Source: Flavobacterium sp. A45 (GTDB lineage: Bacteria; Bacteroidota; Bacteroidia; Flavobacteriales; Flavobacteriaceae). From it: a DNA stretch of 64,000 nt. The position numbers were made by a program, and so were the translations under genes. Numbering within the stretch: position 1 is the stretch's first letter; the number at the start of each line of letters is the position of its first letter. The DNA is taken from contig NZ_MUNX01000059.1 in assembly GCF_002001005.1 (NCBI RefSeq), forward strand, positions 118,484 through 182,483, given 5' to 3'. Of the stretch, positions 1 through 64,000 are shown in pieces. The notes beneath the pieces were generated by a model. That model ran no database searches and was not told the origin of the DNA. It worked only from the letters and a program-made list of their open reading frames with translations.

Positions 1-751
1 CACATTCGGTAAAGGCTGTGCTCATTTCTGTGGAAGCATAAGTGGAGAACAATTTAATTTTCCATTTATCCGATATTTTTTTGGACAATGCATTCATTGT
101 GAAATCTTGGTTTCTAAGAGATTCACCAATACAAATAGCGCCTTTAACACTGGAATTATTGAAATCAATATTATGATTTTCGGCATATTCAATCATTTTT
201 AGCAAAAAGGAAGGAACCGTAATTAAATAAGTCGGTTTGTATTTTAAAATGGAATCCCATTGCAATTCTGGAATTCCGGCACCCACACGGATGACACCCA
301 CTTTCATTTTTCGAAGACCTAAAAAATAAGCCAATCCTGCCATAAAACGACGATCAATTGTCGTCATCAGCTGCACAATATCACCTTCTTTTATGCCTGC
401 GCAATCAAACGAAATCGCTTCATTATAAGCCAGTCTGTCCAAATCACTGTCGGTTAACCCAAAAGTAACCGGATCACCCAAAGTTCCAGATGTAGTGGCG
501 TAATCAATAATTTTATGGGCTGGAACACATAAAAAATCATCATTGTGTTTTTGCAAATCTTCTTTGGTGGTAACTGGCAACTGAGTCAAATCCTCAATTG
601 TTTTTATACTGGTAATATCAATATTGTTTTTAGAAAAAAGGGAACTGTAAAAAGGGGAATTGACATTCACATAGCGCAAAAGTTCTGCCAATTTTTGTTC
701 CTGAAACGATTTTATTTCGGCTGTAGTCGCTATTTCTATCTTTGGAATCAT
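1..751 (-). CDS. Acyl-CoA ligase of the phenylacetate-CoA ligase type (partial, 3' end outside window)
   Basis: Adenylate-forming enzyme expected to activate an aryl or acyl carboxylate, plausibly 4-coumarate, for the polyene starter. About 250 N-terminal residues are visible. The phosphate-binding loop reads YATTSGTLGDPV near residues 84-95, and YASTEMSTAF near residue 235 fits the acyl-adenylate motif of this family. The ATG (749-751) shares one base with the TAA of the upstream gene (TAATG), which fixes the start and implies translational coupling. It is the last visible gene of the minus-strand pigment operon. The substrate is inferred from context, not seen. Confidence 0.85.
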   Translation of the reverse strand, partial: MIPKIEIATTAEIKSFQEQKLAELLRYVNVNSPFYSSLFSKNNIDITSIKTIEDLTQLPVTTKEDLQKHNDDFLCVPAHKIIDYATTSGTLGDPVTFGLTDSDLDRLAYNEAISFDCAGIKEGDIVQLMTTIDRRFMAGLAYFLGLRKMKVGVIRVGAGIPELQWDSILKYKPTYLITVPSFLLKMIEYAENHNIDFNNSSVKGAICIGESLRNQDFTMNALSKKISDKWKIKLFSTYASTEMSTAFTEC

Positions 752-2418
752 TATCGTTTTCTTTTTATTTTCTTTAAATAGTTGGTAATCTCTTCTTTTT
801 CAGGAAGCGTAGTGATTTCTTTGGTCAATGCTTTTTCAAATTGCTCTTGAGCCAAAACGTATTTTTTATTTTGATAAAAGTACAATCCTACTTTATAATA
901 AACAACCCAATAATCAGGATTTAAAGATTGATAATTTCCAATGAAATCTGAAGGTAAATCCTGTTTCATTTCCAAAAACAAATCCATTTTTTTATCCTCA
1001 ATCCGAAACTGCTCATAGTTTTGATAGGCAATCGTTTCTAGAAATGGATCCTTGGCAATATTTCTAGTTTCATCTTCTAATGAAACTATACTGTCATTTA
1101 CTTTTCTGTTTTTAAAAATGGCATTCAAATCATAACAGACAAATTCACCCAATTGATAGGGACTCGAAGATACCCAAACTAATCTTTTTGAAGGTTGAAA
1201 CACAATTCCGTGATGTGCCAATAAATGGTTTAATGCTTTATCGTTCCCGTATCCCAAAGGCTGATTATTCAATCCTTCTTTATTTCGGAGTATGTCAACA
1301 GCAATTTCAGGAGTTATTTTGGGGTTCCCATCCAGTAATTGAGTCATTCGATCAAAACGATATTGGGAATGACTGTTTTTAATCTGGTCTTTATTTCGCT
1401 CATTTTCTTTTAAAGCATCACTTTGAAAATGATTGGAGCAAACCAACTGATTACCATTCGAAACCTCAAAAACTCCTAAATTATCCGGTGCAATTTCTAT
1501 CAATACGGCTTTATTGTCATTGGCACTTCCCACCATAATTGATTCGGAAACAAATACTTTTTTCGCTTTAGCTATTGCAATTGCTTCGTTAATAGTTCTG
1601 GCGTATTGCAATATTTCCCGTGTCACTATTGAAATGGGCGTTTTGGCACTCAACGGAATTTTGGATTTTCCGGCATTGATTGTCAGCGTCAATCCTTCGG
1701 AGTTCATACCCGAGCAAACGCCTATCATTCCCGGCCAGGTTACCATCATAAACGGATATCCTTCTTTTGGATTGATAAAGGCCACTATTTTATCTTTTGC
1801 GAAAGCATCACCTGCATAGAAATCAAAATTTCTACCGAGGATTAAGTCCCCGTCTTCCGTTTTATTTCCCCAAACTGCAAAAGAAGTACAACCTACCAAA
1901 GCCAGATCATGAACGGCATGACCAATATCATGGGCCCCGTGCAAGTACATATCTCTTAAGAAATTTGGTGCAATATAATTTAAATTCTTTGGTGCATATT
2001 GGGAAAGCCCGTAGATTTCGGTTTGATACTCATTGTCAACATTCAAATATAATTTTCGATTATACCAATGTAAAAAGCGTATCATCAAATTCTTTTTAAA
2101 ATTGGATGGAATCAAAACATCTACTCTATCAAAAAAAACATGCTCTTGCTTTTTTAATAAAGAATCGGTCAAACTCCCAATTGCCAAACCGCGTTCCAAC
2201 GGATCGCCTTCAACATAGAGCTCCCATAAGTTTTGTTTGTTTTTGAGTAAAAAATTATTGCCGGTGTAAAAAGTAGTGTTGGATTGTTTTGTTACAACGG
2301 GAATGGTGTTATTAAAACTTGTTATTTCCGGTTGATGGTGCATTGATTTTGAAGTACCACAAGATGCGGCCACAAAAGCCAAAACGATGAAAACAATATG
2401 TACAATATATTTCTTCAT
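751..2418 (-). CDS. C45-type Ntn-hydrolase/acyltransferase lipoprotein
   Basis: Predicted envelope lipoprotein related to acyl-CoA:6-aminopenicillanate acyltransferases, an autoproteolytic Ntn-hydrolase family that makes or breaks amide bonds. A short hydrophobic signal ends in AASC, the lipidated Cys being about residue 20. The likely nucleophile is the Cys in LVGCTSF near residue 177, followed by GRNFDF, also typical of the family. The C-terminal 80 residues look helical and TPR-like. I chose ATG at 2418 over the TTG nine bases upstream because it places the signal peptide at the N-terminus. It sits 16 nt after the FAD-oxidoreductase gene. Its role in flexirubin transfer or maturation is inferred. 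Confidence 0.8.
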   Translation of the reverse strand: MKKYIVHIVFIVLAFVAASCGTSKSMHHQPEITSFNNTIPVVTKQSNTTFYTGNNFLLKNKQNLWELYVEGDPLERGLAIGSLTDSLLKKQEHVFFDRVDVLIPSNFKKNLMIRFLHWYNRKLYLNVDNEYQTEIYGLSQYAPKNLNYIAPNFLRDMYLHGAHDIGHAVHDLALVGCTSFAVWGNKTEDGDLILGRNFDFYAGDAFAKDKIVAFINPKEGYPFMMVTWPGMIGVCSGMNSEGLTLTINAGKSKIPLSAKTPISIVTREILQYARTINEAIAIAKAKKVFVSESIMVGSANDNKAVLIEIAPDNLGVFEVSNGNQLVCSNHFQSDALKENERNKDQIKNSHSQYRFDRMTQLLDGNPKITPEIAVDILRNKEGLNNQPLGYGNDKALNHLLAHHGIVFQPSKRLVWVSSSPYQLGEFVCYDLNAIFKNRKVNDSIVSLEDETRNIAKDPFLETIAYQNYEQFRIEDKKMDLFLEMKQDLPSDFIGNYQSLNPDYWVVYYKVGLYFYQNKKYVLAQEQFEKALTKEITTLPEKEEITNYLKKIKRKR

Positions 2419-2434
2419 GCACCTCAATTTATCA

Positions 2435-3958
2435 TCAATCCGTCATTTGATTAATTTTGTTGACTAAATATTCCCTGCCCACAATCTCCGAGCAGGTAAC
2501 AACGGCTCCAATCGTTACTCCTAGAACACCATGCATGTTAATGCTTTGACCCGTTAGATAAAGATTATCCAACTTTGTTTTGGAGGGAATAAAAGTTTTC
2601 ATTGGGTTATTGGAATCTTTCTCATAACCGTACATATTGCCGTTATGACCGCCAATATAATCCCTGTATGACAATGGGGTCGATGTATGCACCGATTTTA
2701 TACACGCTGCAATTCCGGGAAACTTCTTCTCTATTTCTTCGAGAAAACGTTCTGTTTTACGAATTTTAAAAGCTTCATAACTTTCGCCTCTCTCCTTTTC
2801 TTCAGCAATTGTGTTGAAAGTATCTTTCCAAGCCTCTACATCCGAAAATTTCATATACGCTATAAAAGTCATTCCTTCAGCCCAACCATCTTCCTTTTTG
2901 GTGGCATTCGCCGAAGCCAGAAATGCTTTTGGCCAAGTTTCTTCGGTATAGTCTTGAGCGGTCCAAACGTCCTCAGTATTCCTGAAGTGGTAATGATTCC
3001 GGTTCAGGTATTTAAAAGTCTTCGGTTTAAAAACGATATACAGACTAAAAGCCGAAACACCTCCTTCCAAACTCGAAACCCGATTGACAAAAGCTTTCCT
3101 AAAATGGTCTTCGCCAGCCATTTTCAATGTGGTTTTAGGTTCAATATTCGATATGAAATATTGCGCAGAAACACTTTGTCCGTCTTTTATTTTTGCTTTT
3201 GTAACAGCATTATCAGCAACACTTAACTCAAAAACTTCTTTATATTTAAAAGCTACGCCTCCGTACTTCTTCAATTCTTTTATCAACTGTTTTGTTATTT
3301 GACTTCCACCGTTAATGCAACGCCAAGCACTTTGCATAAACGTATTCACCGTCAATGCATGGACATAAAACGGCGATTTGTCCCCCATTCCCGCATATAA
3401 AAAGTTACTTCCTGCAAAAACAGCACGCAATACTTTATTCTCGGTCAATCCATCAATGAACTCTTTGGCATTTATTTCCAAAATATCACTGTCATATTTT
3501 CCTTCCGTTCTTAAATTATAAAGCGGAAATCCATCACAAGTGCTTACTATTGCTTCGCAATATTTTTCTATGGCTTCTCTTTCCTCAGGAAAATACTGGG
3601 TCAGTTGTTTTCTAAAATTATCATATCCTTGTGCATGGGGAAATTCTTGCTCATGATTCTCGAAAGAAATCATGTCATATCCATTCTCATCCATTTTCTT
3701 GAGATTCAAGCTATCCATAATTCCGATATACTTGAAATATTGATATAAATTTTGTCCCTCGCTCAATCCTCCGATGTAATGAATTCCGGTATCAAAAATG
3801 GTCTTGTCCCTCACGAAGGTCTGCAAATTTCCTCCGTATTGATTGTTTTTTTCCAAAACGCAAACACTATAGCCTTCTTTGGCCAAAATGACAGCTGAAA
3901 CGAGTCCGCCCAAACCGCTTCCTATTACAACCACGTCATAGTGTTTTTTCATCTTCAT
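2435..3958 (-). CDS. Phytoene-desaturase-like FAD oxidoreductase
   Basis: 507-residue flavoprotein of the CrtI/retinol-saturase superfamily. The N-terminus has a Rossmann dinucleotide motif, GSGLGGLVSAVILAKEGYSV (near residues 13-32), followed by an acidic LEKN. The C-terminal LYLTGQSINMHGVLGVTIGA is the usual second FAD-binding segment. Such enzymes dehydrogenate or saturate conjugated chains, and homologues are regular members of flexirubin loci, where they may act on the polyene. The ATG overlaps the stop of the upstream MMPL gene (TAATG). The exact reaction is unknown. Confidence 0.82.
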   Translation of the reverse strand: MKMKKHYDVVVIGSGLGGLVSAVILAKEGYSVCVLEKNNQYGGNLQTFVRDKTIFDTGIHYIGGLSEGQNLYQYFKYIGIMDSLNLKKMDENGYDMISFENHEQEFPHAQGYDNFRKQLTQYFPEEREAIEKYCEAIVSTCDGFPLYNLRTEGKYDSDILEINAKEFIDGLTENKVLRAVFAGSNFLYAGMGDKSPFYVHALTVNTFMQSAWRCINGGSQITKQLIKELKKYGGVAFKYKEVFELSVADNAVTKAKIKDGQSVSAQYFISNIEPKTTLKMAGEDHFRKAFVNRVSSLEGGVSAFSLYIVFKPKTFKYLNRNHYHFRNTEDVWTAQDYTEETWPKAFLASANATKKEDGWAEGMTFIAYMKFSDVEAWKDTFNTIAEEKERGESYEAFKIRKTERFLEEIEKKFPGIAACIKSVHTSTPLSYRDYIGGHNGNMYGYEKDSNNPMKTFIPSKTKLDNLYLTGQSINMHGVLGVTIGAVVTCSEIVGREYLVNKINQMTD

Positions 3959-6900
3959 TAAAACTTCTTTTTTAGTACACTCAAATTTTCAATAGCAATA
4001 GCAACATCAAATCCTAAATTCAAAACCACTTCTTTTAAATCACTTGCTTTCAGCAAAATAACCGTTGTAGCCAAATTACAAATTGTTTCCAAACTAACAA
4101 CAGCATTTTCATCCGAAATCAAGACAACATCATATCTGTTCGGAACAATCGGCTCAGTTGGACTTAAATACTGAATCTTTCTTTTCTTTACAATATAATT
4201 CGATTGGGCAACCGCTCTGTTTTCGTTCAAAACAATAACGGAATCAATTTTTCTAAGTGGTTCCTGCAAAGTAATCAGCATATCCAACTGACCATAATCA
4301 TTGGCAAAATGTAGTACTCGAGCTTTAGTGTCAATCCATTTATTCAAGTTGTAATACAAATCCAAATGTTGTTCTAAATCTGCTTTTATTGTTTGTATAA
4401 CCTGAGGTTCTTTGTATGCATAACTGTTCACTAGCTTTGCTTTGAAATAATCAGGATCTTCTAAATCCAAACGCATCTTTCTGTATTCCTGTTTAAAGAA
4501 AGTACTTATTTTTTTGGTTCGCTCTGCTACATTGTTTCCAAAATCAGGATTATCAGGTGAAACTCGATTCAAAATAGATGTGGTGGTATGCCCGCCATTG
4601 AGGATAAAATCCCCTTTTGGACAAACCTCAGAATAGCCGTGAATTACAATTGGAATAATATCCAAATTTAACTGTTCAGCCAAATAAAAAGCACCTTTAT
4701 GGAAACGTTTTATCGAATTGTCTTCTGATCGCGTTCCTTCGGGAAAAACCATAATGGAAAATCCTTGTTCAACCTTGTCTCGTAAATGCTCTACTCCATT
4801 ATCCATTCCGCTTGAAACTGGGTAAAAACCGGCCAAACGAACTCCTTTTCCAAAAATGGGCGAATTATAAACCCAATCGCTAACCAAAAAAATGATTTTT
4901 GGACTCAACAATCCCACTGCCAAAATATCCAAAAAGGAACTATGATTCGCAATAATTACGGCTGGCTTATCAAATTTTTCATTGGTACTATTTACTATTT
5001 TTCGTCTTATCGAAGGATAACTCATCAAGACCGATTTCATAAACTTTGACAAGATATAATGAAAAATTCTCAATTTTGATTTTTTGGAAAAAGGTATAAT
5101 TTTCATCAAAATCCCACTGACAATTCCCAATACAAATCCTCCCAAACCAAAGTAAGTGAATGAAAACGCCGAGTGCAACAACCGTCTTATTTCATAAGGA
5201 GCTTTTGCTTTTTTCACCCGATTGGTCACGAAGAAATGAAATACCAACGGTTGCAGAATAAAAGTAATTAACATTGCCGAAAATATACCAATAATAGCGA
5301 TCAAAGCAATGGATTTCAGGGCTGGATGTTTCGCAAAAACAAGTACTCCAGTCCCTAAAAATGTGGTTGCAACAGACAATATAATGGAGGTTCTGTAGCT
5401 TGGCAATTCTATTTTTCCAAAAGTATATTCCTTTTGCAAAGCCGATGTCATAAAGATACTGTAGTCCACTCCTATTCCAAAAATCAAAGTGCAGACAATG
5501 ATGTTAAATACATTAAACTGCAATCCGAACATTCCCATAAGACCGATGGTAAAAACCCAACTTATAAGTATCGGAATGATGCTAATAATAACCAATTCTA
5601 TTTTTCGAAAAGAAAATAACAGCACAAAAAACACGGCTATAAAAGAATAATTGACTAGGTCTTCAAAACTTGTTTTTAGTGTTCCTAGAAAAGTTTCATT
5701 CGTTTGTTGTCTATCTATAACAACCAAATTGGGTTGTTTTTTTATTTCATTTACAAAGGCATCCCTTTTTACTTTAGGTACTTTTACTAAAGTCGAAATA
5801 GTATAAAAGCCATCTTTTTGGGCAATAAACTCATCGAGGAAAAAGGATTTTACTTTGAGGTATTCTTGAATCGTAATCGGACTAAAGTTCTTGTTCAACA
5901 ATTCATAAAAACCATCAAAAGTAGTCGCCTTAAAACCGTATTGATTTCCTTCGCTGATTAAAGCCTGCGTTAGATTTGATTTTTTTTGGGAGTTCCAAAA
6001 AACATTCCAATCCGCGATTTTTTGTTTTTGAACTTCGGCAGAAAAAACAATCCCACCAATCGAACTGAAATTCAAGATTTCTTTATCTTTTTTGTCCTTT
6101 TGCAGTGTTTTGAAAAGTTGATTATTATTGGCCACAACCTCATTATAACTCTTTCCGTAAGTAGCCAAATAAATGGATTTTGACGAATCACTGTTGGCTA
6201 TATGCTCCAATTGTTTTTCGGCCATTTTCAATTTGGGAGTCATAAAATTCAGAGCCGAAAGATCATTATTGAAAGTAACCTTCGAATAAGTAAAAAACGA
6301 AACGCCCAACAGCAATAGCACCGAGGCTACCAAAAATTTATTTTTATGATACGAATAAGCGCCAAGCTTGTCAATGAAATTTGGCTTTGGAATAAATATC
6401 TTGGAATTTGACCTGTACAAAATCGGTATTAAAATCAAGGAGAAAACAGATGTCGAAACCACGCTCAAGCACGCAAAAATTCCTAAATCCTGCAAAGCTT
6501 CGGATTTGATAAAAAAAAGGCACAAAAACGTAATCGATGTTGTAATACCGCAAAGCAACAAGGGCTTTGTAATGTCTCTGTAGAGTAATTTCACATCTTT
6601 TTTATTCCTCAAATGCGTTAAAACATATATTGAATAATCGGTGGTTTCACCCAACAAAACAGAGCTTATTCCCAACGAAATAGCTGAAATACTGCCTCTA
6701 GTGAAATACAAAACGGCCAAAGCAAAAAGAGCTCCGAACAAAGACGGAATAAAAATAATAATCGGAGTTGACAGATTTCTGTAGAAAAAAGCCAAAATTA
6801 TAATCAACGTAACTCCGGCAAAAATAGAAGTATTTTGTACATCGGATTTGATTTGGGTCGCATTGGCTACAGCCACAGGCGTCGCCCCAAAATAAGTCAT

Positions 6901-7644
6901 CTCCACTTTACCTTTGAACTGTCCATTCAGATTCGTTCTGATTTTCTCCAAATTATGGATAAAAATGGTGTTCTTGTCAGTTTCATTTGTTTCCAACTTG
7001 GGAGTCACAAAAAGTAATAAGTTCTTCTTGTCTTTGCTCAATATAAATCCGTTATGCAGCGCAAAATCATCACCAACACTCAGTTGCTGCAATTTCTTCA
7101 AGGCAATAAACGAAATTCCAAGAGGATCCCGAAGAATAAAATCTTTGGAAACCAATCCCGCAGGAGAAATTATGGATTTATAATCGGAGGCAATACTGTT
7201 GGCAATACTGTCCTTTTGTAATTTATTCTGAATTTGTTCATAATCTTTTTGATTCAAAAAAAGAGGCAGATTGGCATATACAAAATCAAACGTTTCCTGA
7301 ATATTTTCTTCTTCAATTTTGCCCTGCACTTTGGCAACAAAAGGTTTGCAATTAGCATCTAAACTATCGATGAAGACATTAGCATATTCCGTCAGATTCT
7401 CGGGTGAACCATTGCCTTTAGCTGAAATGATGATAGTTATTTTATCGGCAAAATTAACCTGATTCAACACTTTTGAAGTCACTCCCGATTTATCATTGGA
7501 GGGAATCAATTGATTTATATTTTCCTGAAATGTTAATTTGGAAGCAAAGAACCCCAAAAACAAAGCTACAGCGATTACCAAACCTGCAGAAAGGAATTTC
7601 CGCTTGGTCATAAATGCATATAAATCGTAAAGAAAATTGCTCAT
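3958..7644 (-). CDS. MMPL/RND-type exporter fused to a PlsC acyltransferase
   Basis: Very long (1228 residues) inner-membrane protein. Residues 1-870 form two MMPL-like halves, each with one N-terminal helix, a large extracytoplasmic loop and a bundle of helices; GETTDYS (about 332) and GVDYS (about 725) are the paired Asp motifs that relay protons in RND/MMPL carriers. Residues 895-1080 form a PlsC acyltransferase: HSSFLD at 901 and FPEGTRS near 965. The last 130 residues resemble a degenerate Rossmann or methyltransferase fold. It probably moves the aryl polyene across the membrane and acylates a lipid partner. Coupled to both neighbours: 3 nt after the glycosyltransferase, overlapping the downstream gene. 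Confidence 0.87.
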   Translation of the reverse strand: MSNFLYDLYAFMTKRKFLSAGLVIAVALFLGFFASKLTFQENINQLIPSNDKSGVTSKVLNQVNFADKITIIISAKGNGSPENLTEYANVFIDSLDANCKPFVAKVQGKIEEENIQETFDFVYANLPLFLNQKDYEQIQNKLQKDSIANSIASDYKSIISPAGLVSKDFILRDPLGISFIALKKLQQLSVGDDFALHNGFILSKDKKNLLLFVTPKLETNETDKNTIFIHNLEKIRTNLNGQFKGKVEMTYFGATPVAVANATQIKSDVQNTSIFAGVTLIIILAFFYRNLSTPIIIFIPSLFGALFALAVLYFTRGSISAISLGISSVLLGETTDYSIYVLTHLRNKKDVKLLYRDITKPLLLCGITTSITFLCLFFIKSEALQDLGIFACLSVVSTSVFSLILIPILYRSNSKIFIPKPNFIDKLGAYSYHKNKFLVASVLLLLGVSFFTYSKVTFNNDLSALNFMTPKLKMAEKQLEHIANSDSSKSIYLATYGKSYNEVVANNNQLFKTLQKDKKDKEILNFSSIGGIVFSAEVQKQKIADWNVFWNSQKKSNLTQALISEGNQYGFKATTFDGFYELLNKNFSPITIQEYLKVKSFFLDEFIAQKDGFYTISTLVKVPKVKRDAFVNEIKKQPNLVVIDRQQTNETFLGTLKTSFEDLVNYSFIAVFFVLLFSFRKIELVIISIIPILISWVFTIGLMGMFGLQFNVFNIIVCTLIFGIGVDYSIFMTSALQKEYTFGKIELPSYRTSIILSVATTFLGTGVLVFAKHPALKSIALIAIIGIFSAMLITFILQPLVFHFFVTNRVKKAKAPYEIRRLLHSAFSFTYFGLGGFVLGIVSGILMKIIPFSKKSKLRIFHYILSKFMKSVLMSYPSIRRKIVNSTNEKFDKPAVIIANHSSFLDILAVGLLSPKIIFLVSDWVYNSPIFGKGVRLAGFYPVSSGMDNGVEHLRDKVEQGFSIMVFPEGTRSEDNSIKRFHKGAFYLAEQLNLDIIPIVIHGYSEVCPKGDFILNGGHTTTSILNRVSPDNPDFGNNVAERTKKISTFFKQEYRKMRLDLEDPDYFKAKLVNSYAYKEPQVIQTIKADLEQHLDLYYNLNKWIDTKARVLHFANDYGQLDMLITLQEPLRKIDSVIVLNENRAVAQSNYIVKKRKIQYLSPTEPIVPNRYDVVLISDENAVVSLETICNLATTVILLKASDLKEVVLNLGFDVAIAIENLSVLKKKF

Positions 7645-7647
7645 AGG

Positions 7648-8829
7648 CTATTTTTTATTTTTAAAATTATCCGCCAAAGTGAGAAGCAAATAACCTGTAA
7701 GACCAAACAAAACAGCTGTCAAAGTAGCTAAGATAAAACTTCCAACAACATATTGGGTAATGTTTTTTTGAATATCGGCAAGAGTCATATCCATACTCAA
7801 AAACAAAGGTTTATCGCTCACAATAAAATAGCTTCCTATTTGCAATGACCCATAAATGATAAACGGAATGAAAGGCGGAAAACTGATATTCGAAAAAGCA
7901 AAAGCAATGGCTTTATTCAGCTTCAGCAAAACTGCCAAAAACAAAACCAAAATCGTTTGAAATCCCCAAAAAGGAGAAATCCCGATAAAAACGCCCAATG
8001 CGATTGAAAATGCTTTTCGTCCATTCGAATCACTACTTTCTAATATATTTTCAAGGAAAAATTTCTTAAGTCCTTTTTTTTTTAGTTTCCGAAAAAAATC
8101 TCTCGGCTTTATGTAAATCAAGGCAATGGTAACCAAAAACGTATTTAGAATACTAATTCGGGTAAAATCTTTGAAAGGCCTAAAATGGGAAACCCGTTCC
8201 TCTGGGTCATACAAAACCTGAACTGGAATGTTCCTGACCGGAATACCTTTCCAGGCCGAACGCACAATAACTTCGATTTCAAACTCAAATTTATTAGTGA
8301 AATAATGCCTAGGAATTTTTCGTAAAGGGTACATTCTAAATCCTGATTGGGTATCTTCGAGCTTATTTCCGGTTTCAAACCAAAACCAAAAATTAGAAAA
8401 TTTATTACCAAAACTGCTTTTTTTAGGGATATTCTCCCCGGTCATATTTCGGCAACCTATCAATAGTTCATCGGAATTTGTTTCCAAAGTCTCAATAAAA
8501 CTAGGAATATCCGAAGCAAAATGCTGTCCGTCTGAATCTATGGTGATGGCATAATTGTAATTTAATTCCAAAGCTTTTTTGAAACCGTTGCGTATCGCCA
8601 TTCCTTTCCCGCTGTTTTTGGAATGGTAAATTTGTACCAAATTGGGATAGGTTTCCAAAATTTGAGCGGTGGTATCCGTAGAACCGTCATTGACCACAAT
8701 TACATTGGAAGTATATTGCAAAACCGAATCTAAAACACGTTTTAAAGTCTTGTGATTATTGTATGTCGGCACAATAACACAAACTTTGTATTGTTCAAAA
8801 CCTACCATTTCGGGAAAGCTAGTATTCAT
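7648..8829 (-). CDS. Family 2 glycosyltransferase fused to a DUF2062 membrane domain
   Basis: N-terminal 240 residues are a GT-A family 2 glycosyltransferase of the dolichyl-phosphate-mannose-synthase type: CVIVPTYNNHKTLKRVLDS, VNDGSTD, and the metal-binding DSDGQH. Residues 265-390 are DUF2062, recognised by the pattern ALGVFIGISPFWGFQT with hydrophobic segments. The fusion anchors the enzyme in the inner membrane. Homologous GT2-DUF2062 proteins occur in aryl-polyene loci, where they are thought to help attach the polyene to a lipid or glycan; that role is inferred here. It lies 16 nt downstream of the small secreted protein gene. Confidence 0.85.
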   Translation of the reverse strand: MNTSFPEMVGFEQYKVCVIVPTYNNHKTLKRVLDSVLQYTSNVIVVNDGSTDTTAQILETYPNLVQIYHSKNSGKGMAIRNGFKKALELNYNYAITIDSDGQHFASDIPSFIETLETNSDELLIGCRNMTGENIPKKSSFGNKFSNFWFWFETGNKLEDTQSGFRMYPLRKIPRHYFTNKFEFEIEVIVRSAWKGIPVRNIPVQVLYDPEERVSHFRPFKDFTRISILNTFLVTIALIYIKPRDFFRKLKKKGLKKFFLENILESSDSNGRKAFSIALGVFIGISPFWGFQTILVLFLAVLLKLNKAIAFAFSNISFPPFIPFIIYGSLQIGSYFIVSDKPLFLSMDMTLADIQKNITQYVVGSFILATLTAVLFGLTGYLLLTLADNFKNKK

Positions 8830-8845
8830 TTACGCTATTCTTTAA

Positions 8846-9328
8846 CTATTTGATTGATTGTTTTTCGGCAGCTGTAAAACTTTTTGATTGTGTTATAAAA
8901 TCACCAATATAGGTTTTCAAAGCACTCGATTGTTCTTTATAATGATCCAATAAAAACTTTTTGTCTTCCTTTTTATTCCCTCTATAATTAACAATCTTTG
9001 GCACATTTTCCTGAACGCTCAATCGGATCATTCTTATTTCTATTGAGTTGGGTTCATTTGCAACAGCGTATTCAATCAAGCTAGAACCTTCTTTGAATTT
9101 CTTGGATTTATCCGAAGCTTTTTTTTCCAATTTTGAAAGGATAGCCAAAGAAGCCCCTTTGTAGGCTACCAAGGTTTTATTGTCCTCTTTGCCGACCTCA
9201 TGCAACTTTGCCGCAAACTCTTTTGCATTACTTTCAGAACTGAGAACAGCAACATATAATTTTCTGATTTCAGTGATAGAAGGATTGCTGAAAACGAATA
9301 AAAAAAAGGCTAAAAAGGTAGTTTTCAT
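8846..9328 (-). CDS. Small exported protein of unknown function in pigment locus
   Basis: 160 residues with a hydrophobic N-terminus (MKTTFLAFFLFVFSNPS) that looks like a signal peptide. The remainder is highly charged and probably all-helical, with many Lys and Glu. I do not recognise a domain. It lies within the operon between the FabZ-like dehydratase and the glycosyltransferase, so a periplasmic accessory role in pigment assembly or transport is likely but unproven. Confidence 0.7.
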   Translation of the reverse strand: MKTTFLAFFLFVFSNPSITEIRKLYVAVLSSESNAKEFAAKLHEVGKEDNKTLVAYKGASLAILSKLEKKASDKSKKFKEGSSLIEYAVANEPNSIEIRMIRLSVQENVPKIVNYRGNKKEDKKFLLDHYKEQSSALKTYIGDFITQSKSFTAAEKQSIK

Positions 9329-9360
9329 TTTTATAAATTAAAATTAACTGCGTTTACATG

Positions 9361-9732
9361 CTAAACTTTTCTGTAAACACTGCTCAATTTCAAAGCAATG
9401 GTTTCATCAAAATAGCTCACATTTTTAACTTTAACCAAATTGTCCTCTGTAATGGTAACATCCAATTCCAAAAGTAATTCTGGGGTTTGAAATGGGTTAA
9501 TCAATGCCATAAATTTCACATTGGATAATGATTGCATAAACAAAGAACTGCCTGTAATTTGCTCAGTCAGCTCTTTTATAATTTGCATCATACAAACACC
9601 AGGCATTATGGGGTTTCCAGGAAAATGTCCTTTAAAAACATCATGATCCTCGTTGATTAGAATCACTGCCTTATATTTAGAATCGGCAGTGTTTTCCAAT
9701 GAAATTATTTTATAAAAATTTTTTAATAACAT
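9361..9732 (-). CDS. FabZ-like hotdog dehydratase
   Basis: 123-residue 3-hydroxyacyl-ACP dehydratase. The active-site loop HDVFKGHFPGNPIMPGV is the FabZ signature with the catalytic His, and the following helix keeps an acidic residue (KELTEQ) where FabZ has its catalytic Glu. It would remove water during each polyene elongation cycle so that the double bonds are retained. The protein is short but covers the single hotdog fold. It sits 4 nt after the outer-membrane barrel gene. Two further hotdog proteins lie at 20733 and 21215. Confidence 0.85.
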   Translation of the reverse strand: MLLKNFYKIISLENTADSKYKAVILINEDHDVFKGHFPGNPIMPGVCMMQIIKELTEQITGSSLFMQSLSNVKFMALINPFQTPELLLELDVTITEDNLVKVKNVSYFDETIALKLSSVYRKV

Positions 9733-9736
9733 AGCT

Positions 9737-10345
9737 TTATTTTACATCAAAAGTATAAGTTCCTCCTATCGAAAATACCACATTGGTATGATTATCACTA
9801 AAATCGAACACTGGAATAATTCCTTTTTTCACTCTCCCCTCTATTCCAAAATTTGGTGTGAAATTGAAACCTAATCCCAAAACAAAAGCCATATCCACAT
9901 TGGCATCCGTGTTGAAGTTTTTATTGGTTACAAAATCAAGTGTTGGTCCAAAATGAACATTAATTCTATCGGCAAAAGTAAATTTATTCAAAACTTCAAA
10001 AGATAAATAATCCACATCCAAGTCAGCACTATTGGTAGATGATCTATAATTTGAACCTTGACCCGAATAATCAATCTCAGGCTGCAACGTATAAAATTTA
10101 GACAATTTTATTGCTCCATAAAAACCAATATAAAAATCCGTTTTGGATTCATAGTGAATATTTGGGAGACTAGGATTGGGATCAAAAGGATCTGCATAAT
10201 AATTATTCCCTTTAGTAAAATGACTAAAATTGGCACCTCCCCTAAATCCCGGTTTAAAACTCACCTGAGCTTCTGCTTGTACAATTCCAAAAAAAACAAA
10301 AAATAAAATCAGTATTCCTTTAGTTATTTTATTGGTCCAGCTCAT
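9737..10345 (-). CDS. Outer-membrane beta-barrel protein
   Basis: 202 residues with a clear signal peptide (ILILFFVFFGIVQAEA). Alternating hydrophobic and polar strands, aromatic strand ends and a final short strand (VVFSIGGTYTFDVK) resemble the PorT/OmpW-like small barrels of Bacteroidota. It probably sits in the outer membrane, where flexirubins accumulate, and may aid their placement. The product has no catalytic motif. It is located between the lipoprotein and FabZ-like genes. Confidence 0.78.
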   Translation of the reverse strand: MSWTNKITKGILILFFVFFGIVQAEAQVSFKPGFRGGANFSHFTKGNNYYADPFDPNPSLPNIHYESKTDFYIGFYGAIKLSKFYTLQPEIDYSGQGSNYRSSTNSADLDVDYLSFEVLNKFTFADRINVHFGPTLDFVTNKNFNTDANVDMAFVLGLGFNFTPNFGIEGRVKKGIIPVFDFSDNHTNVVFSIGGTYTFDVK

Positions 10346-10359
10346 AATAGTTAATTGGC

Positions 10360-10986
10360 TTATTGATTAAAATAATTCAGTTCTATTTTTAATTTTATGT
10401 TTTGATGCTCAATAACAATCTTTTCAGCAAAAATATCTTTTTCCGAAGTATAAAAGAGGTTTATTATTTCTTTTCTTTTTGAAGCATTTACAATTTTACT
10501 CAATTTATTTGTAGTTTTTGATACGAATAGATAATTCATTTTATCTTTATCTAATGCCATAAAAACATTATCTTCATTATTCTCAAACTGCTCACTAACA
10601 TCATAATGATTTCGCAAAAGCAACCTAAAATCATTAGTTAAAGTGTTTATCAATATCTTTCTATCTAACTCTTCCAAAATAAAATTAACTTTAAAATCAC
10701 TCTCGGAAATTTCAAAATCCATCAATTTATTTCCGAATTCAGTCGTAAACACCACTCTATGTGTGGTGTCATTTATTTTCTTGGCAATAAAAATACCCGT
10801 TAACTCATTTCCATAAACCGTTATGTTTGCTTTATAAACATAATCCATTGTGGGATTAGCAAAATAAGGCACTTCCAAAGACGTTTTCTCTAAAGGTGCA
10901 CTTTTATAATCTTGTACCACTTTATTGGTTGAACAGGATGATAAAACAAAAACCAGAATACTGCTAATTTGTAAAAGAAGCTTCAT
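10360..10986 (-). CDS. Lipoprotein of the pigment locus
   Basis: About 208 residues. The signal sequence MKLLLQISSILVFVLSSC ends in a lipobox with Cys at residue 18. An ATG 12 nt upstream (10998) would add four residues in front of the signal peptide, so I prefer 10986. The first 23 nt overlap the end of the LolA-like gene. A lipoprotein paired with a LolA-like carrier recurs in aryl-polyene loci and may replace a LolB-type acceptor in the outer membrane. No enzymatic motif is visible. Confidence 0.75.
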   Translation of the reverse strand: MKLLLQISSILVFVLSSCSTNKVVQDYKSAPLEKTSLEVPYFANPTMDYVYKANITVYGNELTGIFIAKKINDTTHRVVFTTEFGNKLMDFEISESDFKVNFILEELDRKILINTLTNDFRLLLRNHYDVSEQFENNEDNVFMALDKDKMNYLFVSKTTNKLSKIVNASKRKEIINLFYTSEKDIFAEKIVIEHQNIKLKIELNYFNQ

Positions 10987-11599
10987 CGACTTTGGCATTT
11001 ATTACTTTGTTTTTGAATACAATTCGGGTAAAATCTGCAGATGATTCCAATAATTTAACCTGAACAACTGTAGCGTCATCTTTGTCAAAAGTCAATTCAA
11101 TTTGCTTAATGTATTTTTTGAGAGTCGCATCTTTTGGAATAAACTTGGTAACATTTTGATCTTTATTTTTAAAATACGAAATCGAAAACTCCTTGTCATC
11201 AAATAAATCACCACTCACACTTCCCACAATCAGTTTGTTGATTTTCCCAAATAATTTGCTGTTCCCAATATCTACAGCACTTTTCTTCCCTTCATCATTA
11301 ATCAATATTTTTCCGTTTTTAAAAACTATCGAATAATTGTATGGTTTTTTGTACTGCCAAAGCAATAAATTAGGCTCCTTAAAAATCATTTTCCCAGAGG
11401 TTTCAATATCTTTTGACAAAAAATCAAGATGCTTGTATTGAACAAAATCAGAGTTTAATGTCTTGATTTTTTTGGATATAACTGCAACAGATTGTTTGAA
11501 TACTGCAATTTCACTTTCGCTCATTTTTTGTTCTTGAGCGAAAGATTCAAAAAGGCAAACATTCAAAAAAATCAGTAACAGAAAAATTTTAATCTTCAT
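10964..11599 (-). CDS. LolA-like outer-membrane carrier protein
   Basis: 211 residues. A signal peptide (MKIKIFLLLIFLNVCLFESFA) is followed by the LolA pattern: TLNSDFVQYKHL, then GKMIFKEPNLLLWQYKKP, as in LolA-family half-barrels that bind acyl chains in the periplasm. It probably shuttles the aryl polyene lipid, not general lipoproteins, from inner to outer membrane. Its start overlaps the end of the deacetylase gene by 11 nt and its end overlaps the lipoprotein gene, indicating tight coupling. Confidence 0.85.
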   Translation of the reverse strand: MKIKIFLLLIFLNVCLFESFAQEQKMSESEIAVFKQSVAVISKKIKTLNSDFVQYKHLDFLSKDIETSGKMIFKEPNLLLWQYKKPYNYSIVFKNGKILINDEGKKSAVDIGNSKLFGKINKLIVGSVSGDLFDDKEFSISYFKNKDQNVTKFIPKDATLKKYIKQIELTFDKDDATVVQVKLLESSADFTRIVFKNKVINAKVDEASFTN

Positions 11600-12362
11600 A
11601 AGCTTTTATATTCAAGAGTTCTTCTAACGGAACAACGGTGTAATTATTTGTTTGCAAAAACGATAACAATTGGTCTAATACATTTACCGTTTGAATCGAT
11701 GTATCGTGTAAAAGTACAATTCCTCCAGGTTTAATCCTTTTTATAATTCTGTTTAAAAGAAAATCTTCTTTTTTGAAAACTCCATCCAAAGATCTAATAT
11801 TCCAACCAATCGTCTTGTGTCCCGTAACCGCTAGTGCTCTTCGAATTGAAGGATTCGTAACACCGTAAGGCGGTCTAAATAGTATTGTCTTTTTTCCTAA
11901 AACAGATTCAATCAAAGCATCCGTTTTTTCAATTTCTGCAATCACTTGATTTTTTCTGTAAAAGTCAAAAAAAGGTGAATGACCATACGAATGATTCCCA
12001 ACTGTATGTCCTTCTTCTATTGTTCTCTTTAAAATATCAGGATGTGCTTCTATATTTTTTCCAATGCAAAAAAAAGTAGCTTTGACATTGTGTTTTTTCA
12101 AAACATCCAAAACCAACAACGTCATTTCATGCGGTCCATCATCAAATGTTATGGCAACTTTTTTTTCGGTTTCCAATTGATTACCGCAGTAGGCTTTGAC
12201 ATGATAATTGGATCCAATATACGAAGAACCCAAAAATACAATCAAGAACCAAAGACAACCAACAAACACAAAATACTTGATTTCTACCACTGTAAAAAAG
12301 CTTACTAAAGCGAGCAGTATTAGAACCAAAATAAAAAAAACTGTTACTATTTTATGTTTCAA
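11589..12362 (-). CDS. NodB-type polysaccharide deacetylase with N-terminal membrane helices
   Basis: 257 residues. Two hydrophobic N-terminal segments are followed by the NodB homology domain: TFDDGP (metal-binding Asp pair), HSYGHS (metal-binding His residues), RPPYG and LLHDT. These are carbohydrate esterase family 4 hydrolases that remove N- or O-acyl groups. The start is TTG, overlapping the TGA of the upstream ketosynthase-like gene (TTGA); no ATG occurs in a plausible place, so coupling is likely. In this locus it may deacylate the glycan or lipid carrier of the pigment; this is inferred. Confidence 0.85.
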   Translation of the reverse strand: MKHKIVTVFFILVLILLALVSFFTVVEIKYFVFVGCLWFLIVFLGSSYIGSNYHVKAYCGNQLETEKKVAITFDDGPHEMTLLVLDVLKKHNVKATFFCIGKNIEAHPDILKRTIEEGHTVGNHSYGHSPFFDFYRKNQVIAEIEKTDALIESVLGKKTILFRPPYGVTNPSIRRALAVTGHKTIGWNIRSLDGVFKKEDFLLNRIIKRIKPGGIVLLHDTSIQTVNVLDQLLSFLQTNNYTVVPLEELLNIKAYED

Positions 12363-13423
12363 CAGCTCGAAATTAAAGTGAAACTATGTTCAATTCCGTT
12401 GCGTTGATTGTACAAAAGAATAGTTTTATAGGATTGTTTATCCAACGCATTTAGCTTTACAATATCAGGAATCTTTTGAGTTTGGATAATTTTGGTTCCA
12501 ACCCATAATCCAAATGCCGAAGCAGTATCATACTCACCGCTTAAATGCTTGTAATATACTTGTGGTGTTTTAGCAAAAGTAGCATTAGACAGATTTTTAT
12601 AATATAAATCAGAGTCAACATCGCCATTATATCCTAACACAACAGCATCGATATCCGCAATTCCTAAACTATTGGAAGCCAGAAATGAAATGATTTTATT
12701 TTCAATTTCTTTTACGTCTAATTTATTAAGGATTTCAACATCCAAAACTTCTGCAATCGTATTATCCTTTATTTTGTTTTCTAAAACAAAAAAAGTGGCG
12801 CCTTCACCCAAAACAACACCTTTTGTAGTTGACTCTAAAATCGAATATGGACTTTCATTTTCTTTCTTTATAAATCCAGCCAATTTAAACAATGACATGG
12901 TATAATCAGCAGTTTCATCAATTCCTCCAACCAATATGCTTGAAGCATCTTCTTCTTCAATCATCATTTTGGCATCAAAAAGAGCCGATTCAAAAGAAAC
13001 AGAACCATTAACATACGTCAAATTATAAGCTTTACATTGCATTCCTAAAGCAATTTGACCTCCAACCGTATTGTGTGTCGATTGAATAAAAGAAGTAGGT
13101 GTCAAGAATTGTTCGCCATTATCCAATATGTTTTTCAAAAACTTCTCAGAATCTTCGATACATCCCATTCCTGTTCCCGTAATAATTGCATCAACGGTTT
13201 CTAATTGGGCTTCTCTCAAGGCAAGAGTGGAAGCCACAATTCCATTTTTGACTCCTTTTGCCATTCTTCGAATAGCTACAGGGGATATAAAATCTTTATA
13301 AACGGGAGTTTTTAAGGATAAAATAGTATCATTTTCGTTTAATTCTGCTTCTTCCAAAAAAACAGTATCGAACGTTTTTTGTGCCGAAATACAACCTAAT
13401 CCATTGATATATGTTTTTTTCAT
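12359..13423 (-). CDS. Ketosynthase-like protein without catalytic residues (chain-length-factor-like)
   Basis: 354 residues with the thiolase-like fold of KAS II enzymes. The segment that normally carries the nucleophile reads TYVNGSVSFESAL, so the Cys is replaced by Ser. The two catalytic His motifs (HGTATP and GHTLGA types) are also absent: YNGDVDSD and HLSGEYDTASAFG occur there. That makes it a likely chain-length factor or scaffold pairing with one of the active ketosynthases (13597 or 15735). Chain-length-factor partners are known in aryl-polyene systems; the pairing here is inference. Confidence 0.8.
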   Translation of the reverse strand: MKKTYINGLGCISAQKTFDTVFLEEAELNENDTILSLKTPVYKDFISPVAIRRMAKGVKNGIVASTLALREAQLETVDAIITGTGMGCIEDSEKFLKNILDNGEQFLTPTSFIQSTHNTVGGQIALGMQCKAYNLTYVNGSVSFESALFDAKMMIEEEDASSILVGGIDETADYTMSLFKLAGFIKKENESPYSILESTTKGVVLGEGATFFVLENKIKDNTIAEVLDVEILNKLDVKEIENKIISFLASNSLGIADIDAVVLGYNGDVDSDLYYKNLSNATFAKTPQVYYKHLSGEYDTASAFGLWVGTKIIQTQKIPDIVKLNALDKQSYKTILLYNQRNGIEHSFTLISSC

Positions 13424-13596
13424 TTACACCATTTATTATTTATCTAAAAAAAGTTGACACAAATTGCACTAATTCACACGAATTGGTTAGTGAAATTAAT
13501 TACACGAACTGAGCTAAGCTTTTAAATTCGTGCTAATTTGTGACACGAGCGACAGCGAACAGGCGAAGCAAATTCGTGTCTATTTAATAGTTTTCC
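13424..13596. repeat. Inverted AATTCGTG-type intergenic repeat
   Basis: This spacer holds two near-complementary arms: GACACAAATTGCACTAATTC with CACGAATT (from 13453) and TTCGTGCTAATTTGTGAC (13527-13545). Between the second arm and the next gene comes CACGAGCGACAGCGAACAGG CGAAGC, a motif also seen inverted near 27180-27215. Repeats of this kind are frequent between flavobacterial genes. I see no promoter and no ORF. It may form a hairpin in the polycistronic mRNA. Confidence 0.6.
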
Positions 13597-14799
13597 TTAT
13601 TCGCTTTTAGAGAAAATAAGAGTCGAACAATTCCCTCCAAATCCAAAAGAATTAGAAAGTACGTGTTCTATGTTTTTATGTTTTAAAGTAGTTTGTGGCA
13701 GCAAATTAAATTCTTCCATTGGTGTTTTAAAATTCAGATTTGGGAAAACCACATTATTCTGAATCGCCAGAACACTGTAAACCGCTTCAATAGCAGCAGC
13801 AGCAGCCAAAGTATGCCCCGTAAAAGGCTTTGTTGAACTAAAATCCGGTACTTTATTTTCACCAAACAATCGAGCTATGGCTCTACCTTCGGACAAATCA
13901 TTGTTGGGAGTTGCGGTACCATGAACATTGATATAATCAATTTGTTCTGGTTGTAATTGGGCAATTTTAAAAGCTTTTTCCATTGCCAAAAAAGCGCCAT
14001 CACCATTTTCTGAAGAAGCAGTTTGATGAAAAGCATCGTTTGCATTTCCATAACCGGAAACTCGTGCCAATACTTTTTTATTTTCTTTTTTAACCAATTC
14101 CTCCGATTCCAAAACCAAATAAGCAGCAGCTTCACCAAGATTCAAACCGTTTCTGTTATTATCAAATGGTTTATTATAACCATCAGACAAAATCATAAGC
14201 GTTTTAAAACCATTAATAGTGAACTTGGACAAAGAATCTGTTCCTCCTACAATAACACGATCCAATTTACCCGATTTTATTAATCGAGCACCCAGCATAA
14301 TAGCATTTGCAGCAGAAGAACAGGCAGTACTAATCGTAGTTACCATACCTTTTAGTCCTAATTCATTAGCAATTTTATCGGTATTATCACCGGCATTATG
14401 ACTGCTAATGTATTTTATAACGTCGGGATTATCAAAATATTCGTGGTAATAGCGTTCCGTCATATCCATTCCACCCACACTCGTCGCCGAAATCAATCCT
14501 GTCCTGTATTCATTAATCGAAGTTATGCCGGCATTTTTTACAGCTTGTTTGGCAGCAATTGTGCCTAGCATAGCCGTTCTGGAAAAATTATTGTCTTTCC
14601 CTAATTGCAATTCTTCAACTAACTCCTGATTGGTTTTCTTTATTTCACCAACCTTTATTACATCAACATGTACCGTCGTTATATTATCGATAGTGGTAAT
14701 TCCTGCTTGACTATTCAACAATGCATTGTAATTCTCCTCAACCGAATTCCCGATTGAAGAAATAATACCCATTCCTGTTATGGCGATGCCTTTATTCAT
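13597..14799 (-). CDS. Beta-ketoacyl-ACP synthase II (active)
   Basis: About 400 residues of the FabF family. All three active-site elements are present: the nucleophile in TISTACSSAANAI, HGTATPNNDLSEG and KPFTGHTLAAAAA. It should catalyse decarboxylative condensation during polyene elongation. An in-frame ATG exists at 14817, but that falls inside a perfect 12-bp hairpin (14817-14849) and adds MLNKIA before the conserved MNKGIAITGMG, so 14799 is preferred. Its neighbours are an ACP upstream and the inactive ketosynthase-like protein downstream, probably its partner. Confidence 0.92.
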   Translation of the reverse strand: MNKGIAITGMGIISSIGNSVEENYNALLNSQAGITTIDNITTVHVDVIKVGEIKKTNQELVEELQLGKDNNFSRTAMLGTIAAKQAVKNAGITSINEYRTGLISATSVGGMDMTERYYHEYFDNPDVIKYISSHNAGDNTDKIANELGLKGMVTTISTACSSAANAIMLGARLIKSGKLDRVIVGGTDSLSKFTINGFKTLMILSDGYNKPFDNNRNGLNLGEAAAYLVLESEELVKKENKKVLARVSGYGNANDAFHQTASSENGDGAFLAMEKAFKIAQLQPEQIDYINVHGTATPNNDLSEGRAIARLFGENKVPDFSSTKPFTGHTLAAAAAIEAVYSVLAIQNNVVFPNLNFKTPMEEFNLLPQTTLKHKNIEHVLSNSFGFGGNCSTLIFSKSE

Positions 14800-14816
14800 A
14801 GCTATCTTGTTCAACA

Positions 14817-14849
14817 AGCTTTGTCAAAATTTTAAACTTTGACAAAGCT
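14817..14849. repeat. Perfect 12-bp hairpin between ACP and ketosynthase genes
   Basis: AGCTTTGTCAAA (14817-14828) is exactly complementary to TTTGACAAAGCT (14838-14849) with a 9-nt loop. No T-tract follows on the minus strand, so it is not a typical terminator. The same core, ATCTTTGTCA/TGACAAAGAT, occurs at 46798-46830, which marks it as a dispersed repeat. It could tune expression of the downstream ketosynthase relative to the ACP. Confidence 0.65.
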
Positions 14850-14857
14850 CATTCTAA

Positions 14858-15115
14858 TTATTTCGTTCTATTTTCAGCGATATATCCAGCCATCGTTTCT
14901 ATAGATTTAAAAATAGTTTTCCCCTCTTTTGGGTCAACTAATTTAATTCCATAATCTTTATCAAGCATCACAATAAGTTCCAATGCATCAATAGAATCAA
15001 GTCCCAATCCGTCACCAAATAAGGCATCATCATCGTTTATATCTGCTATTGCTATATCTTCTAAGTTTAAAACTTCAATGATTTTACTTTTTAATTCTTG
15101 CTTTAATGCTTCCAT
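14858..15115 (-). CDS. Acyl carrier protein
   Basis: 85 residues with the phosphopantetheine attachment motif GLGLDSIDALEL; Ser of DSI is the modified residue. The acidic helices and length are typical of type II carrier proteins. It carries the growing polyene for the ketosynthases on either side. The start lies 2 nt after the stop of the gene at 15118. A second carrier protein is at 24936, so the locus has at least two, perhaps one per chain (aryl polyene versus alkylresorcinol). Confidence 0.92.
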   Translation of the reverse strand: MEALKQELKSKIIEVLNLEDIAIADINDDDALFGDGLGLDSIDALELIVMLDKDYGIKLVDPKEGKTIFKSIETMAGYIAENRTK

Positions 15116-15117
15116 AA

Positions 15118-15735
15118 TTATTGATTGTATAGTTTTTTTAATATTTCTTGATTGTGTTCTATTTCGCCTTTCCTATCCACTAAATACAGAAAAGCTTTGT
15201 AATCTTCATTATAATATTCAACCCAGCCACATAATACTTTATCTGCCTTTTGGGTTTCCAAAAGTATATTGCTGTATTTCTCCATAAATACGGGGTTGTA
15301 ATCCACAAATATAAAGAAAGAATTTTCGCTTTTCAATTGATGCTTGATACTAATTTCCCCCAAACATATATTAGGCAGCGTATAAACAAAGACAGCTGGA
15401 CTTGGATAATAATTTTCTGGATCAGAAATTGAATTTTGATATTTCACATCAGTATCCAAACTTGATGATTTATTCGCAAATACCAATGCAGTATTATTTT
15501 CTATTGAAGCATTACTTTCTGTTTTCAAAAGTAATTCCGCTCCCAAAAAAGCCAATTTACTCAAATTATCCATTTTAAAAAACTTAGGATAATTCATTTC
15601 CAAATGCTGGTACGTTTTCTTTGAAAAATCAGAAAATGCGGTTGGTTCCGTGCTAAAAACAACTTCACCATTCAGTAAAACCTGATTATTCTGAATCGTA
15701 CAAAAAGATTGTATATAGGTTCTGTTTGCTGCCAT
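15118..15735 (-). CDS. Short ketosynthase-like protein of the aryl-polyene type
   Basis: 205 residues resembling only the N-terminal part of ketosynthases (the short Ketoacyl-synt_2-like family). The area corresponding to the active site reads FVYTLPNICLGEISIKH with no catalytic Cys-Ser pattern, and the His motifs are missing because the C-terminal half is absent. It is probably a structural partner. Its ATG overlaps the stop of the upstream ketosynthase (TAATG) and it is followed by the ACP gene after 2 nt, so co-translation is likely. The family assignment is tentative. Confidence 0.6.
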   Translation of the reverse strand: MAANRTYIQSFCTIQNNQVLLNGEVVFSTEPTAFSDFSKKTYQHLEMNYPKFFKMDNLSKLAFLGAELLLKTESNASIENNTALVFANKSSSLDTDVKYQNSISDPENYYPSPAVFVYTLPNICLGEISIKHQLKSENSFFIFVDYNPVFMEKYSNILLETQKADKVLCGWVEYYNEDYKAFLYLVDRKGEIEHNQEILKKLYNQ

Positions 15736-16865
15736 TAGTTTACTTTTTCGAATATAACTGCCGTATTACAACCTCCAAAACCTGATGCTGTTTTTAGAAA
15801 AAAGCGAATACTTTTATCCTCGTTTTTTTTAATTATGTTAATCGGCTGGCTCACTCCAATGGTATCAAAACCCAGTGAAACAAACAATTTATTTCCTTGT
15901 GCCGATTGAATTCCGATAACAGTTTCCAACAATCCCGAAGCCCCTAATGTATGTCCATAAAATCCTTTAAGACTATTGAGCGGAACATTTTCAAGTCCTA
16001 ATCTATTCAAAGCTATAGCTTCCATTTCGTCATTGAAAGGAGTTGCAGTACCGTGAGCCGAAATATAATCAATTTGATTACTATTTATTTTGGCTTCTGC
16101 CAAAGCACTTTGAATACTTCTATAGAGCCCTTCCCCTGTTCTCGATGGCCCAGAAATATGATTTGCATCATTGATGGAGCCATCCCCCAGAACTTTTATT
16201 TTTGCATTTTCTTTACTTGAAGAAACCAAAACTGCTGCTGCAGCTTCTCCCAATGTAACTCCTGTTCTGTTTATTGAATACGGTTTGCATGGTAAATCAC
16301 TCATCGCCTGAAAAGAATTGAATCCAGACAAAATAAACTTCGAAACTTCATCTCCAGCCACTATAAATATATTGTCATACATCTCCGACTGAATCAATCT
16401 TTTTGCTACTGAAACCGCTAATATTCCGGAAACACAAGCATTTGAAACTACAATAGGTTCTGTTTTAAACTTGAAAAAATCAGCTACTGTTTTTGCTAAT
16501 TGATCCAAATATGCTGGTTCTATATTTTGATTTTCTAATGCAGTAACATTTCCTTTTGTGGTAGAAAGTATAAATGCAGTTCGATCATTTAAAATAACTT
16601 TAGATTTTTTGATTATTGGATCTAAAGCCAAAATCATCATTTTCTCCAATCTGGAATAGTTCTTGTCCGAAGTCACTTTGGCGAAAGCCAAATCCAAATC
16701 GGCATCATTAATTATAGAAGCATAAAATGGCACATTAAACAACATTGGTTTATCGTGCAATTGAATACCAGAAACTTCATTACCAATATTTTTTATATTG
16801 GAAGCCACATCAAACCCAATGGGTGTAATGCAATTCGTTTCGGTTATATATACTTCTTTTATCAT
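15735..16865 (-). CDS. Beta-ketoacyl-ACP synthase (active)
   Basis: About 376 residues of the KAS II family. The nucleophile lies in VVSNACVSGILAV, and the His motifs are AHGTATPFNDEMEA and KGFYGHTLGASG. I chose ATG at 16865 because it forms an ATGA overlap with the stop of the upstream thioesterase; the in-frame start at 16895 would add ten residues before the conserved strand. It is the second of three complete ketosynthases in the locus (others at 13597 and 25180), suggesting separate initiation and elongation steps. Confidence 0.9.
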   Translation of the reverse strand: MIKEVYITETNCITPIGFDVASNIKNIGNEVSGIQLHDKPMLFNVPFYASIINDADLDLAFAKVTSDKNYSRLEKMMILALDPIIKKSKVILNDRTAFILSTTKGNVTALENQNIEPAYLDQLAKTVADFFKFKTEPIVVSNACVSGILAVSVAKRLIQSEMYDNIFIVAGDEVSKFILSGFNSFQAMSDLPCKPYSINRTGVTLGEAAAAVLVSSSKENAKIKVLGDGSINDANHISGPSRTGEGLYRSIQSALAEAKINSNQIDYISAHGTATPFNDEMEAIALNRLGLENVPLNSLKGFYGHTLGASGLLETVIGIQSAQGNKLFVSLGFDTIGVSQPINIIKKNEDKSIRFFLKTASGFGGCNTAVIFEKVN

Positions 16866-17314
16866 TCTTTTATCAAACCTACTTTTCGCTTCCATTCTTC
16901 AAAAAATGGAGGATTCGTCAACATTAATTCGCCTTGATTATCCAAAAAAACTTGAACGGTTTCTCCAGTACAGGCAATTTCATTTTTGGCATCAAATATT
17001 CTGTATCTAAAAATCATTTTGGCAGCTGGCGTATCAACAATAGTGGTTTCTATACGAATCACATCGCCATAACGAAGCGATAATTTATGTTCACAAGTCG
17101 ATTTTACAATGGGAGTAGTATAGCCGCTATCAGCAATATCCAAATAGGAAATTCCATGATGGCGGCCGAAAGCTTCTCTTCCATCTTCAAAATAGGTAAT
17201 ATAATAGCCGTGCCACACTATTCCAAGCGGGTCAGTTTCATTAAATCGCACCCGTATCTCTTCAGAAACGGTCAATTCGGTTGCCTCTTTATACAGCTCT
17301 TTTCTTCTTATCAT
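16862..17314 (-). CDS. 4HBT-type acyl thioesterase
   Basis: 150-residue hotdog thioesterase. RFNETDPLGIVWHGYYITYFEDGREA is split here by its key features: the catalytic Asp in ETDPLGIVWHGYY and the acidic helix residue in YFEDG. Such YbgC/4-hydroxybenzoyl-CoA thioesterase-like enzymes release acyl groups from CoA or ACP, and a thioesterase is a regular member of aryl-polyene loci. Its first 26 nt overlap the end of the ABC permease gene; its end overlaps the next ketosynthase. Confidence 0.85.
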   Translation of the reverse strand: MIRRKELYKEATELTVSEEIRVRFNETDPLGIVWHGYYITYFEDGREAFGRHHGISYLDIADSGYTTPIVKSTCEHKLSLRYGDVIRIETTIVDTPAAKMIFRYRIFDAKNEIACTGETVQVFLDNQGELMLTNPPFFEEWKRKVGLIKE

Positions 17315-18578
17315 ACAGCAATGCTAATGTTGTGGTAACTACGAAAAATAAAAATAATAAAAATAATTCTGGAACCAAATCCCAAAATGTTGCGTTGCGC
17401 AAAAGTACATCATAAAATGCTTCCAGTCCCCAGTTCATTGGTGAGGATTGCGCAATGATTTGCATTATTTTGGGCATTGCAAAAACAGGAACCCAAACTC
17501 CCCCAATTGCTGCTAAAATAAGCACTGCAGTAGCACCAAAAGGAGCTGATTGTTCTTGTGTTTTGGCAATGGTTCCCAATAAAATACCGAATCCTATCGC
17601 CGCTAAACCCGAAAACAAAGCAACCACACTCATCAAAATAATATGCCCTTCTATATTAAGCGCCGGTAACCCTAAATGTGGAAACAAAAATATAGCAACG
17701 GCAACCATCATATAAAACTGAATCAAACAAATGATTAAATACATTACTGTTTTACCCGCCAAAACAATCCTATTGGAAACAGGATTGGTTCGCAACCGAA
17801 TAAAAGTTCCTTGTGTTTTCTCTTTCACCATGTTGATTGACAAAGGAATCACAATGAAAAAAATTGCAAAAAGTGTCCAAGCAGGAACATTATGCTGCAC
17901 AGAATTTGGAGTGATATCTTTGTTGTTGATTTTAGGAACAATCTCTTTGAAGGTAATAAAACTTTTTTGTTCAAATTTAGTATCATCCTCCCCTAATTGC
18001 TCTTGAAAAGTAGTATAGATTGATTTGGTCTCTATTTGAGAAATCATTTTGTCAATCCCATTCATCACACTACTTTTAAAACTCAGCTGAACAGCTGGGT
18101 CAAAATAGAGTTTTACTTCTTTTTGATTAACCAATTTAGGATTTGATTTTGTTGTCAAAGAATCAACAAAGCCCAAACTACTAACTATCTTTTGGACATT
18201 CTGATCAATCTTGGCCTGCAAATCGGTACTTAAATGAGACGGAATAACAATAGCCAACTGGTATTTCCCTTTAAAAACGGCTTCTTTGGCGACAGCCTCC
18301 GTAATTGGTGTATTATCTATGGTGGTAACAACACTAAAAACGTTGCTCTTTTTTAAATTATCAAAAATTGTTTTGGAGACATTTCCTTTATCATAATCAA
18401 CCAAAAGAATTTGAATTTTGGCATTATTCCCTTTTTTATAAGTACTGTCTTGATCTTGAATAAGCGTAACTGCTATGATTAATACCAAAGGCATCAAAAA
18501 CAGCGTCACTACACCTCCCATATCCCGTTTCAACAACAGGAATTCTTTATAAACAGACATCCAAAGTTTATATAACAT
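17289..18578 (-). CDS. ABC-2 type transporter permease
   Basis: 429 residues: one N-terminal membrane helix, a large soluble extracytoplasmic region (about 45-230) and five or six helices in the C-terminal 200 residues, with the ABC-2 pattern KEKTQGTFIRLRTNPVSN before the membrane core. It pairs with the ATPase encoded immediately upstream, with an 11-nt overlap. The pair probably exports a pigment intermediate or places it in the membrane, alongside the MMPL exporter. The substrate is inferred from location. Confidence 0.87.
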   Translation of the reverse strand: MLYKLWMSVYKEFLLLKRDMGGVVTLFLMPLVLIIAVTLIQDQDSTYKKGNNAKIQILLVDYDKGNVSKTIFDNLKKSNVFSVVTTIDNTPITEAVAKEAVFKGKYQLAIVIPSHLSTDLQAKIDQNVQKIVSSLGFVDSLTTKSNPKLVNQKEVKLYFDPAVQLSFKSSVMNGIDKMISQIETKSIYTTFQEQLGEDDTKFEQKSFITFKEIVPKINNKDITPNSVQHNVPAWTLFAIFFIVIPLSINMVKEKTQGTFIRLRTNPVSNRIVLAGKTVMYLIICLIQFYMMVAVAIFLFPHLGLPALNIEGHIILMSVVALFSGLAAIGFGILLGTIAKTQEQSAPFGATAVLILAAIGGVWVPVFAMPKIMQIIAQSSPMNWGLEAFYDVLLRNATFWDLVPELFLLFLFFVVTTTLALLYDKKKRAV

Positions 18579-19320
18579 CTCTCAATTCTTTTCCGGTTAA
18601 TGAAATAAAAACATCTTCCAGGTTTCTGGCATTTGCTGTAGCAGAAATTAAATCCTTTGGCGTTCCTTCGGCATAAATAATACCTCTATCAACAATAGCA
18701 ATATTGGTACAAAAATCCTGCGCCTCCGATAAATGATGTGAAGTATAAATAATGGTAGTCCCTTTTTTATTAAGTTCCTTAAGGTAGGCAATAATAACAT
18801 TTTTGGAATGCACATCGACACCTACGGTTGGTTCATCAAGGAAAAGAATTTTGGGATTATGTAGAATTCCGGCAATCAAATTCACACGTCGTTTCATACC
18901 TCCCGAAAAAGTCTCTATACGCTTGTCTGCAAATTTCAATAGCCCCAAAAAATCGAGGCTATCAATAACTTTTTCTTTAAGATCATTCCCTTTTAAACCG
19001 TACATGCTTCCAAAATACAGTAAATTTTCTCTAGCTGTTAAAGTTGGATACAAAGCGTATTCCTGTGGTACTACACCAATTATTTTTTTGATTTCATTTG
19101 CGTTTTTAGCATAAACCAAATTATCAATTGTAAATGAACCAGAAGTAGGTTTTATCAACCCGCAAAGAATCGAAATCAAAGTGGTTTTTCCAGCACCGTT
19201 TGGTCCAAGTAAACCGAAAATTTCACCTTCTTTTATATCCAAAGAAAAATCATCCAAAGAATACATTTCGGAATCTTTGTATATTTTGGACAGATTTGAT
19301 ATTTGGATAATGGATTTCAA
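18568..19320 (-). CDS. ABC transporter ATP-binding protein
   Basis: 250 residues with a full nucleotide-binding domain: Walker A GPNGAGKTT, Q-loop VVPQEYALY, signature FSGGMKRR, Walker B ILFLDEPTVGVD, switch His in YTSHH. It energises the permease encoded at 17289, whose gene it overlaps. The domain set is complete, and nothing suggests a function outside this transporter. Confidence 0.93.
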   Translation of the reverse strand: MKSIIQISNLSKIYKDSEMYSLDDFSLDIKEGEIFGLLGPNGAGKTTLISILCGLIKPTSGSFTIDNLVYAKNANEIKKIIGVVPQEYALYPTLTARENLLYFGSMYGLKGNDLKEKVIDSLDFLGLLKFADKRIETFSGGMKRRVNLIAGILHNPKILFLDEPTVGVDVHSKNVIIAYLKELNKKGTTIIYTSHHLSEAQDFCTNIAIVDRGIIYAEGTPKDLISATANARNLEDVFISLTGKELRDVI

Positions 19321-19335
19321 AATGGCAGTACTTTT

Positions 19336-20334
19336 TTAGCTTATTGCTTTTTTCAACTTCTTAAAAAACACTTCTTCTCTATCGGCAATAGCCAAAAGCT
19401 CATCCGAAAGTAAATTGTAAACATCCACTTTGGTACTTCTATTTTTATAAACACGGGAAGCTTCTACAGCAAAATCTCTCCATAAATCACCAATTTCGGT
19501 CATTTCCAATGATAAAGTTTGTAGTTCGTCATTTCCAAGTATAACAGCTGCTTCTTGCAAAAATGCTGCATATATAAATCGAAAACCACCTCCACCAGTA
19601 CCTATTTCTTCCTGCATTCTAACTATTTGAGCCAAATAATGATTGGCTTTCTTAGTTCCTTCTTTTACAGGCCATTTCTTAATCAGCTTGGCTACAAGTC
19701 GTATTCCCCGAACACCAATAATTGGTACTGGAGCCAACATATTACTACAGGTGTCTTTTATTCCCTTAATAATCGCTCCTTTCAAATCGACATGGACAGG
19801 AACCTGAATTGGGTAATAGATTTGTCCTCTTGGAGCAAAGGCACCTTTGGCAAAGCGCACTTTTCTCAACTCCTCATGCGTCAAGGTAGTCACGTGTTCC
19901 ATAATAGGATCGCTGATTAAATAATCAGTATCCGTTTTTCCATAAACCACCAAATTGTGGGCGTTAAAATGGAAACGGTATTCATCTGGAAAATACGTTA
20001 AATTGTACACTCCCACCTGTAATCCGGAAGGAATATTGTTTTTTAAATTTTCGTCCAATACTTTAATAGCATTAGCTTCGCTAGAAAATTTTTGTCTTTT
20101 TATTTTTAATCCCAAACGTTTGGCAACCTTATTAAAAATGGAACCAGGCATGGGTCTATAACTAATCGCAGGAGCATAATTCACTCTCAAAATAGGCAAA
20201 TAAACAAAGAAAAGTCCCGAACCAATCCCGAAAACCATAGGTTCACTAATGTTCAATCCGTTATGTTTTAACAAATTGGAAGCAACTCCATTCTCACAAT
20301 GGGCCGATTGGTGATGTGCAAAATTTGTTTCCAT
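19336..20334 (-). CDS. BtrH_N/DUF4872 acyltransferase-like protein
   Basis: 332 residues. The N-terminus HHQSAHCENGVASNLL resembles the BtrH N-terminal domain, a papain-like fold with a candidate catalytic Cys, which in butirosin biosynthesis moves an acyl chain from ACP onto an amino sugar. The remainder matches the accompanying DUF4872-type helical region. In this locus it may transfer the polyene or dialkylresorcinol-forming acyl unit from an ACP. Its ATG overlaps the stop of the small upstream gene (TAATG). The activity is inferred from family and context. Confidence 0.72.
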   Translation of the reverse strand: METNFAHHQSAHCENGVASNLLKHNGLNISEPMVFGIGSGLFFVYLPILRVNYAPAISYRPMPGSIFNKVAKRLGLKIKRQKFSSEANAIKVLDENLKNNIPSGLQVGVYNLTYFPDEYRFHFNAHNLVVYGKTDTDYLISDPIMEHVTTLTHEELRKVRFAKGAFAPRGQIYYPIQVPVHVDLKGAIIKGIKDTCSNMLAPVPIIGVRGIRLVAKLIKKWPVKEGTKKANHYLAQIVRMQEEIGTGGGGFRFIYAAFLQEAAVILGNDELQTLSLEMTEIGDLWRDFAVEASRVYKNRSTKVDVYNLLSDELLAIADREEVFFKKLKKAIS

Positions 20335-20723
20335 TAATTTGTTTTAAAATTTTTCAATTCTTCGATAGTAATATTGAATGAGTCCGCATATTTTTTCAGA
20401 GTAGAATCACTTAATCCTGCAAAAACTTTGGGTTTGAAATGTCTTTTTACACGCCATTGCCACATACCAACATAACTGGAAAGCACTCCAATATCCATTC
20501 TGCAGAATTCCATATAATAACAAATGGGACTCACTTCATTATTTTCTACCTGTGCTTTTGCAATTGCAATTCGCTCACTAATTTCTTCAATAGAGTTTGA
20601 TAACGCAATAGCTTTGGGCTCCCAACCTGTGCTCAATGTAGTAATATAATTTCCCTTTTCATCGGTAGCATAAACCAATTCGGTAAGTTTTCCTTTGTCC
20701 TGTGGTACTTCGTCTTTTTTCAT
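20334..20723 (-). CDS. Conserved hypothetical protein of flexirubin loci
   Basis: 129 residues, soluble, no signal peptide. The sequence contains YYMEFCRMDIGVLSSYVGMW, a Cys-Arg containing helix, and a C-terminal segment LKKYADSFNITIEELKNF that could be a small helical hairpin. I cannot assign a family with confidence. It overlaps the BtrH-like gene and follows a dehydratase by 9 nt, so a partner role for the BtrH-like protein is plausible. Confidence 0.65.
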   Translation of the reverse strand: MKKDEVPQDKGKLTELVYATDEKGNYITTLSTGWEPKAIALSNSIEEISERIAIAKAQVENNEVSPICYYMEFCRMDIGVLSSYVGMWQWRVKRHFKPKVFAGLSDSTLKKYADSFNITIEELKNFKTN

Positions 20724-20732
20724 ATTATATTA

Positions 20733-21203
20733 CTATGATTTATTTTCTTGAATAAATAATGTAATCTCACCTTCCAAGAGCAATTCATCGGCTCTAAAAG
20801 TTTGACATTTCATGGTACACAAACTATAGGATTCTGTAATAAATTTGGATACTAACAGAGCTTTTGTATAAATAACATTGCCAACTTGTGGCAAGGCATG
20901 AATTTTTAATGTTTTGATACCGCTAATAAAACCAACTACATTCACATCCTCCTTATCATTATAATTTTCATCAATAAAATAATCTTTGGCGACTACGGAT
21001 GAACAGGTTTGAGCCATATTTTCCACTAAGCCAGATTCTGTAAAAAAACCATTCTCTAGAAATATATTGTCTGTTTTAATTTCAAAAAAGGTTTCCACTT
21101 TTTCATCATCCATTTCCAAAATCAAATCCACCATCAGCATCGGAGCACGATGTGGCAGATATTTTTTTATATCAACTGGATTTGAGGTTTCTTTATTATT
21201 CAC
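20733..21203 (-). CDS. Hotdog dehydratase-like protein (ApeP-like)
   Basis: 156 residues with the FabZ-like opening KKYLPHRAPMLMVD and a long central helix with FTESGLVENMAQTCSS. The GHFPG loop of FabZ is replaced by FLENGFFTESG, so the catalytic geometry differs from that of the enzyme at 9361. Similar proteins in aryl-polyene loci act as dehydratase partners. It lies 11 nt after the neighbouring hotdog gene, with which it could form a heteromer. Confidence 0.75.
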   Translation of the reverse strand: MNNKETSNPVDIKKYLPHRAPMLMVDLILEMDDEKVETFFEIKTDNIFLENGFFTESGLVENMAQTCSSVVAKDYFIDENYNDKEDVNVVGFISGIKTLKIHALPQVGNVIYTKALLVSKFITESYSLCTMKCQTFRADELLLEGEITLFIQENKS

Positions 21204-21214
21204 GGTGTTCTAAG

Positions 21215-21649
21215 TTATTTAGCCAAAACTGTTTTCATCTGACCGGCAGCAATTACAATATCGTTCAATTTTGTAACCGCATCGACTAAAGTAATACCTG
21301 CAAATTCTTGAAGAATTGAAACCGTTGTTTGTATTTCGTCACCAAGCTTTGGGAGTTGTCGTATTTCAACATCTTTAATTGAACCGATATAACCAGTGGG
21401 TGCCGGCTCATTTTTTAAAAAAAATTGGTACCCGGTATGCAAAGCGATAGATTGTGCAATATGTTCAATCAAGCCCGATTCCACGAAATTTCCATCCTGA
21501 AAAAAAATAGAGTCTTTTTGTATTGTAAACCCAGAAACCAATGATGTTTCCGTATAATCATACATTTTGTCTACCATTACAAAAGGAAACTTTTGCGGCA
21601 ATAATTTTTCTACAAAATCTTTTTCGAATACTTTACTAGACTCACTCAC
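21215..21649 (-). CDS. Hotdog dehydratase-like protein (ApeI/ApeP-like)
   Basis: 144 residues, related to the next gene: LLPQKFPFVMVDKMYD, then FFQDGNFVESGLIEHIAQSI. The conserved ESGLIEHIAQ helix matches ESGLVENMAQ in the neighbour, suggesting duplication. It likely takes part in dehydration of ACP-bound hydroxyacyl intermediates. It begins 4 nt after darB ends, so darA, darB and the hotdog pair appear to be one transcription unit. Confidence 0.75.
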   Translation of the reverse strand: MSESSKVFEKDFVEKLLPQKFPFVMVDKMYDYTETSLVSGFTIQKDSIFFQDGNFVESGLIEHIAQSIALHTGYQFFLKNEPAPTGYIGSIKDVEIRQLPKLGDEIQTTVSILQEFAGITLVDAVTKLNDIVIAAGQMKTVLAK

Positions 21650-21653
21650 AGTC

Positions 21654-22787
21654 TTAACAAACTTTTAAATAGGCTAATGCATACGAAAATCTACCGCTTT
21701 CTGGAATAGCAAGTAATATTGTATCTCCTTTTTTCAAACGGCCTGAATTCATTAATTCCTCCACCATTAAAAAAGCGGAAGCAGCACCAACATTACCAAC
21801 ATCTTTCAAGTTTATAAACCATTTTTCTTTTGGTATGTCAATACCTATTTCTGTTAGTCTATTTAATAATCTGTCTTCAAAATAATAGGAAGAAATATGA
21901 GGCATCAAATAAGTAACCTCTTCTGGTTTAACATTATTTTTTTCTAATGCCATTTTTATACAATCAGCTCCCTTTACAATTATATTTACATCTAAAAGTT
22001 TAACATCTTGTTTTATTGAAAAAACAGATTGTTCTAACCATTCATCCGACTTATAATCACTCCAAGGTTTAATATCCCCATTTTCTAATTTATCTCCGCC
22101 AGCATACATGCAAGTTTCTAATTCGTGTGCAAAAGAATAAGCCTCCATCCACTCAATTTTTAATGGATTTTCTCCTTTTGGTTCATTTTCCAATAAAAAA
22201 GCAGATGCTCCATCAGACAACATAAAACGTAAAAAATCCTTTTTAAAAGCAAGTATAGGTTGCTCTTCGAGTGTTTTTAAATTCACAACCTCATATTCGA
22301 ATCTGTCTGCAAGCAACATGGACGAGAATCGCTCTGAACCTGTGCAAACTGCATTTTTAGAATTTCCGGATCGTACCGACAAAAAACCAAACTTTAGGGC
22401 ATTCATGCCGGCATTACAAACACCTGCAGACGAATTTAATTCTACTGATTTATTCTTAAAAAATCCATGAACCATTGAGGCATGAGAAGGCAATAAGTAA
22501 TCTGGTGATGAAGTTCCGCAAGACAAAACTTCCATGTCGTCTTTTGTGAATTCATCGTCAAATAAAGCCTCGATTGCCTTGAATGTCAATTCAGCATTGG
22601 TATGTGTAGCTTTTCCGTTTTTATCCAAGGCATAATAGCGGGAAGTAATCTTGTTATTTCTTAGAATCAAGCTTTTTACTTTTGATATGGTATTATTGAT
22701 CAAGCCCAAATAAGATTCCATTTCATCATTAGAAATTACTTTATTAGGCAAAAACTTACTTGTCTTTGTTATATAAACATCAAACAT
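21654..22787 (-). CDS. darB: DarB, KAS III-like cyclohexanedione-forming ketosynthase
   Basis: 377 residues of the FabH fold. The nucleophile is the Cys in NSSAGVCNAGMNAL; catalytic His and Asn appear in LMPHISSYYFEDRL and INLKDVGNVGAASAF. DarB joins two acyl units into a cyclohexanedione, the first step to the dialkylresorcinol half of flexirubin; DarA then aromatises it. The gene directly follows darA (10-nt gap), the classical order. The sequence and neighbourhood make this assignment strong. Confidence 0.9.
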   Translation of the reverse strand: MFDVYITKTSKFLPNKVISNDEMESYLGLINNTISKVKSLILRNNKITSRYYALDKNGKATHTNAELTFKAIEALFDDEFTKDDMEVLSCGTSSPDYLLPSHASMVHGFFKNKSVELNSSAGVCNAGMNALKFGFLSVRSGNSKNAVCTGSERFSSMLLADRFEYEVVNLKTLEEQPILAFKKDFLRFMLSDGASAFLLENEPKGENPLKIEWMEAYSFAHELETCMYAGGDKLENGDIKPWSDYKSDEWLEQSVFSIKQDVKLLDVNIIVKGADCIKMALEKNNVKPEEVTYLMPHISSYYFEDRLLNRLTEIGIDIPKEKWFINLKDVGNVGAASAFLMVEELMNSGRLKKGDTILLAIPESGRFSYALAYLKVC

Positions 22788-22797
22788 CTTTTTAATT

Positions 22798-23715
22798 TTA
22801 AATTACTATTCCTTTATAATACGATTTTTCTTTTTTTATTTTATTTATCATCAATGGATAAAAAATAAGGTAAAATATAAACACTATTGGCGAGATTACC
22901 CAAATTGCAACAAACAAATATACTTTGAAAACTTTCAGCCATGTTTTTCTTGATTCTCCTTTTCTAATGATAAAATTGGACCACATAGTAAAAATCTTGT
23001 TCCCTGTTCTATCCACAGTAATTAGAAATGGTTTCACTTTCACAGCATCAAGTTCAACTAATTTAGATTGCAAATTATCTAAATTATTGTCATTTAAACA
23101 CGAAAGAATAGCTTTTCCAAATATTGATGATTCTTTAATGTCTTTATCCGAAACTCCAGGCAATGGAAAAATTCCCAAATATTTTCTTTTAATTCCTGAA
23201 AGCATCCAGTCAAATATTGTAACAACGCTAATTAAATTTCCAGCTCGGTCAACTAAAGCAATATTTCCTTTGAGGTGGGCATTGTTATGCTTTAATAATT
23301 TTTTAATTTTTTCCTGAGCAATTATCCACATATTTCTGGATCCGCTGATGGTTATTACAGGAGTATTATTAAAAAGTGTTTTTGCTTCCGGACTTTTCAA
23401 AAAAGAATTTACAGGAATGGAAGGAGACAAATACCAAACCTGATAATTCAATAGAATTAAATCAAATTTTGTATTCAAAATTTCAGGAGAAATTGGTTTT
23501 AAAGGCGTTGGGATTTGCAAAAAAGATTCTGGAAAAGCATCAAAAAAAGCTTCACTATTCCAAGGAAAAGGAAATGGTTTTTCCAACTTAATTTCATGAA
23601 ATACAACATTAATTTCATCAGAATCCAAAAGGGGCTTTGCAATGTTTCTTGCAATGGTTTTCAATTGTCCGCTTTGGGAATAATAGACAACAAGGACATT
23701 TTTCATTTTTTGCAA
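22798..23715 (-). CDS. darA: DarA, dialkylresorcinol-forming aromatase
   Basis: 305 residues. An N-terminal flavodoxin-like FMN-binding loop (VVYYSQSGQLKTIARNI, residues 8-24) and the segment VWYLSPSIPVNSFL fit the DarA family, which aromatises the DarB product. A hydrophobic C-terminal stretch (about 265-290, VYLFVAIWVISPIVFIFYLI) should anchor it to the membrane. First gene after a 282-nt gap and a hairpin, so it may have its own promoter. MKN at residue 4 is an alternative start. Confidence 0.9.
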   Translation of the reverse strand: MQKMKNVLVVYYSQSGQLKTIARNIAKPLLDSDEINVVFHEIKLEKPFPFPWNSEAFFDAFPESFLQIPTPLKPISPEILNTKFDLILLNYQVWYLSPSIPVNSFLKSPEAKTLFNNTPVITISGSRNMWIIAQEKIKKLLKHNNAHLKGNIALVDRAGNLISVVTIFDWMLSGIKRKYLGIFPLPGVSDKDIKESSIFGKAILSCLNDNNLDNLQSKLVELDAVKVKPFLITVDRTGNKIFTMWSNFIIRKGESRKTWLKVFKVYLFVAIWVISPIVFIFYLIFYPLMINKIKKEKSYYKGIVI

Positions 23716-23970
23716 TTTATGAAAGCGAATCTAAATAAAAAATATAATTTATCCTAATGGTCGTTTATTTGTTTAAAACGAAATACTGCCTTGCAATTAG
23801 GCAAACTATTCCAGTCAAAAACCAAACCTTTAATAATAAGAATGTTAGGTTCGGATTTTCAAAAAATAAAAAAATAATTGAAATTCATTTTTCTTAGTCA
23901 ATTCGCTGTTAAAGAGCAAAACTCATTACTACAAAAACATTTTGCCTTTGAAACTAAGAAGTATGAGGTA

Positions 23971-24003
23971 AAAATAGAATAACAGTTTAAATAATTGTTA
24001 TTC
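23971..24003 (-). terminator. Candidate attenuator/terminator after the acyltransferase gene
   Basis: GAATAACA (23977-23984) and TGTTATTC (23996-24003) form an 8-bp stem overlapping the acyltransferase stop codon. On the minus strand it is followed by TATTTTTACC, a weak T-tract. It could reduce read-through into darA and separate two transcription units. The rest of 23716-23970 shows no ORF and no exact TAnnTTTG box. Confidence 0.45.
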
Positions 24004-24882
24004 TTTGTGGATTTGATTCCAAAAATCAAAGTAGTTAAACCATTGCAAAGGGTATTTTCTTACCATCGTTTCCACGCTTTGGGCATATTCTTTCAATAAT
24101 CCTTTTTCGTCACGATACTTTACAGTAGCTTCTCTGGTATAAAGGTGGTAATGCAAATTGGGTTCTTTCATTACATAAACAAAAACCACCGGAACTTTTA
24201 AACGAGAGGATATAAGAAATGGTCCAGCCGGAAAAAGAGCATCTTCCCCTAATAATTCTTCGCTTAACGATTTTACTCCTTCAAAATACCTGTCTCCAGT
24301 GAAACAAACCAATTCATTTCTGGCTAGAGCCGAATTAATCTCAAAAATGTGTGACAAATCATCACCAATCAATATGAAATTTATTGTTGGTTTTTGGGTA
24401 ATACTTTCTAGATATTTTTTTATGGCAGAATGTTCTAAATCGGTAGTAACAAGGTTTATTTGAAAATTGACATCAACCTCACTAAAAAAATGTTCTGCAA
24501 TTTCAAAATTTCCAATATGTGCACTAATGAGTACTCCTCCTCTTTTTTCTTTCAAAAGTTTGATAATAATTTCACCGCCGTCATGTTCATAGGTAAACTT
24601 ATTTTTCAATCCGGCACCAATTGCAATTTTATCAATAATAGTCTGCCCAAAAGTATAATAACTATTGAAAACCATTCTTTTGGATTTCAAATAGGAATAC
24701 CCCAATCTTTTTCTAAAATAATAAAAGATTGAGGTATTGCTTTTTTTTAGGAAAATAAAATAATAAGTTGCTACAAAATAAAGGATAAGATAAGCTGATT
24801 TAATTCCTACTTTTTTAATAAAAAAAACAAAAATTTTGTATCCTAGAACAGTCCCTTTAGATTTTCCATCCCATTGACTCAT
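23998..24882 (-). CDS. LpxL/HtrB-family acyltransferase
   Basis: 294 residues of the lipid A late acyltransferase family. A hydrophobic N-terminal helix (residues 20-48) precedes HIGNFEIAEHFF, which carries the family H-x4-E catalytic pair, and GDRYFEG further on. In aryl-polyene and flexirubin loci such enzymes are believed to attach the polyene to an acceptor lipid or join it to the dialkylresorcinol; here that is inference. It follows the ACP gene by 53 nt. Confidence 0.85.
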   Translation of the reverse strand: MSQWDGKSKGTVLGYKIFVFFIKKVGIKSAYLILYFVATYYFIFLKKSNTSIFYYFRKRLGYSYLKSKRMVFNSYYTFGQTIIDKIAIGAGLKNKFTYEHDGGEIIIKLLKEKRGGVLISAHIGNFEIAEHFFSEVDVNFQINLVTTDLEHSAIKKYLESITQKPTINFILIGDDLSHIFEINSALARNELVCFTGDRYFEGVKSLSEELLGEDALFPAGPFLISSRLKVPVVFVYVMKEPNLHYHLYTREATVKYRDEKGLLKEYAQSVETMVRKYPLQWFNYFDFWNQIHKE

Positions 24883-24935
24883 TTTAAATTGTAGATTTTA
24901 GATTTTAGAATGCTTGTGACATCTAAAAATATAAA

Positions 24936-25187
24936 TTATGCTTTTGCTTTTAATTTATTTTCAATTAGATCATAAAAATCTTGGAATGTATCTATTCCTA
25001 CAAAATCTGCTTCAACTAATTTTACACCAAAGTTTGATTCAATAGAAACAACTAAATCTACATAGTCTAAACTATCCAATCCCAAAGTGATTTTTAAATT
25101 TGCATCTGACTGAATATCATCACCATCTACCTCAAACTCATCAATTAAAAAATCATTAATCTTCTCTATGATTGCTTCTTTATTCAT
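24936..25187 (-). CDS. Acyl carrier protein
   Basis: 83 residues with the phosphopantetheine motif LGLDSLDYVDL. Acidic and helical throughout, of usual carrier length. Its first 8 nt overlap the stop of the ketosynthase gene, so the two proteins are co-translated and probably work together. This is the second carrier of the locus; the other is at 14858. Confidence 0.92.
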   Translation of the reverse strand: MNKEAIIEKINDFLIDEFEVDGDDIQSDANLKITLGLDSLDYVDLVVSIESNFGVKLVEADFVGIDTFQDFYDLIENKLKAKA

Positions 25188-26415
25188 TCTTTTTTTTATA
25201 CTTTTTAACTACTAATGCTGAATTCGTCCCTCCAAAACCGAAGGAATTCGACAAAAATATGTCAAATTTTTTATTTAAAGTGGTTTTAACCAAATTTAAT
25301 TTTGCTGCATCTGCATCTGGTGTTTCCAAATTAATGTTTGGCGCGATGAAATCATTTTGCATCATTAATACCGAATAAATGACCTCGCTGGCACCAGCCA
25401 TCCAGCATTCATGCCCAGTCATTGACTTTGTCGAACTCACATAGGGATTGCTTTCACCAAAGATTTTAAAAATCGCTTTTGCTTCATTATCATCTCCTAC
25501 GGGTGTAGATGTAGCATGGGCATTTATGTAATCTACATCACTTGCCTTTATTCCTGCTTCATCTAGCGCTCTTTGCATGGCTGTAGATGGGCCTTCCACA
25601 TTTGGAGTGGAAATATGACCGCCATTCGACGAGAATCCGTAACCCACTACTTCTGCCAGAATAGGAGCACCTCTTTTGATAGCTGATTCATACGATTCTA
25701 AAACCAATGTAGCTCCACCACCACTAGGAATTAAACCATCTCGATTGATATCAAAAGGTCTTGAGGCTTTCGTTGGTTCGTCTTCCCTAGGGGAAAAAAC
25801 GCCCAAACCATCAAAACTACACATGGCATATTTGTTAATTTCCTGTGCACCACCACAAATGATTACATCCTGAAAACCGCTTTTAATTAAAAAATAGGCC
25901 AATCCAATAGAATGAGAACCGCTTGCACAGGCTGCACTTACTGTTAAATTAATCCCTCTCATTTTAAAAATAGTCGATAAATTCATCGTTACCGTTGAAT
26001 TCATGGATTTGAAAATAGCTCCAGAACCAATTAATGCAGAATCTTTTTTATCTCTGATAATATCAGTCGCTTCGATAACAGATTTCGAAGCACTATCATT
26101 GCCATACATAATCCCAACTTCATTTTCATCAAAGAAAGTATCATCAATATTGGCATTTTTTAAAGCCTCAACCGTTGCCATGTAAGCATACTCCGTTTCT
26201 TCTCCAAGACTTATTCTTTGCCTTCTGGTAAGCAAATTTTTTAAATCTGGTCTAGGAACCATCCCAGTCAAGGCTGATTGAAAACCAAAATCTTTACGTT
26301 CCTGATCAAATGAAATACCGGATTTCCCTTGATATAATGAATCTTTTACCTCGTCTAACGATGTTCCGATACAGGAATAAATTCCCATTCCCGTGATGAC
26401 AACTCTTTTATTCAT
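25180..26415 (-). CDS. Beta-ketoacyl-ACP synthase (active, FabB/F-type)
   Basis: 411 residues. The catalytic Cys is about residue 163 in TVSAACASGSHSIG; the His motifs are NAHATSTPVGDDNEA and KSMTGHECWMAGASE. It is the third active ketosynthase of the locus and is encoded directly after FabG and before an ACP, forming a minimal elongation set (ketoreductase, ketosynthase, carrier). FabB-like enzymes of aryl-polyene loci are thought to handle chain initiation or elongation. Confidence 0.92.
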   Translation of the reverse strand: MNKRVVITGMGIYSCIGTSLDEVKDSLYQGKSGISFDQERKDFGFQSALTGMVPRPDLKNLLTRRQRISLGEETEYAYMATVEALKNANIDDTFFDENEVGIMYGNDSASKSVIEATDIIRDKKDSALIGSGAIFKSMNSTVTMNLSTIFKMRGINLTVSAACASGSHSIGLAYFLIKSGFQDVIICGGAQEINKYAMCSFDGLGVFSPREDEPTKASRPFDINRDGLIPSGGGATLVLESYESAIKRGAPILAEVVGYGFSSNGGHISTPNVEGPSTAMQRALDEAGIKASDVDYINAHATSTPVGDDNEAKAIFKIFGESNPYVSSTKSMTGHECWMAGASEVIYSVLMMQNDFIAPNINLETPDADAAKLNLVKTTLNKKFDIFLSNSFGFGGTNSALVVKKYKKKNE

Positions 26416-26431
26416 TTTCTTACAATATTAT

Positions 26432-27163
26432 TTATGAATAAATTCCACCATTTATATTGATGACCTCACCTGTAATATAACTTGATTTCTTGGAAACTAA
26501 AAAGCTAACTAAATCCGCAACTTCTTCGGCTTCGCCAAAACGATTCACTGGAATCATTTTAACTAATTCTTTTTCATCAAGATGACTGGTCATATTTGTT
26601 CGTATAAAACCTGGAGCGACAGCATTGACAGTGATATTTCTTTTGGCAACTTCTTGTGCCAAAGCCTTAGTTGCTCCTACCAACGCACCTTTTGCAGCTG
26701 AATAATTAGTCTGCCCTGCAGTTCCTTTTACACCCGAAAGCGAAACGATATTCACAATTCGGCCATATTTATTTCGTAACATTTTTTGCATAAAAAAGTT
26801 AGTCACATTAAAAAAACCATTCAAACTGGTATTGATAACACTTGACCAATCCTCAAAACTCATCCACATGAATAAACCATCTTTGGTAATTCCTGCGTTA
26901 TTTATAATTGCTTCCACAATTGCATCAGGATTTGCCTCTTGCCATTCAGTCAATACTGATTTTACCTCATCAAAATTGGCAACGTCAAATTTTAGAATTT
27001 CTCCTGTAGCCCCATTTGCAATTACTTTTTCTAATGTCTTTTCGGCTTCTTCTTTATTGGAATAATAATTAATCAAAATATGATAATTGCTGTCTTGTGA
27101 TAGTTTTTCACAAATAGCGTTACCAATTCCTCTAGAACCTCCTGTTACCAATGCACATTTCAT
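26432..27163 (-). CDS. 3-oxoacyl-ACP reductase (FabG-like SDR)
   Basis: 243 residues of the short-chain dehydrogenase family: NADP motif TGGSRGIG, NNAG, catalytic Ser in IVSLSGVKG, YSAAKGA (Tyr and Lys), and VAPGFIRTNM. It reduces the beta-keto group in each polyene cycle. It lies 16 nt before the ketosynthase and 94 nt after the ammonia-lyase gene. Confidence 0.93.
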   Translation of the reverse strand: MKCALVTGGSRGIGNAICEKLSQDSNYHILINYYSNKEEAEKTLEKVIANGATGEILKFDVANFDEVKSVLTEWQEANPDAIVEAIINNAGITKDGLFMWMSFEDWSSVINTSLNGFFNVTNFFMQKMLRNKYGRIVNIVSLSGVKGTAGQTNYSAAKGALVGATKALAQEVAKRNITVNAVAPGFIRTNMTSHLDEKELVKMIPVNRFGEAEEVADLVSFLVSKKSSYITGEVININGGIYS

Positions 27164-27257
27164 ACTTAAAATTTAGATTGCTTCGCCAGTTCGCCTTTTG
27201 GGCTCGTGTGAAGATTTTAGATTTAAACTTTTAAACCCTTAAACTTTCAAACTCTTT
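27164..27257. repeat. Short spacer with a flavobacterial repeat motif
   Basis: The spacer contains GCTTCGCCAGTTCGCC and GCTCGTGTGA, the reverse complement of the CACGAGC...GGCGAAGC motif in 13424-13596, followed by TTTAAACTTTTAAACCCTTAAAC, a TTTAAA-rich motif also found at 55299-55462. It is short and shows no gene or promoter. Confidence 0.45.
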
Positions 27258-28778
27258 TTAGTTATTAATCAAATAATCCTTCACTTTTTGCACAAAAGGA
27301 TACATTACCTGATCTTTTTCGAATCTTGGAATAATGACACGAATATCATCATATATTTTTCTGGTTACAGATGAAATTTGGTCTTTTTGTTCCAAATAAT
27401 CAATTGCCTGAACAATGGTGATTAGTTCGATAGCCAATACTTCAAATGAATTTTCAATAACTTTTGATGTAATTACGGCAGCATTAGTTCCCATACTTAC
27501 AATATCCTGATTGTCATTATTGTTTGGAATACTGTGAACATACATCGGATTCGATAGCATCTGATTTTCAGCAGTCGTTGATGTCGCTGTAAACTGTACT
27601 CCCTGCATTCCAAAATTGAAACCCAAAGTTCCCAAATTCACAAATGGAGGAAGGATTTCGTTTATTTTTGAATTTAATAAATAATTCAACTGACGTTCCG
27701 CAAGCATCGTTAATTTAGTAATTACTATTTTTAATTTATCCATTTCCAACGAAATATAATCCCCATGAAAATTACCGCCATGATATACATGCTGGTTTTT
27801 CACATCTATAATTGGATTATCATTTGCCGAATTAAATTCTTCTTCCAAAATAGAAGAAACATTGCTTATAGTTTCAAGTATAGGTCCCAGAATTTGAGGT
27901 ACACAACGTAAAGAATAATATTCCTGAACTTTTTCCTTGAAAACATCTTCGGTATTTTCTCCAGAATATAAATGATCTTCTCTTTTTCTGATTAAAGTAC
28001 TGTCCTCAAGGTTTGTTCGCATTCTAGAGGCAACTTCTCTCTGTCCTTTATGACGCTTTGTATTGTTTAGCTCTTCCGAAAAATGATCGTCGTAAGCTTG
28101 TACAAGTTCATTGATGGCACAAGAAAATTTGATCGACCAATCTAATAATTTATTGGCATGATGCACATTTACAACTCCAATTCCTGTCATCACAGATGTA
28201 CCATTCATCAAAGCCAATCCTTCTCTTATTTCAACTTGAATGGGCTCCAGTTTTTCGATGGCAAAAACGGCTTGTGTAGGTCTTCTTTCCCCTTTGTAAA
28301 AAACTTCTCCTTCACCAATAAGAACCAAAGCCAAATGTGCCAATTGCACTAAATCTCCACTGGCTCCTACTCCACCATGCTCAAAAATTAAAGGAGTAAT
28401 ATCTCTATTGATTAATTCTTTCATCAAATGAATCACTGAAGAATGAACTCCAGAATTACCCAAAGAAAGTGTATTTAGCCTAGCCAAAATTGCCGCTTTG
28501 ACACAGGTTGCATTCAACGGTTTTCCAGTACCAGAAGCATGACTCCGTATTAAATTATATTGTAATTGAATACGATCTTCATCTTTAATACGATACTGAG
28601 CCATTGGCCCAAATCCCGTATTTACACCGTAAATAATTTTATTAACTGAGAATTCTTTTAGAAAATCAAAACTTTCATTAACTCGATCTAAAACAACTTG
28701 GCTAATATCTATTTTGTCATTATTAAAGATTACAGATTCAAACTCTTCTAGACTTAAAAATTCCTTTATCGTATTCAT
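27258..28778 (-). CDS. Tyrosine ammonia-lyase supplying the 4-coumarate starter
   Basis: 506 residues, the same length as the characterised F. johnsoniae enzyme, which from memory it matches along most of its length. The MIO cofactor forms from Ala-Ser-Gly at 139-141 (GGVGASGDLVQL); the catalytic Tyr is at 50 (NKIIYGVNTGFG), and the substrate-selecting pair is Ser79-His80 (NLIRSHASG). It deaminates L-tyrosine to 4-coumarate, the aryl head of the flexirubin polyene. First gene of the minus-strand cluster. Histidine ammonia-lyase is the alternative, but context and similarity favour tyrosine. Confidence 0.92.
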   Translation of the reverse strand: MNTIKEFLSLEEFESVIFNNDKIDISQVVLDRVNESFDFLKEFSVNKIIYGVNTGFGPMAQYRIKDEDRIQLQYNLIRSHASGTGKPLNATCVKAAILARLNTLSLGNSGVHSSVIHLMKELINRDITPLIFEHGGVGASGDLVQLAHLALVLIGEGEVFYKGERRPTQAVFAIEKLEPIQVEIREGLALMNGTSVMTGIGVVNVHHANKLLDWSIKFSCAINELVQAYDDHFSEELNNTKRHKGQREVASRMRTNLEDSTLIRKREDHLYSGENTEDVFKEKVQEYYSLRCVPQILGPILETISNVSSILEEEFNSANDNPIIDVKNQHVYHGGNFHGDYISLEMDKLKIVITKLTMLAERQLNYLLNSKINEILPPFVNLGTLGFNFGMQGVQFTATSTTAENQMLSNPMYVHSIPNNNDNQDIVSMGTNAAVITSKVIENSFEVLAIELITIVQAIDYLEQKDQISSVTRKIYDDIRVIIPRFEKDQVMYPFVQKVKDYLINN

Positions 28779-28857
28779 TCAATTTGTATTATTTTTTCAA
28801 CTAAATATATTAAAAATTAATTTTTATTTAGAATTTAATGTGGTTAATTTGGATAAA

Positions 28858-28865
28858 CAAATGTA
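28858..28865 (-). promoter_or_regulatory. Candidate -7 element for the pigment operon
   Basis: On the minus strand this reads TACATTTG, an exact match to the Bacteroidota -7 consensus TAnnTTTG, about 80 nt before the ammonia-lyase start. The 204-bp divergent spacer (28779-28982) must also contain the plus-strand promoter of the methyltransferase, for which I see no exact consensus. No clear -33 TTTG was found at ideal distance. Confidence 0.45.
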
Positions 28866-28982
28866 GCACAATATCGCTAAAATTAGTAAACCTATATTTT
28901 TTTTGTTTTACAAATTAGAAAAACAAGCATAACTAATATATTAACAAGCACTTACAACGCCATCTTAAATAACAAAAAAAGA

Positions 28983-30050
28983 ATGAAAGATTTTGGTTCT
29001 GACAAAAAAAATGTTGTTCAAGCGAATTTAGACGCACAAAAAATTGCTTTTGCCCCAATTATGTTTCAAGCAGCAAAATCACTTCGGAATTTGGGTATTT
29101 TAGAATACTTATTTAATAAAGACAAAGCAAGTATAGAAACCATAGCAGCCGAGTTGAATTTATCAGTTTATGGTGTAAAAGTTTTACTCGAAGCAGGTTT
29201 AAGCTTGGAAATGGTTTATTTGAAAGACAATGAATTCATACTCACAAAAACGGGTTATTTCATATTAAGGGATAAAATGACCAATATAAATATGGATTTT
29301 ACCCAAGATGTAAATTATCTGGCGATAAACCATTTGGAAGAATCTATAAAAAATGGAAAACCGGAAGGATTGAAAGAATTAGGAAATTGGGATACCGTAT
29401 ATATTGGTTTATCTCAATTGCCAGAAAAGATCAAAAAAAGCTGGTTTGACTTTGATCACTTTTATTCCGATTATACTTTTCCAGAAATTATGCCCATTTT
29501 ATTTGACAATAATCCTAAATCATTTTTGGATGTTGGAGGTAATACCGGAAAATTTTCTTTGCAATGTGCCAAATATGATCCAACGGTAAAAATCACTATT
29601 TTGGATTTACCCGGGCAAGTCAAAGTAGCACAGAAAAATATAGCGGCCGCTGGTTTTGAGGATCGAATTTCTACGATAGGCGCTAATTTATTGGATGATT
29701 CCATTCCATTCCCTAAAGGAGCCGACATTATCTGGATGAGTCAGTTTATCGATTGCTTTTCTTTGGAAGAAGTTTACAGCCTTTTCAAAAGAGCTTATGA
29801 AGCAATGACAGACGATGCCAGTTTCTATATTTTGGAAACGTTTTGGGATTTACAAAAATTTCAAGCATCAACATACAGTCTACACGCCACCTCTTTGTAT
29901 TTTACTGCGGTTGCCAATGGAAACAGTCAAATGTTTCATTCAGAGGACATCTTGAAAATAATAGAAAAAGCTGGATTTGTCGTAGATGAAATGCATGAAA
30001 TGATTGGAATGAGCCACACATTGATTAAATGCAAAAAAAGAGTTTTATAA
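28983..30050 (+). CDS. SAM-dependent O-methyltransferase
   Basis: 355 residues: an N-terminal winged-helix dimerisation domain (about 20-110, with IETIAAELNLSVYGVKVLLE) and a C-terminal class I methyltransferase domain with FLDVGGNTGKFSL (SAM motif I) and TILDLPGQ. This matches the O-methyltransferase family 2/hydroxyneurosporene type. Flexirubins carry aryl modifications, so it probably methylates the aromatic head or a phenolic oxygen. It is divergent from the ammonia-lyase and precedes the halogenase-like gene by 97 nt. Confidence 0.85.
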   Translation: MKDFGSDKKNVVQANLDAQKIAFAPIMFQAAKSLRNLGILEYLFNKDKASIETIAAELNLSVYGVKVLLEAGLSLEMVYLKDNEFILTKTGYFILRDKMTNINMDFTQDVNYLAINHLEESIKNGKPEGLKELGNWDTVYIGLSQLPEKIKKSWFDFDHFYSDYTFPEIMPILFDNNPKSFLDVGGNTGKFSLQCAKYDPTVKITILDLPGQVKVAQKNIAAAGFEDRISTIGANLLDDSIPFPKGADIIWMSQFIDCFSLEEVYSLFKRAYEAMTDDASFYILETFWDLQKFQASTYSLHATSLYFTAVANGNSQMFHSEDILKIIEKAGFVVDEMHEMIGMSHTLIKCKKRVL

Positions 30051-30147
30051 CTCGATAAATCTTTATTTTTGCACCATAACGATGTATTTTTAGTCGACGT
30101 TTAAATCACAATACTCCCTTTACAAAAACTTTAATTGCAATAAATAA

Positions 30148-31398
30148 ATGTTACAAGAATCCGTAGATGTTTTAATCATTGGAGCAGGACCATCCGGATG
30201 TGTATCTGCCTCCTATCTTCATAAAAAAGGAGTCAAAATTAAGGTTGTAGAAAAAACAAAATTCCCTCGAATAGTTGTGGGCGAAAGCCTTATTCCAAGA
30301 GTTATGGATCATTTTGCGGAAGCAGAATTATTCGAATGTTTGGATGCCATGAATTTTGAAAAAAAATTGGGAGCCCGATTTATACGTGGAGAAGAAGTCT
30401 GTGTTTTTGATTTTAGCAAAAAATTTTCCGAAGGTTGGGATTGGACTTGGCAAGTGCCCAGAGCTGATTTTGACAACACTATGGCTCAAGAAGTGATTCG
30501 AAAAGGCATTGATTTAGAATTTGAATCAGAAGTGATTTCGGTTACTTTTCAAGGAAAAAATTCGACTACTGTTGTAAAAGACAAGGACGGAAATCTAAAA
30601 GAAATTCACGCTAAATTCATCATCGATTCCAGTGGTTACGGAAGAGTGTTACCTCGTCTTTTGGACTTGGATACGCCTTCAAAACTAGACCCACATTCTT
30701 CAATTTTTACTCATGTTGTGGACATAAACCGTCCCGAAGGAGAGGAAGGCACTTTGATTTCATTTGACATACTCGAAACCGAAGTTTGGCTATGGGTTAT
30801 TCCTTTTTCGAATGGTAATACAAGCCTTGGTGTTGTAGGTCCAACGGATTTCATCAATTCACTTTCAGCCAATAAAGACAATGCAGAAGCGTTGAAAAAT
30901 GCCATTCAGCTTTCTGATTTTTATATCAAACGATTTGGCGGAGTTAATTTTATATTTGAACCTATCAAACTAGAAAATTACTCTCGATCAGTCAAAAAAA
31001 TGTATGGAGATGGTTTTGCACTTACCGGAAATAGTTCTGAGTTTTTGGATCCCGTATTCTCGTCAGGTGTTGCATTTGCTACCGAATCAGGTATGCTTGC
31101 CGCCAAACTATACCTCAAAGAATCACAAGGAATTACGGTAGATTGGGAAACCGAATTCACCGGTTACATGAAAAGAGGTATTGCAGTTTTTACCACTTAC
31201 GTAAAAGAATGGTACACTGGAAACCTACAAACCCTATTTTTCCACCAACCAGAAAATCCGGATGTAAAAAGAAAAATATGTGCCGTACTCGCAGGCTATG
31301 TTTGGGATGAAGAAAATCCATTTGTAAAAAAGCACGACAATCTCATCAAAAATATGGCTCACATACTCCAAATGGAAAGCCCACAAAAAAAATCTTAG
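30148..31398 (+). CDS. Flavin-dependent halogenase/monooxygenase-like protein
   Basis: 416 residues. The N-terminus has the FAD motif IGAGPSGCVSASYL. Halogenase-like features follow: FPRIVVGESLIPRVMDHF, the WxWxIP signature (WLWVIP, near residue 217) and FLDPVFSSGVAFA near the C-terminal FAD site. These point to the phenolic/pyrrole halogenase branch of flavin enzymes. Chlorinated flexirubins are known from flavobacteria, so chlorination of the aryl ring is plausible; ring hydroxylation is the main alternative. The stop codon lies inside the terminator stem. Confidence 0.75.
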   Translation: MLQESVDVLIIGAGPSGCVSASYLHKKGVKIKVVEKTKFPRIVVGESLIPRVMDHFAEAELFECLDAMNFEKKLGARFIRGEEVCVFDFSKKFSEGWDWTWQVPRADFDNTMAQEVIRKGIDLEFESEVISVTFQGKNSTTVVKDKDGNLKEIHAKFIIDSSGYGRVLPRLLDLDTPSKLDPHSSIFTHVVDINRPEGEEGTLISFDILETEVWLWVIPFSNGNTSLGVVGPTDFINSLSANKDNAEALKNAIQLSDFYIKRFGGVNFIFEPIKLENYSRSVKKMYGDGFALTGNSSEFLDPVFSSGVAFATESGMLAAKLYLKESQGITVDWETEFTGYMKRGIAVFTTYVKEWYTGNLQTLFFHQPENPDVKRKICAVLAGYVWDEENPFVKKHDNLIKNMAHILQMESPQKKS

Positions 31399-31422
31399 TG
31401 TTTAGACTAAGATTTTTTTTTT
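31391..31422 (+). terminator. Rho-independent terminator after the halogenase-like gene
   Basis: AATCTTAGT (31391-31399) pairs with ACTAAGATT (31406-31414), followed by a run of nine T. The TAG stop of the upstream gene (31396-31398) is inside the left arm. Confidence 0.85.
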
Positions 31423-31533
31423 GCGTTATAAGTTCGCTTGTTATTAAACAGTTAAACAAAACAAACTCACTAAAAACTTACATTTATTTTATATCTTTAT
31501 AATTCAAAAAATCAACCACTAATTATTTTAGAC

Positions 31534-31953
31534 ATGACAAAGAAACTATTCATCACAGCTGTTCTATTAGGAACCATTTCATTTGCCAATGCACAAAGCA
31601 TGGGAGATATTACAAAAGCAGCCAGCACAGCAAAAACTGCTTCAGCCAGCTCTTTTGATGTAGCAAGCATATCCAATCAAGTAATGGGAGTATTATCGCC
31701 AAAATTAAAATTAACAGACGCCCAAAAACCAGCAGTAAATGCATTGGTAAACGAAACCCTAAACAAAAAGAAAAACCTTTTGCCAACCATAGCAACCGAC
31801 AAAGCAGGATATACATCCAAAATGACTGCAAACAGAGAGTCATTCACAGCCAAAATGAAAAAAATAGTTAGTCCAACACAATTTACGGCACTTACTGCTT
31901 TATTGCCAAAATCAGCTTTGGCAGTGACACCGCTGGTACAAATGTTGTACTAA
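31534..31953 (+). CDS. Secreted small protein of unknown function
   Basis: 139 residues with a clean signal peptide (MTKKLFITAVLLGTISFANA, cleavage after ANA). The mature part is rich in Ala, Ser, Thr and Lys and probably helical, ending in FTALTALLPKSALAVTPLVQ. I do not recognise a characterised family. It is a single gene flanked by terminators on both sides, so it has its own promoter within 31423-31533. Confidence 0.75.
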   Translation: MTKKLFITAVLLGTISFANAQSMGDITKAASTAKTASASSFDVASISNQVMGVLSPKLKLTDAQKPAVNALVNETLNKKKNLLPTIATDKAGYTSKMTANRESFTAKMKKIVSPTQFTALTALLPKSALAVTPLVQMLY

Positions 31954-31991
31954 CAGCATTGATCTAAGAAAATTTATTTTCTTAAATAAAC

Positions 31992-32030
31992 AAGCTGCAA
32001 TTCTAAAATTTATGGAATTGCAGCTTTTTT
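31992..32030 (+). terminator. Rho-independent terminator
   Basis: AAGCTGCAATTC (31992-32003) and GAATTGCAGCTT (32015-32026) form a perfect 12-bp stem followed by T residues. It ends the secreted-protein transcript. Confidence 0.88.
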
Positions 32031-32065
32031 ATTTTTTAAAATTTAATACCCAAATAGTATTTAGA

Positions 32066-32296
32066 TTATAATTGTTTCGGGCTAACATATTCGGATAATT
32101 TCAATCCCTTTGACAATTCATTAAGATATAAATTCGAAATACCGGATGCTTTCATAATTTCCTCATTAGAGTAATTATCCTTTTTAATTTCGGCAGCATA
32201 TCGTATTCCAAATAAACGTATCATTAGTGCTGCATCTTCTTTTGGAGAATTATTATACATATCACTCAATATCACTCCTAATTCTGCTATACTCAT
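32066..32296 (-). CDS. Small HTH-like protein
   Basis: 76 residues. The C-terminal part, EEIMKASGISNLYLNELSKGLKL, looks like a helix-turn-helix, and the N-terminal half is helical (ALMIRLFGIRYAAEI). A regulator or a nucleic-acid-binding helper is possible. It stands alone on the minus strand, convergent with the secreted-protein gene. Length and absence of other domains leave the function open. Confidence 0.6.
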   Translation of the reverse strand: MSIAELGVILSDMYNNSPKEDAALMIRLFGIRYAAEIKKDNYSNEEIMKASGISNLYLNELSKGLKLSEYVSPKQL

Positions 32297-32567
32297 AATC
32301 TACATGTTTTATTAGTTACCGATACCCCTTTTCAATATTCATGCCAAACACCTAGCTACAAACACATTACAACATTATATTAACTAAAAAAATGTGCATT
32401 TAAAATTCAACCCAATAAAGTACAGTTTCTTGAAAAAGCTGATAATACTTTGACTTGCATTTCACCTCTAAACCAATGTTTCACAACACATTAACACCTA
32501 ATAATTGCATTATTTCTTAATTTTATACGAGTAAAATCATTTTGTTTAACACCTAAATTTTGTACTC

Positions 32568-32864
32568 ATGTATATAGTTCGCGAAATTTTTTATCTGCAA
32601 TTTGGCCGTTATAAAGATGCCAAAGTTTTGATTGATGAAGCCACACAAGGCGGATTGTTCCCTCAGACAACTGGAAATCGAGTTTTAACCGACTTTACCG
32701 GAGAAAGCTACCGACTGATTTTTGAATCGTCATATGCTGCACTTGCAGATTTTGAAAAAGAACTTGCAAAAGACATGGGTGCCGCAGATTGGAAGGGGTG
32801 GTATGAAAAATTCAAAGTCTTGGTTCGCCATTCCGAAAGGGAAATTCTCAAACAGATTTCCTGA
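32568..32864 (+). CDS. NIPSNAP/dimeric alpha-beta barrel-like small protein
   Basis: 98 residues. The pattern of an opening strand IVREIFYLQFGRYKDAK, then helices and a second strand YRLIFESSY, suggests a ferredoxin-like dimeric alpha-beta barrel, as in NIPSNAP or monooxygenase-like families. No catalytic residues can be identified. It is a single gene; the 270 bp upstream are AT-rich with no clear consensus promoter. Confidence 0.6.
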   Translation: MYIVREIFYLQFGRYKDAKVLIDEATQGGLFPQTTGNRVLTDFTGESYRLIFESSYAALADFEKELAKDMGAADWKGWYEKFKVLVRHSEREILKQIS

Positions 32865-32897
32865 TTCTATTGGCAATTCACATTAACCAATAAAAAA

Positions 32898-32940
32898 CTT
32901 CGCTCCGCAATCCGAAAAACTTCCCGGTTGCGGAGCGAAG
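32898..32940. terminator. Bidirectional hairpin between convergent genes
   Basis: CTTCGCTCCGCAA (32898-32910) pairs with TTGCGGAGCGAAG (32928-32940). It is a strong GC-rich stem between the plus-strand gene ending at 32864 and the minus-strand gene ending at 32987, preceded by A and followed by AATTT, so it can act in both directions. Confidence 0.7.
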
Positions 32941-32986
32941 AATTTAAAATGCTCCCCTCATAAATCAAGGATCATTACCGCTCGGA

Positions 32987-33538
32987 TTAAACGCTTTCTT
33001 CCAAATAAGCTGGATCAAATTCCATAGTATCTTCTACCTCAACTGCTGCAGGCTTTGAAGCTTTCAGCGCATTGAATCTTTCCAATTGTTCTGTTTCTCC
33101 TTCTTCCCCGCTGAAATAAGGAAAAACATCCATAATAGGAGATTCCGAAATAGCTGGAATAGTGTATTCTCCCATCGTGGAACTCATTACATGAGTCGTG
33201 TTATCGAAAGCTTCTTTAACATCATTGGCTTGTATTAACAAATACATATTTGACTTGCGTTCTTTACCACTTTCTTCGTCATAAGCCATTAAGGAAACTC
33301 TAGATTTAAACCAACGGTCAGCATTTTCAAAAGGATGAATCTCGGCATAATTAGCCACTTTTATATTCGTGATTTTGAATTCTTCACTAACATATGCAGA
33401 CATCTCTTCATTAATTCTACTCTCAGCTTCTGTATAGGACAAAGCATCAACCAAATAAGGTTCTGTTACAACTTTTTGCCCTCCAGTTTCATCCGTTTTT
33501 CTATATTTTACTTTGCATTCGTACCAAATTGTGCTCAT
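32987..33538 (-). CDS. DUF4494 family protein
   Basis: 183 residues, soluble and acidic. The opening STIWYECKVKYRKTDETGGQ with EPYLVDALSYTEAESRI is the Bacteroidota DUF4494 pattern, a conserved family without assigned function. Possibly a DNA or nucleotide metabolism accessory, but no motif supports that. The last 40 residues look disordered and acidic. Confidence 0.78.
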   Translation of the reverse strand: MSTIWYECKVKYRKTDETGGQKVVTEPYLVDALSYTEAESRINEEMSAYVSEEFKITNIKVANYAEIHPFENADRWFKSRVSLMAYDEESGKERKSNMYLLIQANDVKEAFDNTTHVMSSTMGEYTIPAISESPIMDVFPYFSGEEGETEQLERFNALKASKPAAVEVEDTMEFDPAYLEESV

Positions 33539-33698
33539 ATATTTTTTTTAAGGATGCCAAAGATAGATTTTAAAGAAAATAAAATTCACAATTCGTAAAA
33601 TAGATATTCACAATTTGCCACACGAAACTAAAAATCTATTTTACAACCTTAATTGCTCAAAAAAAGCAACTCCAAAGCTTCCTGTTATGCAGGGTCTT

Positions 33699-33850
33699 GC
33701 GTGAAGGATGGAAGCGGCATCTCCAGATTTAGAAAAACAAGGCTTTTTTGCTGTAGTTTTTGTTAATCTGGAATACAGCTGACAGCCTGACCTCGTTGCA
33801 TTACAAATGCTCTTTTAGATCTAAATGTTCTGCAAGGAGGACACGCCCAA
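33699..33850 (+). repeat. Two-hairpin dispersed element, copy 1
   Basis: The spacer 33539-33931 has no ORF and is filled largely by this element. It begins GCGTGAAGGATGGAAGCGGC, contains a first hairpin with CCAGATT...AATCTGG ends (33734-33776), then GAATACAGC and ACAGCCTGACC, and a second hairpin ending in GGAC, and closes with ACACGCCC. Copy 2 at 40709 has the same skeleton but different, compensated stem bases (CCCGAT/ATCGGG), so structure is conserved. Confidence 0.75.
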
Positions 33851-33931
33851 ATACTTATTCACTTCCGAATTGCTTGTGCAAAAAAACCTAGCTATCTTTG
33901 CTTTCAAAAAAAAACATAAATTAAAAATCCT

Positions 33932-34366
33932 ATGGCTACATTTAGCAAGCAACTATCCTTTCGTTGGTCTGATTTAGATCCAAATTTTCATTTACGTCAT
34001 AGTGCCTATTATGATTTTGGAGCACAACACCGTGTTGAAATACTAGCACAATTAGGATTAACATTAAGAGTTATGCAAACGGAGCATATTGGACCGATAT
34101 TGTTCAGGGAAGAATGTGTCTTTAGAAGAGAAATCAATCTCTCGGACGTAATTATCATGCAAACCAAAATGGCTAAAATGAAAGCCGATGCCTCCCGTTG
34201 GTCAATAGTTCATGAGTTTTACAAAGAAGATGTATTATGTGCCGTTATTACTGTTGATGGTGCCTGGATGGATACCAAAACCCGTAAACTAGCCACTCCT
34301 ACTCCGCAAGTTGTTATTGATGCCTTAAGTGTTTTTCCAAAAACAGCAGATTTTATTGCACTATAA
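33932..34366 (+). CDS. 4HBT-like acyl-CoA thioesterase
   Basis: 144-residue hotdog protein. FRWSDLDPNFHLRHSAYYDF matches the thioesterase loop in which Asp acts as base (SDLDPNFHLRHSAYYD). It probably hydrolyses acyl-CoA; the substrate is unknown. It lies after a structured repeat and 23 nt before the next gene, with which it may be co-transcribed. Confidence 0.78.
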   Translation: MATFSKQLSFRWSDLDPNFHLRHSAYYDFGAQHRVEILAQLGLTLRVMQTEHIGPILFREECVFRREINLSDVIIMQTKMAKMKADASRWSIVHEFYKEDVLCAVITVDGAWMDTKTRKLATPTPQVVIDALSVFPKTADFIAL

Positions 34367-34389
34367 TTAATCAAATAAAACTATCAAAT

Positions 34390-34779
34390 ATGTTTACAAT
34401 AGAACAAATAAAAGAAGCTCATTCAAAAGTGAAAAGTGGTGCAGATTTTCCAAATTACATACAAAATTTAATTATTTTGGGTGTAAAAGGATATGATACC
34501 TATGTAAATGATGGCAAAGTTCAATATTTTGGAGTAAATAATTACTCTGTTGCTTCTGATGAAAAATATGATGAAATAAAAATAGCTACATCAGCCAATA
34601 AAGAGCGATTCATTGAATTTTTAGTGATGCACCAAGACGGCCAAACCGATTATATAACCTTTTGCAATCATTCTGGTCAGTGCGGAATTTCAAGATGGAG
34701 AGTGGATATCATTGAAATGACCTGTACATATTATGATCAATCAGACTCCGAAATCTTAATTGAAAAAATTTCGATTTAG
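34390..34779 (+). CDS. DUF1398 family protein (YbcV-like)
   Basis: 129 residues. The order MFTIEQIKEAHSKVKSGADF, GVKGYDTYVNDGKVQYFG and FCNHSGQCGISRWRVD is characteristic of DUF1398, a family of small cytosolic proteins without known activity. The protein is full length. It ends before a bidirectional terminator shared with katG. Confidence 0.8.
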   Translation: MFTIEQIKEAHSKVKSGADFPNYIQNLIILGVKGYDTYVNDGKVQYFGVNNYSVASDEKYDEIKIATSANKERFIEFLVMHQDGQTDYITFCNHSGQCGISRWRVDIIEMTCTYYDQSDSEILIEKISI

Positions 34780-34830
34780 AATAAAAAAAAGGGAATGCAA
34801 AATGCGAATATCAATTCTCTAAAAACACAA

Positions 34831-34860
34831 AAAAGGTAGTCCATTTCCAGACTACCTTTT
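34831..34860. terminator. Bidirectional terminator between DUF1398 gene and katG
   Basis: AAAAGGTAGTC (34831-34841) and GACTACCTTTT (34850-34860) form a perfect 11-bp stem with A and T tracts at the two sides. It is suited to end both convergent transcripts. Confidence 0.85.
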
Positions 34861-34885
34861 TGCTATTATAAAATTACACTTTAAA

Positions 34886-37135
<2,250 letters not shown>

Positions 37136-37378
37136 TTAGTTACGAATTTACCAAAATTATCTTTATCTAAATTATTTTTTTAATAGATAAAAATTATAGT
37201 TACAGTATAAAATCGCAGTTTAGAATAGTTCTTTACTTGACATAAATATCTTTTTTATTTGTAATTTAGTTACTTAAAAATCACATTATCAAACCCTAAA
37301 CTCAATGCAAGAATTATCAACATTAAACGGGTAAGCCGAAAACCAATTAGAGTAGGCATCAACAAATAAAACAATAAA

Positions 37379-37684
37379 ATGCTACAATTAATCGTACTTT
37401 ATCCGCAACCCACCAATGTGCAACAATTTGAAGCAGATTATGCTAGTCATTTAGCATTACTTCATGAAAAAACTGGACTTCCTATAACAGCAAAACCTTA
37501 TACGGTTACAAAATTCCTACCCACTCCCGATGACACACAGTCTTTCTACCAAATGTTTACAATGCCTTTTGAATCGCCTGAAGCATTACAGTCGGCGATG
37601 GAATCAGCGGGTATGCAAGAAGTAGCGGCAGATGCTAATCGAATTTCAACTGGTGGTTTACCAACTATTTTAATTGGAAGTTGA
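37379..37684 (+). CDS. EthD family protein
   Basis: 101 residues of the EthD-type dimeric alpha-beta barrel: LIVLYPQPTNVQQFEADY near the N-terminus and LQSAMESAGMQEVAADANR near the C-terminus. These proteins assist or resemble small-molecule monooxygenases. It is the first of a run of small plus-strand genes (DUF1801, VOC) that are probably unrelated in pathway. The start lies 264 bp from the divergent katG. Confidence 0.82.
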   Translation: MLQLIVLYPQPTNVQQFEADYASHLALLHEKTGLPITAKPYTVTKFLPTPDDTQSFYQMFTMPFESPEALQSAMESAGMQEVAADANRISTGGLPTILIGS

Positions 37685-37711
37685 TGACTAAAAAAAGATA
37701 AAAGATAAGCC

Positions 37712-38077
37712 ATGAAAACCGATTTTAAATCTGTTGATGAATACATCTCAACATTTCCAAAAGACATGCAAGACCTTTTGGAAAACGTACGCAAGACCAT
37801 TATTAAAAAAGCACCAGAAGCAGTAGAAAGCATATCCTACGGAATGCCTGCCTACAAAACATTCGGAAAACCTTTGGTGTATTTTGCGGGCTATAAAAAA
37901 CATATAGGCTTTTATGCAACACCAACGGGACACACGGAGTTTTCTAATGAGCTTTCAAATTACAAACAAGGCAAAGGCTCCGTTCAATTCCCTGTTAGCC
38001 ACCCAATCCCATACTGGCTGATTGAGCAAATCGTGGTATTTCGAGTAAAAGAAAATGAGTTAAAAAATAAGAAATAA
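37712..38077 (+). CDS. DUF1801 family protein (YdhG-like)
   Basis: 121 residues. FKSVDEYISTFPKDMQDLLE, EAVESISYGMPAYK and YATPTGH are the DUF1801/YdhG pattern, a family that includes frataxin-fold iron chaperone-like proteins. It is 27 nt after the EthD gene and probably in the same transcript. The function is known only at family level. Confidence 0.82.
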   Translation: MKTDFKSVDEYISTFPKDMQDLLENVRKTIIKKAPEAVESISYGMPAYKTFGKPLVYFAGYKKHIGFYATPTGHTEFSNELSNYKQGKGSVQFPVSHPIPYWLIEQIVVFRVKENELKNKK

Positions 38078-38081
38078 AGGA

Positions 38082-38168
38082 GTTTCTAAGATTCTAAGAT
38101 TTCAAGATTTAGAAAGACTATTTTCAAACTTAGTATCTTAGCAACTCAGAACCTTAGCAACTTAAAAA
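38082..38168. repeat. TTCTAAG/CTTAG-rich intergenic repeat
   Basis: TTTCTAAGATTCTAAGATTTC on one side and TTAGTATCTTAGCAACTCAG plus CCTTAGCAACTT on the other form an imperfect inverted repeat with CTAAG/CTTAG cores. A related arrangement is found at 47743-47885 after the response regulator gene. No ORF; likely a mobile or replication-slippage repeat, possibly serving as a weak terminator. Confidence 0.55.
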
Positions 38169-38170
38169 AA

Positions 38171-38536
38171 ATGAACCATAAAGCCAAATCAATCAGACCA
38201 TTCATAGGTTCCAAAGACTTTGGGATTTCAAGACGTTTTTACCAAGACTTGGGATTTAAGGAAATTATATTAGCTCCAAACTTCTCTTATTTTGAAACCA
38301 AAGGAATAGGGTTTTATCTACAGGAGGCTTATGTCAAAGATTGGATAGACAACACTATGCTTTTTTTGGAAGTAGAAGATGTCAACCAATTTTGGAATGA
38401 ACTTTTGGAGTTAGACTTGCCCGCGAAATATGAGAATATAAAATTAGTTCCCATCCGAGAAATGCATTGGGGCAAAGAATGTTTTATACACGACCCTTCC
38501 GGAATTCTATGGCATATTGGGGAATTTAATAAATAG
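38171..38536 (+). CDS. VOC superfamily (glyoxalase/bleomycin resistance-like) protein
   Basis: 121 residues with a vicinal-oxygen-chelate fold: RPFIGSKDFGISRRFYQDLG, FLEVEDVNQFW and the closing HDPSGILWHIGEF. The metal-ligand positions are partly kept (His and Glu near the end). It may bind or modify a small molecule. The substrate cannot be deduced. Confidence 0.8.
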   Translation: MNHKAKSIRPFIGSKDFGISRRFYQDLGFKEIILAPNFSYFETKGIGFYLQEAYVKDWIDNTMLFLEVEDVNQFWNELLELDLPAKYENIKLVPIREMHWGKECFIHDPSGILWHIGEFNK

Positions 38537-38568
38537 CAAACACTTTTTAAAATATATCCGAATAATTA

Positions 38569-38653
38569 GGAGCTGATTCCTGCTATCCGCTTGTATCTTT
38601 TTTGTCTCATAAAAACGAGACAAAAAAGGATACCGCTTCTATCAGGGCTAGGA
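38569..38653 (-). repeat. Dispersed structured element, first module only
   Basis: Read on the minus strand it gives AGCCCTGATAGAAGCGGTAT, a hairpin with TTTTTTGTCTCGTTTTTATGAGACAAAAAA, split here by loop sequence, and GATACAAGCGGATAGCAGGA. It shares the ATAGAAGCGG core of the two-hairpin elements at 33699 and 40709 but lacks the second stem. It may serve as a terminator after the VOC gene. Confidence 0.6.
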
Positions 38654-38794
38654 CATTCGTTTTCATGAGAAGTGTTTCTCAGAATCTTAATATTCACTAA
38701 GAATTTCAGTAAATTAAAAACCATTGCTAGTTTATTTACATTTTGCTATAATTTAGCAATACAAATAAGGAGTATAACCCAAACCTAATAAAAA

Positions 38795-39592
38795 ATGAAA
38801 ACATACTTTGTAGACTCTTTTACGAATGAAAAATTTAAAGGAAACCCTGCAGCAGTTTGTTTTCCTGAAGAGAATTTGGACTTTGATACCATGCAAAAAA
38901 TTGCAACAGAAATTGGTTTTTCTGAAACTGCATTCGTAAAACAAATCACGGACAACACCTATAGCATTCGCTTTTTTACACCAAAAATTGAAATTCCATT
39001 ATGTGGTCACGCTACATTGGCTTCCTCAAAAATTATATTTGACACAACTTCATTTGATAGTATAACATTTATCAATTGTGAAAATATTGAATTGTTTATT
39101 GAGAAAGCAGGAAATAAAATCAAAATGCAATTTCCAATTTACGATACAGAAGAAACAGAAGTACCGCAAAAAACATTGGACGCACTTGGAATTTCTGAAG
39201 TTATAAATAAAAGATATAGCCCTAAAAATAAAATTATTTTGATTGAAATTAAAAGTGCGCTAGACTTAGCCAATTTAACACCTGATTTTACTGCATTGTT
39301 ACATTCTCATACCGGAATAAATGGCGTTTTGGTGACTGCAATTTCAGACAATAAAAATTTTGATTTCCATTACAGATATTTTTGGCCTTGGGCAGGAACT
39401 AATGAAGATCCCGTAACGGGTGGAGTTCAAACTTTTTTGACAAAATATTGGGCAACAAAATTGAATAAAACAAAATTGAATGCTTTTCAATCTTCAGTAA
39501 GAACAGGAATAATGAACACAGAAATCATTCAGGATAAAGTTTATATTTTTGGCGAAGCAATAACGGTATTGGAAGGGCAATTTATTTTATAA
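38795..39592 (+). CDS. PhzF-family isomerase/epimerase
   Basis: 265 residues with the diaminopimelate-epimerase-like fold of PhzF. The general acid/base Glu lies in IGFSETAFVKQ, and the family motifs IPLCGHATLASSK and EDPVTGGVQTFL are present. PhzF isomerises an intermediate in phenazine formation, but most homologues sit outside phenazine loci, as here, with unknown substrates. It precedes the phosphotransferase gene by 40 nt. Confidence 0.87.
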   Translation: MKTYFVDSFTNEKFKGNPAAVCFPEENLDFDTMQKIATEIGFSETAFVKQITDNTYSIRFFTPKIEIPLCGHATLASSKIIFDTTSFDSITFINCENIELFIEKAGNKIKMQFPIYDTEETEVPQKTLDALGISEVINKRYSPKNKIILIEIKSALDLANLTPDFTALLHSHTGINGVLVTAISDNKNFDFHYRYFWPWAGTNEDPVTGGVQTFLTKYWATKLNKTKLNAFQSSVRTGIMNTEIIQDKVYIFGEAITVLEGQFIL

Positions 39593-39632
39593 GAATCTTT
39601 CAAGGCAAAAACTAAAAAAGCAAAACAGCAAA

Positions 39633-40622
39633 ATGACGCATTTTCCGGTAACAAACTCGAACCTTTCAGCAAAACATCTTGGACTTTTTCTACAGGAAAA
39701 ATATTCTTTGGGCAAAGACACTAAATGCCAATTAATAAAAGCAGGAATCAATGATACTTATTTAATAACCGACAATTTAAACCGATTTGTATTTCGTGTT
39801 TATAGTTTGAACTGGAGAACACATAGCGAAATAACCGAAGAAATAAAACTATTAAACGAACTCAAAAACAACAGCATTTCTGTTTCCTATCCGCTAGCAG
39901 ACAAAGAAAATAATTTTATACAAATACTGAATGCTCCAGAGGGCGACAGATTTGCAGTACTTTTTACCTATGCATATGGAGAAAAACTACATATTATTTC
40001 GGCAGAAACTCATTATCACATCGGACAGCTTATGGCCCGACTTCATTTGGTAACTAATAACCAGAAATTAAATCGGGTTACATATACTCCAAAACTAATT
40101 CTTGTTGACTCACTAAAGCAGATATCCAACTTTTTAAAAGAAGATACAGAAGAAATGAACTTTATGCGTTCGGCTCAAAAATACCTTATGAATGAATTTG
40201 AGAATGTCGATAGTTCTCAAATTCGGCAGGGAATTGTTCATCTTGATATTTGGTTCGACAATATAAACGTAACAGCCGAAAACGAAATAACAATTTTTGA
40301 TTTTGATTTTTGTGGAAACGGCTGGCTTTGTGTGGATATTGCCTATTACATTATGCAGCTTCATAATGTCGAAAAGTATGAATCAAAAGATTATCAGCCA
40401 AAAATAGACAGTTTTATTAATGGCTATGAGTCAATTTCTCCCATAAGTAATGAAGAAAAAAGACTATTTTCAATGCTTGGAATAAGTTTATATTTTTTCT
40501 ACTTAGGTATTCAATGCCAGCGTTATGACAATTGGTCTAACACCTTTTTGAGCGAGAATTATTTGAAAAGATTTATCAATGGACTTGTTAAAAGATACTA
40601 CGATATTTATAAACTTGGATAA
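39633..40622 (+). CDS. APH/SrkA-like phosphotransferase
   Basis: 329 residues of the aminoglycoside phosphotransferase/homoserine kinase II-like family. The catalytic loop is IVHLDIWFDNINV (Asp as base, Asn as metal ligand), followed by the metal-binding IFDFDFCG. It should phosphorylate a small hydroxylated substrate or protein Ser/Thr as SrkA does. It is probably co-transcribed with the PhzF gene. Specific resistance cannot be claimed. Confidence 0.83.
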   Translation: MTHFPVTNSNLSAKHLGLFLQEKYSLGKDTKCQLIKAGINDTYLITDNLNRFVFRVYSLNWRTHSEITEEIKLLNELKNNSISVSYPLADKENNFIQILNAPEGDRFAVLFTYAYGEKLHIISAETHYHIGQLMARLHLVTNNQKLNRVTYTPKLILVDSLKQISNFLKEDTEEMNFMRSAQKYLMNEFENVDSSQIRQGIVHLDIWFDNINVTAENEITIFDFDFCGNGWLCVDIAYYIMQLHNVEKYESKDYQPKIDSFINGYESISPISNEEKRLFSMLGISLYFFYLGIQCQRYDNWSNTFLSENYLKRFINGLVKRYYDIYKLG

Positions 40623-40708
40623 AATAAAACTTTTTTCAAAACCCTACTTAGTACTTCATAAGTATTTCATACTATTTTAATCTAAAATTCCCCTTATATA
40701 CAGAAATT

Positions 40709-40860
40709 GCGTAAAGGATGGAAGCGGCATCTCCCGATTTAGAAAAACAAGGCTTTTTTGCCGTAGTTTTTGTTGATCGGGAATACAGCGTACAGCCTGA
40801 CCCCGCTGGAGCAACAATGTTCCTAATTATCAAAATGTTGTGAAGCGGGGACACGCCCAA
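40709..40860 (+). repeat. Two-hairpin dispersed element, copy 2
   Basis: Starts GCGTAAAGGATGGAAGCGGC, first hairpin CCCGAT...ATCGGG (about 40733-40782), then GAATACAGCGTACAGCCTGA, second hairpin CCCCGCT...AGCGGGG (40801-40850) and the end ACACGCCC. The stem bases differ from copy 1 in a compensated manner. The remaining part of the 374-bp spacer is the nirB control region. Confidence 0.8.
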
Positions 40861-40937
40861 ATCTGGCTATATATTTATTCAGAATTGAATTACCATTTAT
40901 TAAAAATCATTCTAATTTAGAAAAAAAATAAAAAATT

Positions 40938-40988
40938 AAGTATTTAAATTAAGTATTTATACGTATTTTTGCGTAGTAATACTTAATT
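40938..40988 (+). promoter_or_regulatory. nirB promoter with NarL-like boxes
   Basis: Two AAGTAT half-sites (40938 and 40951) are followed by ATACGTAT (40959-40966) and by TAATACTTAA (40979 on). TATTTTTG at 40964-40971 matches the Bacteroidota -7 consensus TAnnTTTG, giving a very short leader to the ATG at 40997. TACGTAT/TACTTAT boxes recur before the other nitrate genes and resemble the NarL heptamer TACYYMT. Confidence 0.65.
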
Positions 40989-40996
40989 AACAGATT

Positions 40997-43504
40997 ATGA
41001 TTAATGTGATAGTAGTCGGAAACGGCATGGTAGGTTATAAATTTTGCGAGAAATTCATTTCGAAATCTGGGCAAGAAAATTATCAAATTACAGTATTTGG
41101 AGAAGAACCAAGACGCGCTTACGACAGAGTTCACCTAAGTGAATACTTTGCAGGGAAAAGCGCTGATGACTTGTCATTATCAACGACATCATGGTATGAG
41201 GAGAATAATATCATATTAAACACTTCGGAGTTAATTACAGATATCAACAGAGAGCAAAAAACGGTACATACTCACTTAGAAAAAACATATGAGTATGATT
41301 ACTTAGTTTTAGCTACAGGATCATCTGCTTTTGTTCCGCCAATTGATGGGGTAGAAAAAGAAGGTGTTTTTGTTTATAGAACTATTGAGGATTTGGATGC
41401 CATTATGGGCTATGCAAAAAAAATAAAAGCCAACGGCTCCACCGAAGCAGCGGTTCTAGGTGGTGGTTTATTGGGACTTGAAGCTGCCAAAGCGGTACGC
41501 GATTTGGGTCTTAATGCACACGTAGTAGAATTTGCTCCACGTTTAATGCCAAGACAATTGGATCAAGGCGCGAGCAACATGCTGCAAGCTAAAATTGAAG
41601 AATTAAATATAGGTATCCATCTAAACAAAGCAACGCAATATATTGATGGAGAAGAAAGTATAAAGGGAATGATGTTTGCCAATGATGACTTATTAAAGGT
41701 GGATATGTTGGTTATATCGGCTGGAATAAAACCTCGCGACGAACTAGGGAGAGTTTCTGGACTTGAAGTAGGTGTTAGAGGCGGAATTGTGGTAAATAAT
41801 AAAATGCAAACATCAGATCCTAATATCTTCGCCATTGGTGAGGTTGCATTATACAATCAAATGATTTATGGTCTTGTAGCTCCGGGCTATGAAATGGCTG
41901 ATGTTGCAGCCGAACAAATCCTTAAAGGGGATAAAGCGATGAGAGAAACCATCGATATGTCTACTCAATTGAAATTGATTGGAGTTGAAGTTGCGAGTTT
42001 TGGTGATCCTTTTATCGAAAATGAAAATGTCACTGCAATTGTTTACGAAAACAAATTCAGCGGCATTTACAAAAGAATCAATGTCACCAAAGACGGGAAA
42101 ACATTATTGGGTGGAATTCTTGTAGGTGATTCATCAGATTACAATGGATTGTTCCAAATTTATGCTAACGCAATGGCTTTGCCAGCAAATCCAGAAGATT
42201 TAATCTTGGGTTCACGTGGCGGAGAGGGTTCTACGCTTGGAAGCGCATCCGATTTGCCAGACACTGCCATAATTTGTTCTTGTGAAAATGTTACCAAAGG
42301 CGCTATCTGCTGTTCAATTCTTGACGGAACTGCAAATTCATTTGGCGATGTCGTAAAATTGACTAAAGCAACTTCAGGATGTGGAGGCTGTAAACCAATG
42401 GTAGCTGACTTAGTAAAAGCGGCTCAAAAATCTATTGGAAAAGAAGTAAAAGAAAGCATTTGCGAACATTTTAATTATACTAGACAAGAATTATTTGATC
42501 TTGTAAAAATCAATAAATACACTAACTATTACGAAGTAATCGATCATCATGGAAATGGAGACGGCTGCGAAGTCTGCAAACCGGTAGTTGCTTCTATTTT
42601 CTCCAGTATTTATAATGACACTGCAAATAAACACGTAACTACCCAAGATACAAATGACAGGTATCTAGCTAATATTCAAAGAAACGGAACCTATTCTGTT
42701 GTACCAAGAATTGCTGGTGGCGAAATCACTCCTGAAAAACTGATCGTCATTGGAGAAGTAGCTAAACAATTTGATTTATACACCAAAATAACCGGCGCAC
42801 AGCGTGTCGATTTATTTGGCGCTCACTTAGAAGACTTACCAAAAATCTGGAAAGTATTAATAGACAATGGTTTTGAAAGCGGACATGCTTACGGTAAATC
42901 ACTAAGAGCTGTAAAAAGCTGTGTGGGAAACACTTGGTGTCGCTACGGAATGGATGACAGCACCACTTTTGCCATCGAATTAGAAAACCGTTACAGAGGA
43001 ATTCGTTCTCCTCATAAATTAAAAGGAGGAGTTTCTGCCTGTATCAGAGAATGTGCTGAAGCCAGAGGAAAAGATTTTGGAGTAATTGCGGTTGAAGGCG
43101 GATGGAATCTTTACATCTGTGGTAATGGCGGCGCTAATCCGAAACACGCTGTACTTTTAGCTGAGCAAATAGACAAAGAAACTGTTTTCAAATATATGGA
43201 TCGTTTCCTTATGTATTATATCCGTACTGCAGGACCATTGGTAAGAACTTCTACTTGGTTAGAAAAACTTGACGGAGGATTGGATTATTTAAAAGAAGTA
43301 ATCATCCATGACCGCATCGGAATCTGCGAAACATTAGAAGCCGAAATGGAATCACTAGTAGGGACATTCGAATGCGAATGGAAACAAGTGCTTGAAAAAC
43401 CAAGATTGATGAAACGTTTCAGTCACTTTGTTAATTCAGATGAGAAAGACGACAACATAGAATACGTACCGTTAAGAGACCAAAAAATGCCTAGAGCTTG
43501 GTAA
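40997..43504 (+). CDS. nirB: Assimilatory nitrite reductase large subunit NirB
   Basis: 835 residues. The N-terminal FAD/NAD(P)H domain has VVVGNGMVGYKF and the second nucleotide motif AVLGGGLLGLEAAK. A BFD-like [2Fe-2S] domain (about 425-475) carries CSCENVTKG and CGGCKP. The C-terminal siroheme/[4Fe-4S] part has CVGNTWC and CIRECAEARG, the four cluster ligands. It reduces nitrite to ammonium in the cytosol using NAD(P)H. First gene of the nitrate island, followed by nirD after 132 bp containing a repeat. Confidence 0.96.
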   Translation: MINVIVVGNGMVGYKFCEKFISKSGQENYQITVFGEEPRRAYDRVHLSEYFAGKSADDLSLSTTSWYEENNIILNTSELITDINREQKTVHTHLEKTYEYDYLVLATGSSAFVPPIDGVEKEGVFVYRTIEDLDAIMGYAKKIKANGSTEAAVLGGGLLGLEAAKAVRDLGLNAHVVEFAPRLMPRQLDQGASNMLQAKIEELNIGIHLNKATQYIDGEESIKGMMFANDDLLKVDMLVISAGIKPRDELGRVSGLEVGVRGGIVVNNKMQTSDPNIFAIGEVALYNQMIYGLVAPGYEMADVAAEQILKGDKAMRETIDMSTQLKLIGVEVASFGDPFIENENVTAIVYENKFSGIYKRINVTKDGKTLLGGILVGDSSDYNGLFQIYANAMALPANPEDLILGSRGGEGSTLGSASDLPDTAIICSCENVTKGAICCSILDGTANSFGDVVKLTKATSGCGGCKPMVADLVKAAQKSIGKEVKESICEHFNYTRQELFDLVKINKYTNYYEVIDHHGNGDGCEVCKPVVASIFSSIYNDTANKHVTTQDTNDRYLANIQRNGTYSVVPRIAGGEITPEKLIVIGEVAKQFDLYTKITGAQRVDLFGAHLEDLPKIWKVLIDNGFESGHAYGKSLRAVKSCVGNTWCRYGMDDSTTFAIELENRYRGIRSPHKLKGGVSACIRECAEARGKDFGVIAVEGGWNLYICGNGGANPKHAVLLAEQIDKETVFKYMDRFLMYYIRTAGPLVRTSTWLEKLDGGLDYLKEVIIHDRIGICETLEAEMESLVGTFECEWKQVLEKPRLMKRFSHFVNSDEKDDNIEYVPLRDQKMPRAW

Positions 43505-43625
43505 AATCCTCACCCCCGAGCCCTCTCCTTTGGAGAGGGGAGTGAAGAACTAAAACAAAAAAATTAAATAATATTCCGATCTCTTCTCCCCTCTCCTTTG
43601 GAGAGGGGCTGCGGGTGAGGAACAA
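43505..43625. repeat. CTCTCC/GGAGAG inverted repeat between nirB and nirD
   Basis: CCTCACCCCCGAGCCCTCTCC followed by TTTGGAGAGGGGAG (43508-43543) and TCCCCTCTCCTTTGGAGAGG GGCTGCGGGTGAGG (43587-43620). Each half contains a CTCTCCTTTGGAGAG hairpin and the two halves are mutually inverted. This is a widespread repeat of Bacteroidota intergenic regions. It may set the nirB/nirD expression ratio. Confidence 0.7.
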
Positions 43626-43636
43626 AACTAAATCCC

Positions 43637-44014
43637 ATGGAAGGACTATTAAGCCAATACGAAACCGTAAATTTAAGTGATGTAAAAATTTGGTTCAAAG
43701 CTGGAGATATCAAAGATTTCCCTAGCAATAGAGGTGGTTGCATTAAATACAAAAACAAGCAAATAGCAATTTTTAACTTCGAAAGAAGAAACGAGTGGTA
43801 CGCTTGCCAAAATGCCTGTCCTCACAAAATGGAAATGGTTTTATCCAGAGGAATGACGGGTTCTACAGATGGAATTCCAAAAATTGCCTGCCCAATGCAC
43901 AAAAAAACTTTTTCGCTAGTAGATGGTTCTAATTTAAATGGTGATGATTTTAAAATAGCAACTTACCCCGTAAAAGTGGAAGGGAATGAAGTATTCGTTG
44001 GCTTTTTAGAATAA
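43637..44014 (+). CDS. nirD: Nitrite reductase small subunit NirD with an intact Rieske motif
   Basis: 125 residues. The Rieske-type ligand pairs CPHK and CPMHKK (in NACPHKMEMVL and IACPMHKKTFS) are both kept; many NirD proteins have lost them, so this copy may carry a [2Fe-2S] cluster. It forms the NirBD enzyme with the upstream large subunit. The end of the ORF is 90 nt from the DUF4202 start. Confidence 0.9.
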   Translation: MEGLLSQYETVNLSDVKIWFKAGDIKDFPSNRGGCIKYKNKQIAIFNFERRNEWYACQNACPHKMEMVLSRGMTGSTDGIPKIACPMHKKTFSLVDGSNLNGDDFKIATYPVKVEGNEVFVGFLE

Positions 44015-44104
44015 TGTATGTATCTTTGAAATAAGCATACTTATATGTGACACTAACTTATTAAATAAAAGTTGGTAACTCCCAATGAATCTATACTTTT
44101 TCAA

Positions 44105-44692
44105 ATGAAAACAATGCCTTTTTTAAACGCAAGCGCGTGGATTGATGCCGAAAATGAAGCCGATCCAAACAGTGAAATATACCAAGAAATAACCTATCCA
44201 AAGGAATTATTATATTCGGACAGAATGTACGAAAGACTAATGACCTTTGAACCCAACGCTTCGGAAGCCGTTCAGATAGCAGCCAAAGCACAGCACATCT
44301 GCCGTTGGAAAGTAGCCAGAGAATCCTATCCCATGGATCGTGTGGGATATTTGAAATGGAGAGAGGATTTAAAAAAATTCCACGCCAAAACCACTGCCGA
44401 AATCTTAAAAAAAGCAGGCTATGAAGATACATTTATAGACCGTGTTTCTTTTCTAATAGAGAAAAAATTACTTAAAAAAGACGAAGAAACCCAACTACTG
44501 GAAGACGTTATTTGTTTAGTGTTTTTAGAGTTTTATTTTGATGCTTTTGCCTCCAAACATGATACCGAGAAAATGAAAAATATTATTCAAAAAACTTGGA
44601 ATAAAATGTCGGAGAAAGGACATCAGGAAGCGTTAAAAATCAACTATACTCCGGAAAATCTTCAGTTAATAAAAGACTCTTTGGGATTGTAG
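44105..44692 (+). CDS. DUF4202 family protein
   Basis: About 195 residues, helical. ASAWIDAENEADPN, SERMYERLMTFEPNASEAVQ-like and AQHICRWKVARESYPMDRVG match DUF4202, a family often found beside nirBD or nitrate genes with no assigned activity; His and Asp residues suggest a metal-binding HD-like helical bundle. I selected ATG at 44105 rather than TTG at 44072. It lies between nirD and the sensor kinase gene, consistent with a role in nitrate/nitrite use. Confidence 0.8.
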   Translation: MKTMPFLNASAWIDAENEADPNSEIYQEITYPKELLYSDRMYERLMTFEPNASEAVQIAAKAQHICRWKVARESYPMDRVGYLKWREDLKKFHAKTTAEILKKAGYEDTFIDRVSFLIEKKLLKKDEETQLLEDVICLVFLEFYFDAFASKHDTEKMKNIIQKTWNKMSEKGHQEALKINYTPENLQLIKDSLGL

Positions 44693-44759
44693 ATTACACT
44701 TTAAAATTGGTAAATAAAAAACTGAAACTCAAGTTTAAAAAACAGTTACGGTCTTCCAT

Positions 44760-46568
44760 ATGAAAAAAAAGTCCAAAGTATCTTTAGATAAAATTTCATT
44801 TATAAAATTAAGGCGAATGTATCTATTCGCCTTAGTTACTATAGCCGTAACAGTCCTTTTGAGTCAACTCCTTATTCAATATAACTTAAACAGCCAACTA
44901 AGCGATTCCAGAATAATAAACATTTCGGGAAAGCAAAGAATGCTCAGCCAAAAATTGACTAAAGAAATTCTGGTTCTCAATTTCATTACCGATTCTTTGC
45001 ACAAAGAAGAGCAAATCAACAAAGTTTCAAAAATCATATCCGAATGGAAATTCAACCATTATTCCTTGGTAAACGGAAACGACAGCTTGGGTTTTCCCAA
45101 AGAGAAAAATCCAATTCAAACCCAATATTTTGAAAATATAAAACCAAATTTCGATATCCAACTCAAGACCATCACTGCTTTTTTGGATAACAAAAAACAA
45201 AATAAAAACGAGCAGGAAAACCAAAAACTAGTTCAGATCATTCTCGATAACGGGACAGTTTTTCTATCGAAAATGAACCAGATTGTAGGCGAATATGATA
45301 AAGAAGCCCGAGAAAAAGTAACTCTCCAAAGTAAAACCGAATATGCTATTCTCGTTTTTACCCTATTGGTATTATTATTGGAATTTATTTTCATTTTCAA
45401 ACCTACCAACAAAAAAGTAGAGTCGTTAATTTCCAACCTCCTGTCTTCAGAAAGAAAAGCAATAAAACTTGCCCAGGACACGGAAATCATCAGCGAAGCA
45501 AAAGAAAACTCCGTAAAAGAATTGAAATCGCTCAATTATGCTATGGAGAACACCCTACTCTACTGCAGAATTGCCACCGACGGAACTATTATTCACATTG
45601 GCGAGAAATTCTCCAAACTAATACAGTACAACCCTTTCCTTTCGGATAAAAAATTTGGGCAAGTACTTACTCCAGTTGAAAAAGAGCAACTCATTATCGA
45701 CCGTATCGTACTCGAAAACCACCGTAGAGGCTGGCAAGGAGAATTGAACATCAGCACTCGAAATGAACAATCACTTTGGTTGGATTTATCAATGGTACCT
45801 GTTACGATAAAAAAAGATGAATCGGAACTATTGATTATTTGCTTTGACATTACCGAACGCAAAAAAGCTGTTCAAGAAGTGGAACGTTTGAATGCGGCTA
45901 ATGTTGCCGACAAACTAAACCAACAAAAAGTAATTTCGAGCAAGATTGTCGAAAATCAGGAAAACGAACAAAACCGGATTGCAAGAGAAATTCACGATGG
46001 AATTGGACAAATGCTAACTGGATTAAAATTTAGCCTCGAAAGCATTAATCTGGACGACAAGGAAAAATCCACCGTAAAAATTGACTACTTAAAAAAACTG
46101 ACCCTCGACATCATCAAAGGGGTTCGTACAGCCACTTTCAATTTGATGCCTCCGGAATTGAGTGACCACGGAATCAATTCGGCTCTTGCCAAACTCACTT
46201 TGGAACTTTCTAAACTTACAGGCAAGAACATTCTCTTTTACAACAAAACCGATTTCAATAGCCGATTGGATTCTTTAATCGAAATCAATATTTATCGATT
46301 GACCCAGGAAGCCATTAACAATGCGATCAAATATGCCGATTCTACTCATATCATAGTACAGCTTTCGCATAGTGCCACGTTATTGAGCATCACTGTTGAC
46401 GATAACGGAAAAGGATTTAATATTAATGCCGTCGAAAAAAAGAGAAACAGTGAATCAGGAATGGGCATGCTCTTTATGAAAGAAAGAATCCAGTACATCA
46501 ATGGTCGTATTTTCTTTAATTCTATTCCTAATGAAGGAACAAGGATTACGTTTAATGTTCCTATATAA
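44760..46568 (+). CDS. NarX-like sensor histidine kinase with PilJ-type nitrate domain
   Basis: 602 residues. Membrane helices at 20-40 and 193-213 flank an extracytoplasmic helical domain whose start, INISGKQRMLSQKLTKE (54-70), is the P-box-like motif of NarX/PilJ sensors that binds nitrate. A PAS domain (about 255-370) follows. The phosphoacceptor His412 lies in ARE IHDGIGQML of the HisKA_3 family; NNAIKYAD and DNGKGF are the ATPase boxes. It most likely senses nitrate and phosphorylates the regulator at 47081. Confidence 0.9.
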   Translation: MKKKSKVSLDKISFIKLRRMYLFALVTIAVTVLLSQLLIQYNLNSQLSDSRIINISGKQRMLSQKLTKEILVLNFITDSLHKEEQINKVSKIISEWKFNHYSLVNGNDSLGFPKEKNPIQTQYFENIKPNFDIQLKTITAFLDNKKQNKNEQENQKLVQIILDNGTVFLSKMNQIVGEYDKEAREKVTLQSKTEYAILVFTLLVLLLEFIFIFKPTNKKVESLISNLLSSERKAIKLAQDTEIISEAKENSVKELKSLNYAMENTLLYCRIATDGTIIHIGEKFSKLIQYNPFLSDKKFGQVLTPVEKEQLIIDRIVLENHRRGWQGELNISTRNEQSLWLDLSMVPVTIKKDESELLIICFDITERKKAVQEVERLNAANVADKLNQQKVISSKIVENQENEQNRIAREIHDGIGQMLTGLKFSLESINLDDKEKSTVKIDYLKKLTLDIIKGVRTATFNLMPPELSDHGINSALAKLTLELSKLTGKNILFYNKTDFNSRLDSLIEINIYRLTQEAINNAIKYADSTHIIVQLSHSATLLSITVDDNGKGFNINAVEKKRNSESGMGMLFMKERIQYINGRIFFNSIPNEGTRITFNVPI

Positions 46569-46603
46569 ACTTTCAATAACAAATTTCAATTTTAAAAATA
46601 ATT

Positions 46604-46712
46604 AGGGCTTGCCCCCGTTGAAAAAAATAGGCTTATTTACACACCGCCTAGACGCCCCTTTTTCTCAACGGAGTCAGGCTATCCGAGCAACTTCGGTAGC
46701 TAGCTTCAAATG
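46604..46712 (-). repeat. Two-hairpin dispersed element, copy in reverse
   Basis: On the minus strand it reads GAAGCTAGCTACCGAAGTTG, GATAGCCTGACTCCGTTGAG, a stem partner CAACGGGGGCAAGCCC. It has the same order of hallmarks as the elements at 33699 and 40709, with unrelated stem bases. It occupies the first part of the 512-bp spacer between kinase and regulator genes. Confidence 0.65.
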
Positions 46713-46749
46713 AAATTCACTGAACTCCTATTAAAAATAATATTTAGTG

Positions 46750-46915
46750 AAGTAATCCTTCACGCAACTCAGCGACTCTAAACAACTATGGAATTTCATC
46801 TTTGTCAAAGTTCACAACTCTGACAAAGATTCACATCCTAAGTATAGCCTCTTGCAAAGTTGTCCTATCTAAAGGACTTCCTTCACGCAACTCAGCGACT
46901 CTAAAACAACTAAGT
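46750..46915. repeat. Direct repeat CCTTCACGCAACTCAGCGAC and hairpin
   Basis: CCTTCACGCAACTCAGCGACTCTAAA is present twice (46757 and 46881 onward, broken here for length: both begin CCTTCACGCAACTC and end GCGACTCTAAA). Between them lies ATCTTTGTCA...TGACAAAGAT, the same hairpin core as at 14817. No ORF of credible codon pattern is seen; the 512-bp spacer is repeat-rich. Confidence 0.6.
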
Positions 46916-47024
46916 ACAATAGCAAAAGCAAGAAAACCGTTCCGCATTTTATTATTTAACAAATTTTGGGAATTTATCATTAAAATTGATTTTTGACATT
47001 GAAATTCAAATTCAAATTCAAAAA

Positions 47025-47032
47025 ATACGTAT
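47025..47032 (+). promoter_or_regulatory. NarL-like box upstream of the regulator gene
   Basis: ATACGTAT, identical to the core box of the nirB, narK and nasA upstream regions, lies 49 nt before the ATG at 47081. Together with TATACTTAAAG at 47053-47063 it suggests autoregulation. Confidence 0.5.
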
Positions 47033-47080
47033 CTTAGCCACTAAATTAGATGAATATACTTAAAGAATAATAAGTAGATT

Positions 47081-47740
47081 ATGAGTGATAAAATTCGAGT
47101 AATTCTTGCAGACGACCATGTATTTGTGAGAGATGGCATAAAATCTTTATTAGAAAACGAAGCAAACATCACTGTTGTAGGCGAAGCTACAGACGGTCTG
47201 GAAGCCTTAGCCTTAATAGACAGTGTCCAACCCGATTTACTTATTCTTGATATTCGGATGCCAAATATGACCGGTATTGAAGTCGTAGAGCAACTAAGAA
47301 GTAAGAACAATTTGGTAAAAATCGTGATGCTTTCCATGCATGAATCTGAAGAATACGTATTGAAATCAATTCAAGCTGGTGCGGACGGATACTTACTTAA
47401 AGGATCCAGTAAAGAAGAATTTTTAAAAGCACTACATACTGTTGCCAATGGTGGAAAATATTTCAGTGGTGACATTTCATCAATATTAATTGGACAGTTA
47501 ACCAATCCTGTACTTACTGCCGAACCAAAACAATCTTTGGGAGAAGATCAATTAATTACCAAAAGAGAGAAAGAAATTCTAAAACTTTTATTGACAGGAA
47601 AAGGAAATAAAGAAATCGCAGAAGCCTTGGACATCAGCAAAAGAACTGCCGAAGTACATCGATTCAATCTAATGAAAAAACTAAAAGTAAAAAACCTGAT
47701 GGAACTTTCCAATAAGGCAGCTGAGTATTCGCTTCTTTAG
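47081..47740 (+). CDS. NarL/FixJ-type response regulator
   Basis: 219 residues. Receiver domain with acidic pair Asp11-Asp12 (LADDHVFVRDG), phosphoacceptor Asp57 (LLILDIRMPN) and a conserved Lys near 109. LuxR-type HTH from about 155 (LITKREKEILKLLLTGKGNK, DISKRTAEVHR). It is the natural partner of the NarX-like kinase upstream and probably binds the TACGTAT/TACTTAT boxes before the nitrate genes. The DNA specificity is inferred from NarL's TACYYMT heptamer. Confidence 0.9.
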   Translation: MSDKIRVILADDHVFVRDGIKSLLENEANITVVGEATDGLEALALIDSVQPDLLILDIRMPNMTGIEVVEQLRSKNNLVKIVMLSMHESEEYVLKSIQAGADGYLLKGSSKEEFLKALHTVANGGKYFSGDISSILIGQLTNPVLTAEPKQSLGEDQLITKREKEILKLLLTGKGNKEIAEALDISKRTAEVHRFNLMKKLKVKNLMELSNKAAEYSLL

Positions 47741-47742
47741 AG

Positions 47743-47885
47743 ATACTAAGAATCTGAGATACTAAGATTCTAATATTTTTTTTAAGTTTAAAGGTTTAAA
47801 AAATATAGACGCCAGATCAGTACTTAGTGATTTGGCGTTTTCTATTTTAAAAACTTAGCAACTAAGCTTCTAAACAACTTAGTTA
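47743..47885. repeat. CTAAG/CTTAG-type repeat after the regulator gene
   Basis: AGATACTAAGAATCTGAGAT and ACTAAGATTCTAAT on one side, AACTTAGCAACTAAGCTTCT with AACAACTTAGTTACC on the other; between them GACGCCAGATCAGTACTTAG TGATTTGGCGTTTTC includes ACGCCA...TGGCGT. Related to 38082-38168. The second stem with a T-tract (47812-47844) may terminate the regulator transcript. Confidence 0.55.
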
Positions 47886-47900
47886 CCTTAAACAAAAAAA

Positions 47901-47976
47901 ATACGTATAAATACTTAATTATTTTTCAAAAGCTGCGTAAACGCAGCTTTTTTACGCTACATACTACTTAGTTTTG
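47901..47976 (+). promoter_or_regulatory. narK control region: NarL-like box, leader hairpin, -7 element
   Basis: ATACGTATAAATACTTAATT (47901-47920) is followed by TATTTTTC (47920-47927), one base from the -7 box seen before nirB. Next comes a terminator-like hairpin AAAAGCTGCGT/ACGCAGCTTTT (47928-47951) with a T-tract, and then an exact TAnnTTTG box, TAGTTTTG at 47969-47976, 20 nt before the narK ATG. Either the downstream box drives narK, or the hairpin attenuates an upstream transcript. Confidence 0.55.
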
Positions 47977-47995
47977 TATAAAAATAATAAGTATT

Positions 47996-49474
47996 ATGTC
48001 AACAACAAACTCCCTCTCACAATCGCACCGTATTTTATTTTTAAACACATTAGCCTTTACGGTGTGCTTCGCCTGTTGGACTCTCAATGGAGTTCTTGTA
48101 ACTTTTTTGGTAGATAACGGAATCTTCAAATGGGATGTAGTCCAAGTAGGATGGCTTTTAGGAATTCCAATTTTAACGGGATCTGTAATGCGTTTGCCAA
48201 TAGGTATGCTAACCGATAAATTTGGTGGTAAATACGTATTCTCTTTATTACTTCTGCTTTGTTCTATACCATTGTTTTTATTACCATTTGCAAATAGTTT
48301 TTTCATTTTTGCATTGCTAAGTTTTTTCTTTGGCATGGTTGGAACCAGTTTTGCGGTTGGTATTGGTTTTACTTCTATTTGGTATCCAAAAGAATGGCAA
48401 GGAAGAGCCTTGGGAATTTTTGGAATGGGTAATGCCGGTGCTGCCATCACCACGTTTTTGGCACCCTCTTTATTAAATGAATTCTCTATATCCGACCCTC
48501 AAAATGGATGGAAACTACTGCCTGTTATATACGGAATTGCATTGGTCGTAATTGGTATTATCTTTTTGCTTTTTACGAAAAACAAGAAAAATGAAAACCA
48601 GACCAAAACTGTACCTCAAATGTTACAATCTTTAAAAAGCACCAGAGTTTGGAGATTTGGAGCCTATTATTTCTTGGTATTTGGTTGTTTCGTGGCCTAT
48701 TCACAATGGTTATTACCGAACTTTATGAACGTATATCAAACAAGTTTGGTAATGGGCGGAATGTTTGCGACGATGTTCAGTTTGCCGTCTGGAGTGATTC
48801 GTGCTTTTGGTGGCTTTTTGTCCGATAAATTCGGTGCCAGAAAAGTTATGTATTGGGTATTGAGTTCATCAGTAATTCTAAGTGGCTTATTAATGATTCC
48901 TAAAATGGATATTACCACCTCTGGTCCAGGAGTTTTGGCTACCAAAAAAGGAATTATCACTGCTGTTTCAAGCACTCTGGTAAAAGTGGGGGAAAAAGAA
49001 TTTCCAATCAATTTAAAAGTTAATAAACCAATTGAAAACACCATTTTCCCAACACGTAATTCTTGGCAACAGGTGGTTGTGGCCGAAAACCAGGAAGTAA
49101 AGAAAAAAGAACTTATTGCCAAAGGAGTAACAGCGATTCATTTTAGTGCCAATATGTGGGTGTATCTAATACTGGTAATCCTAATCGGGATTTCATGGGG
49201 AATCGGAAAAGCTGCGGTTTACAAACACATTCCAGATTATTTCCCTACCGAAGTTGGAGTTGTAGGCGGTATGGTTGGAATGATCGGTGGCCTTGGCGGT
49301 TTCTTTGGACCAATCATCTTTGGGTATTTATTGACCGCTACCGGAATTTGGTCTAGCTCATGGATTTTTATATTACTTTTTTCAGCAATATGCTTGATTT
49401 GGATGCACATCACCGTAACCAAAATTATGAACGAAAAACAACCCATCTTATCCAAAGAAATGGATAGAAAATAA
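47996..49474 (+). CDS. narK: NarK-type nitrate/nitrite transporter with an extra internal domain
   Basis: 492 residues, MFS fold of twelve predicted helices. The nitrate signature is present twice: GIFGMGNAGAAITTF (about 141-155) and the Gly-rich GMIGGLGGFFGP near 440; conserved Arg residues occur in MRLPIGMLTDKFGG and IRAFGGFLSDKFGAR. Between helices 8 and 9, residues about 303-387 form a non-membrane insert, absent from usual NarK proteins of about 400-460 residues. It takes up nitrate for the reductase encoded downstream. Confidence 0.93.
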   Translation: MSTTNSLSQSHRILFLNTLAFTVCFACWTLNGVLVTFLVDNGIFKWDVVQVGWLLGIPILTGSVMRLPIGMLTDKFGGKYVFSLLLLLCSIPLFLLPFANSFFIFALLSFFFGMVGTSFAVGIGFTSIWYPKEWQGRALGIFGMGNAGAAITTFLAPSLLNEFSISDPQNGWKLLPVIYGIALVVIGIIFLLFTKNKKNENQTKTVPQMLQSLKSTRVWRFGAYYFLVFGCFVAYSQWLLPNFMNVYQTSLVMGGMFATMFSLPSGVIRAFGGFLSDKFGARKVMYWVLSSSVILSGLLMIPKMDITTSGPGVLATKKGIITAVSSTLVKVGEKEFPINLKVNKPIENTIFPTRNSWQQVVVAENQEVKKKELIAKGVTAIHFSANMWVYLILVILIGISWGIGKAAVYKHIPDYFPTEVGVVGGMVGMIGGLGGFFGPIIFGYLLTATGIWSSSWIFILLFSAICLIWMHITVTKIMNEKQPILSKEMDRK

Positions 49475-49501
49475 CAATTTCCTCTTTAATAACTTGTGTA
49501 T

Positions 49502-49543
49502 GCTGCTCCCAAAAAATTGCCATTTTGGGAGCAGCTTTTTTTT
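49502..49543 (+). terminator. Rho-independent terminator after narK
   Basis: GCTGCTCCCAAAA (49502-49514) pairs with TTTTGGGAGCAGC (49523-49535) and is followed by eight T. It separates narK from the binding-protein gene. The rest of the 369-bp spacer is AT-rich and ends in the control boxes described at 49769. Confidence 0.9.
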
Positions 49544-49768
49544 ATAAATAAAGAGAAAGTCTTGTAACGTTTTTTCTGTAAACTAAAAAGTAATATTTCC
49601 CTCTAAAAACAATAAGAACCTACTAATCAGCACTATTTTATAAAATTATCAAACTTTAACCTACTAAAAAATGGTGCTAAAAATGATAATTCTACTTTTT
49701 AAAAACGCTTTTCTAAGATTTAAATATAAAGAACTCCCCTTAATTTTAATTTCCTCAAAAATTACCAA

Positions 49769-49810
49769 ATACGTAATTTAAATTCAACAAAATAAGTACT
49801 ATTACGTATA
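49769..49810 (+). promoter_or_regulatory. NarL-like boxes upstream of the solute-binding protein gene
   Basis: ATACGTAAT (49769), ATAAGTA (49792-49798; TACTTAT on the minus strand, an exact TACYYMT heptamer) and TTACGTAT (49802-49809) precede the ATG at 49844. No exact TAnnTTTG element lies between them and the start. Confidence 0.5.
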
Positions 49811-49843
49811 TTTACTAAAATATTAACAGCCAAACCAATAACC

Positions 49844-51232
49844 ATGAAAAAACTAACCTTACAATTAACAGTGATACTATTAATAGCATTCACTGTTACC
49901 AGCTTTAAAAGTGAACTACCTGGTAATCCCATTTTGAAAAAAAGAAGTATAGGACCACCGAAAACCAAAAAATTAAATTTAGAAAAACCAAACGTAACTA
50001 TTGGATTTATAAAGCTAACCGATATGGCACCTCTTGCCATTGCTAAGTTTTTAGGCTATTTTGACGATGAAGGACTTTCTGTAACCTTAGAAGCTCAAGC
50101 CAATTGGAGAGATATTTTAGATAAAGTGGTTGACAATCAGCTCGACGGAGCTCAGATGTTAGCTGGACAACCGATAGCGGCAGCCGTGGGATGTGGCAGA
50201 CAAGCTCAATTGGTAACCACCTATTCTATGGATTTAAATGGAAATGCCATAACAGTATCTAATTCCATCTGGTCCAAAATGAAAGACAGCATTGCTGAGG
50301 AATATGGCAGACCTGTACATCCTATTCCGTCTTATGCTTTGAAACCGGCCCTAAATTTTTATAAAAAAATGAACAAGCCCTTTACATTTGGTATTGTTGC
50401 GGCCTATTCAACCCACAATTATCAATTGCGATACTGGCTGGCTGCCGGCGGTATAAATCCCGGTTTTTACAACAATAACAACATTCAAGGAAGCAAAGGA
50501 AATACAGATGCAGATGTTTTACTGAATGTTACGGCTCCGCCACAAATGCCCCAAACTTTAAGAGCTGGAACGATCGACGGCTATTGCGTAGGAGAGCCAT
50601 GGAATCAGCAGGCAGTTGAAGAAACCATCGGTGTTCCTATAGTGACCAGCAGGGAGATTTGGAAAAATCATCCTGAAAAAGTATTTGTGATGACTAAGGA
50701 ATTTGTTTCCAAATACCCAAATACCTCTATTGCCATTACAAAGGCATTAATAAAAGCGGGCAAATGGCTGGATAATCCCGAAAACCGAAAAGAAGCCACT
50801 CGGATCTTGTCAAAATCTGCTTATGTGGATGGGGACAAACGCGTAATCGACAATTCGATGCTTGGCACTTTTGAATTTGAAAAAGGAGATGTGCGCTCTA
50901 TACCCGATTTTAATGTTTTCTTCAAATACAACGCTACTTATCCTTACTATTCGGATGGAATTTGGTTTATGACCCAAATGAAACGTTGGGGACAAATCAC
51001 AGAATCAAAACCTAACGATTGGTATTTGAGCAAAATTAAAGAAGTTTACAAACCGGATATTTGGATCCGTGCCGCAAATCTATTGTTGGAAGAAGGATTT
51101 ATCTCGGAAACAGACATCCCTTACACTGATGGATTCAAGCCGGCAACAACCGATTTTATTGACAATATGTCTTACGATGGAAAAAAACCTGTCGAATATA
51201 TCAATGGATTTAAGATTGGTTTAAAAAATTAA
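49844..51232 (+). CDS. NrtA/CmpA-like nitrate-binding protein without cognate permease
   Basis: 462 residues with an N-terminal signal or anchor (LTLQLTVILLIAFTVTSF). The body follows the NrtA/NasF pattern: VTIGFIKLTDMAPLAIAKFLGYF, GAQMLAGQPIAAAVG, LRAGTIDGYCVGEPWNQQAV. This periplasmic fold binds nitrate or bicarbonate. No permease or ATPase gene of that ABC system is in the window, and NarK is encoded nearby, so it may act as a nitrate-scavenging or sensing partner. The substrate is inferred from the neighbours. Confidence 0.85.
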   Translation: MKKLTLQLTVILLIAFTVTSFKSELPGNPILKKRSIGPPKTKKLNLEKPNVTIGFIKLTDMAPLAIAKFLGYFDDEGLSVTLEAQANWRDILDKVVDNQLDGAQMLAGQPIAAAVGCGRQAQLVTTYSMDLNGNAITVSNSIWSKMKDSIAEEYGRPVHPIPSYALKPALNFYKKMNKPFTFGIVAAYSTHNYQLRYWLAAGGINPGFYNNNNIQGSKGNTDADVLLNVTAPPQMPQTLRAGTIDGYCVGEPWNQQAVEETIGVPIVTSREIWKNHPEKVFVMTKEFVSKYPNTSIAITKALIKAGKWLDNPENRKEATRILSKSAYVDGDKRVIDNSMLGTFEFEKGDVRSIPDFNVFFKYNATYPYYSDGIWFMTQMKRWGQITESKPNDWYLSKIKEVYKPDIWIRAANLLLEEGFISETDIPYTDGFKPATTDFIDNMSYDGKKPVEYINGFKIGLKN

Positions 51233-51302
51233 CCTTTAATTACATTCCATACTTCGTGCCCCAAATACGAAGCAAGTCAATACCACAAAAAAATTATTCA
51301 CT

Positions 51303-51343
51303 AAAAGCTTGATGTATTTTCTAGATACATCAAGCTTTTTTTT
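51303..51343 (+). terminator. Rho-independent terminator after the binding-protein gene
   Basis: AAAAGCTTGATGTAT (51303-51317) and ATACATCAAGCTTTT (51325-51339) form a 15-bp stem followed by more T. Confidence 0.9.
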
Positions 51344-51397
51344 AGTCAAATTCTAAAATTATTACTTCTAATAAATACGAAAATGTGTTATTAGACC

Positions 51398-51510
51398 GCG
51401 TGAGTGATGGCAGTGGAGCTCTTTTTTTAATCCCGTTTTTTTTTGCGGGATTAAAAAAAAGCGGGAACGTACAGCACGACCCGAAGTTTTTCACGGAGGG
51501 TCACGCCCGA
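51398..51510 (+). repeat. Two-hairpin dispersed element, copy 3
   Basis: Starts GCGTGAGTGATGGCAGTGG, first hairpin TTTTTTTAATCCCG/CGGGATTAAAAAAA, then GCGGGAACGTACAGCACGAC, second hairpin GACCC...GGGTC and the end TCACGCCC. It keeps the order of features seen at 33699 and 40709. It occupies the centre of the 550-bp spacer 51233-51782; the last 100 bp are the nasA control region. Confidence 0.75.
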
Positions 51511-51687
51511 ATTCAGAATGCAGGTTTCAGATTGCAGATAACAGGTTAAAAATTAAAAACACTATTTTTTGTGGTAATGAAAAATACTGCTTAAAACAGC
51601 GTCCAATTCTTCTAATAATTCAAAATATTGAGCCTATTTTTAGCATTCTAATTATATTGAATGTAAACATAAAATAAAATTAACTTT

Positions 51688-51721
51688 ATACGTATTAATA
51701 CTTATTTATTACTTATTTTTG
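51688..51721 (+). promoter_or_regulatory. nasA promoter with two exact NarL-type heptamers
   Basis: ATACGTATTAATACTTAT (51688-51705) and a second TACTTAT (51710-51716); both TACTTAT copies match TACYYMT exactly. TATTTTTG at 51714-51721 matches the -7 consensus and predicts a start about 51728, leaving a leader of about 55 nt before the ATG at 51783. Confidence 0.65.
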
Positions 51722-51782
51722 TTTGTGTAATATCATCTATACTGATTCTTACAAAGCTACTTTATAAACGAAGACATACATA

Positions 51783-54700
51783 ATGCAAAATACAGAAATC
51801 AAAACTACGTGTTCCTATTGTGGAGTAGGATGCGGAATTATTGTAAAAAATGATTCTAAAAATGGAGTGACGGTTACAGGCGACAAAGATCATCCCGTAA
51901 ACAGGGGAATGCTTTGTTCCAAAGGAATGAACTTACATTATGTGGTTAATGATACTTCGGACAGGATTCTCTACCCCGAAATGAGGTGGAGTAAATCACA
52001 TCCGAAAGAAAGAGTTAGCTGGGATGCCGCTTTGGATCGTGCAGCTGCAGTTTTTTCTTCAATTATAAAAAAACATGGGCCAGACAGCGTTGGATTTTAT
52101 ATTTCCGGACAATGCTTGACCGAAGAATATTACTTGGTTAACAAACTAGTAAAAGGTTTTCTAAAAACCAATAACATAGACACCAATTCTAGACTTTGCA
52201 TGAGTTCGGCAGTGGCGGGTTACAAAAAAACTTTTGGTGAAGACTCCGTTCCAATCGCTTATGCTGATATAGAACTTGCCGATACTTTCTTGATAACTGG
52301 AGCCAATCCTGCTTTTTGCCACCCGATTCTGTTCAGACGAATTGAACAACACAAAGAGAAAAACCCTAAAACAAAAATCATCGTAGTCGATCCGAGACGT
52401 ACCGACTCGGCCATCGCTGCCAATTTACACTTACAGATACTTCCAGGAACGGATATTGTTTTATACCATGCCATAGGGAGACGCTTAATTGAAAAAGGAT
52501 ATGTTGATTCGGATTTTGTAAAAAATCATACCGAAAACTACCAACAGTACAAAGAAATGGTATGCAACAGTTCCTATGAAAAAGCATCTAAATTATGTGG
52601 TGTTTCCGTAAGTGACATACACTTGGCTGCCGATATTATTGGCAAAGCCAAAGGTTTTATATCCATGTGGGCTATGGGGCTGAACCAAAGTGCCATTGGG
52701 GTTGATAAAAACACAGCTTTGCTTAATCTTTCATTGATAACCGGGCAGGTTGGAAAGCCAGGTTCTGGACCTTTCTCTTTGACAGGACAACCCAATGCAA
52801 TGGGAGGGCGTGAAGTGGGTGGAATGGCTAATTTATTGGCTGTCCACAAAGAATTAAACAATCCTATACACCGCAAGGAAGTAGCCGATTTTTGGGGAGT
52901 GGAATCCATTTCTGAAAAACCGGGATTAACCGCAACCGAAATGTTTGACGCCTTGGAATCGGGCAAAATGAAAGCCATTTGGATTATTTGCACCAATCCA
53001 ATGGTGAGTTTACCAGATGCCAGAAGAGTTGAAAAAGCATTGCAAAACGCAAAATTTGTTGTCGTTCAAGACATCTCCCATAATGCCGATACCGCCAAGT
53101 TTGCCGATTTATTATTGCCTGCCGCTGGATGGTTGGAAAAAGAAGGAACAATGACCAACTCTGAGCGACGCATTTCTTATTTGCCAAAAGGTATTAATGC
53201 CCCGGGTGAAGCTTTATCGGATGTAGAAATCTTGCTGAACTTTGCCAAAAAAATGAAATTCTCTGGTTTCAACTTCAACAATACCGAAGCCGTTTACAAA
53301 GAATACTGCCTAATGACCAAAGGCACCAATATTGATATTTCCTATTTAAATTATTCCAGACTAAAAAACGAAGGTACTTTCCAATGGCCCGTTCCGGATT
53401 ACGGACACCCAGGAACTCCCCGCTTATTCGCCGATAAAAAGTTCTTTACGCCTTCGCAAAAAGCGATTTTCAATATTCCAACGAGTATTGAAAACACATC
53501 TCCACAGCCTTCAGAAAAATATCCATTTATATTGACTACGGGACGAATTCGCGATCAATGGCACACAATGACCAAAACCGGTAAAGTGTCCCGATTAATG
53601 ACGCACACCCCAAGTCCAGTTCTCGAAATCAACCCTATAGATGCTTACAAGTCTGAAATCAAAAATGGCGATATTGTTGTCGTGAGCAGTAAAAACGGTG
53701 AAGTTCGGGTGAAAGCAAAAGTGACTGACACTATCAAAGAAGGTGTTCTATTTTTGCCGATGCACTGGGGGAAACAATTGGACAACGACTTGAACAGAAC
53801 CAACAATCTGACCAACACAATTGTAGATCCAATATCCAAAGAGCCTGATTTTAAATACACCACGGTAGCGGTAACAAAATACGTGAAACCGTTTCAAAAA
53901 ATTGCCGTAGTTGGCGCCGGAGCTGCTGCTTTCCGTTTTATTCAAAATTACAGGGAAATCAATACTACAGATGAAATCATTGTTTTCTCCAATGAGGAAA
54001 ACCCATTCTACAACCGCGTTCTGTTGCCAGAGTATGTGACTGGAGAATTTACTTGGGAAAGCCTTTTGAAAATAAAAAGCGATGGTATGAGCCAATTGAA
54101 TATCACGATGAAATCGGGTGTGGCAATTGAAAACGTAAGCACTACCGATAAAACCATAACCGACTGCAAAGGCACTGTTCATCAATTTGACATGTTGATA
54201 ATGGCAACCGGAAGTCGACCTTTCATCCCCGAAAATGCCCAATTGCATCTTCCGGGACGTTTTACCATCAGAAAGAAGACCGATGCCGACAAACTAAAAA
54301 ATTATCTGGACGAAACTAATTTACCAGCTGAAGAGCAACACGTAGTGATTGTGGGTGGTGGATTACTGGGACTTGAACTCGCAGCTGCCCTTAAACATAA
54401 AAAAGTAAAAATAACGATTATACAAAGGGCTTCCCGATTGATGGAACGTCAATTGGACAGAATCTCGAGTAAATTATTGGCCGAAGAAGTGCAGCAAAGA
54501 GACATTCAAATTTATTTTGATAATGAAGTAAGCACCGTATTTGAAACCGATAATGCAAACGAATTGGAAATCGCCCTGAAAAGTGGTCGAATCATTACCG
54601 CCAATGCCATTGTTTACACCATTGGAACGATTCCAAACATAGAATTGGCCAAGGAAACAGGACTGGCTTGCGGACGTGGCGTAAAAGTCAACCAGTACTT

Positions 54701-55298
54701 GCAAACCTCCCATCCCGATGTATTTGCTATTGGTGAAATAGCCGAATTCAACAATATGTTATTCGGAATCACCTCAGCTGCCGAAGAGCAAGCCGATGTA
54801 TTAGCCAACTTCATTGCCGGTGACATTAGCAGTTTTTACAAAGGATCGGTACTGATGAATATCCTGAAATTGGAAGACATCAATTTGTGTTCTATTGGTG
54901 AAATCGAAGTTCCGGAAAACGATGATTCCTATGAAGAAATTGTTTTTGCCGACTTAGGAAAACGCTATTATAAAAAATGTATCGTCAAGAACGATTTGCT
55001 CATTGGAGCCATCCTAATGGGAGACAAAAATGAGTTTGCCGAATTCAAAACAATGATTGAAAGCAAAATCGAATTGGCCGACAAACGAAACACTTTATTA
55101 AGAGGAAGTGGATCTGAAGCCAAACCGGTACTAGGAAAACTCGTTTGCTCTTGCAGTCAGGTAGGAAGCGGAAATATTGAAGAATGTATAAAAAGTGGCG
55201 TTACTAATTTTACCGAACTTTGTAAAACCACCGGAGCGGGGCTCGGTTGCGGAAGCTGCAAAACGGAGGTGAAGGAGATATTGGCGAAGGTAAAATAG
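51783..55298 (+). CDS. nasA: Single-chain assimilatory nitrate reductase: molybdopterin subunit fused to flavoprotein diaphorase and BFD domain
   Basis: 1171 residues. Residues 1-700 are a NasA-type bis-MGD reductase: the N-terminal cluster motif CSYCGVGCG...MLCSKG, then the Mo-cofactor regions (GQPNAMGGREVGGMANLL, TTGRIRDQWHTMTKTGK). Residues 700-1100 are a NirB/NasC-like FAD-NAD(P)H domain (IAVVGAGAAAFRF; VVIVGGGLLGLELAA). From about 1115 a [2Fe-2S] BFD domain has CSCSQVGSG and CGSCKTEV. Electrons can thus pass from NAD(P)H to Mo in one polypeptide, where other bacteria use separate NasC and NasA proteins. Confidence 0.93.
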   Translation: MQNTEIKTTCSYCGVGCGIIVKNDSKNGVTVTGDKDHPVNRGMLCSKGMNLHYVVNDTSDRILYPEMRWSKSHPKERVSWDAALDRAAAVFSSIIKKHGPDSVGFYISGQCLTEEYYLVNKLVKGFLKTNNIDTNSRLCMSSAVAGYKKTFGEDSVPIAYADIELADTFLITGANPAFCHPILFRRIEQHKEKNPKTKIIVVDPRRTDSAIAANLHLQILPGTDIVLYHAIGRRLIEKGYVDSDFVKNHTENYQQYKEMVCNSSYEKASKLCGVSVSDIHLAADIIGKAKGFISMWAMGLNQSAIGVDKNTALLNLSLITGQVGKPGSGPFSLTGQPNAMGGREVGGMANLLAVHKELNNPIHRKEVADFWGVESISEKPGLTATEMFDALESGKMKAIWIICTNPMVSLPDARRVEKALQNAKFVVVQDISHNADTAKFADLLLPAAGWLEKEGTMTNSERRISYLPKGINAPGEALSDVEILLNFAKKMKFSGFNFNNTEAVYKEYCLMTKGTNIDISYLNYSRLKNEGTFQWPVPDYGHPGTPRLFADKKFFTPSQKAIFNIPTSIENTSPQPSEKYPFILTTGRIRDQWHTMTKTGKVSRLMTHTPSPVLEINPIDAYKSEIKNGDIVVVSSKNGEVRVKAKVTDTIKEGVLFLPMHWGKQLDNDLNRTNNLTNTIVDPISKEPDFKYTTVAVTKYVKPFQKIAVVGAGAAAFRFIQNYREINTTDEIIVFSNEENPFYNRVLLPEYVTGEFTWESLLKIKSDGMSQLNITMKSGVAIENVSTTDKTITDCKGTVHQFDMLIMATGSRPFIPENAQLHLPGRFTIRKKTDADKLKNYLDETNLPAEEQHVVIVGGGLLGLELAAALKHKKVKITIIQRASRLMERQLDRISSKLLAEEVQQRDIQIYFDNEVSTVFETDNANELEIALKSGRIITANAIVYTIGTIPNIELAKETGLACGRGVKVNQYLQTSHPDVFAIGEIAEFNNMLFGITSAAEEQADVLANFIAGDISSFYKGSVLMNILKLEDINLCSIGEIEVPENDDSYEEIVFADLGKRYYKKCIVKNDLLIGAILMGDKNEFAEFKTMIESKIELADKRNTLLRGSGSEAKPVLGKLVCSCSQVGSGNIEECIKSGVTNFTELCKTTGAGLGCGSCKTEVKEILAKVK

Positions 55299-55462
55299 GG
55301 TTTGAAAAGGTTTAATGGTTTAAAAGTTTAAAATTGTTTAATACTCTAATCGTGCTAAAAAGCATCTTCAAAACCACAAACCTTAAACAACCTTAAACAA
55401 TTAAACAATTTTAAACCTTAAGAGTTTAAACCTTTAAACAACCAACAATAAAAACTAAAAAA
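55299..55462. repeat. TTTAAA-rich imperfect palindrome
   Basis: GGTTTAATGGTTTAAAAGTT and AATTGTTTAA on the left, TTAAACAATTAAACAATTTT and AAACCTTAAGAGTTTAAACC on the right, around CTAATCGTGCTAAAAAGCAT. The arms are inverted. A related TTTAAA motif is at 27220-27250. No promoter consensus seen; the next gene probably belongs to the nasA transcript. Confidence 0.5.
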
Positions 55463-56890
55463 ATGGAATTAACAAGACTCATAGTAAAAGGCGGGGTTAT
55501 ATCTCCGGGGGAATTACGAGAAATTGTAAATATGGCATTGGAACAAGGTCTTGAAGCCCTCTCTTTTGGTTCCAGACAAGACATTATATTCCCAAAAGGA
55601 TTCAAAAATAACACTCCCGAAAAAATCGGGAAGCATCATTTTGTTTTGCCAAACGAAAAAAGCGGCAACAACATCGTTTCCTCCTACGTATCGACCGATA
55701 TTTTCAGGAATACGCCTTGGCTTACCGGAAATAAATTCCTTTACATATTGGAGCAATTTAAGGAACAGCCCAAACTCAAAGTCAACATAGCCGATCCAAA
55801 ACAGCAGCTCGTTCCGCTATTCACGGGGCACATCAACTTTATAGCTTCGCACCACGAAGATTATTGGTTTCTGTATGTGCGTTTGCCAAAATGGGACAAA
55901 ATGGAACTTTTCCCTGTATTGATCTACAGTTGGGACATTGGAAAAATATATTACGAAATAGAAAAAATACTCCAGGAAGAACCCGATACTGTTGATATGA
56001 TTTTCCAACTCATTAGCGATTTGGACACCAATAATAGAACCATCGACCAGCCATTAAACATTCCGTTTTACCCCTTCCCCTATTACGAAGGAATGAACAG
56101 GCTCGGAATAGATCAATACTGGCTTGGACTTTACTGGCGAAACAACCTGTACGATTTGCAGTTTCTAAAAGAAATGTGTGATTTGTGTTTCGACTGCAAA
56201 ATCGGAAAAATATGCATCACTCCTTGGAAATCCTTCATCGTGAAAGGAATTCCCAAAGACCGCAAACTCGATTGGGAAAAATTCTTGGGCAAAAAAGGCA
56301 TCAACGTTCGCCATTCCCTTTTGGAACTCAACTGGCATTTACCCGTAGCTACGGAATGGGCCTTGAATCTCAAAACTTTTTTGGTGCGCACCCTCGACCA
56401 ATTCGATATCAGCACCTACGGACTTACCTTCGGACTATCCGATTACAATAGAGACGGTCATTATTTCACATCGGTGGTCATCGAAAAAAACGAATCGCCA
56501 AAAGACCTCGAATCCATCAAAATCCGAGATACTTTCAATATTTTGTATGCCAAAAATTTTGACCCCAACACCAAGGAATACATCGTTCATGCGCAAGATG
56601 TCGACAAACTCGAATTGCCCAATATCTTAATCGAATTGAGTAAAAAATACTTCGAAGAATTGGGCAACAGTGTACTCGAATTTCAAAATACCAGTACCAA
56701 AAAGGAAACCAAAGCCCAGGACATCCACCAATGCCCAGAATGCTTAACGGTATATAATTCGGACTACGGCGATGTCATACAGGATATCGAAAAAGGCACA
56801 CTCTTCCAAGATCTTCCCGAAGACTACTGCTGTTCGTTATGCGAAGCCCCAAAAAGCAGCTTCATCCCATTAACAGAAACTACGGTTTAA
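55463..56890 (+). CDS. Siroheme-reductase-like protein with four-Cys motif and C-terminal rubredoxin domain
   Basis: 475 residues. The start, MELTRLIVKGGVISPGELRE, and the internal fold resemble the ferredoxin-like half-domains of nitrite/sulfite reductases. CDLCFDCKIGKIC (about 237-249) gives four Cys that could bind iron or an Fe-S cluster. From about 420 a rubredoxin domain has CPECLTVYNSDYGD and CCSLCEAPK. It likely carries electrons for nitrate or nitrite reduction in the cytosol. It follows nasA; no true siroheme motif can be seen, so catalysis is unlikely. Confidence 0.75.
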   Translation: MELTRLIVKGGVISPGELREIVNMALEQGLEALSFGSRQDIIFPKGFKNNTPEKIGKHHFVLPNEKSGNNIVSSYVSTDIFRNTPWLTGNKFLYILEQFKEQPKLKVNIADPKQQLVPLFTGHINFIASHHEDYWFLYVRLPKWDKMELFPVLIYSWDIGKIYYEIEKILQEEPDTVDMIFQLISDLDTNNRTIDQPLNIPFYPFPYYEGMNRLGIDQYWLGLYWRNNLYDLQFLKEMCDLCFDCKIGKICITPWKSFIVKGIPKDRKLDWEKFLGKKGINVRHSLLELNWHLPVATEWALNLKTFLVRTLDQFDISTYGLTFGLSDYNRDGHYFTSVVIEKNESPKDLESIKIRDTFNILYAKNFDPNTKEYIVHAQDVDKLELPNILIELSKKYFEELGNSVLEFQNTSTKKETKAQDIHQCPECLTVYNSDYGDVIQDIEKGTLFQDLPEDYCCSLCEAPKSSFIPLTETTV

Positions 56891-56901
56891 TCAAAATTAT
56901 T

Positions 56902-57020
56902 TGGGCGAGCCCTCGTTGAGTAAAGGGGCTTGCCTATTGTAGCGCTTATACAGCCCCTTTACTCAACAAGGTCAGGCTGTCCGCGTTACTTCGGTAACTT
57001 GCTTCCATCCTTCTCGCGGG
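56902..57020 (-). repeat. Two-hairpin dispersed element, reverse copy
   Basis: On the minus strand: GCGAGAAGGATGGAAGCAAG, short hairpin GTTACCGAAGTAAC, GCGGACAGCCTGACC, long stem TTGTTGAGTAAAGGGGC/GCCCCTTTACTCAACGA, end GGGCTCGCCC. The longest second stem of all copies here. It lies within the 502-bp spacer before the recombinase gene and may terminate the nitrate operon. Confidence 0.75.
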
Positions 57021-57164
57021 CTTCCTGTTATTACAAGAACTCAATTCAATTATTTAGAGTATTTCCTTTTTCGGATAATGGCAAAAAAGCAAAATATCTC
57101 CCTTTAGCCCCGATTACTTCACTATACTTTTATTTTCATAGGAGTTCAGTGAACTTCGTTTAAA

Positions 57165-57220
57165 GCGAAAATCCTTATAAGCCGGGGTTCGGCTTATAAG
57201 ATTGTAGCGGAAAGCGGGAT
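57165..57220 (+). repeat. Short relic of the dispersed element
   Basis: AAATCCTTATAAGCCGGGGT TCGGCTTATAAGATTGTAGC GGAAAGCGGGATAAT contains the hairpin CTTATAAGCC/GGCTTATAAG and the AGCGGAAAGCGGGA tail common to such elements in flavobacteria. The rest of 57021-57359 is AT-rich without a gene. Confidence 0.5.
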
Positions 57221-57359
57221 AATATTACCTAAAAAGCCTAATGTTTCTGCTCCTAAAAATTAATAATCAAACTCAGGTTAACACTTTTCTATTTTCTCTT
57301 CCCTTTATTCTCTAAGCTGCAATCTGAATTCTGCAATCTTTTCCTTATCTTTATCATTC

Positions 57360-57392
57360 AACTAAACGCCTTTTACTTTAACTATACGCCTT
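57360..57392 (+). promoter_or_regulatory. Direct repeat immediately before the recombinase ATG
   Basis: AACTAAACGCCTT (57360-57372) and AACTATACGCCTT (57380-57392) differ at one position and are spaced 20 bp start to start, i.e. two helical turns. The second copy touches the ATG. The arrangement suggests an operator, perhaps for the recombinase itself. Confidence 0.45.
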
Positions 57393-58436
57393 ATGAACTG
57401 GACAGCCAAACTCATCAAACGCGGTGGCGAGAGCCGCATCGCCATTTATTTTGAAAAAAACCAAGATTGGATCGATCGCATTAAGCAACAAGAGGGATCC
57501 AGATGGAGTCAAACATTAGGCGTTTGGCATTTGCCAGACACCTTTGAAAACCGAATGTTATTTCAAATTGTCGAAGCACCAATCAAACTTCCTTCGGCTG
57601 AGGGAATCGAACAAATAGAAAAATTCAAACACTGGTTATTGTCCAGGCGCTACAGCGATAGCACCATAACTACCTATACCGAAGCATTAAAATGGTTCCT
57701 GACATTTTACAATGAAAAACCAGTAGCCGAAATTGACAATGACGATGTCATACGGTACAATAACGAATACATCTTAAATAATAATTTGTCAGGTTCCTTT
57801 CAAAATCAGATTGTCAACGCCATAAAATTATTTTTCTCTACAATACGAGAAACCAAAATAGAGCTAGACAAAATTCACCGACCGAAGCGAGAAAAATTAC
57901 TACCTAATGTGTTGAGCAAAGAAGAAGTAAAACTGATATTGAATGCTCACGGCAACCTCAAACACAAAACGATGTTGAGCTTAATTTATGCATGCGGATT
58001 GCGCCGAAGCGAACTCTTGCATTTGAAGCCTGCCGATATTGAATCTAAAAGAGGAGTAGTAGTCATCAGACAAGGTAAGGGCAAGAAAGACCGAATTGCA
58101 CCATTATCGGATAAAATATTGGGGATGTTACGGGATTATTATGTAGCAAACAAACCCCTCACCTATTTATTTGAAGGCAAAATTCCTGGTGAGCCTTATT
58201 CTGAATACAGCTTACAAAGCGTTTTGAAACAAGCACTGTATAAAGTAGGAATTACCAAACCTGTCACGCTACATTGGCTGCGACACAGTTTTGCAACACA
58301 CTTACTGGAAAGTGGCACCGATTTGCGCTATATTCAAGAGTTATTGGGACATAACAGCAGTAAAACAACCGAAATTTACACTCATGTTAGTACGAAAAGT
58401 ATTCAACAAATAAAAAGTCCCTTTGACGATTTGTAA
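57393..58436 (+). CDS. XerC/D-like tyrosine recombinase with extra N-terminal domain, candidate cassette integrase
   Basis: 347 residues. Catalytic residues are complete: Arg in ACGLRRSELLHL, Lys in GKGKKDR, His-Arg in LHWLRHSFATHL, His in LLGHNSSKTTE, Tyr in EIYTHVS. A SAM-like core-binding domain spans about 72-160. Residues 1-60 are an added domain with IAIYFEKNQDWIDRI and SRWSQTLGVWHLP. The 35-40-residue insert that IntI enzymes carry between the Lys and the HxxR is missing (only about 62 residues separate them), so it is not a classical IntI. It lies directly upstream of the array, in the same orientation. Confidence 0.9.
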   Translation: MNWTAKLIKRGGESRIAIYFEKNQDWIDRIKQQEGSRWSQTLGVWHLPDTFENRMLFQIVEAPIKLPSAEGIEQIEKFKHWLLSRRYSDSTITTYTEALKWFLTFYNEKPVAEIDNDDVIRYNNEYILNNNLSGSFQNQIVNAIKLFFSTIRETKIELDKIHRPKREKLLPNVLSKEEVKLILNAHGNLKHKTMLSLIYACGLRRSELLHLKPADIESKRGVVVIRQGKGKKDRIAPLSDKILGMLRDYYVANKPLTYLFEGKIPGEPYSEYSLQSVLKQALYKVGITKPVTLHWLRHSFATHLLESGTDLRYIQELLGHNSSKTTEIYTHVSTKSIQQIKSPFDDL

Positions 58437-58455
58437 GTATTAATATGTATATTTG
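58422..58455 (+). promoter_or_regulatory. Candidate cassette promoter (Pc analogue)
   Basis: TTTG at 58422-58425, inside the recombinase 3' end, and TATATTTG at 58448-58455, an exact TAnnTTTG, are separated by 22 bp as in Bacteroidota promoters. Transcription would start near 58462 and run through the palindromic region into the first cassette. Confidence 0.55.
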
Positions 58456-58467
58456 GTTTTAAGAAAA

Positions 58468-58550
58468 GTGTGTGATTTATCACACTTACACACCCGATTT
58501 TGGGTGGATATGTGTGACGGAGTCACACATATATACTAGTTGTGGGCAAT
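58468..58550. other. attI-like region: nested palindrome ending in the first GTT junction
   Basis: Four copies of a TGTGTGA-type half-site: TGTGTGA (58469-58475), TCACAC (58480-58485), TGTGTGAC (58511-58518), GTCACACA (58522-58529), around CACCC...GGGTG (58491-58506). They can form either two side hairpins or one long hairpin of about 60 nt. GTT at 58539-58541 starts the first cassette. No inner arm like that of the downstream sites is present, as expected for an integration site distinct from attC. Confidence 0.65.
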
Positions 58551-58573
58551 ATTCACTCAAAAACAGATAAAAT

Positions 58574-59206
58574 ATGAACATTAGTTTAGAACAGAATAAA
58601 GCAGTAAATGATATTGTTGAACTTATTGCTTTGAAATTAGGAAATGAAAAAAGAGAATTAAATATAGTAGACGCTATTTCTACTTGTGCTAGACTAGCAG
58701 GAAGTTTGTTGTTTAGGTCTTTTGATTTTCAAATTAAAGACGCGAAACCTGGAAGTGTAATGTTGTCCGAAAATGCAAATATAAAAGGACCTGAATTAGT
58801 AAATATTACCCATACTGTGTTACAGAATTTCGGGATAACTATTGATAATCAAAAAATGAATAGCAGTTCGGGAGAAGAAACGAAAATTAATTTTCTAGAT
58901 GCAATTGATTTAGTTCAAAGCGAAGCATTAGAAATTATGAAAAAGTATAAATTATCATATGAACAATTAGCTCATTCAACTGCTATTGCAACTGCGTTTA
59001 TTATACAACAAAGTCCGAACATACCCGCAGAAACAGGTTTTGGCAAAGCAATTTATCATTATATTGAAGGTTCAAAAACTTATCCCCCAGATTTCATTAA
59101 ACCAACAATTATCAATGAAACAATAAAACAAACAGAAGTGGATTACAAAACAAATGAAATCGAATACAAAGAAAATAGTAGAAAACCTTGGTGGAAAATA
59201 TGGTAA
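58574..59206 (+). CDS. Cassette 1: hypothetical protein
   Basis: 210 residues, soluble, no signal peptide. The N-terminal half looks helical (SLEQNKAVNDIVELIALKLG), with SAIATAFIIQQSPNIPAETG-like hydrophobic segment near 145-165 and a Lys/Glu-rich C-terminus ending WWKIW. I recognise no family. It is the only gene of the first cassette, starting 35 nt after the GTT junction and ending 15 nt before the AAC of site 1. Confidence 0.75.
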   Translation: MNISLEQNKAVNDIVELIALKLGNEKRELNIVDAISTCARLAGSLLFRSFDFQIKDAKPGSVMLSENANIKGPELVNITHTVLQNFGITIDNQKMNSSSGEETKINFLDAIDLVQSEALEIMKKYKLSYEQLAHSTAIATAFIIQQSPNIPAETGFGKAIYHYIEGSKTYPPDFIKPTIINETIKQTEVDYKTNEIEYKENSRKPWWKIW

Positions 59207-59220
59207 AAAATACTGCCCAC

Positions 59221-59345
59221 AACAGCCACTACAACGGATTTTGGCATTTGGCTTAATGGGAAAATGGTCTTGTATTTGGGATGATTTGGCAAATCCGAAT
59301 ATTGGTCTTAATTTAATCCCAAACCCGCTGTAGTGCCAGAACGTT
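59221..59345 (+). repeat. attC-like site 1
   Basis: 125 bp from AAC to GTT. The upstream flank ATACTGCCCACAAC is complementary to the start of cassette 1, GTTGTGGGCAATAT (58539), except for one A-C at position 11. Inner arms begin CACTACAACGG and end CCGCTGTAGTG. A small hairpin GATTTGGCAAATC is central (59283-59295). The downstream GTTAGTGGCA begins cassette 2. Confidence 0.88.
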
Positions 59346-59401
59346 AGTGGCAAGCTATGACGAAATAAATAGCAATTAGGAAATTTCTAGAAATTAAATT
59401 C

Positions 59402-59860
59402 ATGCAAAACAATATTATCCGTAAAACATTTGGTGTAATATCAATTACCTTTTTTTTACTTTTTTTTACATTTTTTATATTTTCAATTGTTAGTGGTCAT
59501 ATGATTAGAAAGGATATAGAGTTAAATGGAATAAACTCAATTGGTAAATATAGTTCACATAGAAGTTGGGGAAAAGGAGAAAATAATTATTTTAGCTTTA
59601 TTGTTGAAGGAGTGAGATATAAAGGAATTGTCGAAGAAGCACCAGAAGATTCTATTAAAAACATTGGAAAATTCTATAGGATTCGCTATTCTAAAAGATT
59701 TAAAGGAAACTTAAACGCTTTTTTTGACCAGGAAGTAAAAGATACTATTGAAATCGTAAACGCTGGATTTTCAGATTTTGATATTTTAAGCCAAGACACA
59801 ATCGAAGGGAAAGAAAGATCATTAAAAAAAGAATTCTTTATAATATTAGGAATTCATTGA
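59402..59860 (+). CDS. Cassette 2: membrane-anchored hypothetical protein
   Basis: 152 residues. One N-terminal membrane helix (about 10-32, ISITFFLLFFTFFIFSIV) and an extracytoplasmic or cytosolic part with beta-rich NYFSFIVEGVRYKGIVEEAP and FYRIRYSKRFKGN. It resembles small DUF3592-like single-pass proteins, but I cannot assign it firmly. It is the sole gene of its cassette and reads with the array. Confidence 0.75.
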   Translation: MQNNIIRKTFGVISITFFLLFFTFFIFSIVSGHMIRKDIELNGINSIGKYSSHRSWGKGENNYFSFIVEGVRYKGIVEEAPEDSIKNIGKFYRIRYSKRFKGNLNAFFDQEVKDTIEIVNAGFSDFDILSQDTIEGKERSLKKEFFIILGIH

Positions 59861-59882
59861 GTTATCTAGAAAGCCTGCCACT

Positions 59883-60007
59883 AACAGCCACTACAACGGA
59901 TTTGGGCATTTGGCTTAATAGAAAGTTGGTCTTGTATTTGGAATGATTTGGCAAATCCGAAAATAGGGCTTAATTTAATCCCAAACCCGTTGTAGTGCCA
60001 AGACGTT
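59883..60007 (+). repeat. attC-like site 2
   Basis: 125 bp AAC to GTT. Upstream flank GCCTGCCACTAAC is the inverted complement of GTTAGTGGCAAGC (59343), with the single A-C at position 11. Right arm has CCGTTGTAGTG, so arm position 8 is paired here, while the A-C at arm position 12 is kept. The downstream GTTGGCGGTCA begins cassette 3. Confidence 0.88.
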
Positions 60008-60476
60008 GGCGGTCAGTTGACGAGAAACGAGGAGAAAACCGGATTTAAAGATTTGGCTTTTTAAATGCAGAAACTGAAAAAGCAAGCGTTAAAATTGGGT
60101 CGAAATTGGTAAAACTATTTTTTTTTGATGTTTAAAATTGGAAAGCGGAAAACCGAAATTTAAATATTGGAATCCGACAATTGAAACTTGAAAATCTGAG
60201 TTTCTAATTGGAGCTTGAAAAGCAGAAACGTGAATATCGGAGTTTCGAATTGGAATGTAAATATTCGAGATTTTAAGCCGAAAAAGCAAAACTGAAACTT
60301 AAATTCTCGGGTTTTCTAATTGAAGCGAAACAATCGTTTTGATTGTGAAATTGAAACGAAAAAAAGGGAATGAAATTTAGCCGAGATTTGGGCAAGAATT
60401 GGGTTTTAAATCTGCCAAGATAAGGCTGAGAATTGATTAATAATTAGGAATATCAGCTAGAAACAACCGAACCGCC
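60008..60476 (+). other. Cassette 3: non-coding, purine-rich
   Basis: About 470 bp without a credible plus-strand gene. The plus strand is rich in degenerate units such as GAAACTTGAAAA, AAGCAGAAACGTGAA and GGAAAACCGAAA. The only ORF (minus strand, 60089-60289) is a low-complexity translation of this repeat. Cassettes 5 and 7 have the same composition. The ends are ACCGCCAAC and GTTGGCGGT, so it is a complete cassette. Confidence 0.7.
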
Positions 60477-60601
60477 AACAGCCACTACAACGGATTTGGG
60501 CATTTGGCTTAATGGAAAGATGGTTTTGTATTTGGGATGATTTGGCAAATCCGAAAATAGGGCTTAATTTAGTCCCAAACCCGCTGTAGTGCCAAGACGT
60601 T
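60477..60601 (+). repeat. attC-like site 3 (reference copy)
   Basis: 125 bp. Left arm 60483-60500 (CACTACAACGGATTTGGG) and right arm 60574-60591 (CCCAAACCCGCTGTAGTG) pair over 18 positions with A-C mismatches at arm positions 8 and 12. Spacers between AAC and left arm (3 nt) and between right arm and GTT (7 nt) are unequal. The upstream flank ACCGCCAAC matches the start of cassette 3. Confidence 0.9.
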
Positions 60602-60642
60602 AGTGGCAAGCTGTCAAAATCCTGCTAAAAAACAAAACAAAC

Positions 60643-61035
60643 ATGGATTCAGAACAACAAATATTTTGCGGAAATTGTAATCAGAAACTTCAAATTTTAT
60701 CAGAACCATGCGAATCTTGTGGCTCTGTAAAGAAGAATATTGTATTAGAATTAGTTGATAAATTTGAATTCGAATTAAAAGATTGTCTTGATGGAAAAGT
60801 AATCAATCCATCTTTGAGAAGCAAGGACAAGATGCGTGAGAAATTTACTTTTGGAGCATCGCAATCAGCAAATGGTGACTGGGCAGAAAAAACTCGAATA
60901 ATTAATCGTGATAAGGATTACTATTTTGAAGAAGTAAAAAATTCAAAAGGAGAAATTATACATCACAGTGAAGAAAAATTAAGTGATCATAAAGGTCATG
61001 GGACAGACAAATTCAACAATCCGACCAGCCACTAA
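60643..61035 (+). CDS. Cassette 4, gene a: zinc-ribbon protein
   Basis: 130 residues. Cys9, Cys12, Cys23 and Cys26 (FCGNCNQK and PCESCGS) form a zinc-ribbon. The rest is charged, with SRSKDKMREKFTFGASQS-like and EEKLSDHKGHGTDK segments. No enzymatic domain. First of two genes in the cassette; the stop lies at AGCCACTAA, which resembles the AAC-side flank of the sites. Confidence 0.75.
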   Translation: MDSEQQIFCGNCNQKLQILSEPCESCGSVKKNIVLELVDKFEFELKDCLDGKVINPSLRSKDKMREKFTFGASQSANGDWAEKTRIINRDKDYYFEEVKNSKGEIIHHSEEKLSDHKGHGTDKFNNPTSH

Positions 61036-61081
61036 GCATCCCATAAAATTATAAATCGAAAGAAAAACAGAATTATAAAAT

Positions 61082-61432
61082 ATGAATCTAATAGACAAAT
61101 ATAAATATCGCTTTCGACCAGAGTATAATTCAGAAAATTTACTAATTGAAATTTTTAGCGGTGTTAAAAATGAAAATTTTTTATCTGACTTATTAAATTC
61201 GATAGTTGAGATAAACCCAAAAATTGATGAAATTGCTGACCTTTGGATGAACGATGAATTTATATTTGAAATCCAGTCAGACATTGGAAATTTTTCACTT
61301 TCAAAAGATATTTGGGATTTAGCTTTTATAATATCCGAAAATAATCAAGAATGTGTGAATAGAATAAATTCAATTCTATTAAACGATAAAAGGTTTGAAA
61401 AAGTAGAAGTGAATTTTGACGATTATAAATAG
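61082..61432 (+). CDS. Cassette 4, gene b: hypothetical protein
   Basis: 116 residues, acidic, cytosolic, with helical pattern NLLIEIFSGVKNENFLSDLL and a beta-rich end RFEKVEVNFDDYK. Not recognised. It follows gene a after 46 nt. A similar pattern occurs in immunity-like small proteins, but there is no toxin gene beside it. Confidence 0.7.
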   Translation: MNLIDKYKYRFRPEYNSENLLIEIFSGVKNENFLSDLLNSIVEINPKIDEIADLWMNDEFIFEIQSDIGNFSLSKDIWDLAFIISENNQECVNRINSILLNDKRFEKVEVNFDDYK

Positions 61433-61448
61433 AATAATGCCAGCCACT

Positions 61449-61572
61449 AACAGCCACTACAACGGATTTGGGCATTTGGTTTAATGGAAAAACGGTCTTG
61501 TATTTGGATGATTTGGCAAATCCGAAAATAGGGCTTAATTTAGTCCCAAACCCGCTGTAGTGCCAGAACGTT
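61449..61572 (+). repeat. attC-like site 4
   Basis: 124 bp. Upstream flank GCCACTAAC is the inverted complement of GTTAGTGGC at 60599, with a mismatch at position 10 and A-C at 11. The centre lacks one G relative to other copies (TTTGGATGATTTGG). The downstream GTTATGGTGTA begins cassette 5. Confidence 0.87.
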
Positions 61573-61910
61573 ATGGTGTATAGCTGTTGACGATCAACAG
61601 TCGATTTTAATCAGAAGCTTTAGTTAGAATAATACATAACGAAACAGAAACCGAGCCGGCCGAAATCTGAACCGAAATCTGAACCGAAATCTGAGACTTA
61701 ATTGTTGCGGACAAAGAAACGTGAACGGCTTTATGGAAAACCGAAAGCAGATTTTTTTTGTCGATTTTCTTTGAGGTTTAACTGAAGTTTGAAGTTTAAA
61801 AACGGAAACTATTTGGAACGGAAATCGAAAAGCAGAAAACTTTGGGTAATGGGAATCGATAATTGGAATATCAAATCTTTCGTGCTCAGCATCGTCAAGC
61901 TACACACCAT
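61573..61910 (+). other. Cassette 5: non-coding, purine-rich
   Basis: About 340 bp without a convincing gene. It includes CCGAAATCTGAA repeated three times in tandem (61658-61698) and units like GAAAAGCAGAAAAC and GGAAAACCGAAAGC. The 84-residue plus ORF from 61789 runs on through site 5 and is not credible. The ends match each other over 15 of 16 nt. Confidence 0.7.
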
Positions 61911-62035
61911 AACAGCCACTACAACGGATTTGGGCAATTGGCTTAATTTGAAAAATGGTTTTGTATTTGGGATGTTTAAGCAAATCCGAAGATTTGGCTT
62001 CCTTACTCCCAAACCCACTGTAGTGCCAGAACGTT
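61911..62035 (+). repeat. attC-like site 5
   Basis: 125 bp. Upstream flank AGCTACACACCATAAC is complementary to GTTATGGTGTATAGCT (61570) at 15 of 16 positions, the exception being A-C at position 11. The right arm has CCCACTGTAGTG, adding a C-A opposition at arm position 9. The centre (GATGTTTAAGCAAATCC) departs from the consensus. Confidence 0.87.
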
Positions 62036-62130
62036 GGCAGTAATATTGACACCGAACCAGAAAAAAGAATTAGCTGCTTACCAAAAATACTCATATAGCT
62101 TTGAAGTAATATTAGAAAATCACATAAGAA

Positions 62131-62532
62131 ATGAAAACGATAATTAAAAGATTTCTATTAGCCTTTTTGCTTGTATTTCTAGTAAGTTGTGACCCAGCGC
62201 ACGATATTGTATTTACGAATAATACAAATTCAGTAGCTAAGGTTAAATTCAAATTAAACCCGAAATTTAAAAACTATCGTTTAAGCGAATCAATAACTGG
62301 AGATTCAATTGTGTTTAATTTAAAACCAAAGGATACTTCAAATTTATATTTTGGAATTGGAGTTTGGGATGACAAAGAAATAGACCAATTATGCAATTCC
62401 ATAACTAGCTTAGAAATTGAGAATAATGACTTAAAAACGGTCTATAAATCGAAAAAAACAATAAAAAATATCCTTGAAAATAATCAAGAGGGATTTTGGT
62501 GGAAAACGAGGATAGCAATTGATATTGAATAA
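62131..62532 (+). CDS. Cassette 6, gene a: lipoprotein
   Basis: 133 residues. Signal peptide MKTIIKRFLLAFLLVFLVSC ends in a lipobox with Cys20, followed by DPAHD. The mature part is beta-rich (FTNNTNSVAKVKFKLNPK, SIVFNLKPKDTSNLYFG). An envelope lipoprotein of unknown function. It is followed after 4 nt by gene b. Confidence 0.78.
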   Translation: MKTIIKRFLLAFLLVFLVSCDPAHDIVFTNNTNSVAKVKFKLNPKFKNYRLSESITGDSIVFNLKPKDTSNLYFGIGVWDDKEIDQLCNSITSLEIENNDLKTVYKSKKTIKNILENNQEGFWWKTRIAIDIE

Positions 62533-62536
62533 AAAA

Positions 62537-63007
62537 ATGAGAAATGAAAATCCGAATTTAAAACTTTTAAGTATTTCTGTAATTTATTCTTTATCTACAA
62601 TTTTTATGTGGACTCTGTCTAAAAATGACGAAAGTGCTTCTCTAGGTTATTTATTTATGCTTGTAATCATTTGGGCTATTTTGACAATCGTAACGGGAAT
62701 CATAATTTGGAAAGACAAAATAAAAATAAAAAATTGGAATATATTAATTCTTATATTTTGTACACCTGTTCCTTTTATATTTTTTCTTTCGGCAACTTCC
62801 AAAGAGCAAGTTAGAGGACCTTGGGAATACAATAAAAACAATCGTCGCATAAGAGAAATCACATACGAAAACCGAAAAGAATATTCATCAAGCGTTGATA
62901 AAACTTCAGAAGAATATCCTATTCCTGCAAATGATAAATATCACCTTGACAGTATTGTTTATTATGGGGAAAATTCGAAAATTATTGAAACTAAACATTT
63001 CAAGTAA
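62537..63007 (+). CDS. Cassette 6, gene b: membrane protein
   Basis: 156 residues starting at ATG 62537; the upstream TTG at 62519 would overlap gene a. Three hydrophobic segments (LLSISVIYSLSTIFMW, LFMLVIIWAILTIVTGII, ILILIFCTPVPFIFFL) are followed by a charged C-terminal tail. Not recognised. It ends 18 nt before the AAC of site 6. With gene a it may form a small envelope module. Confidence 0.7.
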   Translation: MRNENPNLKLLSISVIYSLSTIFMWTLSKNDESASLGYLFMLVIIWAILTIVTGIIIWKDKIKIKNWNILILIFCTPVPFIFFLSATSKEQVRGPWEYNKNNRRIREITYENRKEYSSSVDKTSEEYPIPANDKYHLDSIVYYGENSKIIETKHFK

Positions 63008-63025
63008 ATAGAAAATACTACTGCC

Positions 63026-63149
63026 AACACACACTACAAGCAATTTGGGTTTTAGGCTTAATTTGAAGTTGGTTTTGTATTTGGAAGATTTGGCAAATCC
63101 GAATAATGGGCTTAATTTAATCCCAAACTGCTTGTAGCGCGAGAACGTT
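63026..63149 (+). repeat. attC-like site 6 (covarying arms)
   Basis: 124 bp. Arms 63032-63049 (CACTACAAGCAATTTGGG) and 63122-63139 (CCCAAACTGCTTGTAGCG) differ from sites 1-5 on both sides in a compensated way; A-C remains at arm position 12. Upstream flank AATACTACTGCCAAC matches GTTGGCAGTAATATT (62033) at 14 of 15 positions, A-C at 11. Confidence 0.87.
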
Positions 63150-63521
63150 ACTGGAGACTTGTGCCGAAATTACGCAGACGAATCCAATCTGAAAATAACG
63201 TTCTGTAATCGCAGGAAAATCTGAAAGCAAAAGCGTGAAAGTTGGAACTTCTGCAGAAACGTGAAAAGCAGAAACGTAAATATCAAAACTTGCCAACAGA
63301 AACTTGAAAAGCAGAAGCGTGAAAGTTGGAACTTGCCAACAGAAATGTGAAAAGCAGAAACGTGAAAATTGCAACTCCCCTACTGTAACGTAAAAGCGGA
63401 AAAGTGAGAACTTTAAATTTTTAGCCGAAAACCGAAACTTTGAGGAGCGGACGGAAAACGAAAAACAGAAACGTAAAAGTTTTGGTTTATAATCGCAATT
63501 TCGACAAAACAAGCCTCCAGT
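63150..63521 (+). other. Cassette 7: non-coding, purine-rich tandem units
   Basis: About 370 bp with units AAAAGCAGAAACGTGAAA and GTTGGAACTTGCCAACAGAA present several times (63255-63365). The 143-residue minus-strand ORF over 63117-63548 spans both flanking sites and translates the repeat into low-complexity Phe/Ser-rich protein, so I do not accept it. The ends are GTTACTGGAGACTTGT and ACAAGCCTCCAGTAAC, complementary at 15 of 16. Confidence 0.7.
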
Positions 63522-63646
63522 AACAGCTGCTACAAGTGATTTGGGCAATTGGCTTAATGGAGAAATTGGTTTGTATTTGTGAGAATTTGGTTAAGCCGAA
63601 AAATAACGCTAATTTAGTCCCAAACCACTTGTAGCACCAAGACGTT
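63522..63646 (+). repeat. attC-like site 7 (covarying arms)
   Basis: 125 bp. Arms 63528-63545 (TGCTACAAGTGATTTGGG) and 63619-63636 (CCCAAACCACTTGTAGCA) are again compensated relative to sites 1-6, with the A-C at arm position 12 as the only mismatch. The inner hairpin also changes (GAATTTGGTTAAGCC). The downstream GTTAGGC begins cassette 8. Confidence 0.87.
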
Positions 63647-63688
63647 AGGCGATATTAAAACTCAGAATCTTAAAACAAACCAATTTTA

Positions 63689-64000
63689 ATGGAAAAGAAA
63701 CTCATTCTATCAATATTATTAATATTATCTATTTCTATTTTCTCTCAAAACAAAAACTTAAAACAAGAGAACGTTAAAATCAATAATGAGCATTTTTTAG
63801 AAATCAATAATCAAAAAAAATAGAAAATTTACAAAAATTAATAAATCTTAAATCAGATTCACTTAATAAAGAAATATTATATTATAAAGTAAAAGAAGAT
63901 TTTTACTCTACTGCTCTTGCTGACCAGGGAAACAGATTTACTATTATAGTTTCTGGAATACTTGCTTTATTTTCAATAATTACCTTTGGAGCATTTAAAT
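63689..64000 (+). CDS. Cassette 8: signal-peptide protein with a -1 frameshift at A8 (partial)
   Basis: ATG at 63689 opens a frame with a signal peptide (MEKKLILSILLILSISIFS) that ends at TAG (63821-63823) after 44 codons, just after C followed by eight A. In the -1 frame the protein continues from 63820 (IENLQKLINLKSDSLNKEIL) to the window edge and contains a membrane helix (FTIIVSGILALFSIITFGAF). CAA AAA AAA has the A_AAA_AAA slippery phase, so programmed -1 shifting, a mutation, or a homopolymer error are all possible. Confidence 0.6.

Follow-up and report, generated by a model that had tools for sequence, protein, structure and literature searches.

What kind of system is formed by the tyrosine recombinase gene, the palindromic region behind it and the row of cassettes that close a 64,000-nucleotide stretch of Flavobacterium sp. 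A45 DNA (NZ_MUNX01000059.1; hereafter, the window)? We consider it very probable that this locus is an integron-like, cassette-capturing platform operated by the adjacent recombinase, an enzyme without the insert specific to IntI. Its parts are the insert-less tyrosine recombinase, a site of attI type some 100 bp beyond the gene, and cassettes that each end in an attC-like site of 124-125 bp. The features are as follows, with the arm rule explained below.

57393..58436, + strand: tyrosine recombinase, 347 aa (ORF call, profile and fold matches, insert-length measurement)
58437..58541, + strand: attI-like site, palindromic region ending ATATATACTAG|TT (arm match of the first-cassette start to site 1)
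58540..59343, + strand: cassette 1 (arm rule); ORF 58574-59206, 210 aa, no family match
59221..59345, + strand: attC-like site 1 (AAC ... CGTT), 125 bp (arm rule and covariance model, as for all sites below)
59344..60005, + strand: cassette 2 (arm rule); ORF 59402-59860, 152 aa, no family match
59883..60007, + strand: attC-like site 2, 125 bp
60006..60599, + strand: cassette 3 (arm rule); without clear forward gene
60477..60601, + strand: attC-like site 3, 125 bp
60600..61570, + strand: cassette 4 (arm rule); ORFs 60643-61035 and 61082-61432
61449..61572, + strand: attC-like site 4, 124 bp
61571..62033, + strand: cassette 5 (arm rule); without clear forward gene
61911..62035, + strand: attC-like site 5, 125 bp
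62034..63147, + strand: cassette 6 (arm rule); ORFs 62131-62532 and 62537-63007
63026..63149, + strand: attC-like site 6, 124 bp
63148..63644, + strand: cassette 7 (arm rule); without clear forward gene
63522..63646, + strand: attC-like site 7, 125 bp
63645..64000, + strand: cassette 8, incomplete at contig end

The original prediction had named a recombinase gene, a palindromic attI-like region, seven sites of 124-125 bp in one orientation and eight or more cassettes, and each of these was recovered. The palindromic stretch 3' of the recombinase (58440-58570) folds with z values of -4.45 and -4.30 for its two strands and stops at the crossover that the arms of the first cassette predict. A covariance model (R1; 59 training sites, four of the seven window sites among them) found all seven sites at 92-104 bits, the next-best place in the 64 kb scoring 11.4 bits (E 2.8). 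Eight cassettes start in the window, the eighth being incomplete because the window ends where its contig (C81) ends. Of the seven complete cassettes, four bear out the claim that genes lie between the sites, whereas cassettes 3, 5 and 7 show no clear forward gene. In cassette 5, which has relatives within arrays of two other species, an 84-codon forward frame starting with TTG extends into site 5; cassette 7 has a 143-codon TTG frame in reverse orientation. ORF 60643-61035 of cassette 4 gave a weak zinc-ribbon match below cut-off; in cassette 6, ORF 62131-62532 has a lipoprotein-like start and ORF 62537-63007 is membrane-like, both judged by eye. The six window proteins examined besides the recombinase had no NCBIfam match and Pfam matches below cut-off only, and an Rfam search of 56900-64000 returned no family for the sites, its sole match being a Flavo-1 RNA upstream.

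A relation between neighbouring sites, absent from the original prediction, proved decisive for how the array is read. The bases that follow GTT of one site are the reverse complement of those that precede AAC of the next, which we refer to as the arm rule. Six of six bases matched in 331 of 390 neighbouring sites and five of six in 27 more, while 32 of the 390 pairs failed at the five-of-six level; random site pairs, used as a control, matched at 6/6 in 2.65% and at 5/6 in 6.2% (9% at 5/6 or better), and the two sides of one same site were 6/6 complementary in only 6 of 133. Furthermore, of the 47 gaps between non-matching neighbours of the first scan, 22 contained the missing site expected from the arms on either side, against 5 in 100,000 for the control. 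In total, 358 of the 390 thus show complementary cassette ends of the kind that rebuild an integron site on circularisation, as though every cassette had once been circular and joined at its own site.

Matching the start of cassette 1 to site 1 set the attI crossover at G|TT between 58539 and 58540. The nearest species is collinear, with 82-93% identity up to attI; identity continues to 58544 and then stops, and the array beyond differs. Among 25 loci, the arm rule placed attI 95-108 bp from the recombinase gene in 15 and 154-207 bp from it in five more, so that it lies within 207 bp in 20, the window locus included. The rule found no attI near the gene in the other five, one of which (G167) shows an attI when read by eye, and for eight further recombinase entries (seven loci) the 5 kb around the gene contained no site. 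An attI that adjoins the recombinase gene, with its junction at GTT, is also the arrangement of integrons (IntI, attI, attC; e.g. the Vibrio cholerae chromosomal integron, VchIntIA, PDB 2A3V), as are unidirectional cassettes that each end in a palindromic AAC...GTT site with junctions at GTT. Of 279 coding cassettes, 268 have their genes oriented along the array. In contrast to integrons, the recombinase itself is oriented along the cassettes here (23 of 25 loci).

Cassette exchange between genomes, as expected of an integron, was also found. Among 23 cassette pairs at 94% identity or above, 18 were examined, and the downstream DNA was unrelated in all 18 and the upstream DNA in 17, the 18th lying at a contig end. 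Five near-identical pairs cross species, the best with 1235 bp at 99.84%. The original prediction had proposed a comparison for cassette gain, loss and shuffling, which was seen between species; it had also counted against itself arrays that never differ between close relatives and a lack of circular or rearranged junctions, and we found that the arrays do differ and that rearranged junctions exist between genomes. Because near-identical cassettes recur in unrelated surroundings in other species, the system is probably a gene-capturing integron of a second kind that has been overlooked. Its anatomy, the cassette-end rule, the cross-species cassettes, the attI position, the covarying stem and the absence of the insert appear in the sequence itself. 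Recombination of the cassettes is what these features point to: the cassettes would travel as circles, in and out at G|TT, presumably moved by the adjacent recombinase, with G|TT as the putative cut position within GTT.

The recombinase consists of an N-terminal extension of about 70 residues, barely covered by the fold search, followed by core-binding and catalytic domains without the IntI-specific insert. Residues R204, K229, H294, R297, H320 and Y329, which we take to be the catalytic ones, are invariant columns among 29 aligned relatives, and a dN of 0.028 against a dS of 0.43 (pairwise, nearest species) points to purifying selection on the gene. The NCBI integron-integrase model scored it at 211 bits, below the cut-off of 265, in a match split in two that left profile positions 177-238, the place of the IntI insert, unmatched; this sub-cut-off match says little, because the profile also picks up XerC/D of the same genome. 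The spacing from GKG to HxLRH is 66 residues, as opposed to 107 in IntI, and the insert is missing in all 59 measured family members (65-66 residues) and was found in all 30 canonical IntI used as controls, the best-scoring ones among other Bacteroidota. In this spacing (70-73 residues in XerA, XerC and XerD) and in fold the enzyme resembles Xer recombinases, and the archaeal XerA profile gave it 217 bits at a cut-off of 220. Unlike them, it belongs to a clade of its own (98/96), sits beside cassette arrays, and is additional to the two Xer relatives of the Flavobacterium sp. A45 genome, both of which fall outside that clade, arguing against orthology with the host Xer recombinases.

These observations bear on the view that the locus is an ordinary integron whose IntI secondarily lost the insert. 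In attI, attC and the logic of its cassettes it matches integrons, and the tree, which is unrooted with three clades (family, IntI, Xer), leaves the sister pair among them undefined; a loss on the stem of the family would be compatible with a tree that has no IntI from other phyla and in which long branches meet. However, the IntI form a separate clade (100/100), so that the family falls outside the sampled IntI, and no measured member retains the insert. We therefore regard secondary loss as unlikely. A reading of the family as the sister of IntI was withdrawn, since an unrooted three-clade tree cannot give sister pairs. The original prediction had proposed a separate integron-like class that has a site family of its own and an integrase resembling XerC/D; the insert absence, the sub-cut-off profile match and the cassette exchange support the separate class, and by profile scores, tree and fold the enzyme may stand closer to either IntI or Xer.

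As in integrons, the structure of the sites is conserved while their sequence varies: 93.2% of stem cells were paired, versus 63.8% after shuffling (covariation score, 0.716 versus 0.172). One stem place is fixed as a top-strand A.C mismatch, which is a G.T wobble on the bottom strand, in 59 of 59 aligned sites and in 375 of 388 sites; counted by pair, it also occurs in 85 of 88 arm-confirmed sites of other genera and 68 of 70 of the wider class. A count at fixed offset gave 13 of 72 in other genera and was replaced by the count by pair, because the right spacer is mostly shorter there. The unpaired spacer is lopsided in the structure used (5 nt versus 1 nt), a further difference from integrons.

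In contrast, the definition of an attC site includes two or three extrahelical bases on its R''-L'' arm (PMC2727003), and these were largely absent. Across 24 Flavobacterium genomes, 365 of 426 sites had no extrahelical base, 60 had one on the arm opposite the canonical one, and a single site had one on the canonical arm. None of the 21 arm-confirmed sites in the Flavobacterium sp. A45 genome carried an extra base on the canonical arm, and such a base was present in 1 of 88 sites of other genera and 3 of 70 of the class. By contrast, nine canonical sites from one Bacteroidota integron, taken as a control, all carry one to three on the left arm, one of them with two additional extra bases on the right arm. 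Our scanners required stem pairing, weighted A.C at 0.7 against 0.5 for G.T and allowed at most one extra base, so that sites with two would escape them; the seven window sites were additionally aligned with gaps allowed. The single right-arm base in 60 of 426 sites leaves room for an extrahelical base that may still play a role.

In classical integrons the strand is chosen by extrahelical bases, two of which are bound by the integrase (PMC2727003, PMC3053210). Here, strand choice might instead come from the lopsided spacer together with the fixed A.C / bottom-strand G.T place, and the recombinase would likely cut the folded bottom strand, a substrate suggested by folding energies and wobble bias. 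Relative to shuffled versions of itself, the bottom strand folded better than the top strand did in all three sites folded both ways, by a modest margin (z, -3.57 versus -2.39, -1.74 versus 0.00 and -2.46 versus -1.28). The imperfect pairs, read on the top strand, comprised 232 A.C and 72 G.T, or 102 and 19 without two fixed places (130 of the A.C, 53 of the G.T), in a scan that weighted A.C slightly higher. This excess of pairs available to the bottom strand alone, and a stem that covaries while its sequence changes, argue against the sites recombining as ordinary double-stranded DNA, like Xer at dif, with the palindrome serving another purpose; we judge that explanation improbable.

With one site as query, 41 full or partial matches were found on 11 contigs of the Flavobacterium sp. 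A45 genome, an extent beyond the window that the original prediction had missed. It had proposed a Bacteroidota system to be sought among flavobacteria; sites do occur there, and more widely across the class, in 198 of 295 sampled genomes of Bacteroidia. As with integrons, site clusters also occur without an integrase. Of the Flavobacterium genomes in which no recombinase match reached E 1e-60 (102 in all), 84 still carry at least one site and 37 of these at least ten, with counting capped at 17 per genome. Sites without the recombinase had been foreseen as evidence against the system, and the outcome is mixed: they do persist, in lower numbers (median per genome among the matches listed, 5 without the recombinase versus 16 with it). 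Twelve site-rich, recombinase-negative genomes were searched further: four have a relative of 38-41% identity, one of 37%, two a fragment only, and five no match beyond the level of Xer relatives. Another recombinase could act on such sites, or they could be remnants.

Persistence of this kind would suit host XerC/XerD as the movers of the cassettes, with the adjoining recombinase as a bystander. We find this very improbable, given that attI keeps a near-constant distance from the recombinase gene in 15 of 25 loci, that site numbers rise with the presence of the recombinase, and that its gene is kept by selection. Palindromic repeats scattered by a transposase, with chance trapping of the genes between them, would fit the spread over 11 contigs, but would give no reason for unidirectional genes or for outer bases complementary to the next repeat, and the arm rule leads us to set this origin aside as having next to no probability.

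The integron-like platform moved by its adjacent recombinase thus appears to function like an integron, yet lacks two of the features that define one, the I2 domain and the extrahelical bases. A similar combination was described for CTXphi, which integrates through host XerCD, recombinases without I2, at a folded single-strand site without extrahelical bases (PMC4792948); the phage uses host enzymes, whereas a dedicated recombinase sits beside the cassette array here and the folded site is predicted. An integron-like subgroup of tyrosine recombinases with incomplete conservation of the catalytic-domain insertion has been reported (PMC8138268), and relatives of this recombinase may sit in it; the available text of that paper calls the insertion essential for integron function and gives no sites or cassettes for insert-less members. 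Several relatives carry the NCBI name 'site-specific tyrosine recombinase/integron integrase'; as far as we have seen, the literature searched holds no described system for them. Within the indexed literature on integrons in Bacteroidetes, Bacteroidota or Flavobacteri, preprints and most subscription journals lying outside its scope, no title or abstract opening described these arrays. One integron survey picked genes by the additional domain of IntI (PMC2426708), and another used integrase and attC models and reported complete integrons in Chlorobi, in Ignavibacteriae and, among Bacteroidetes, in one species, Salinibacter ruber (PMC9024848). Lacking that domain, the present system would likely escape such surveys, although its sites occur in about two thirds of the sampled genomes.

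If the platform is real, a large group of bacteria, both environmental and host-associated, would have its own cassette exchange, and the system would be a natural test case for attC-type recombination that does without I2 and without canonical extrahelical bases. How the combination of I2 and extrahelical bases arose has been called a chicken-egg paradox (PMC4792948). It is conceivable, though we lean against it, that the arrays represent a class-wide second integron lineage in Bacteroidia whose recombinase never had I2, whose sites lack canonical extrahelical bases and whose strand choice relies on spacer and wobble, folded-site capture having come first and I2 and extrahelical bases later. 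Were that so, the lineage would be a living intermediate for the published question.

Restriction enzymes, AbiU and HerA-type defence genes are among the cassettes of three genomes, and some integron cassettes likewise carry defence genes; the arrays may therefore store phage defence. Relatives of the recombinase are also encoded on 165 stretches of contigs filed as viral, for which we claim no phage link. The best 80 of the 165 share 38-48% identity with it, and the scanner found at least two sites in 41 of these 80 loci, some of the contigs looking like copies of one another. On these contigs, the recombinase mostly points opposite to the cassettes.

The window (G000, contig C81, positions 118484-182483) runs from a conserved chromosomal block to the recombinase gene, whose named relatives at 88-94% identity are from Flavobacterium, then to a palindromic stretch and a row of sites and cassettes, and its 3' edge is the end of contig C81. 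The features at the head of the row are as follows.

57148-57225, Flavo-1 RNA (RF01705; 55 bits against a gathering score of 42), 5' of the recombinase gene
57393-58436, tyrosine recombinase gene

Seven sites of 124-125 bp each delimit eight cassettes. All seven scored 92-104 bits with a covariance model whose training set included four of them, and the rest of the 64 kb scored at most 11.4 bits. The same genome holds a second such place (L036, C73:20000-39999), where an array including an AbiU-like cassette comes after a C-terminal recombinase remnant (40 residues, 70% identity, at C73:23099).

In all six neighbouring site pairs of the window, the bases that follow GTT in one site and those that precede AAC in the next are reverse complements, e.g. 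GTT followed by agtggcaagc at site 1 versus gcctgccact followed by AAC at site 2. This arm rule also pairs the beginning of cassette 1, behind the recombinase, with site 1. Judged from sequence, this would be the expected trace of inserting a circle cut in GTT. Among 390 neighbours from 24 Flavobacterium genomes, 331 matched at 6/6 and 27 at 5/6; in the controls, 6/6 was reached by 2.65% of random site pairs and by the two sides of one same site in 6/133 cases. The rule has predictive power, as missing sites turn up in gaps: a single missing site, predicted from both arms, was present in 22 of the gaps between the 47 non-matching neighbours of the first scan (control, 5 in 100,000), and 18 of these gaps had one or both arms but no single site between. 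In the 339 pairs matching at 6/6, the eighth place was always unpaired on the top strand (C.A in 273, G.A in 64 and A.A in 2). Four stretches (L091, L080, L246 and L252) carry several sites with one fixed left arm, e.g. GGTTTAGTTC before AAC, and this arm has no pairing partner in the site detected before it.

Cassette exchange was examined in 23 genomes, each from a different species; the differences seen are between species or within one genome. From 330 neighbouring pairs, 287 cassettes had matched arms. Similar cassettes (>75% identity across at least 85% of length) formed 78 pairs. Of the 23 pairs at 94% identity or more we examined 18, of which 5 join different species and 13 come from a single genome each. 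The downstream DNA was unrelated in 18/18 (59-68%, the background of global alignment) and the upstream DNA in 17/18 (56-65%), the remaining one being at a contig end. The cassettes shared between species were of 1235 bp (99.84%; G129 and G198), 1445 bp (98.1%; G094 and G030), 2.2 kb (95%; G184 and G030) and, in two cases, about 500 bp (96%, G167 and G030; 94%, G094 and G167). Because the preceding attCs are 60-93% alike, the left end of a shared cassette is sharp only where these differ, and because the sites counted all end in CGTT, the cut is placed to GTT as a whole and no finer.

Of 279 cassettes containing an ORF of at least 80 aa, 268 had their genes oriented along the array; 88/367 cassettes had no such ORF. 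The 75 proteins of 100 aa or longer scanned from cassettes of G000, G167 and G030 include AbiU, HerA, type II and IIG restriction enzymes and methylases. Three window cassettes (60006-60599, 61571-62033 and 63148-63644) have no clear forward gene; the first and third have A/G-rich repeats in common, and relatives of the second are found in arrays of other species. Promoters or RNAs might be the cargo of such cassettes.

An attI-like site was sought by arms only, at 25 recombinase loci having a site within 5 kb; 8 further recombinase rows (7 loci) without one stood outside the count. The distance from junction to gene was 95-108 bp in 15 loci and 154-207 bp in 5; a later site (790-937 bp) was found in 3 and none in 2. 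In most Flavobacterium loci the sequence ahead of the junction is similar, with ATATA..A.AG or ATATAAACAAG before TT, and differs behind it. The nearest species, G167, is collinear with window 41349-58544 at 82-93% identity in pieces, ending CACACATATATACTAG/TTGTG; beyond this end the only matches were sites and relatives of the cassettes without clear genes, elsewhere in its array. At two loci of other families (L342 and L352) the array lies 5' of the recombinase gene and points away, as in classical integrons.

A structure of the site was predicted from 59 diverse sites. On the bottom strand 93.2% of 1356 cells were paired (63.8% when shuffled, 33.7-47.5% in slid versions), a percentage biased upward because the scanner that picked the sites demands pairing. 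Both-side changes occurred in 370 cells (shuffled, 116) and the covariation score was 0.716 (shuffled, 0.172); such compensating changes are not produced by the scanner's demand alone. One column pair, unpaired in 36/59 sites, is a feature of one site type. The unpaired spacer is lopsided in this structure (5 nt versus 1), and one fixed pair, read as A.C on the top strand, is G.U on the bottom strand in 59/59. This A.C place was found in 130/130 sites with spacers 2 and 3 of a first set, in 375/388 of a larger set, and in 85/88 and 68/70 arm-confirmed sites of other genera and the wider class, respectively.

Canonical extrahelical bases are, in the definition given in PMC2727003, on the R''-L'' (left) arm. 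A scan allowing at most one extra base per site gave a different picture here (see table): most sites had none, or one on the right arm, whereas 9/9 canonical sites beside the IntI of another Bacteroidota genome (L361), used as a control, had 1-3 on the left arm. The seven window sites aligned without a gap in five cases, with a gap at a stem mismatch in one and beyond the stem in one. One 20-kb stretch (L093, G073) has 26 arm-confirmed sites, every one with a single right-arm extra base.

Extra bases in arm-confirmed sites
Source; sites; none; right arm; left arm
Flavobacterium; 426; 365; 60; 1
Source genome (G000); 21; 21; 0; 0
Other genera; 88; 71; 16; 1
Class; 70; 56; 11; 3

For IntI1, PMC2727003 describes attC x attC joining as abolished when both sites are without extrahelical bases, and the central spacer as still able to determine which strand is used in the reaction with attI when these bases are absent. 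IntI has a helix that reads extrahelical bases, whereas the present recombinase is without it; canonical attCs have these bases, whereas the present sites lack them and have the lopsided spacer. We infer, as a consistent reading, that strand choice would be set here by the lopsided spacer together with the fixed wobble. How I2 or attC could arise, one without the other, is posed as an open question in PMC4792948; the present system would provide a natural example, with attC-type sites and no I2.

Within Flavobacterium, the recombinase was detected at E 1e-60 in 97/199 genomes, and 176/199 had one or more sites at E 1e-3. Sites were present in 92/97 genomes with the recombinase and 84/102 without, with medians of 16 and 5, respectively, among the matches listed (at most 17 per genome; p 2e-7). 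In the host's family, sites were found in 206/249 genomes (195/235 genera), and 155/249 genomes had a recombinase relative at E 1e-45, some of these relatives perhaps belonging to other systems; 20 loci from its other genera had neighbouring sites in 15, matching at 5/6 or better in 38/56 neighbours. In the class sampled, which we take to be Bacteroidia, sites were found in 198/295 genomes (115/155 genera) at E 1e-6, a rough E-value. Arm-confirmed sites were present in 16 of 20 class loci chosen for their matches (6/6 in 49/56 neighbours), and a recombinase relative (36-57% identity) lay within the stretch in 5.

Canonical IntI was above the cut-off in 105/395 genomes of the phylum; among the 108 phylum genomes matching at E 1e-50, one (G235) was of the host's class and none was of its genus, family or order. 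In ten stretches with canonical IntI, the covariance model matched seven places in L361 (20.9-28.5 bits) and four in L364 (18-50 bits), and had no match in the other eight; because the model also responds beside canonical IntI, a few of the class-wide site matches could be canonical. Divergent recombinase relatives (40-44% identity) in G067, G082, G181, G127 and G145 are encoded in reading frames of 589-614 codons and may have an additional domain. Divergent recombinases also occur on contigs filed as viral (L258-L328), with scanner-detected site arrays in 41 of the best 80 loci, all but one on the strand opposite to the recombinase.
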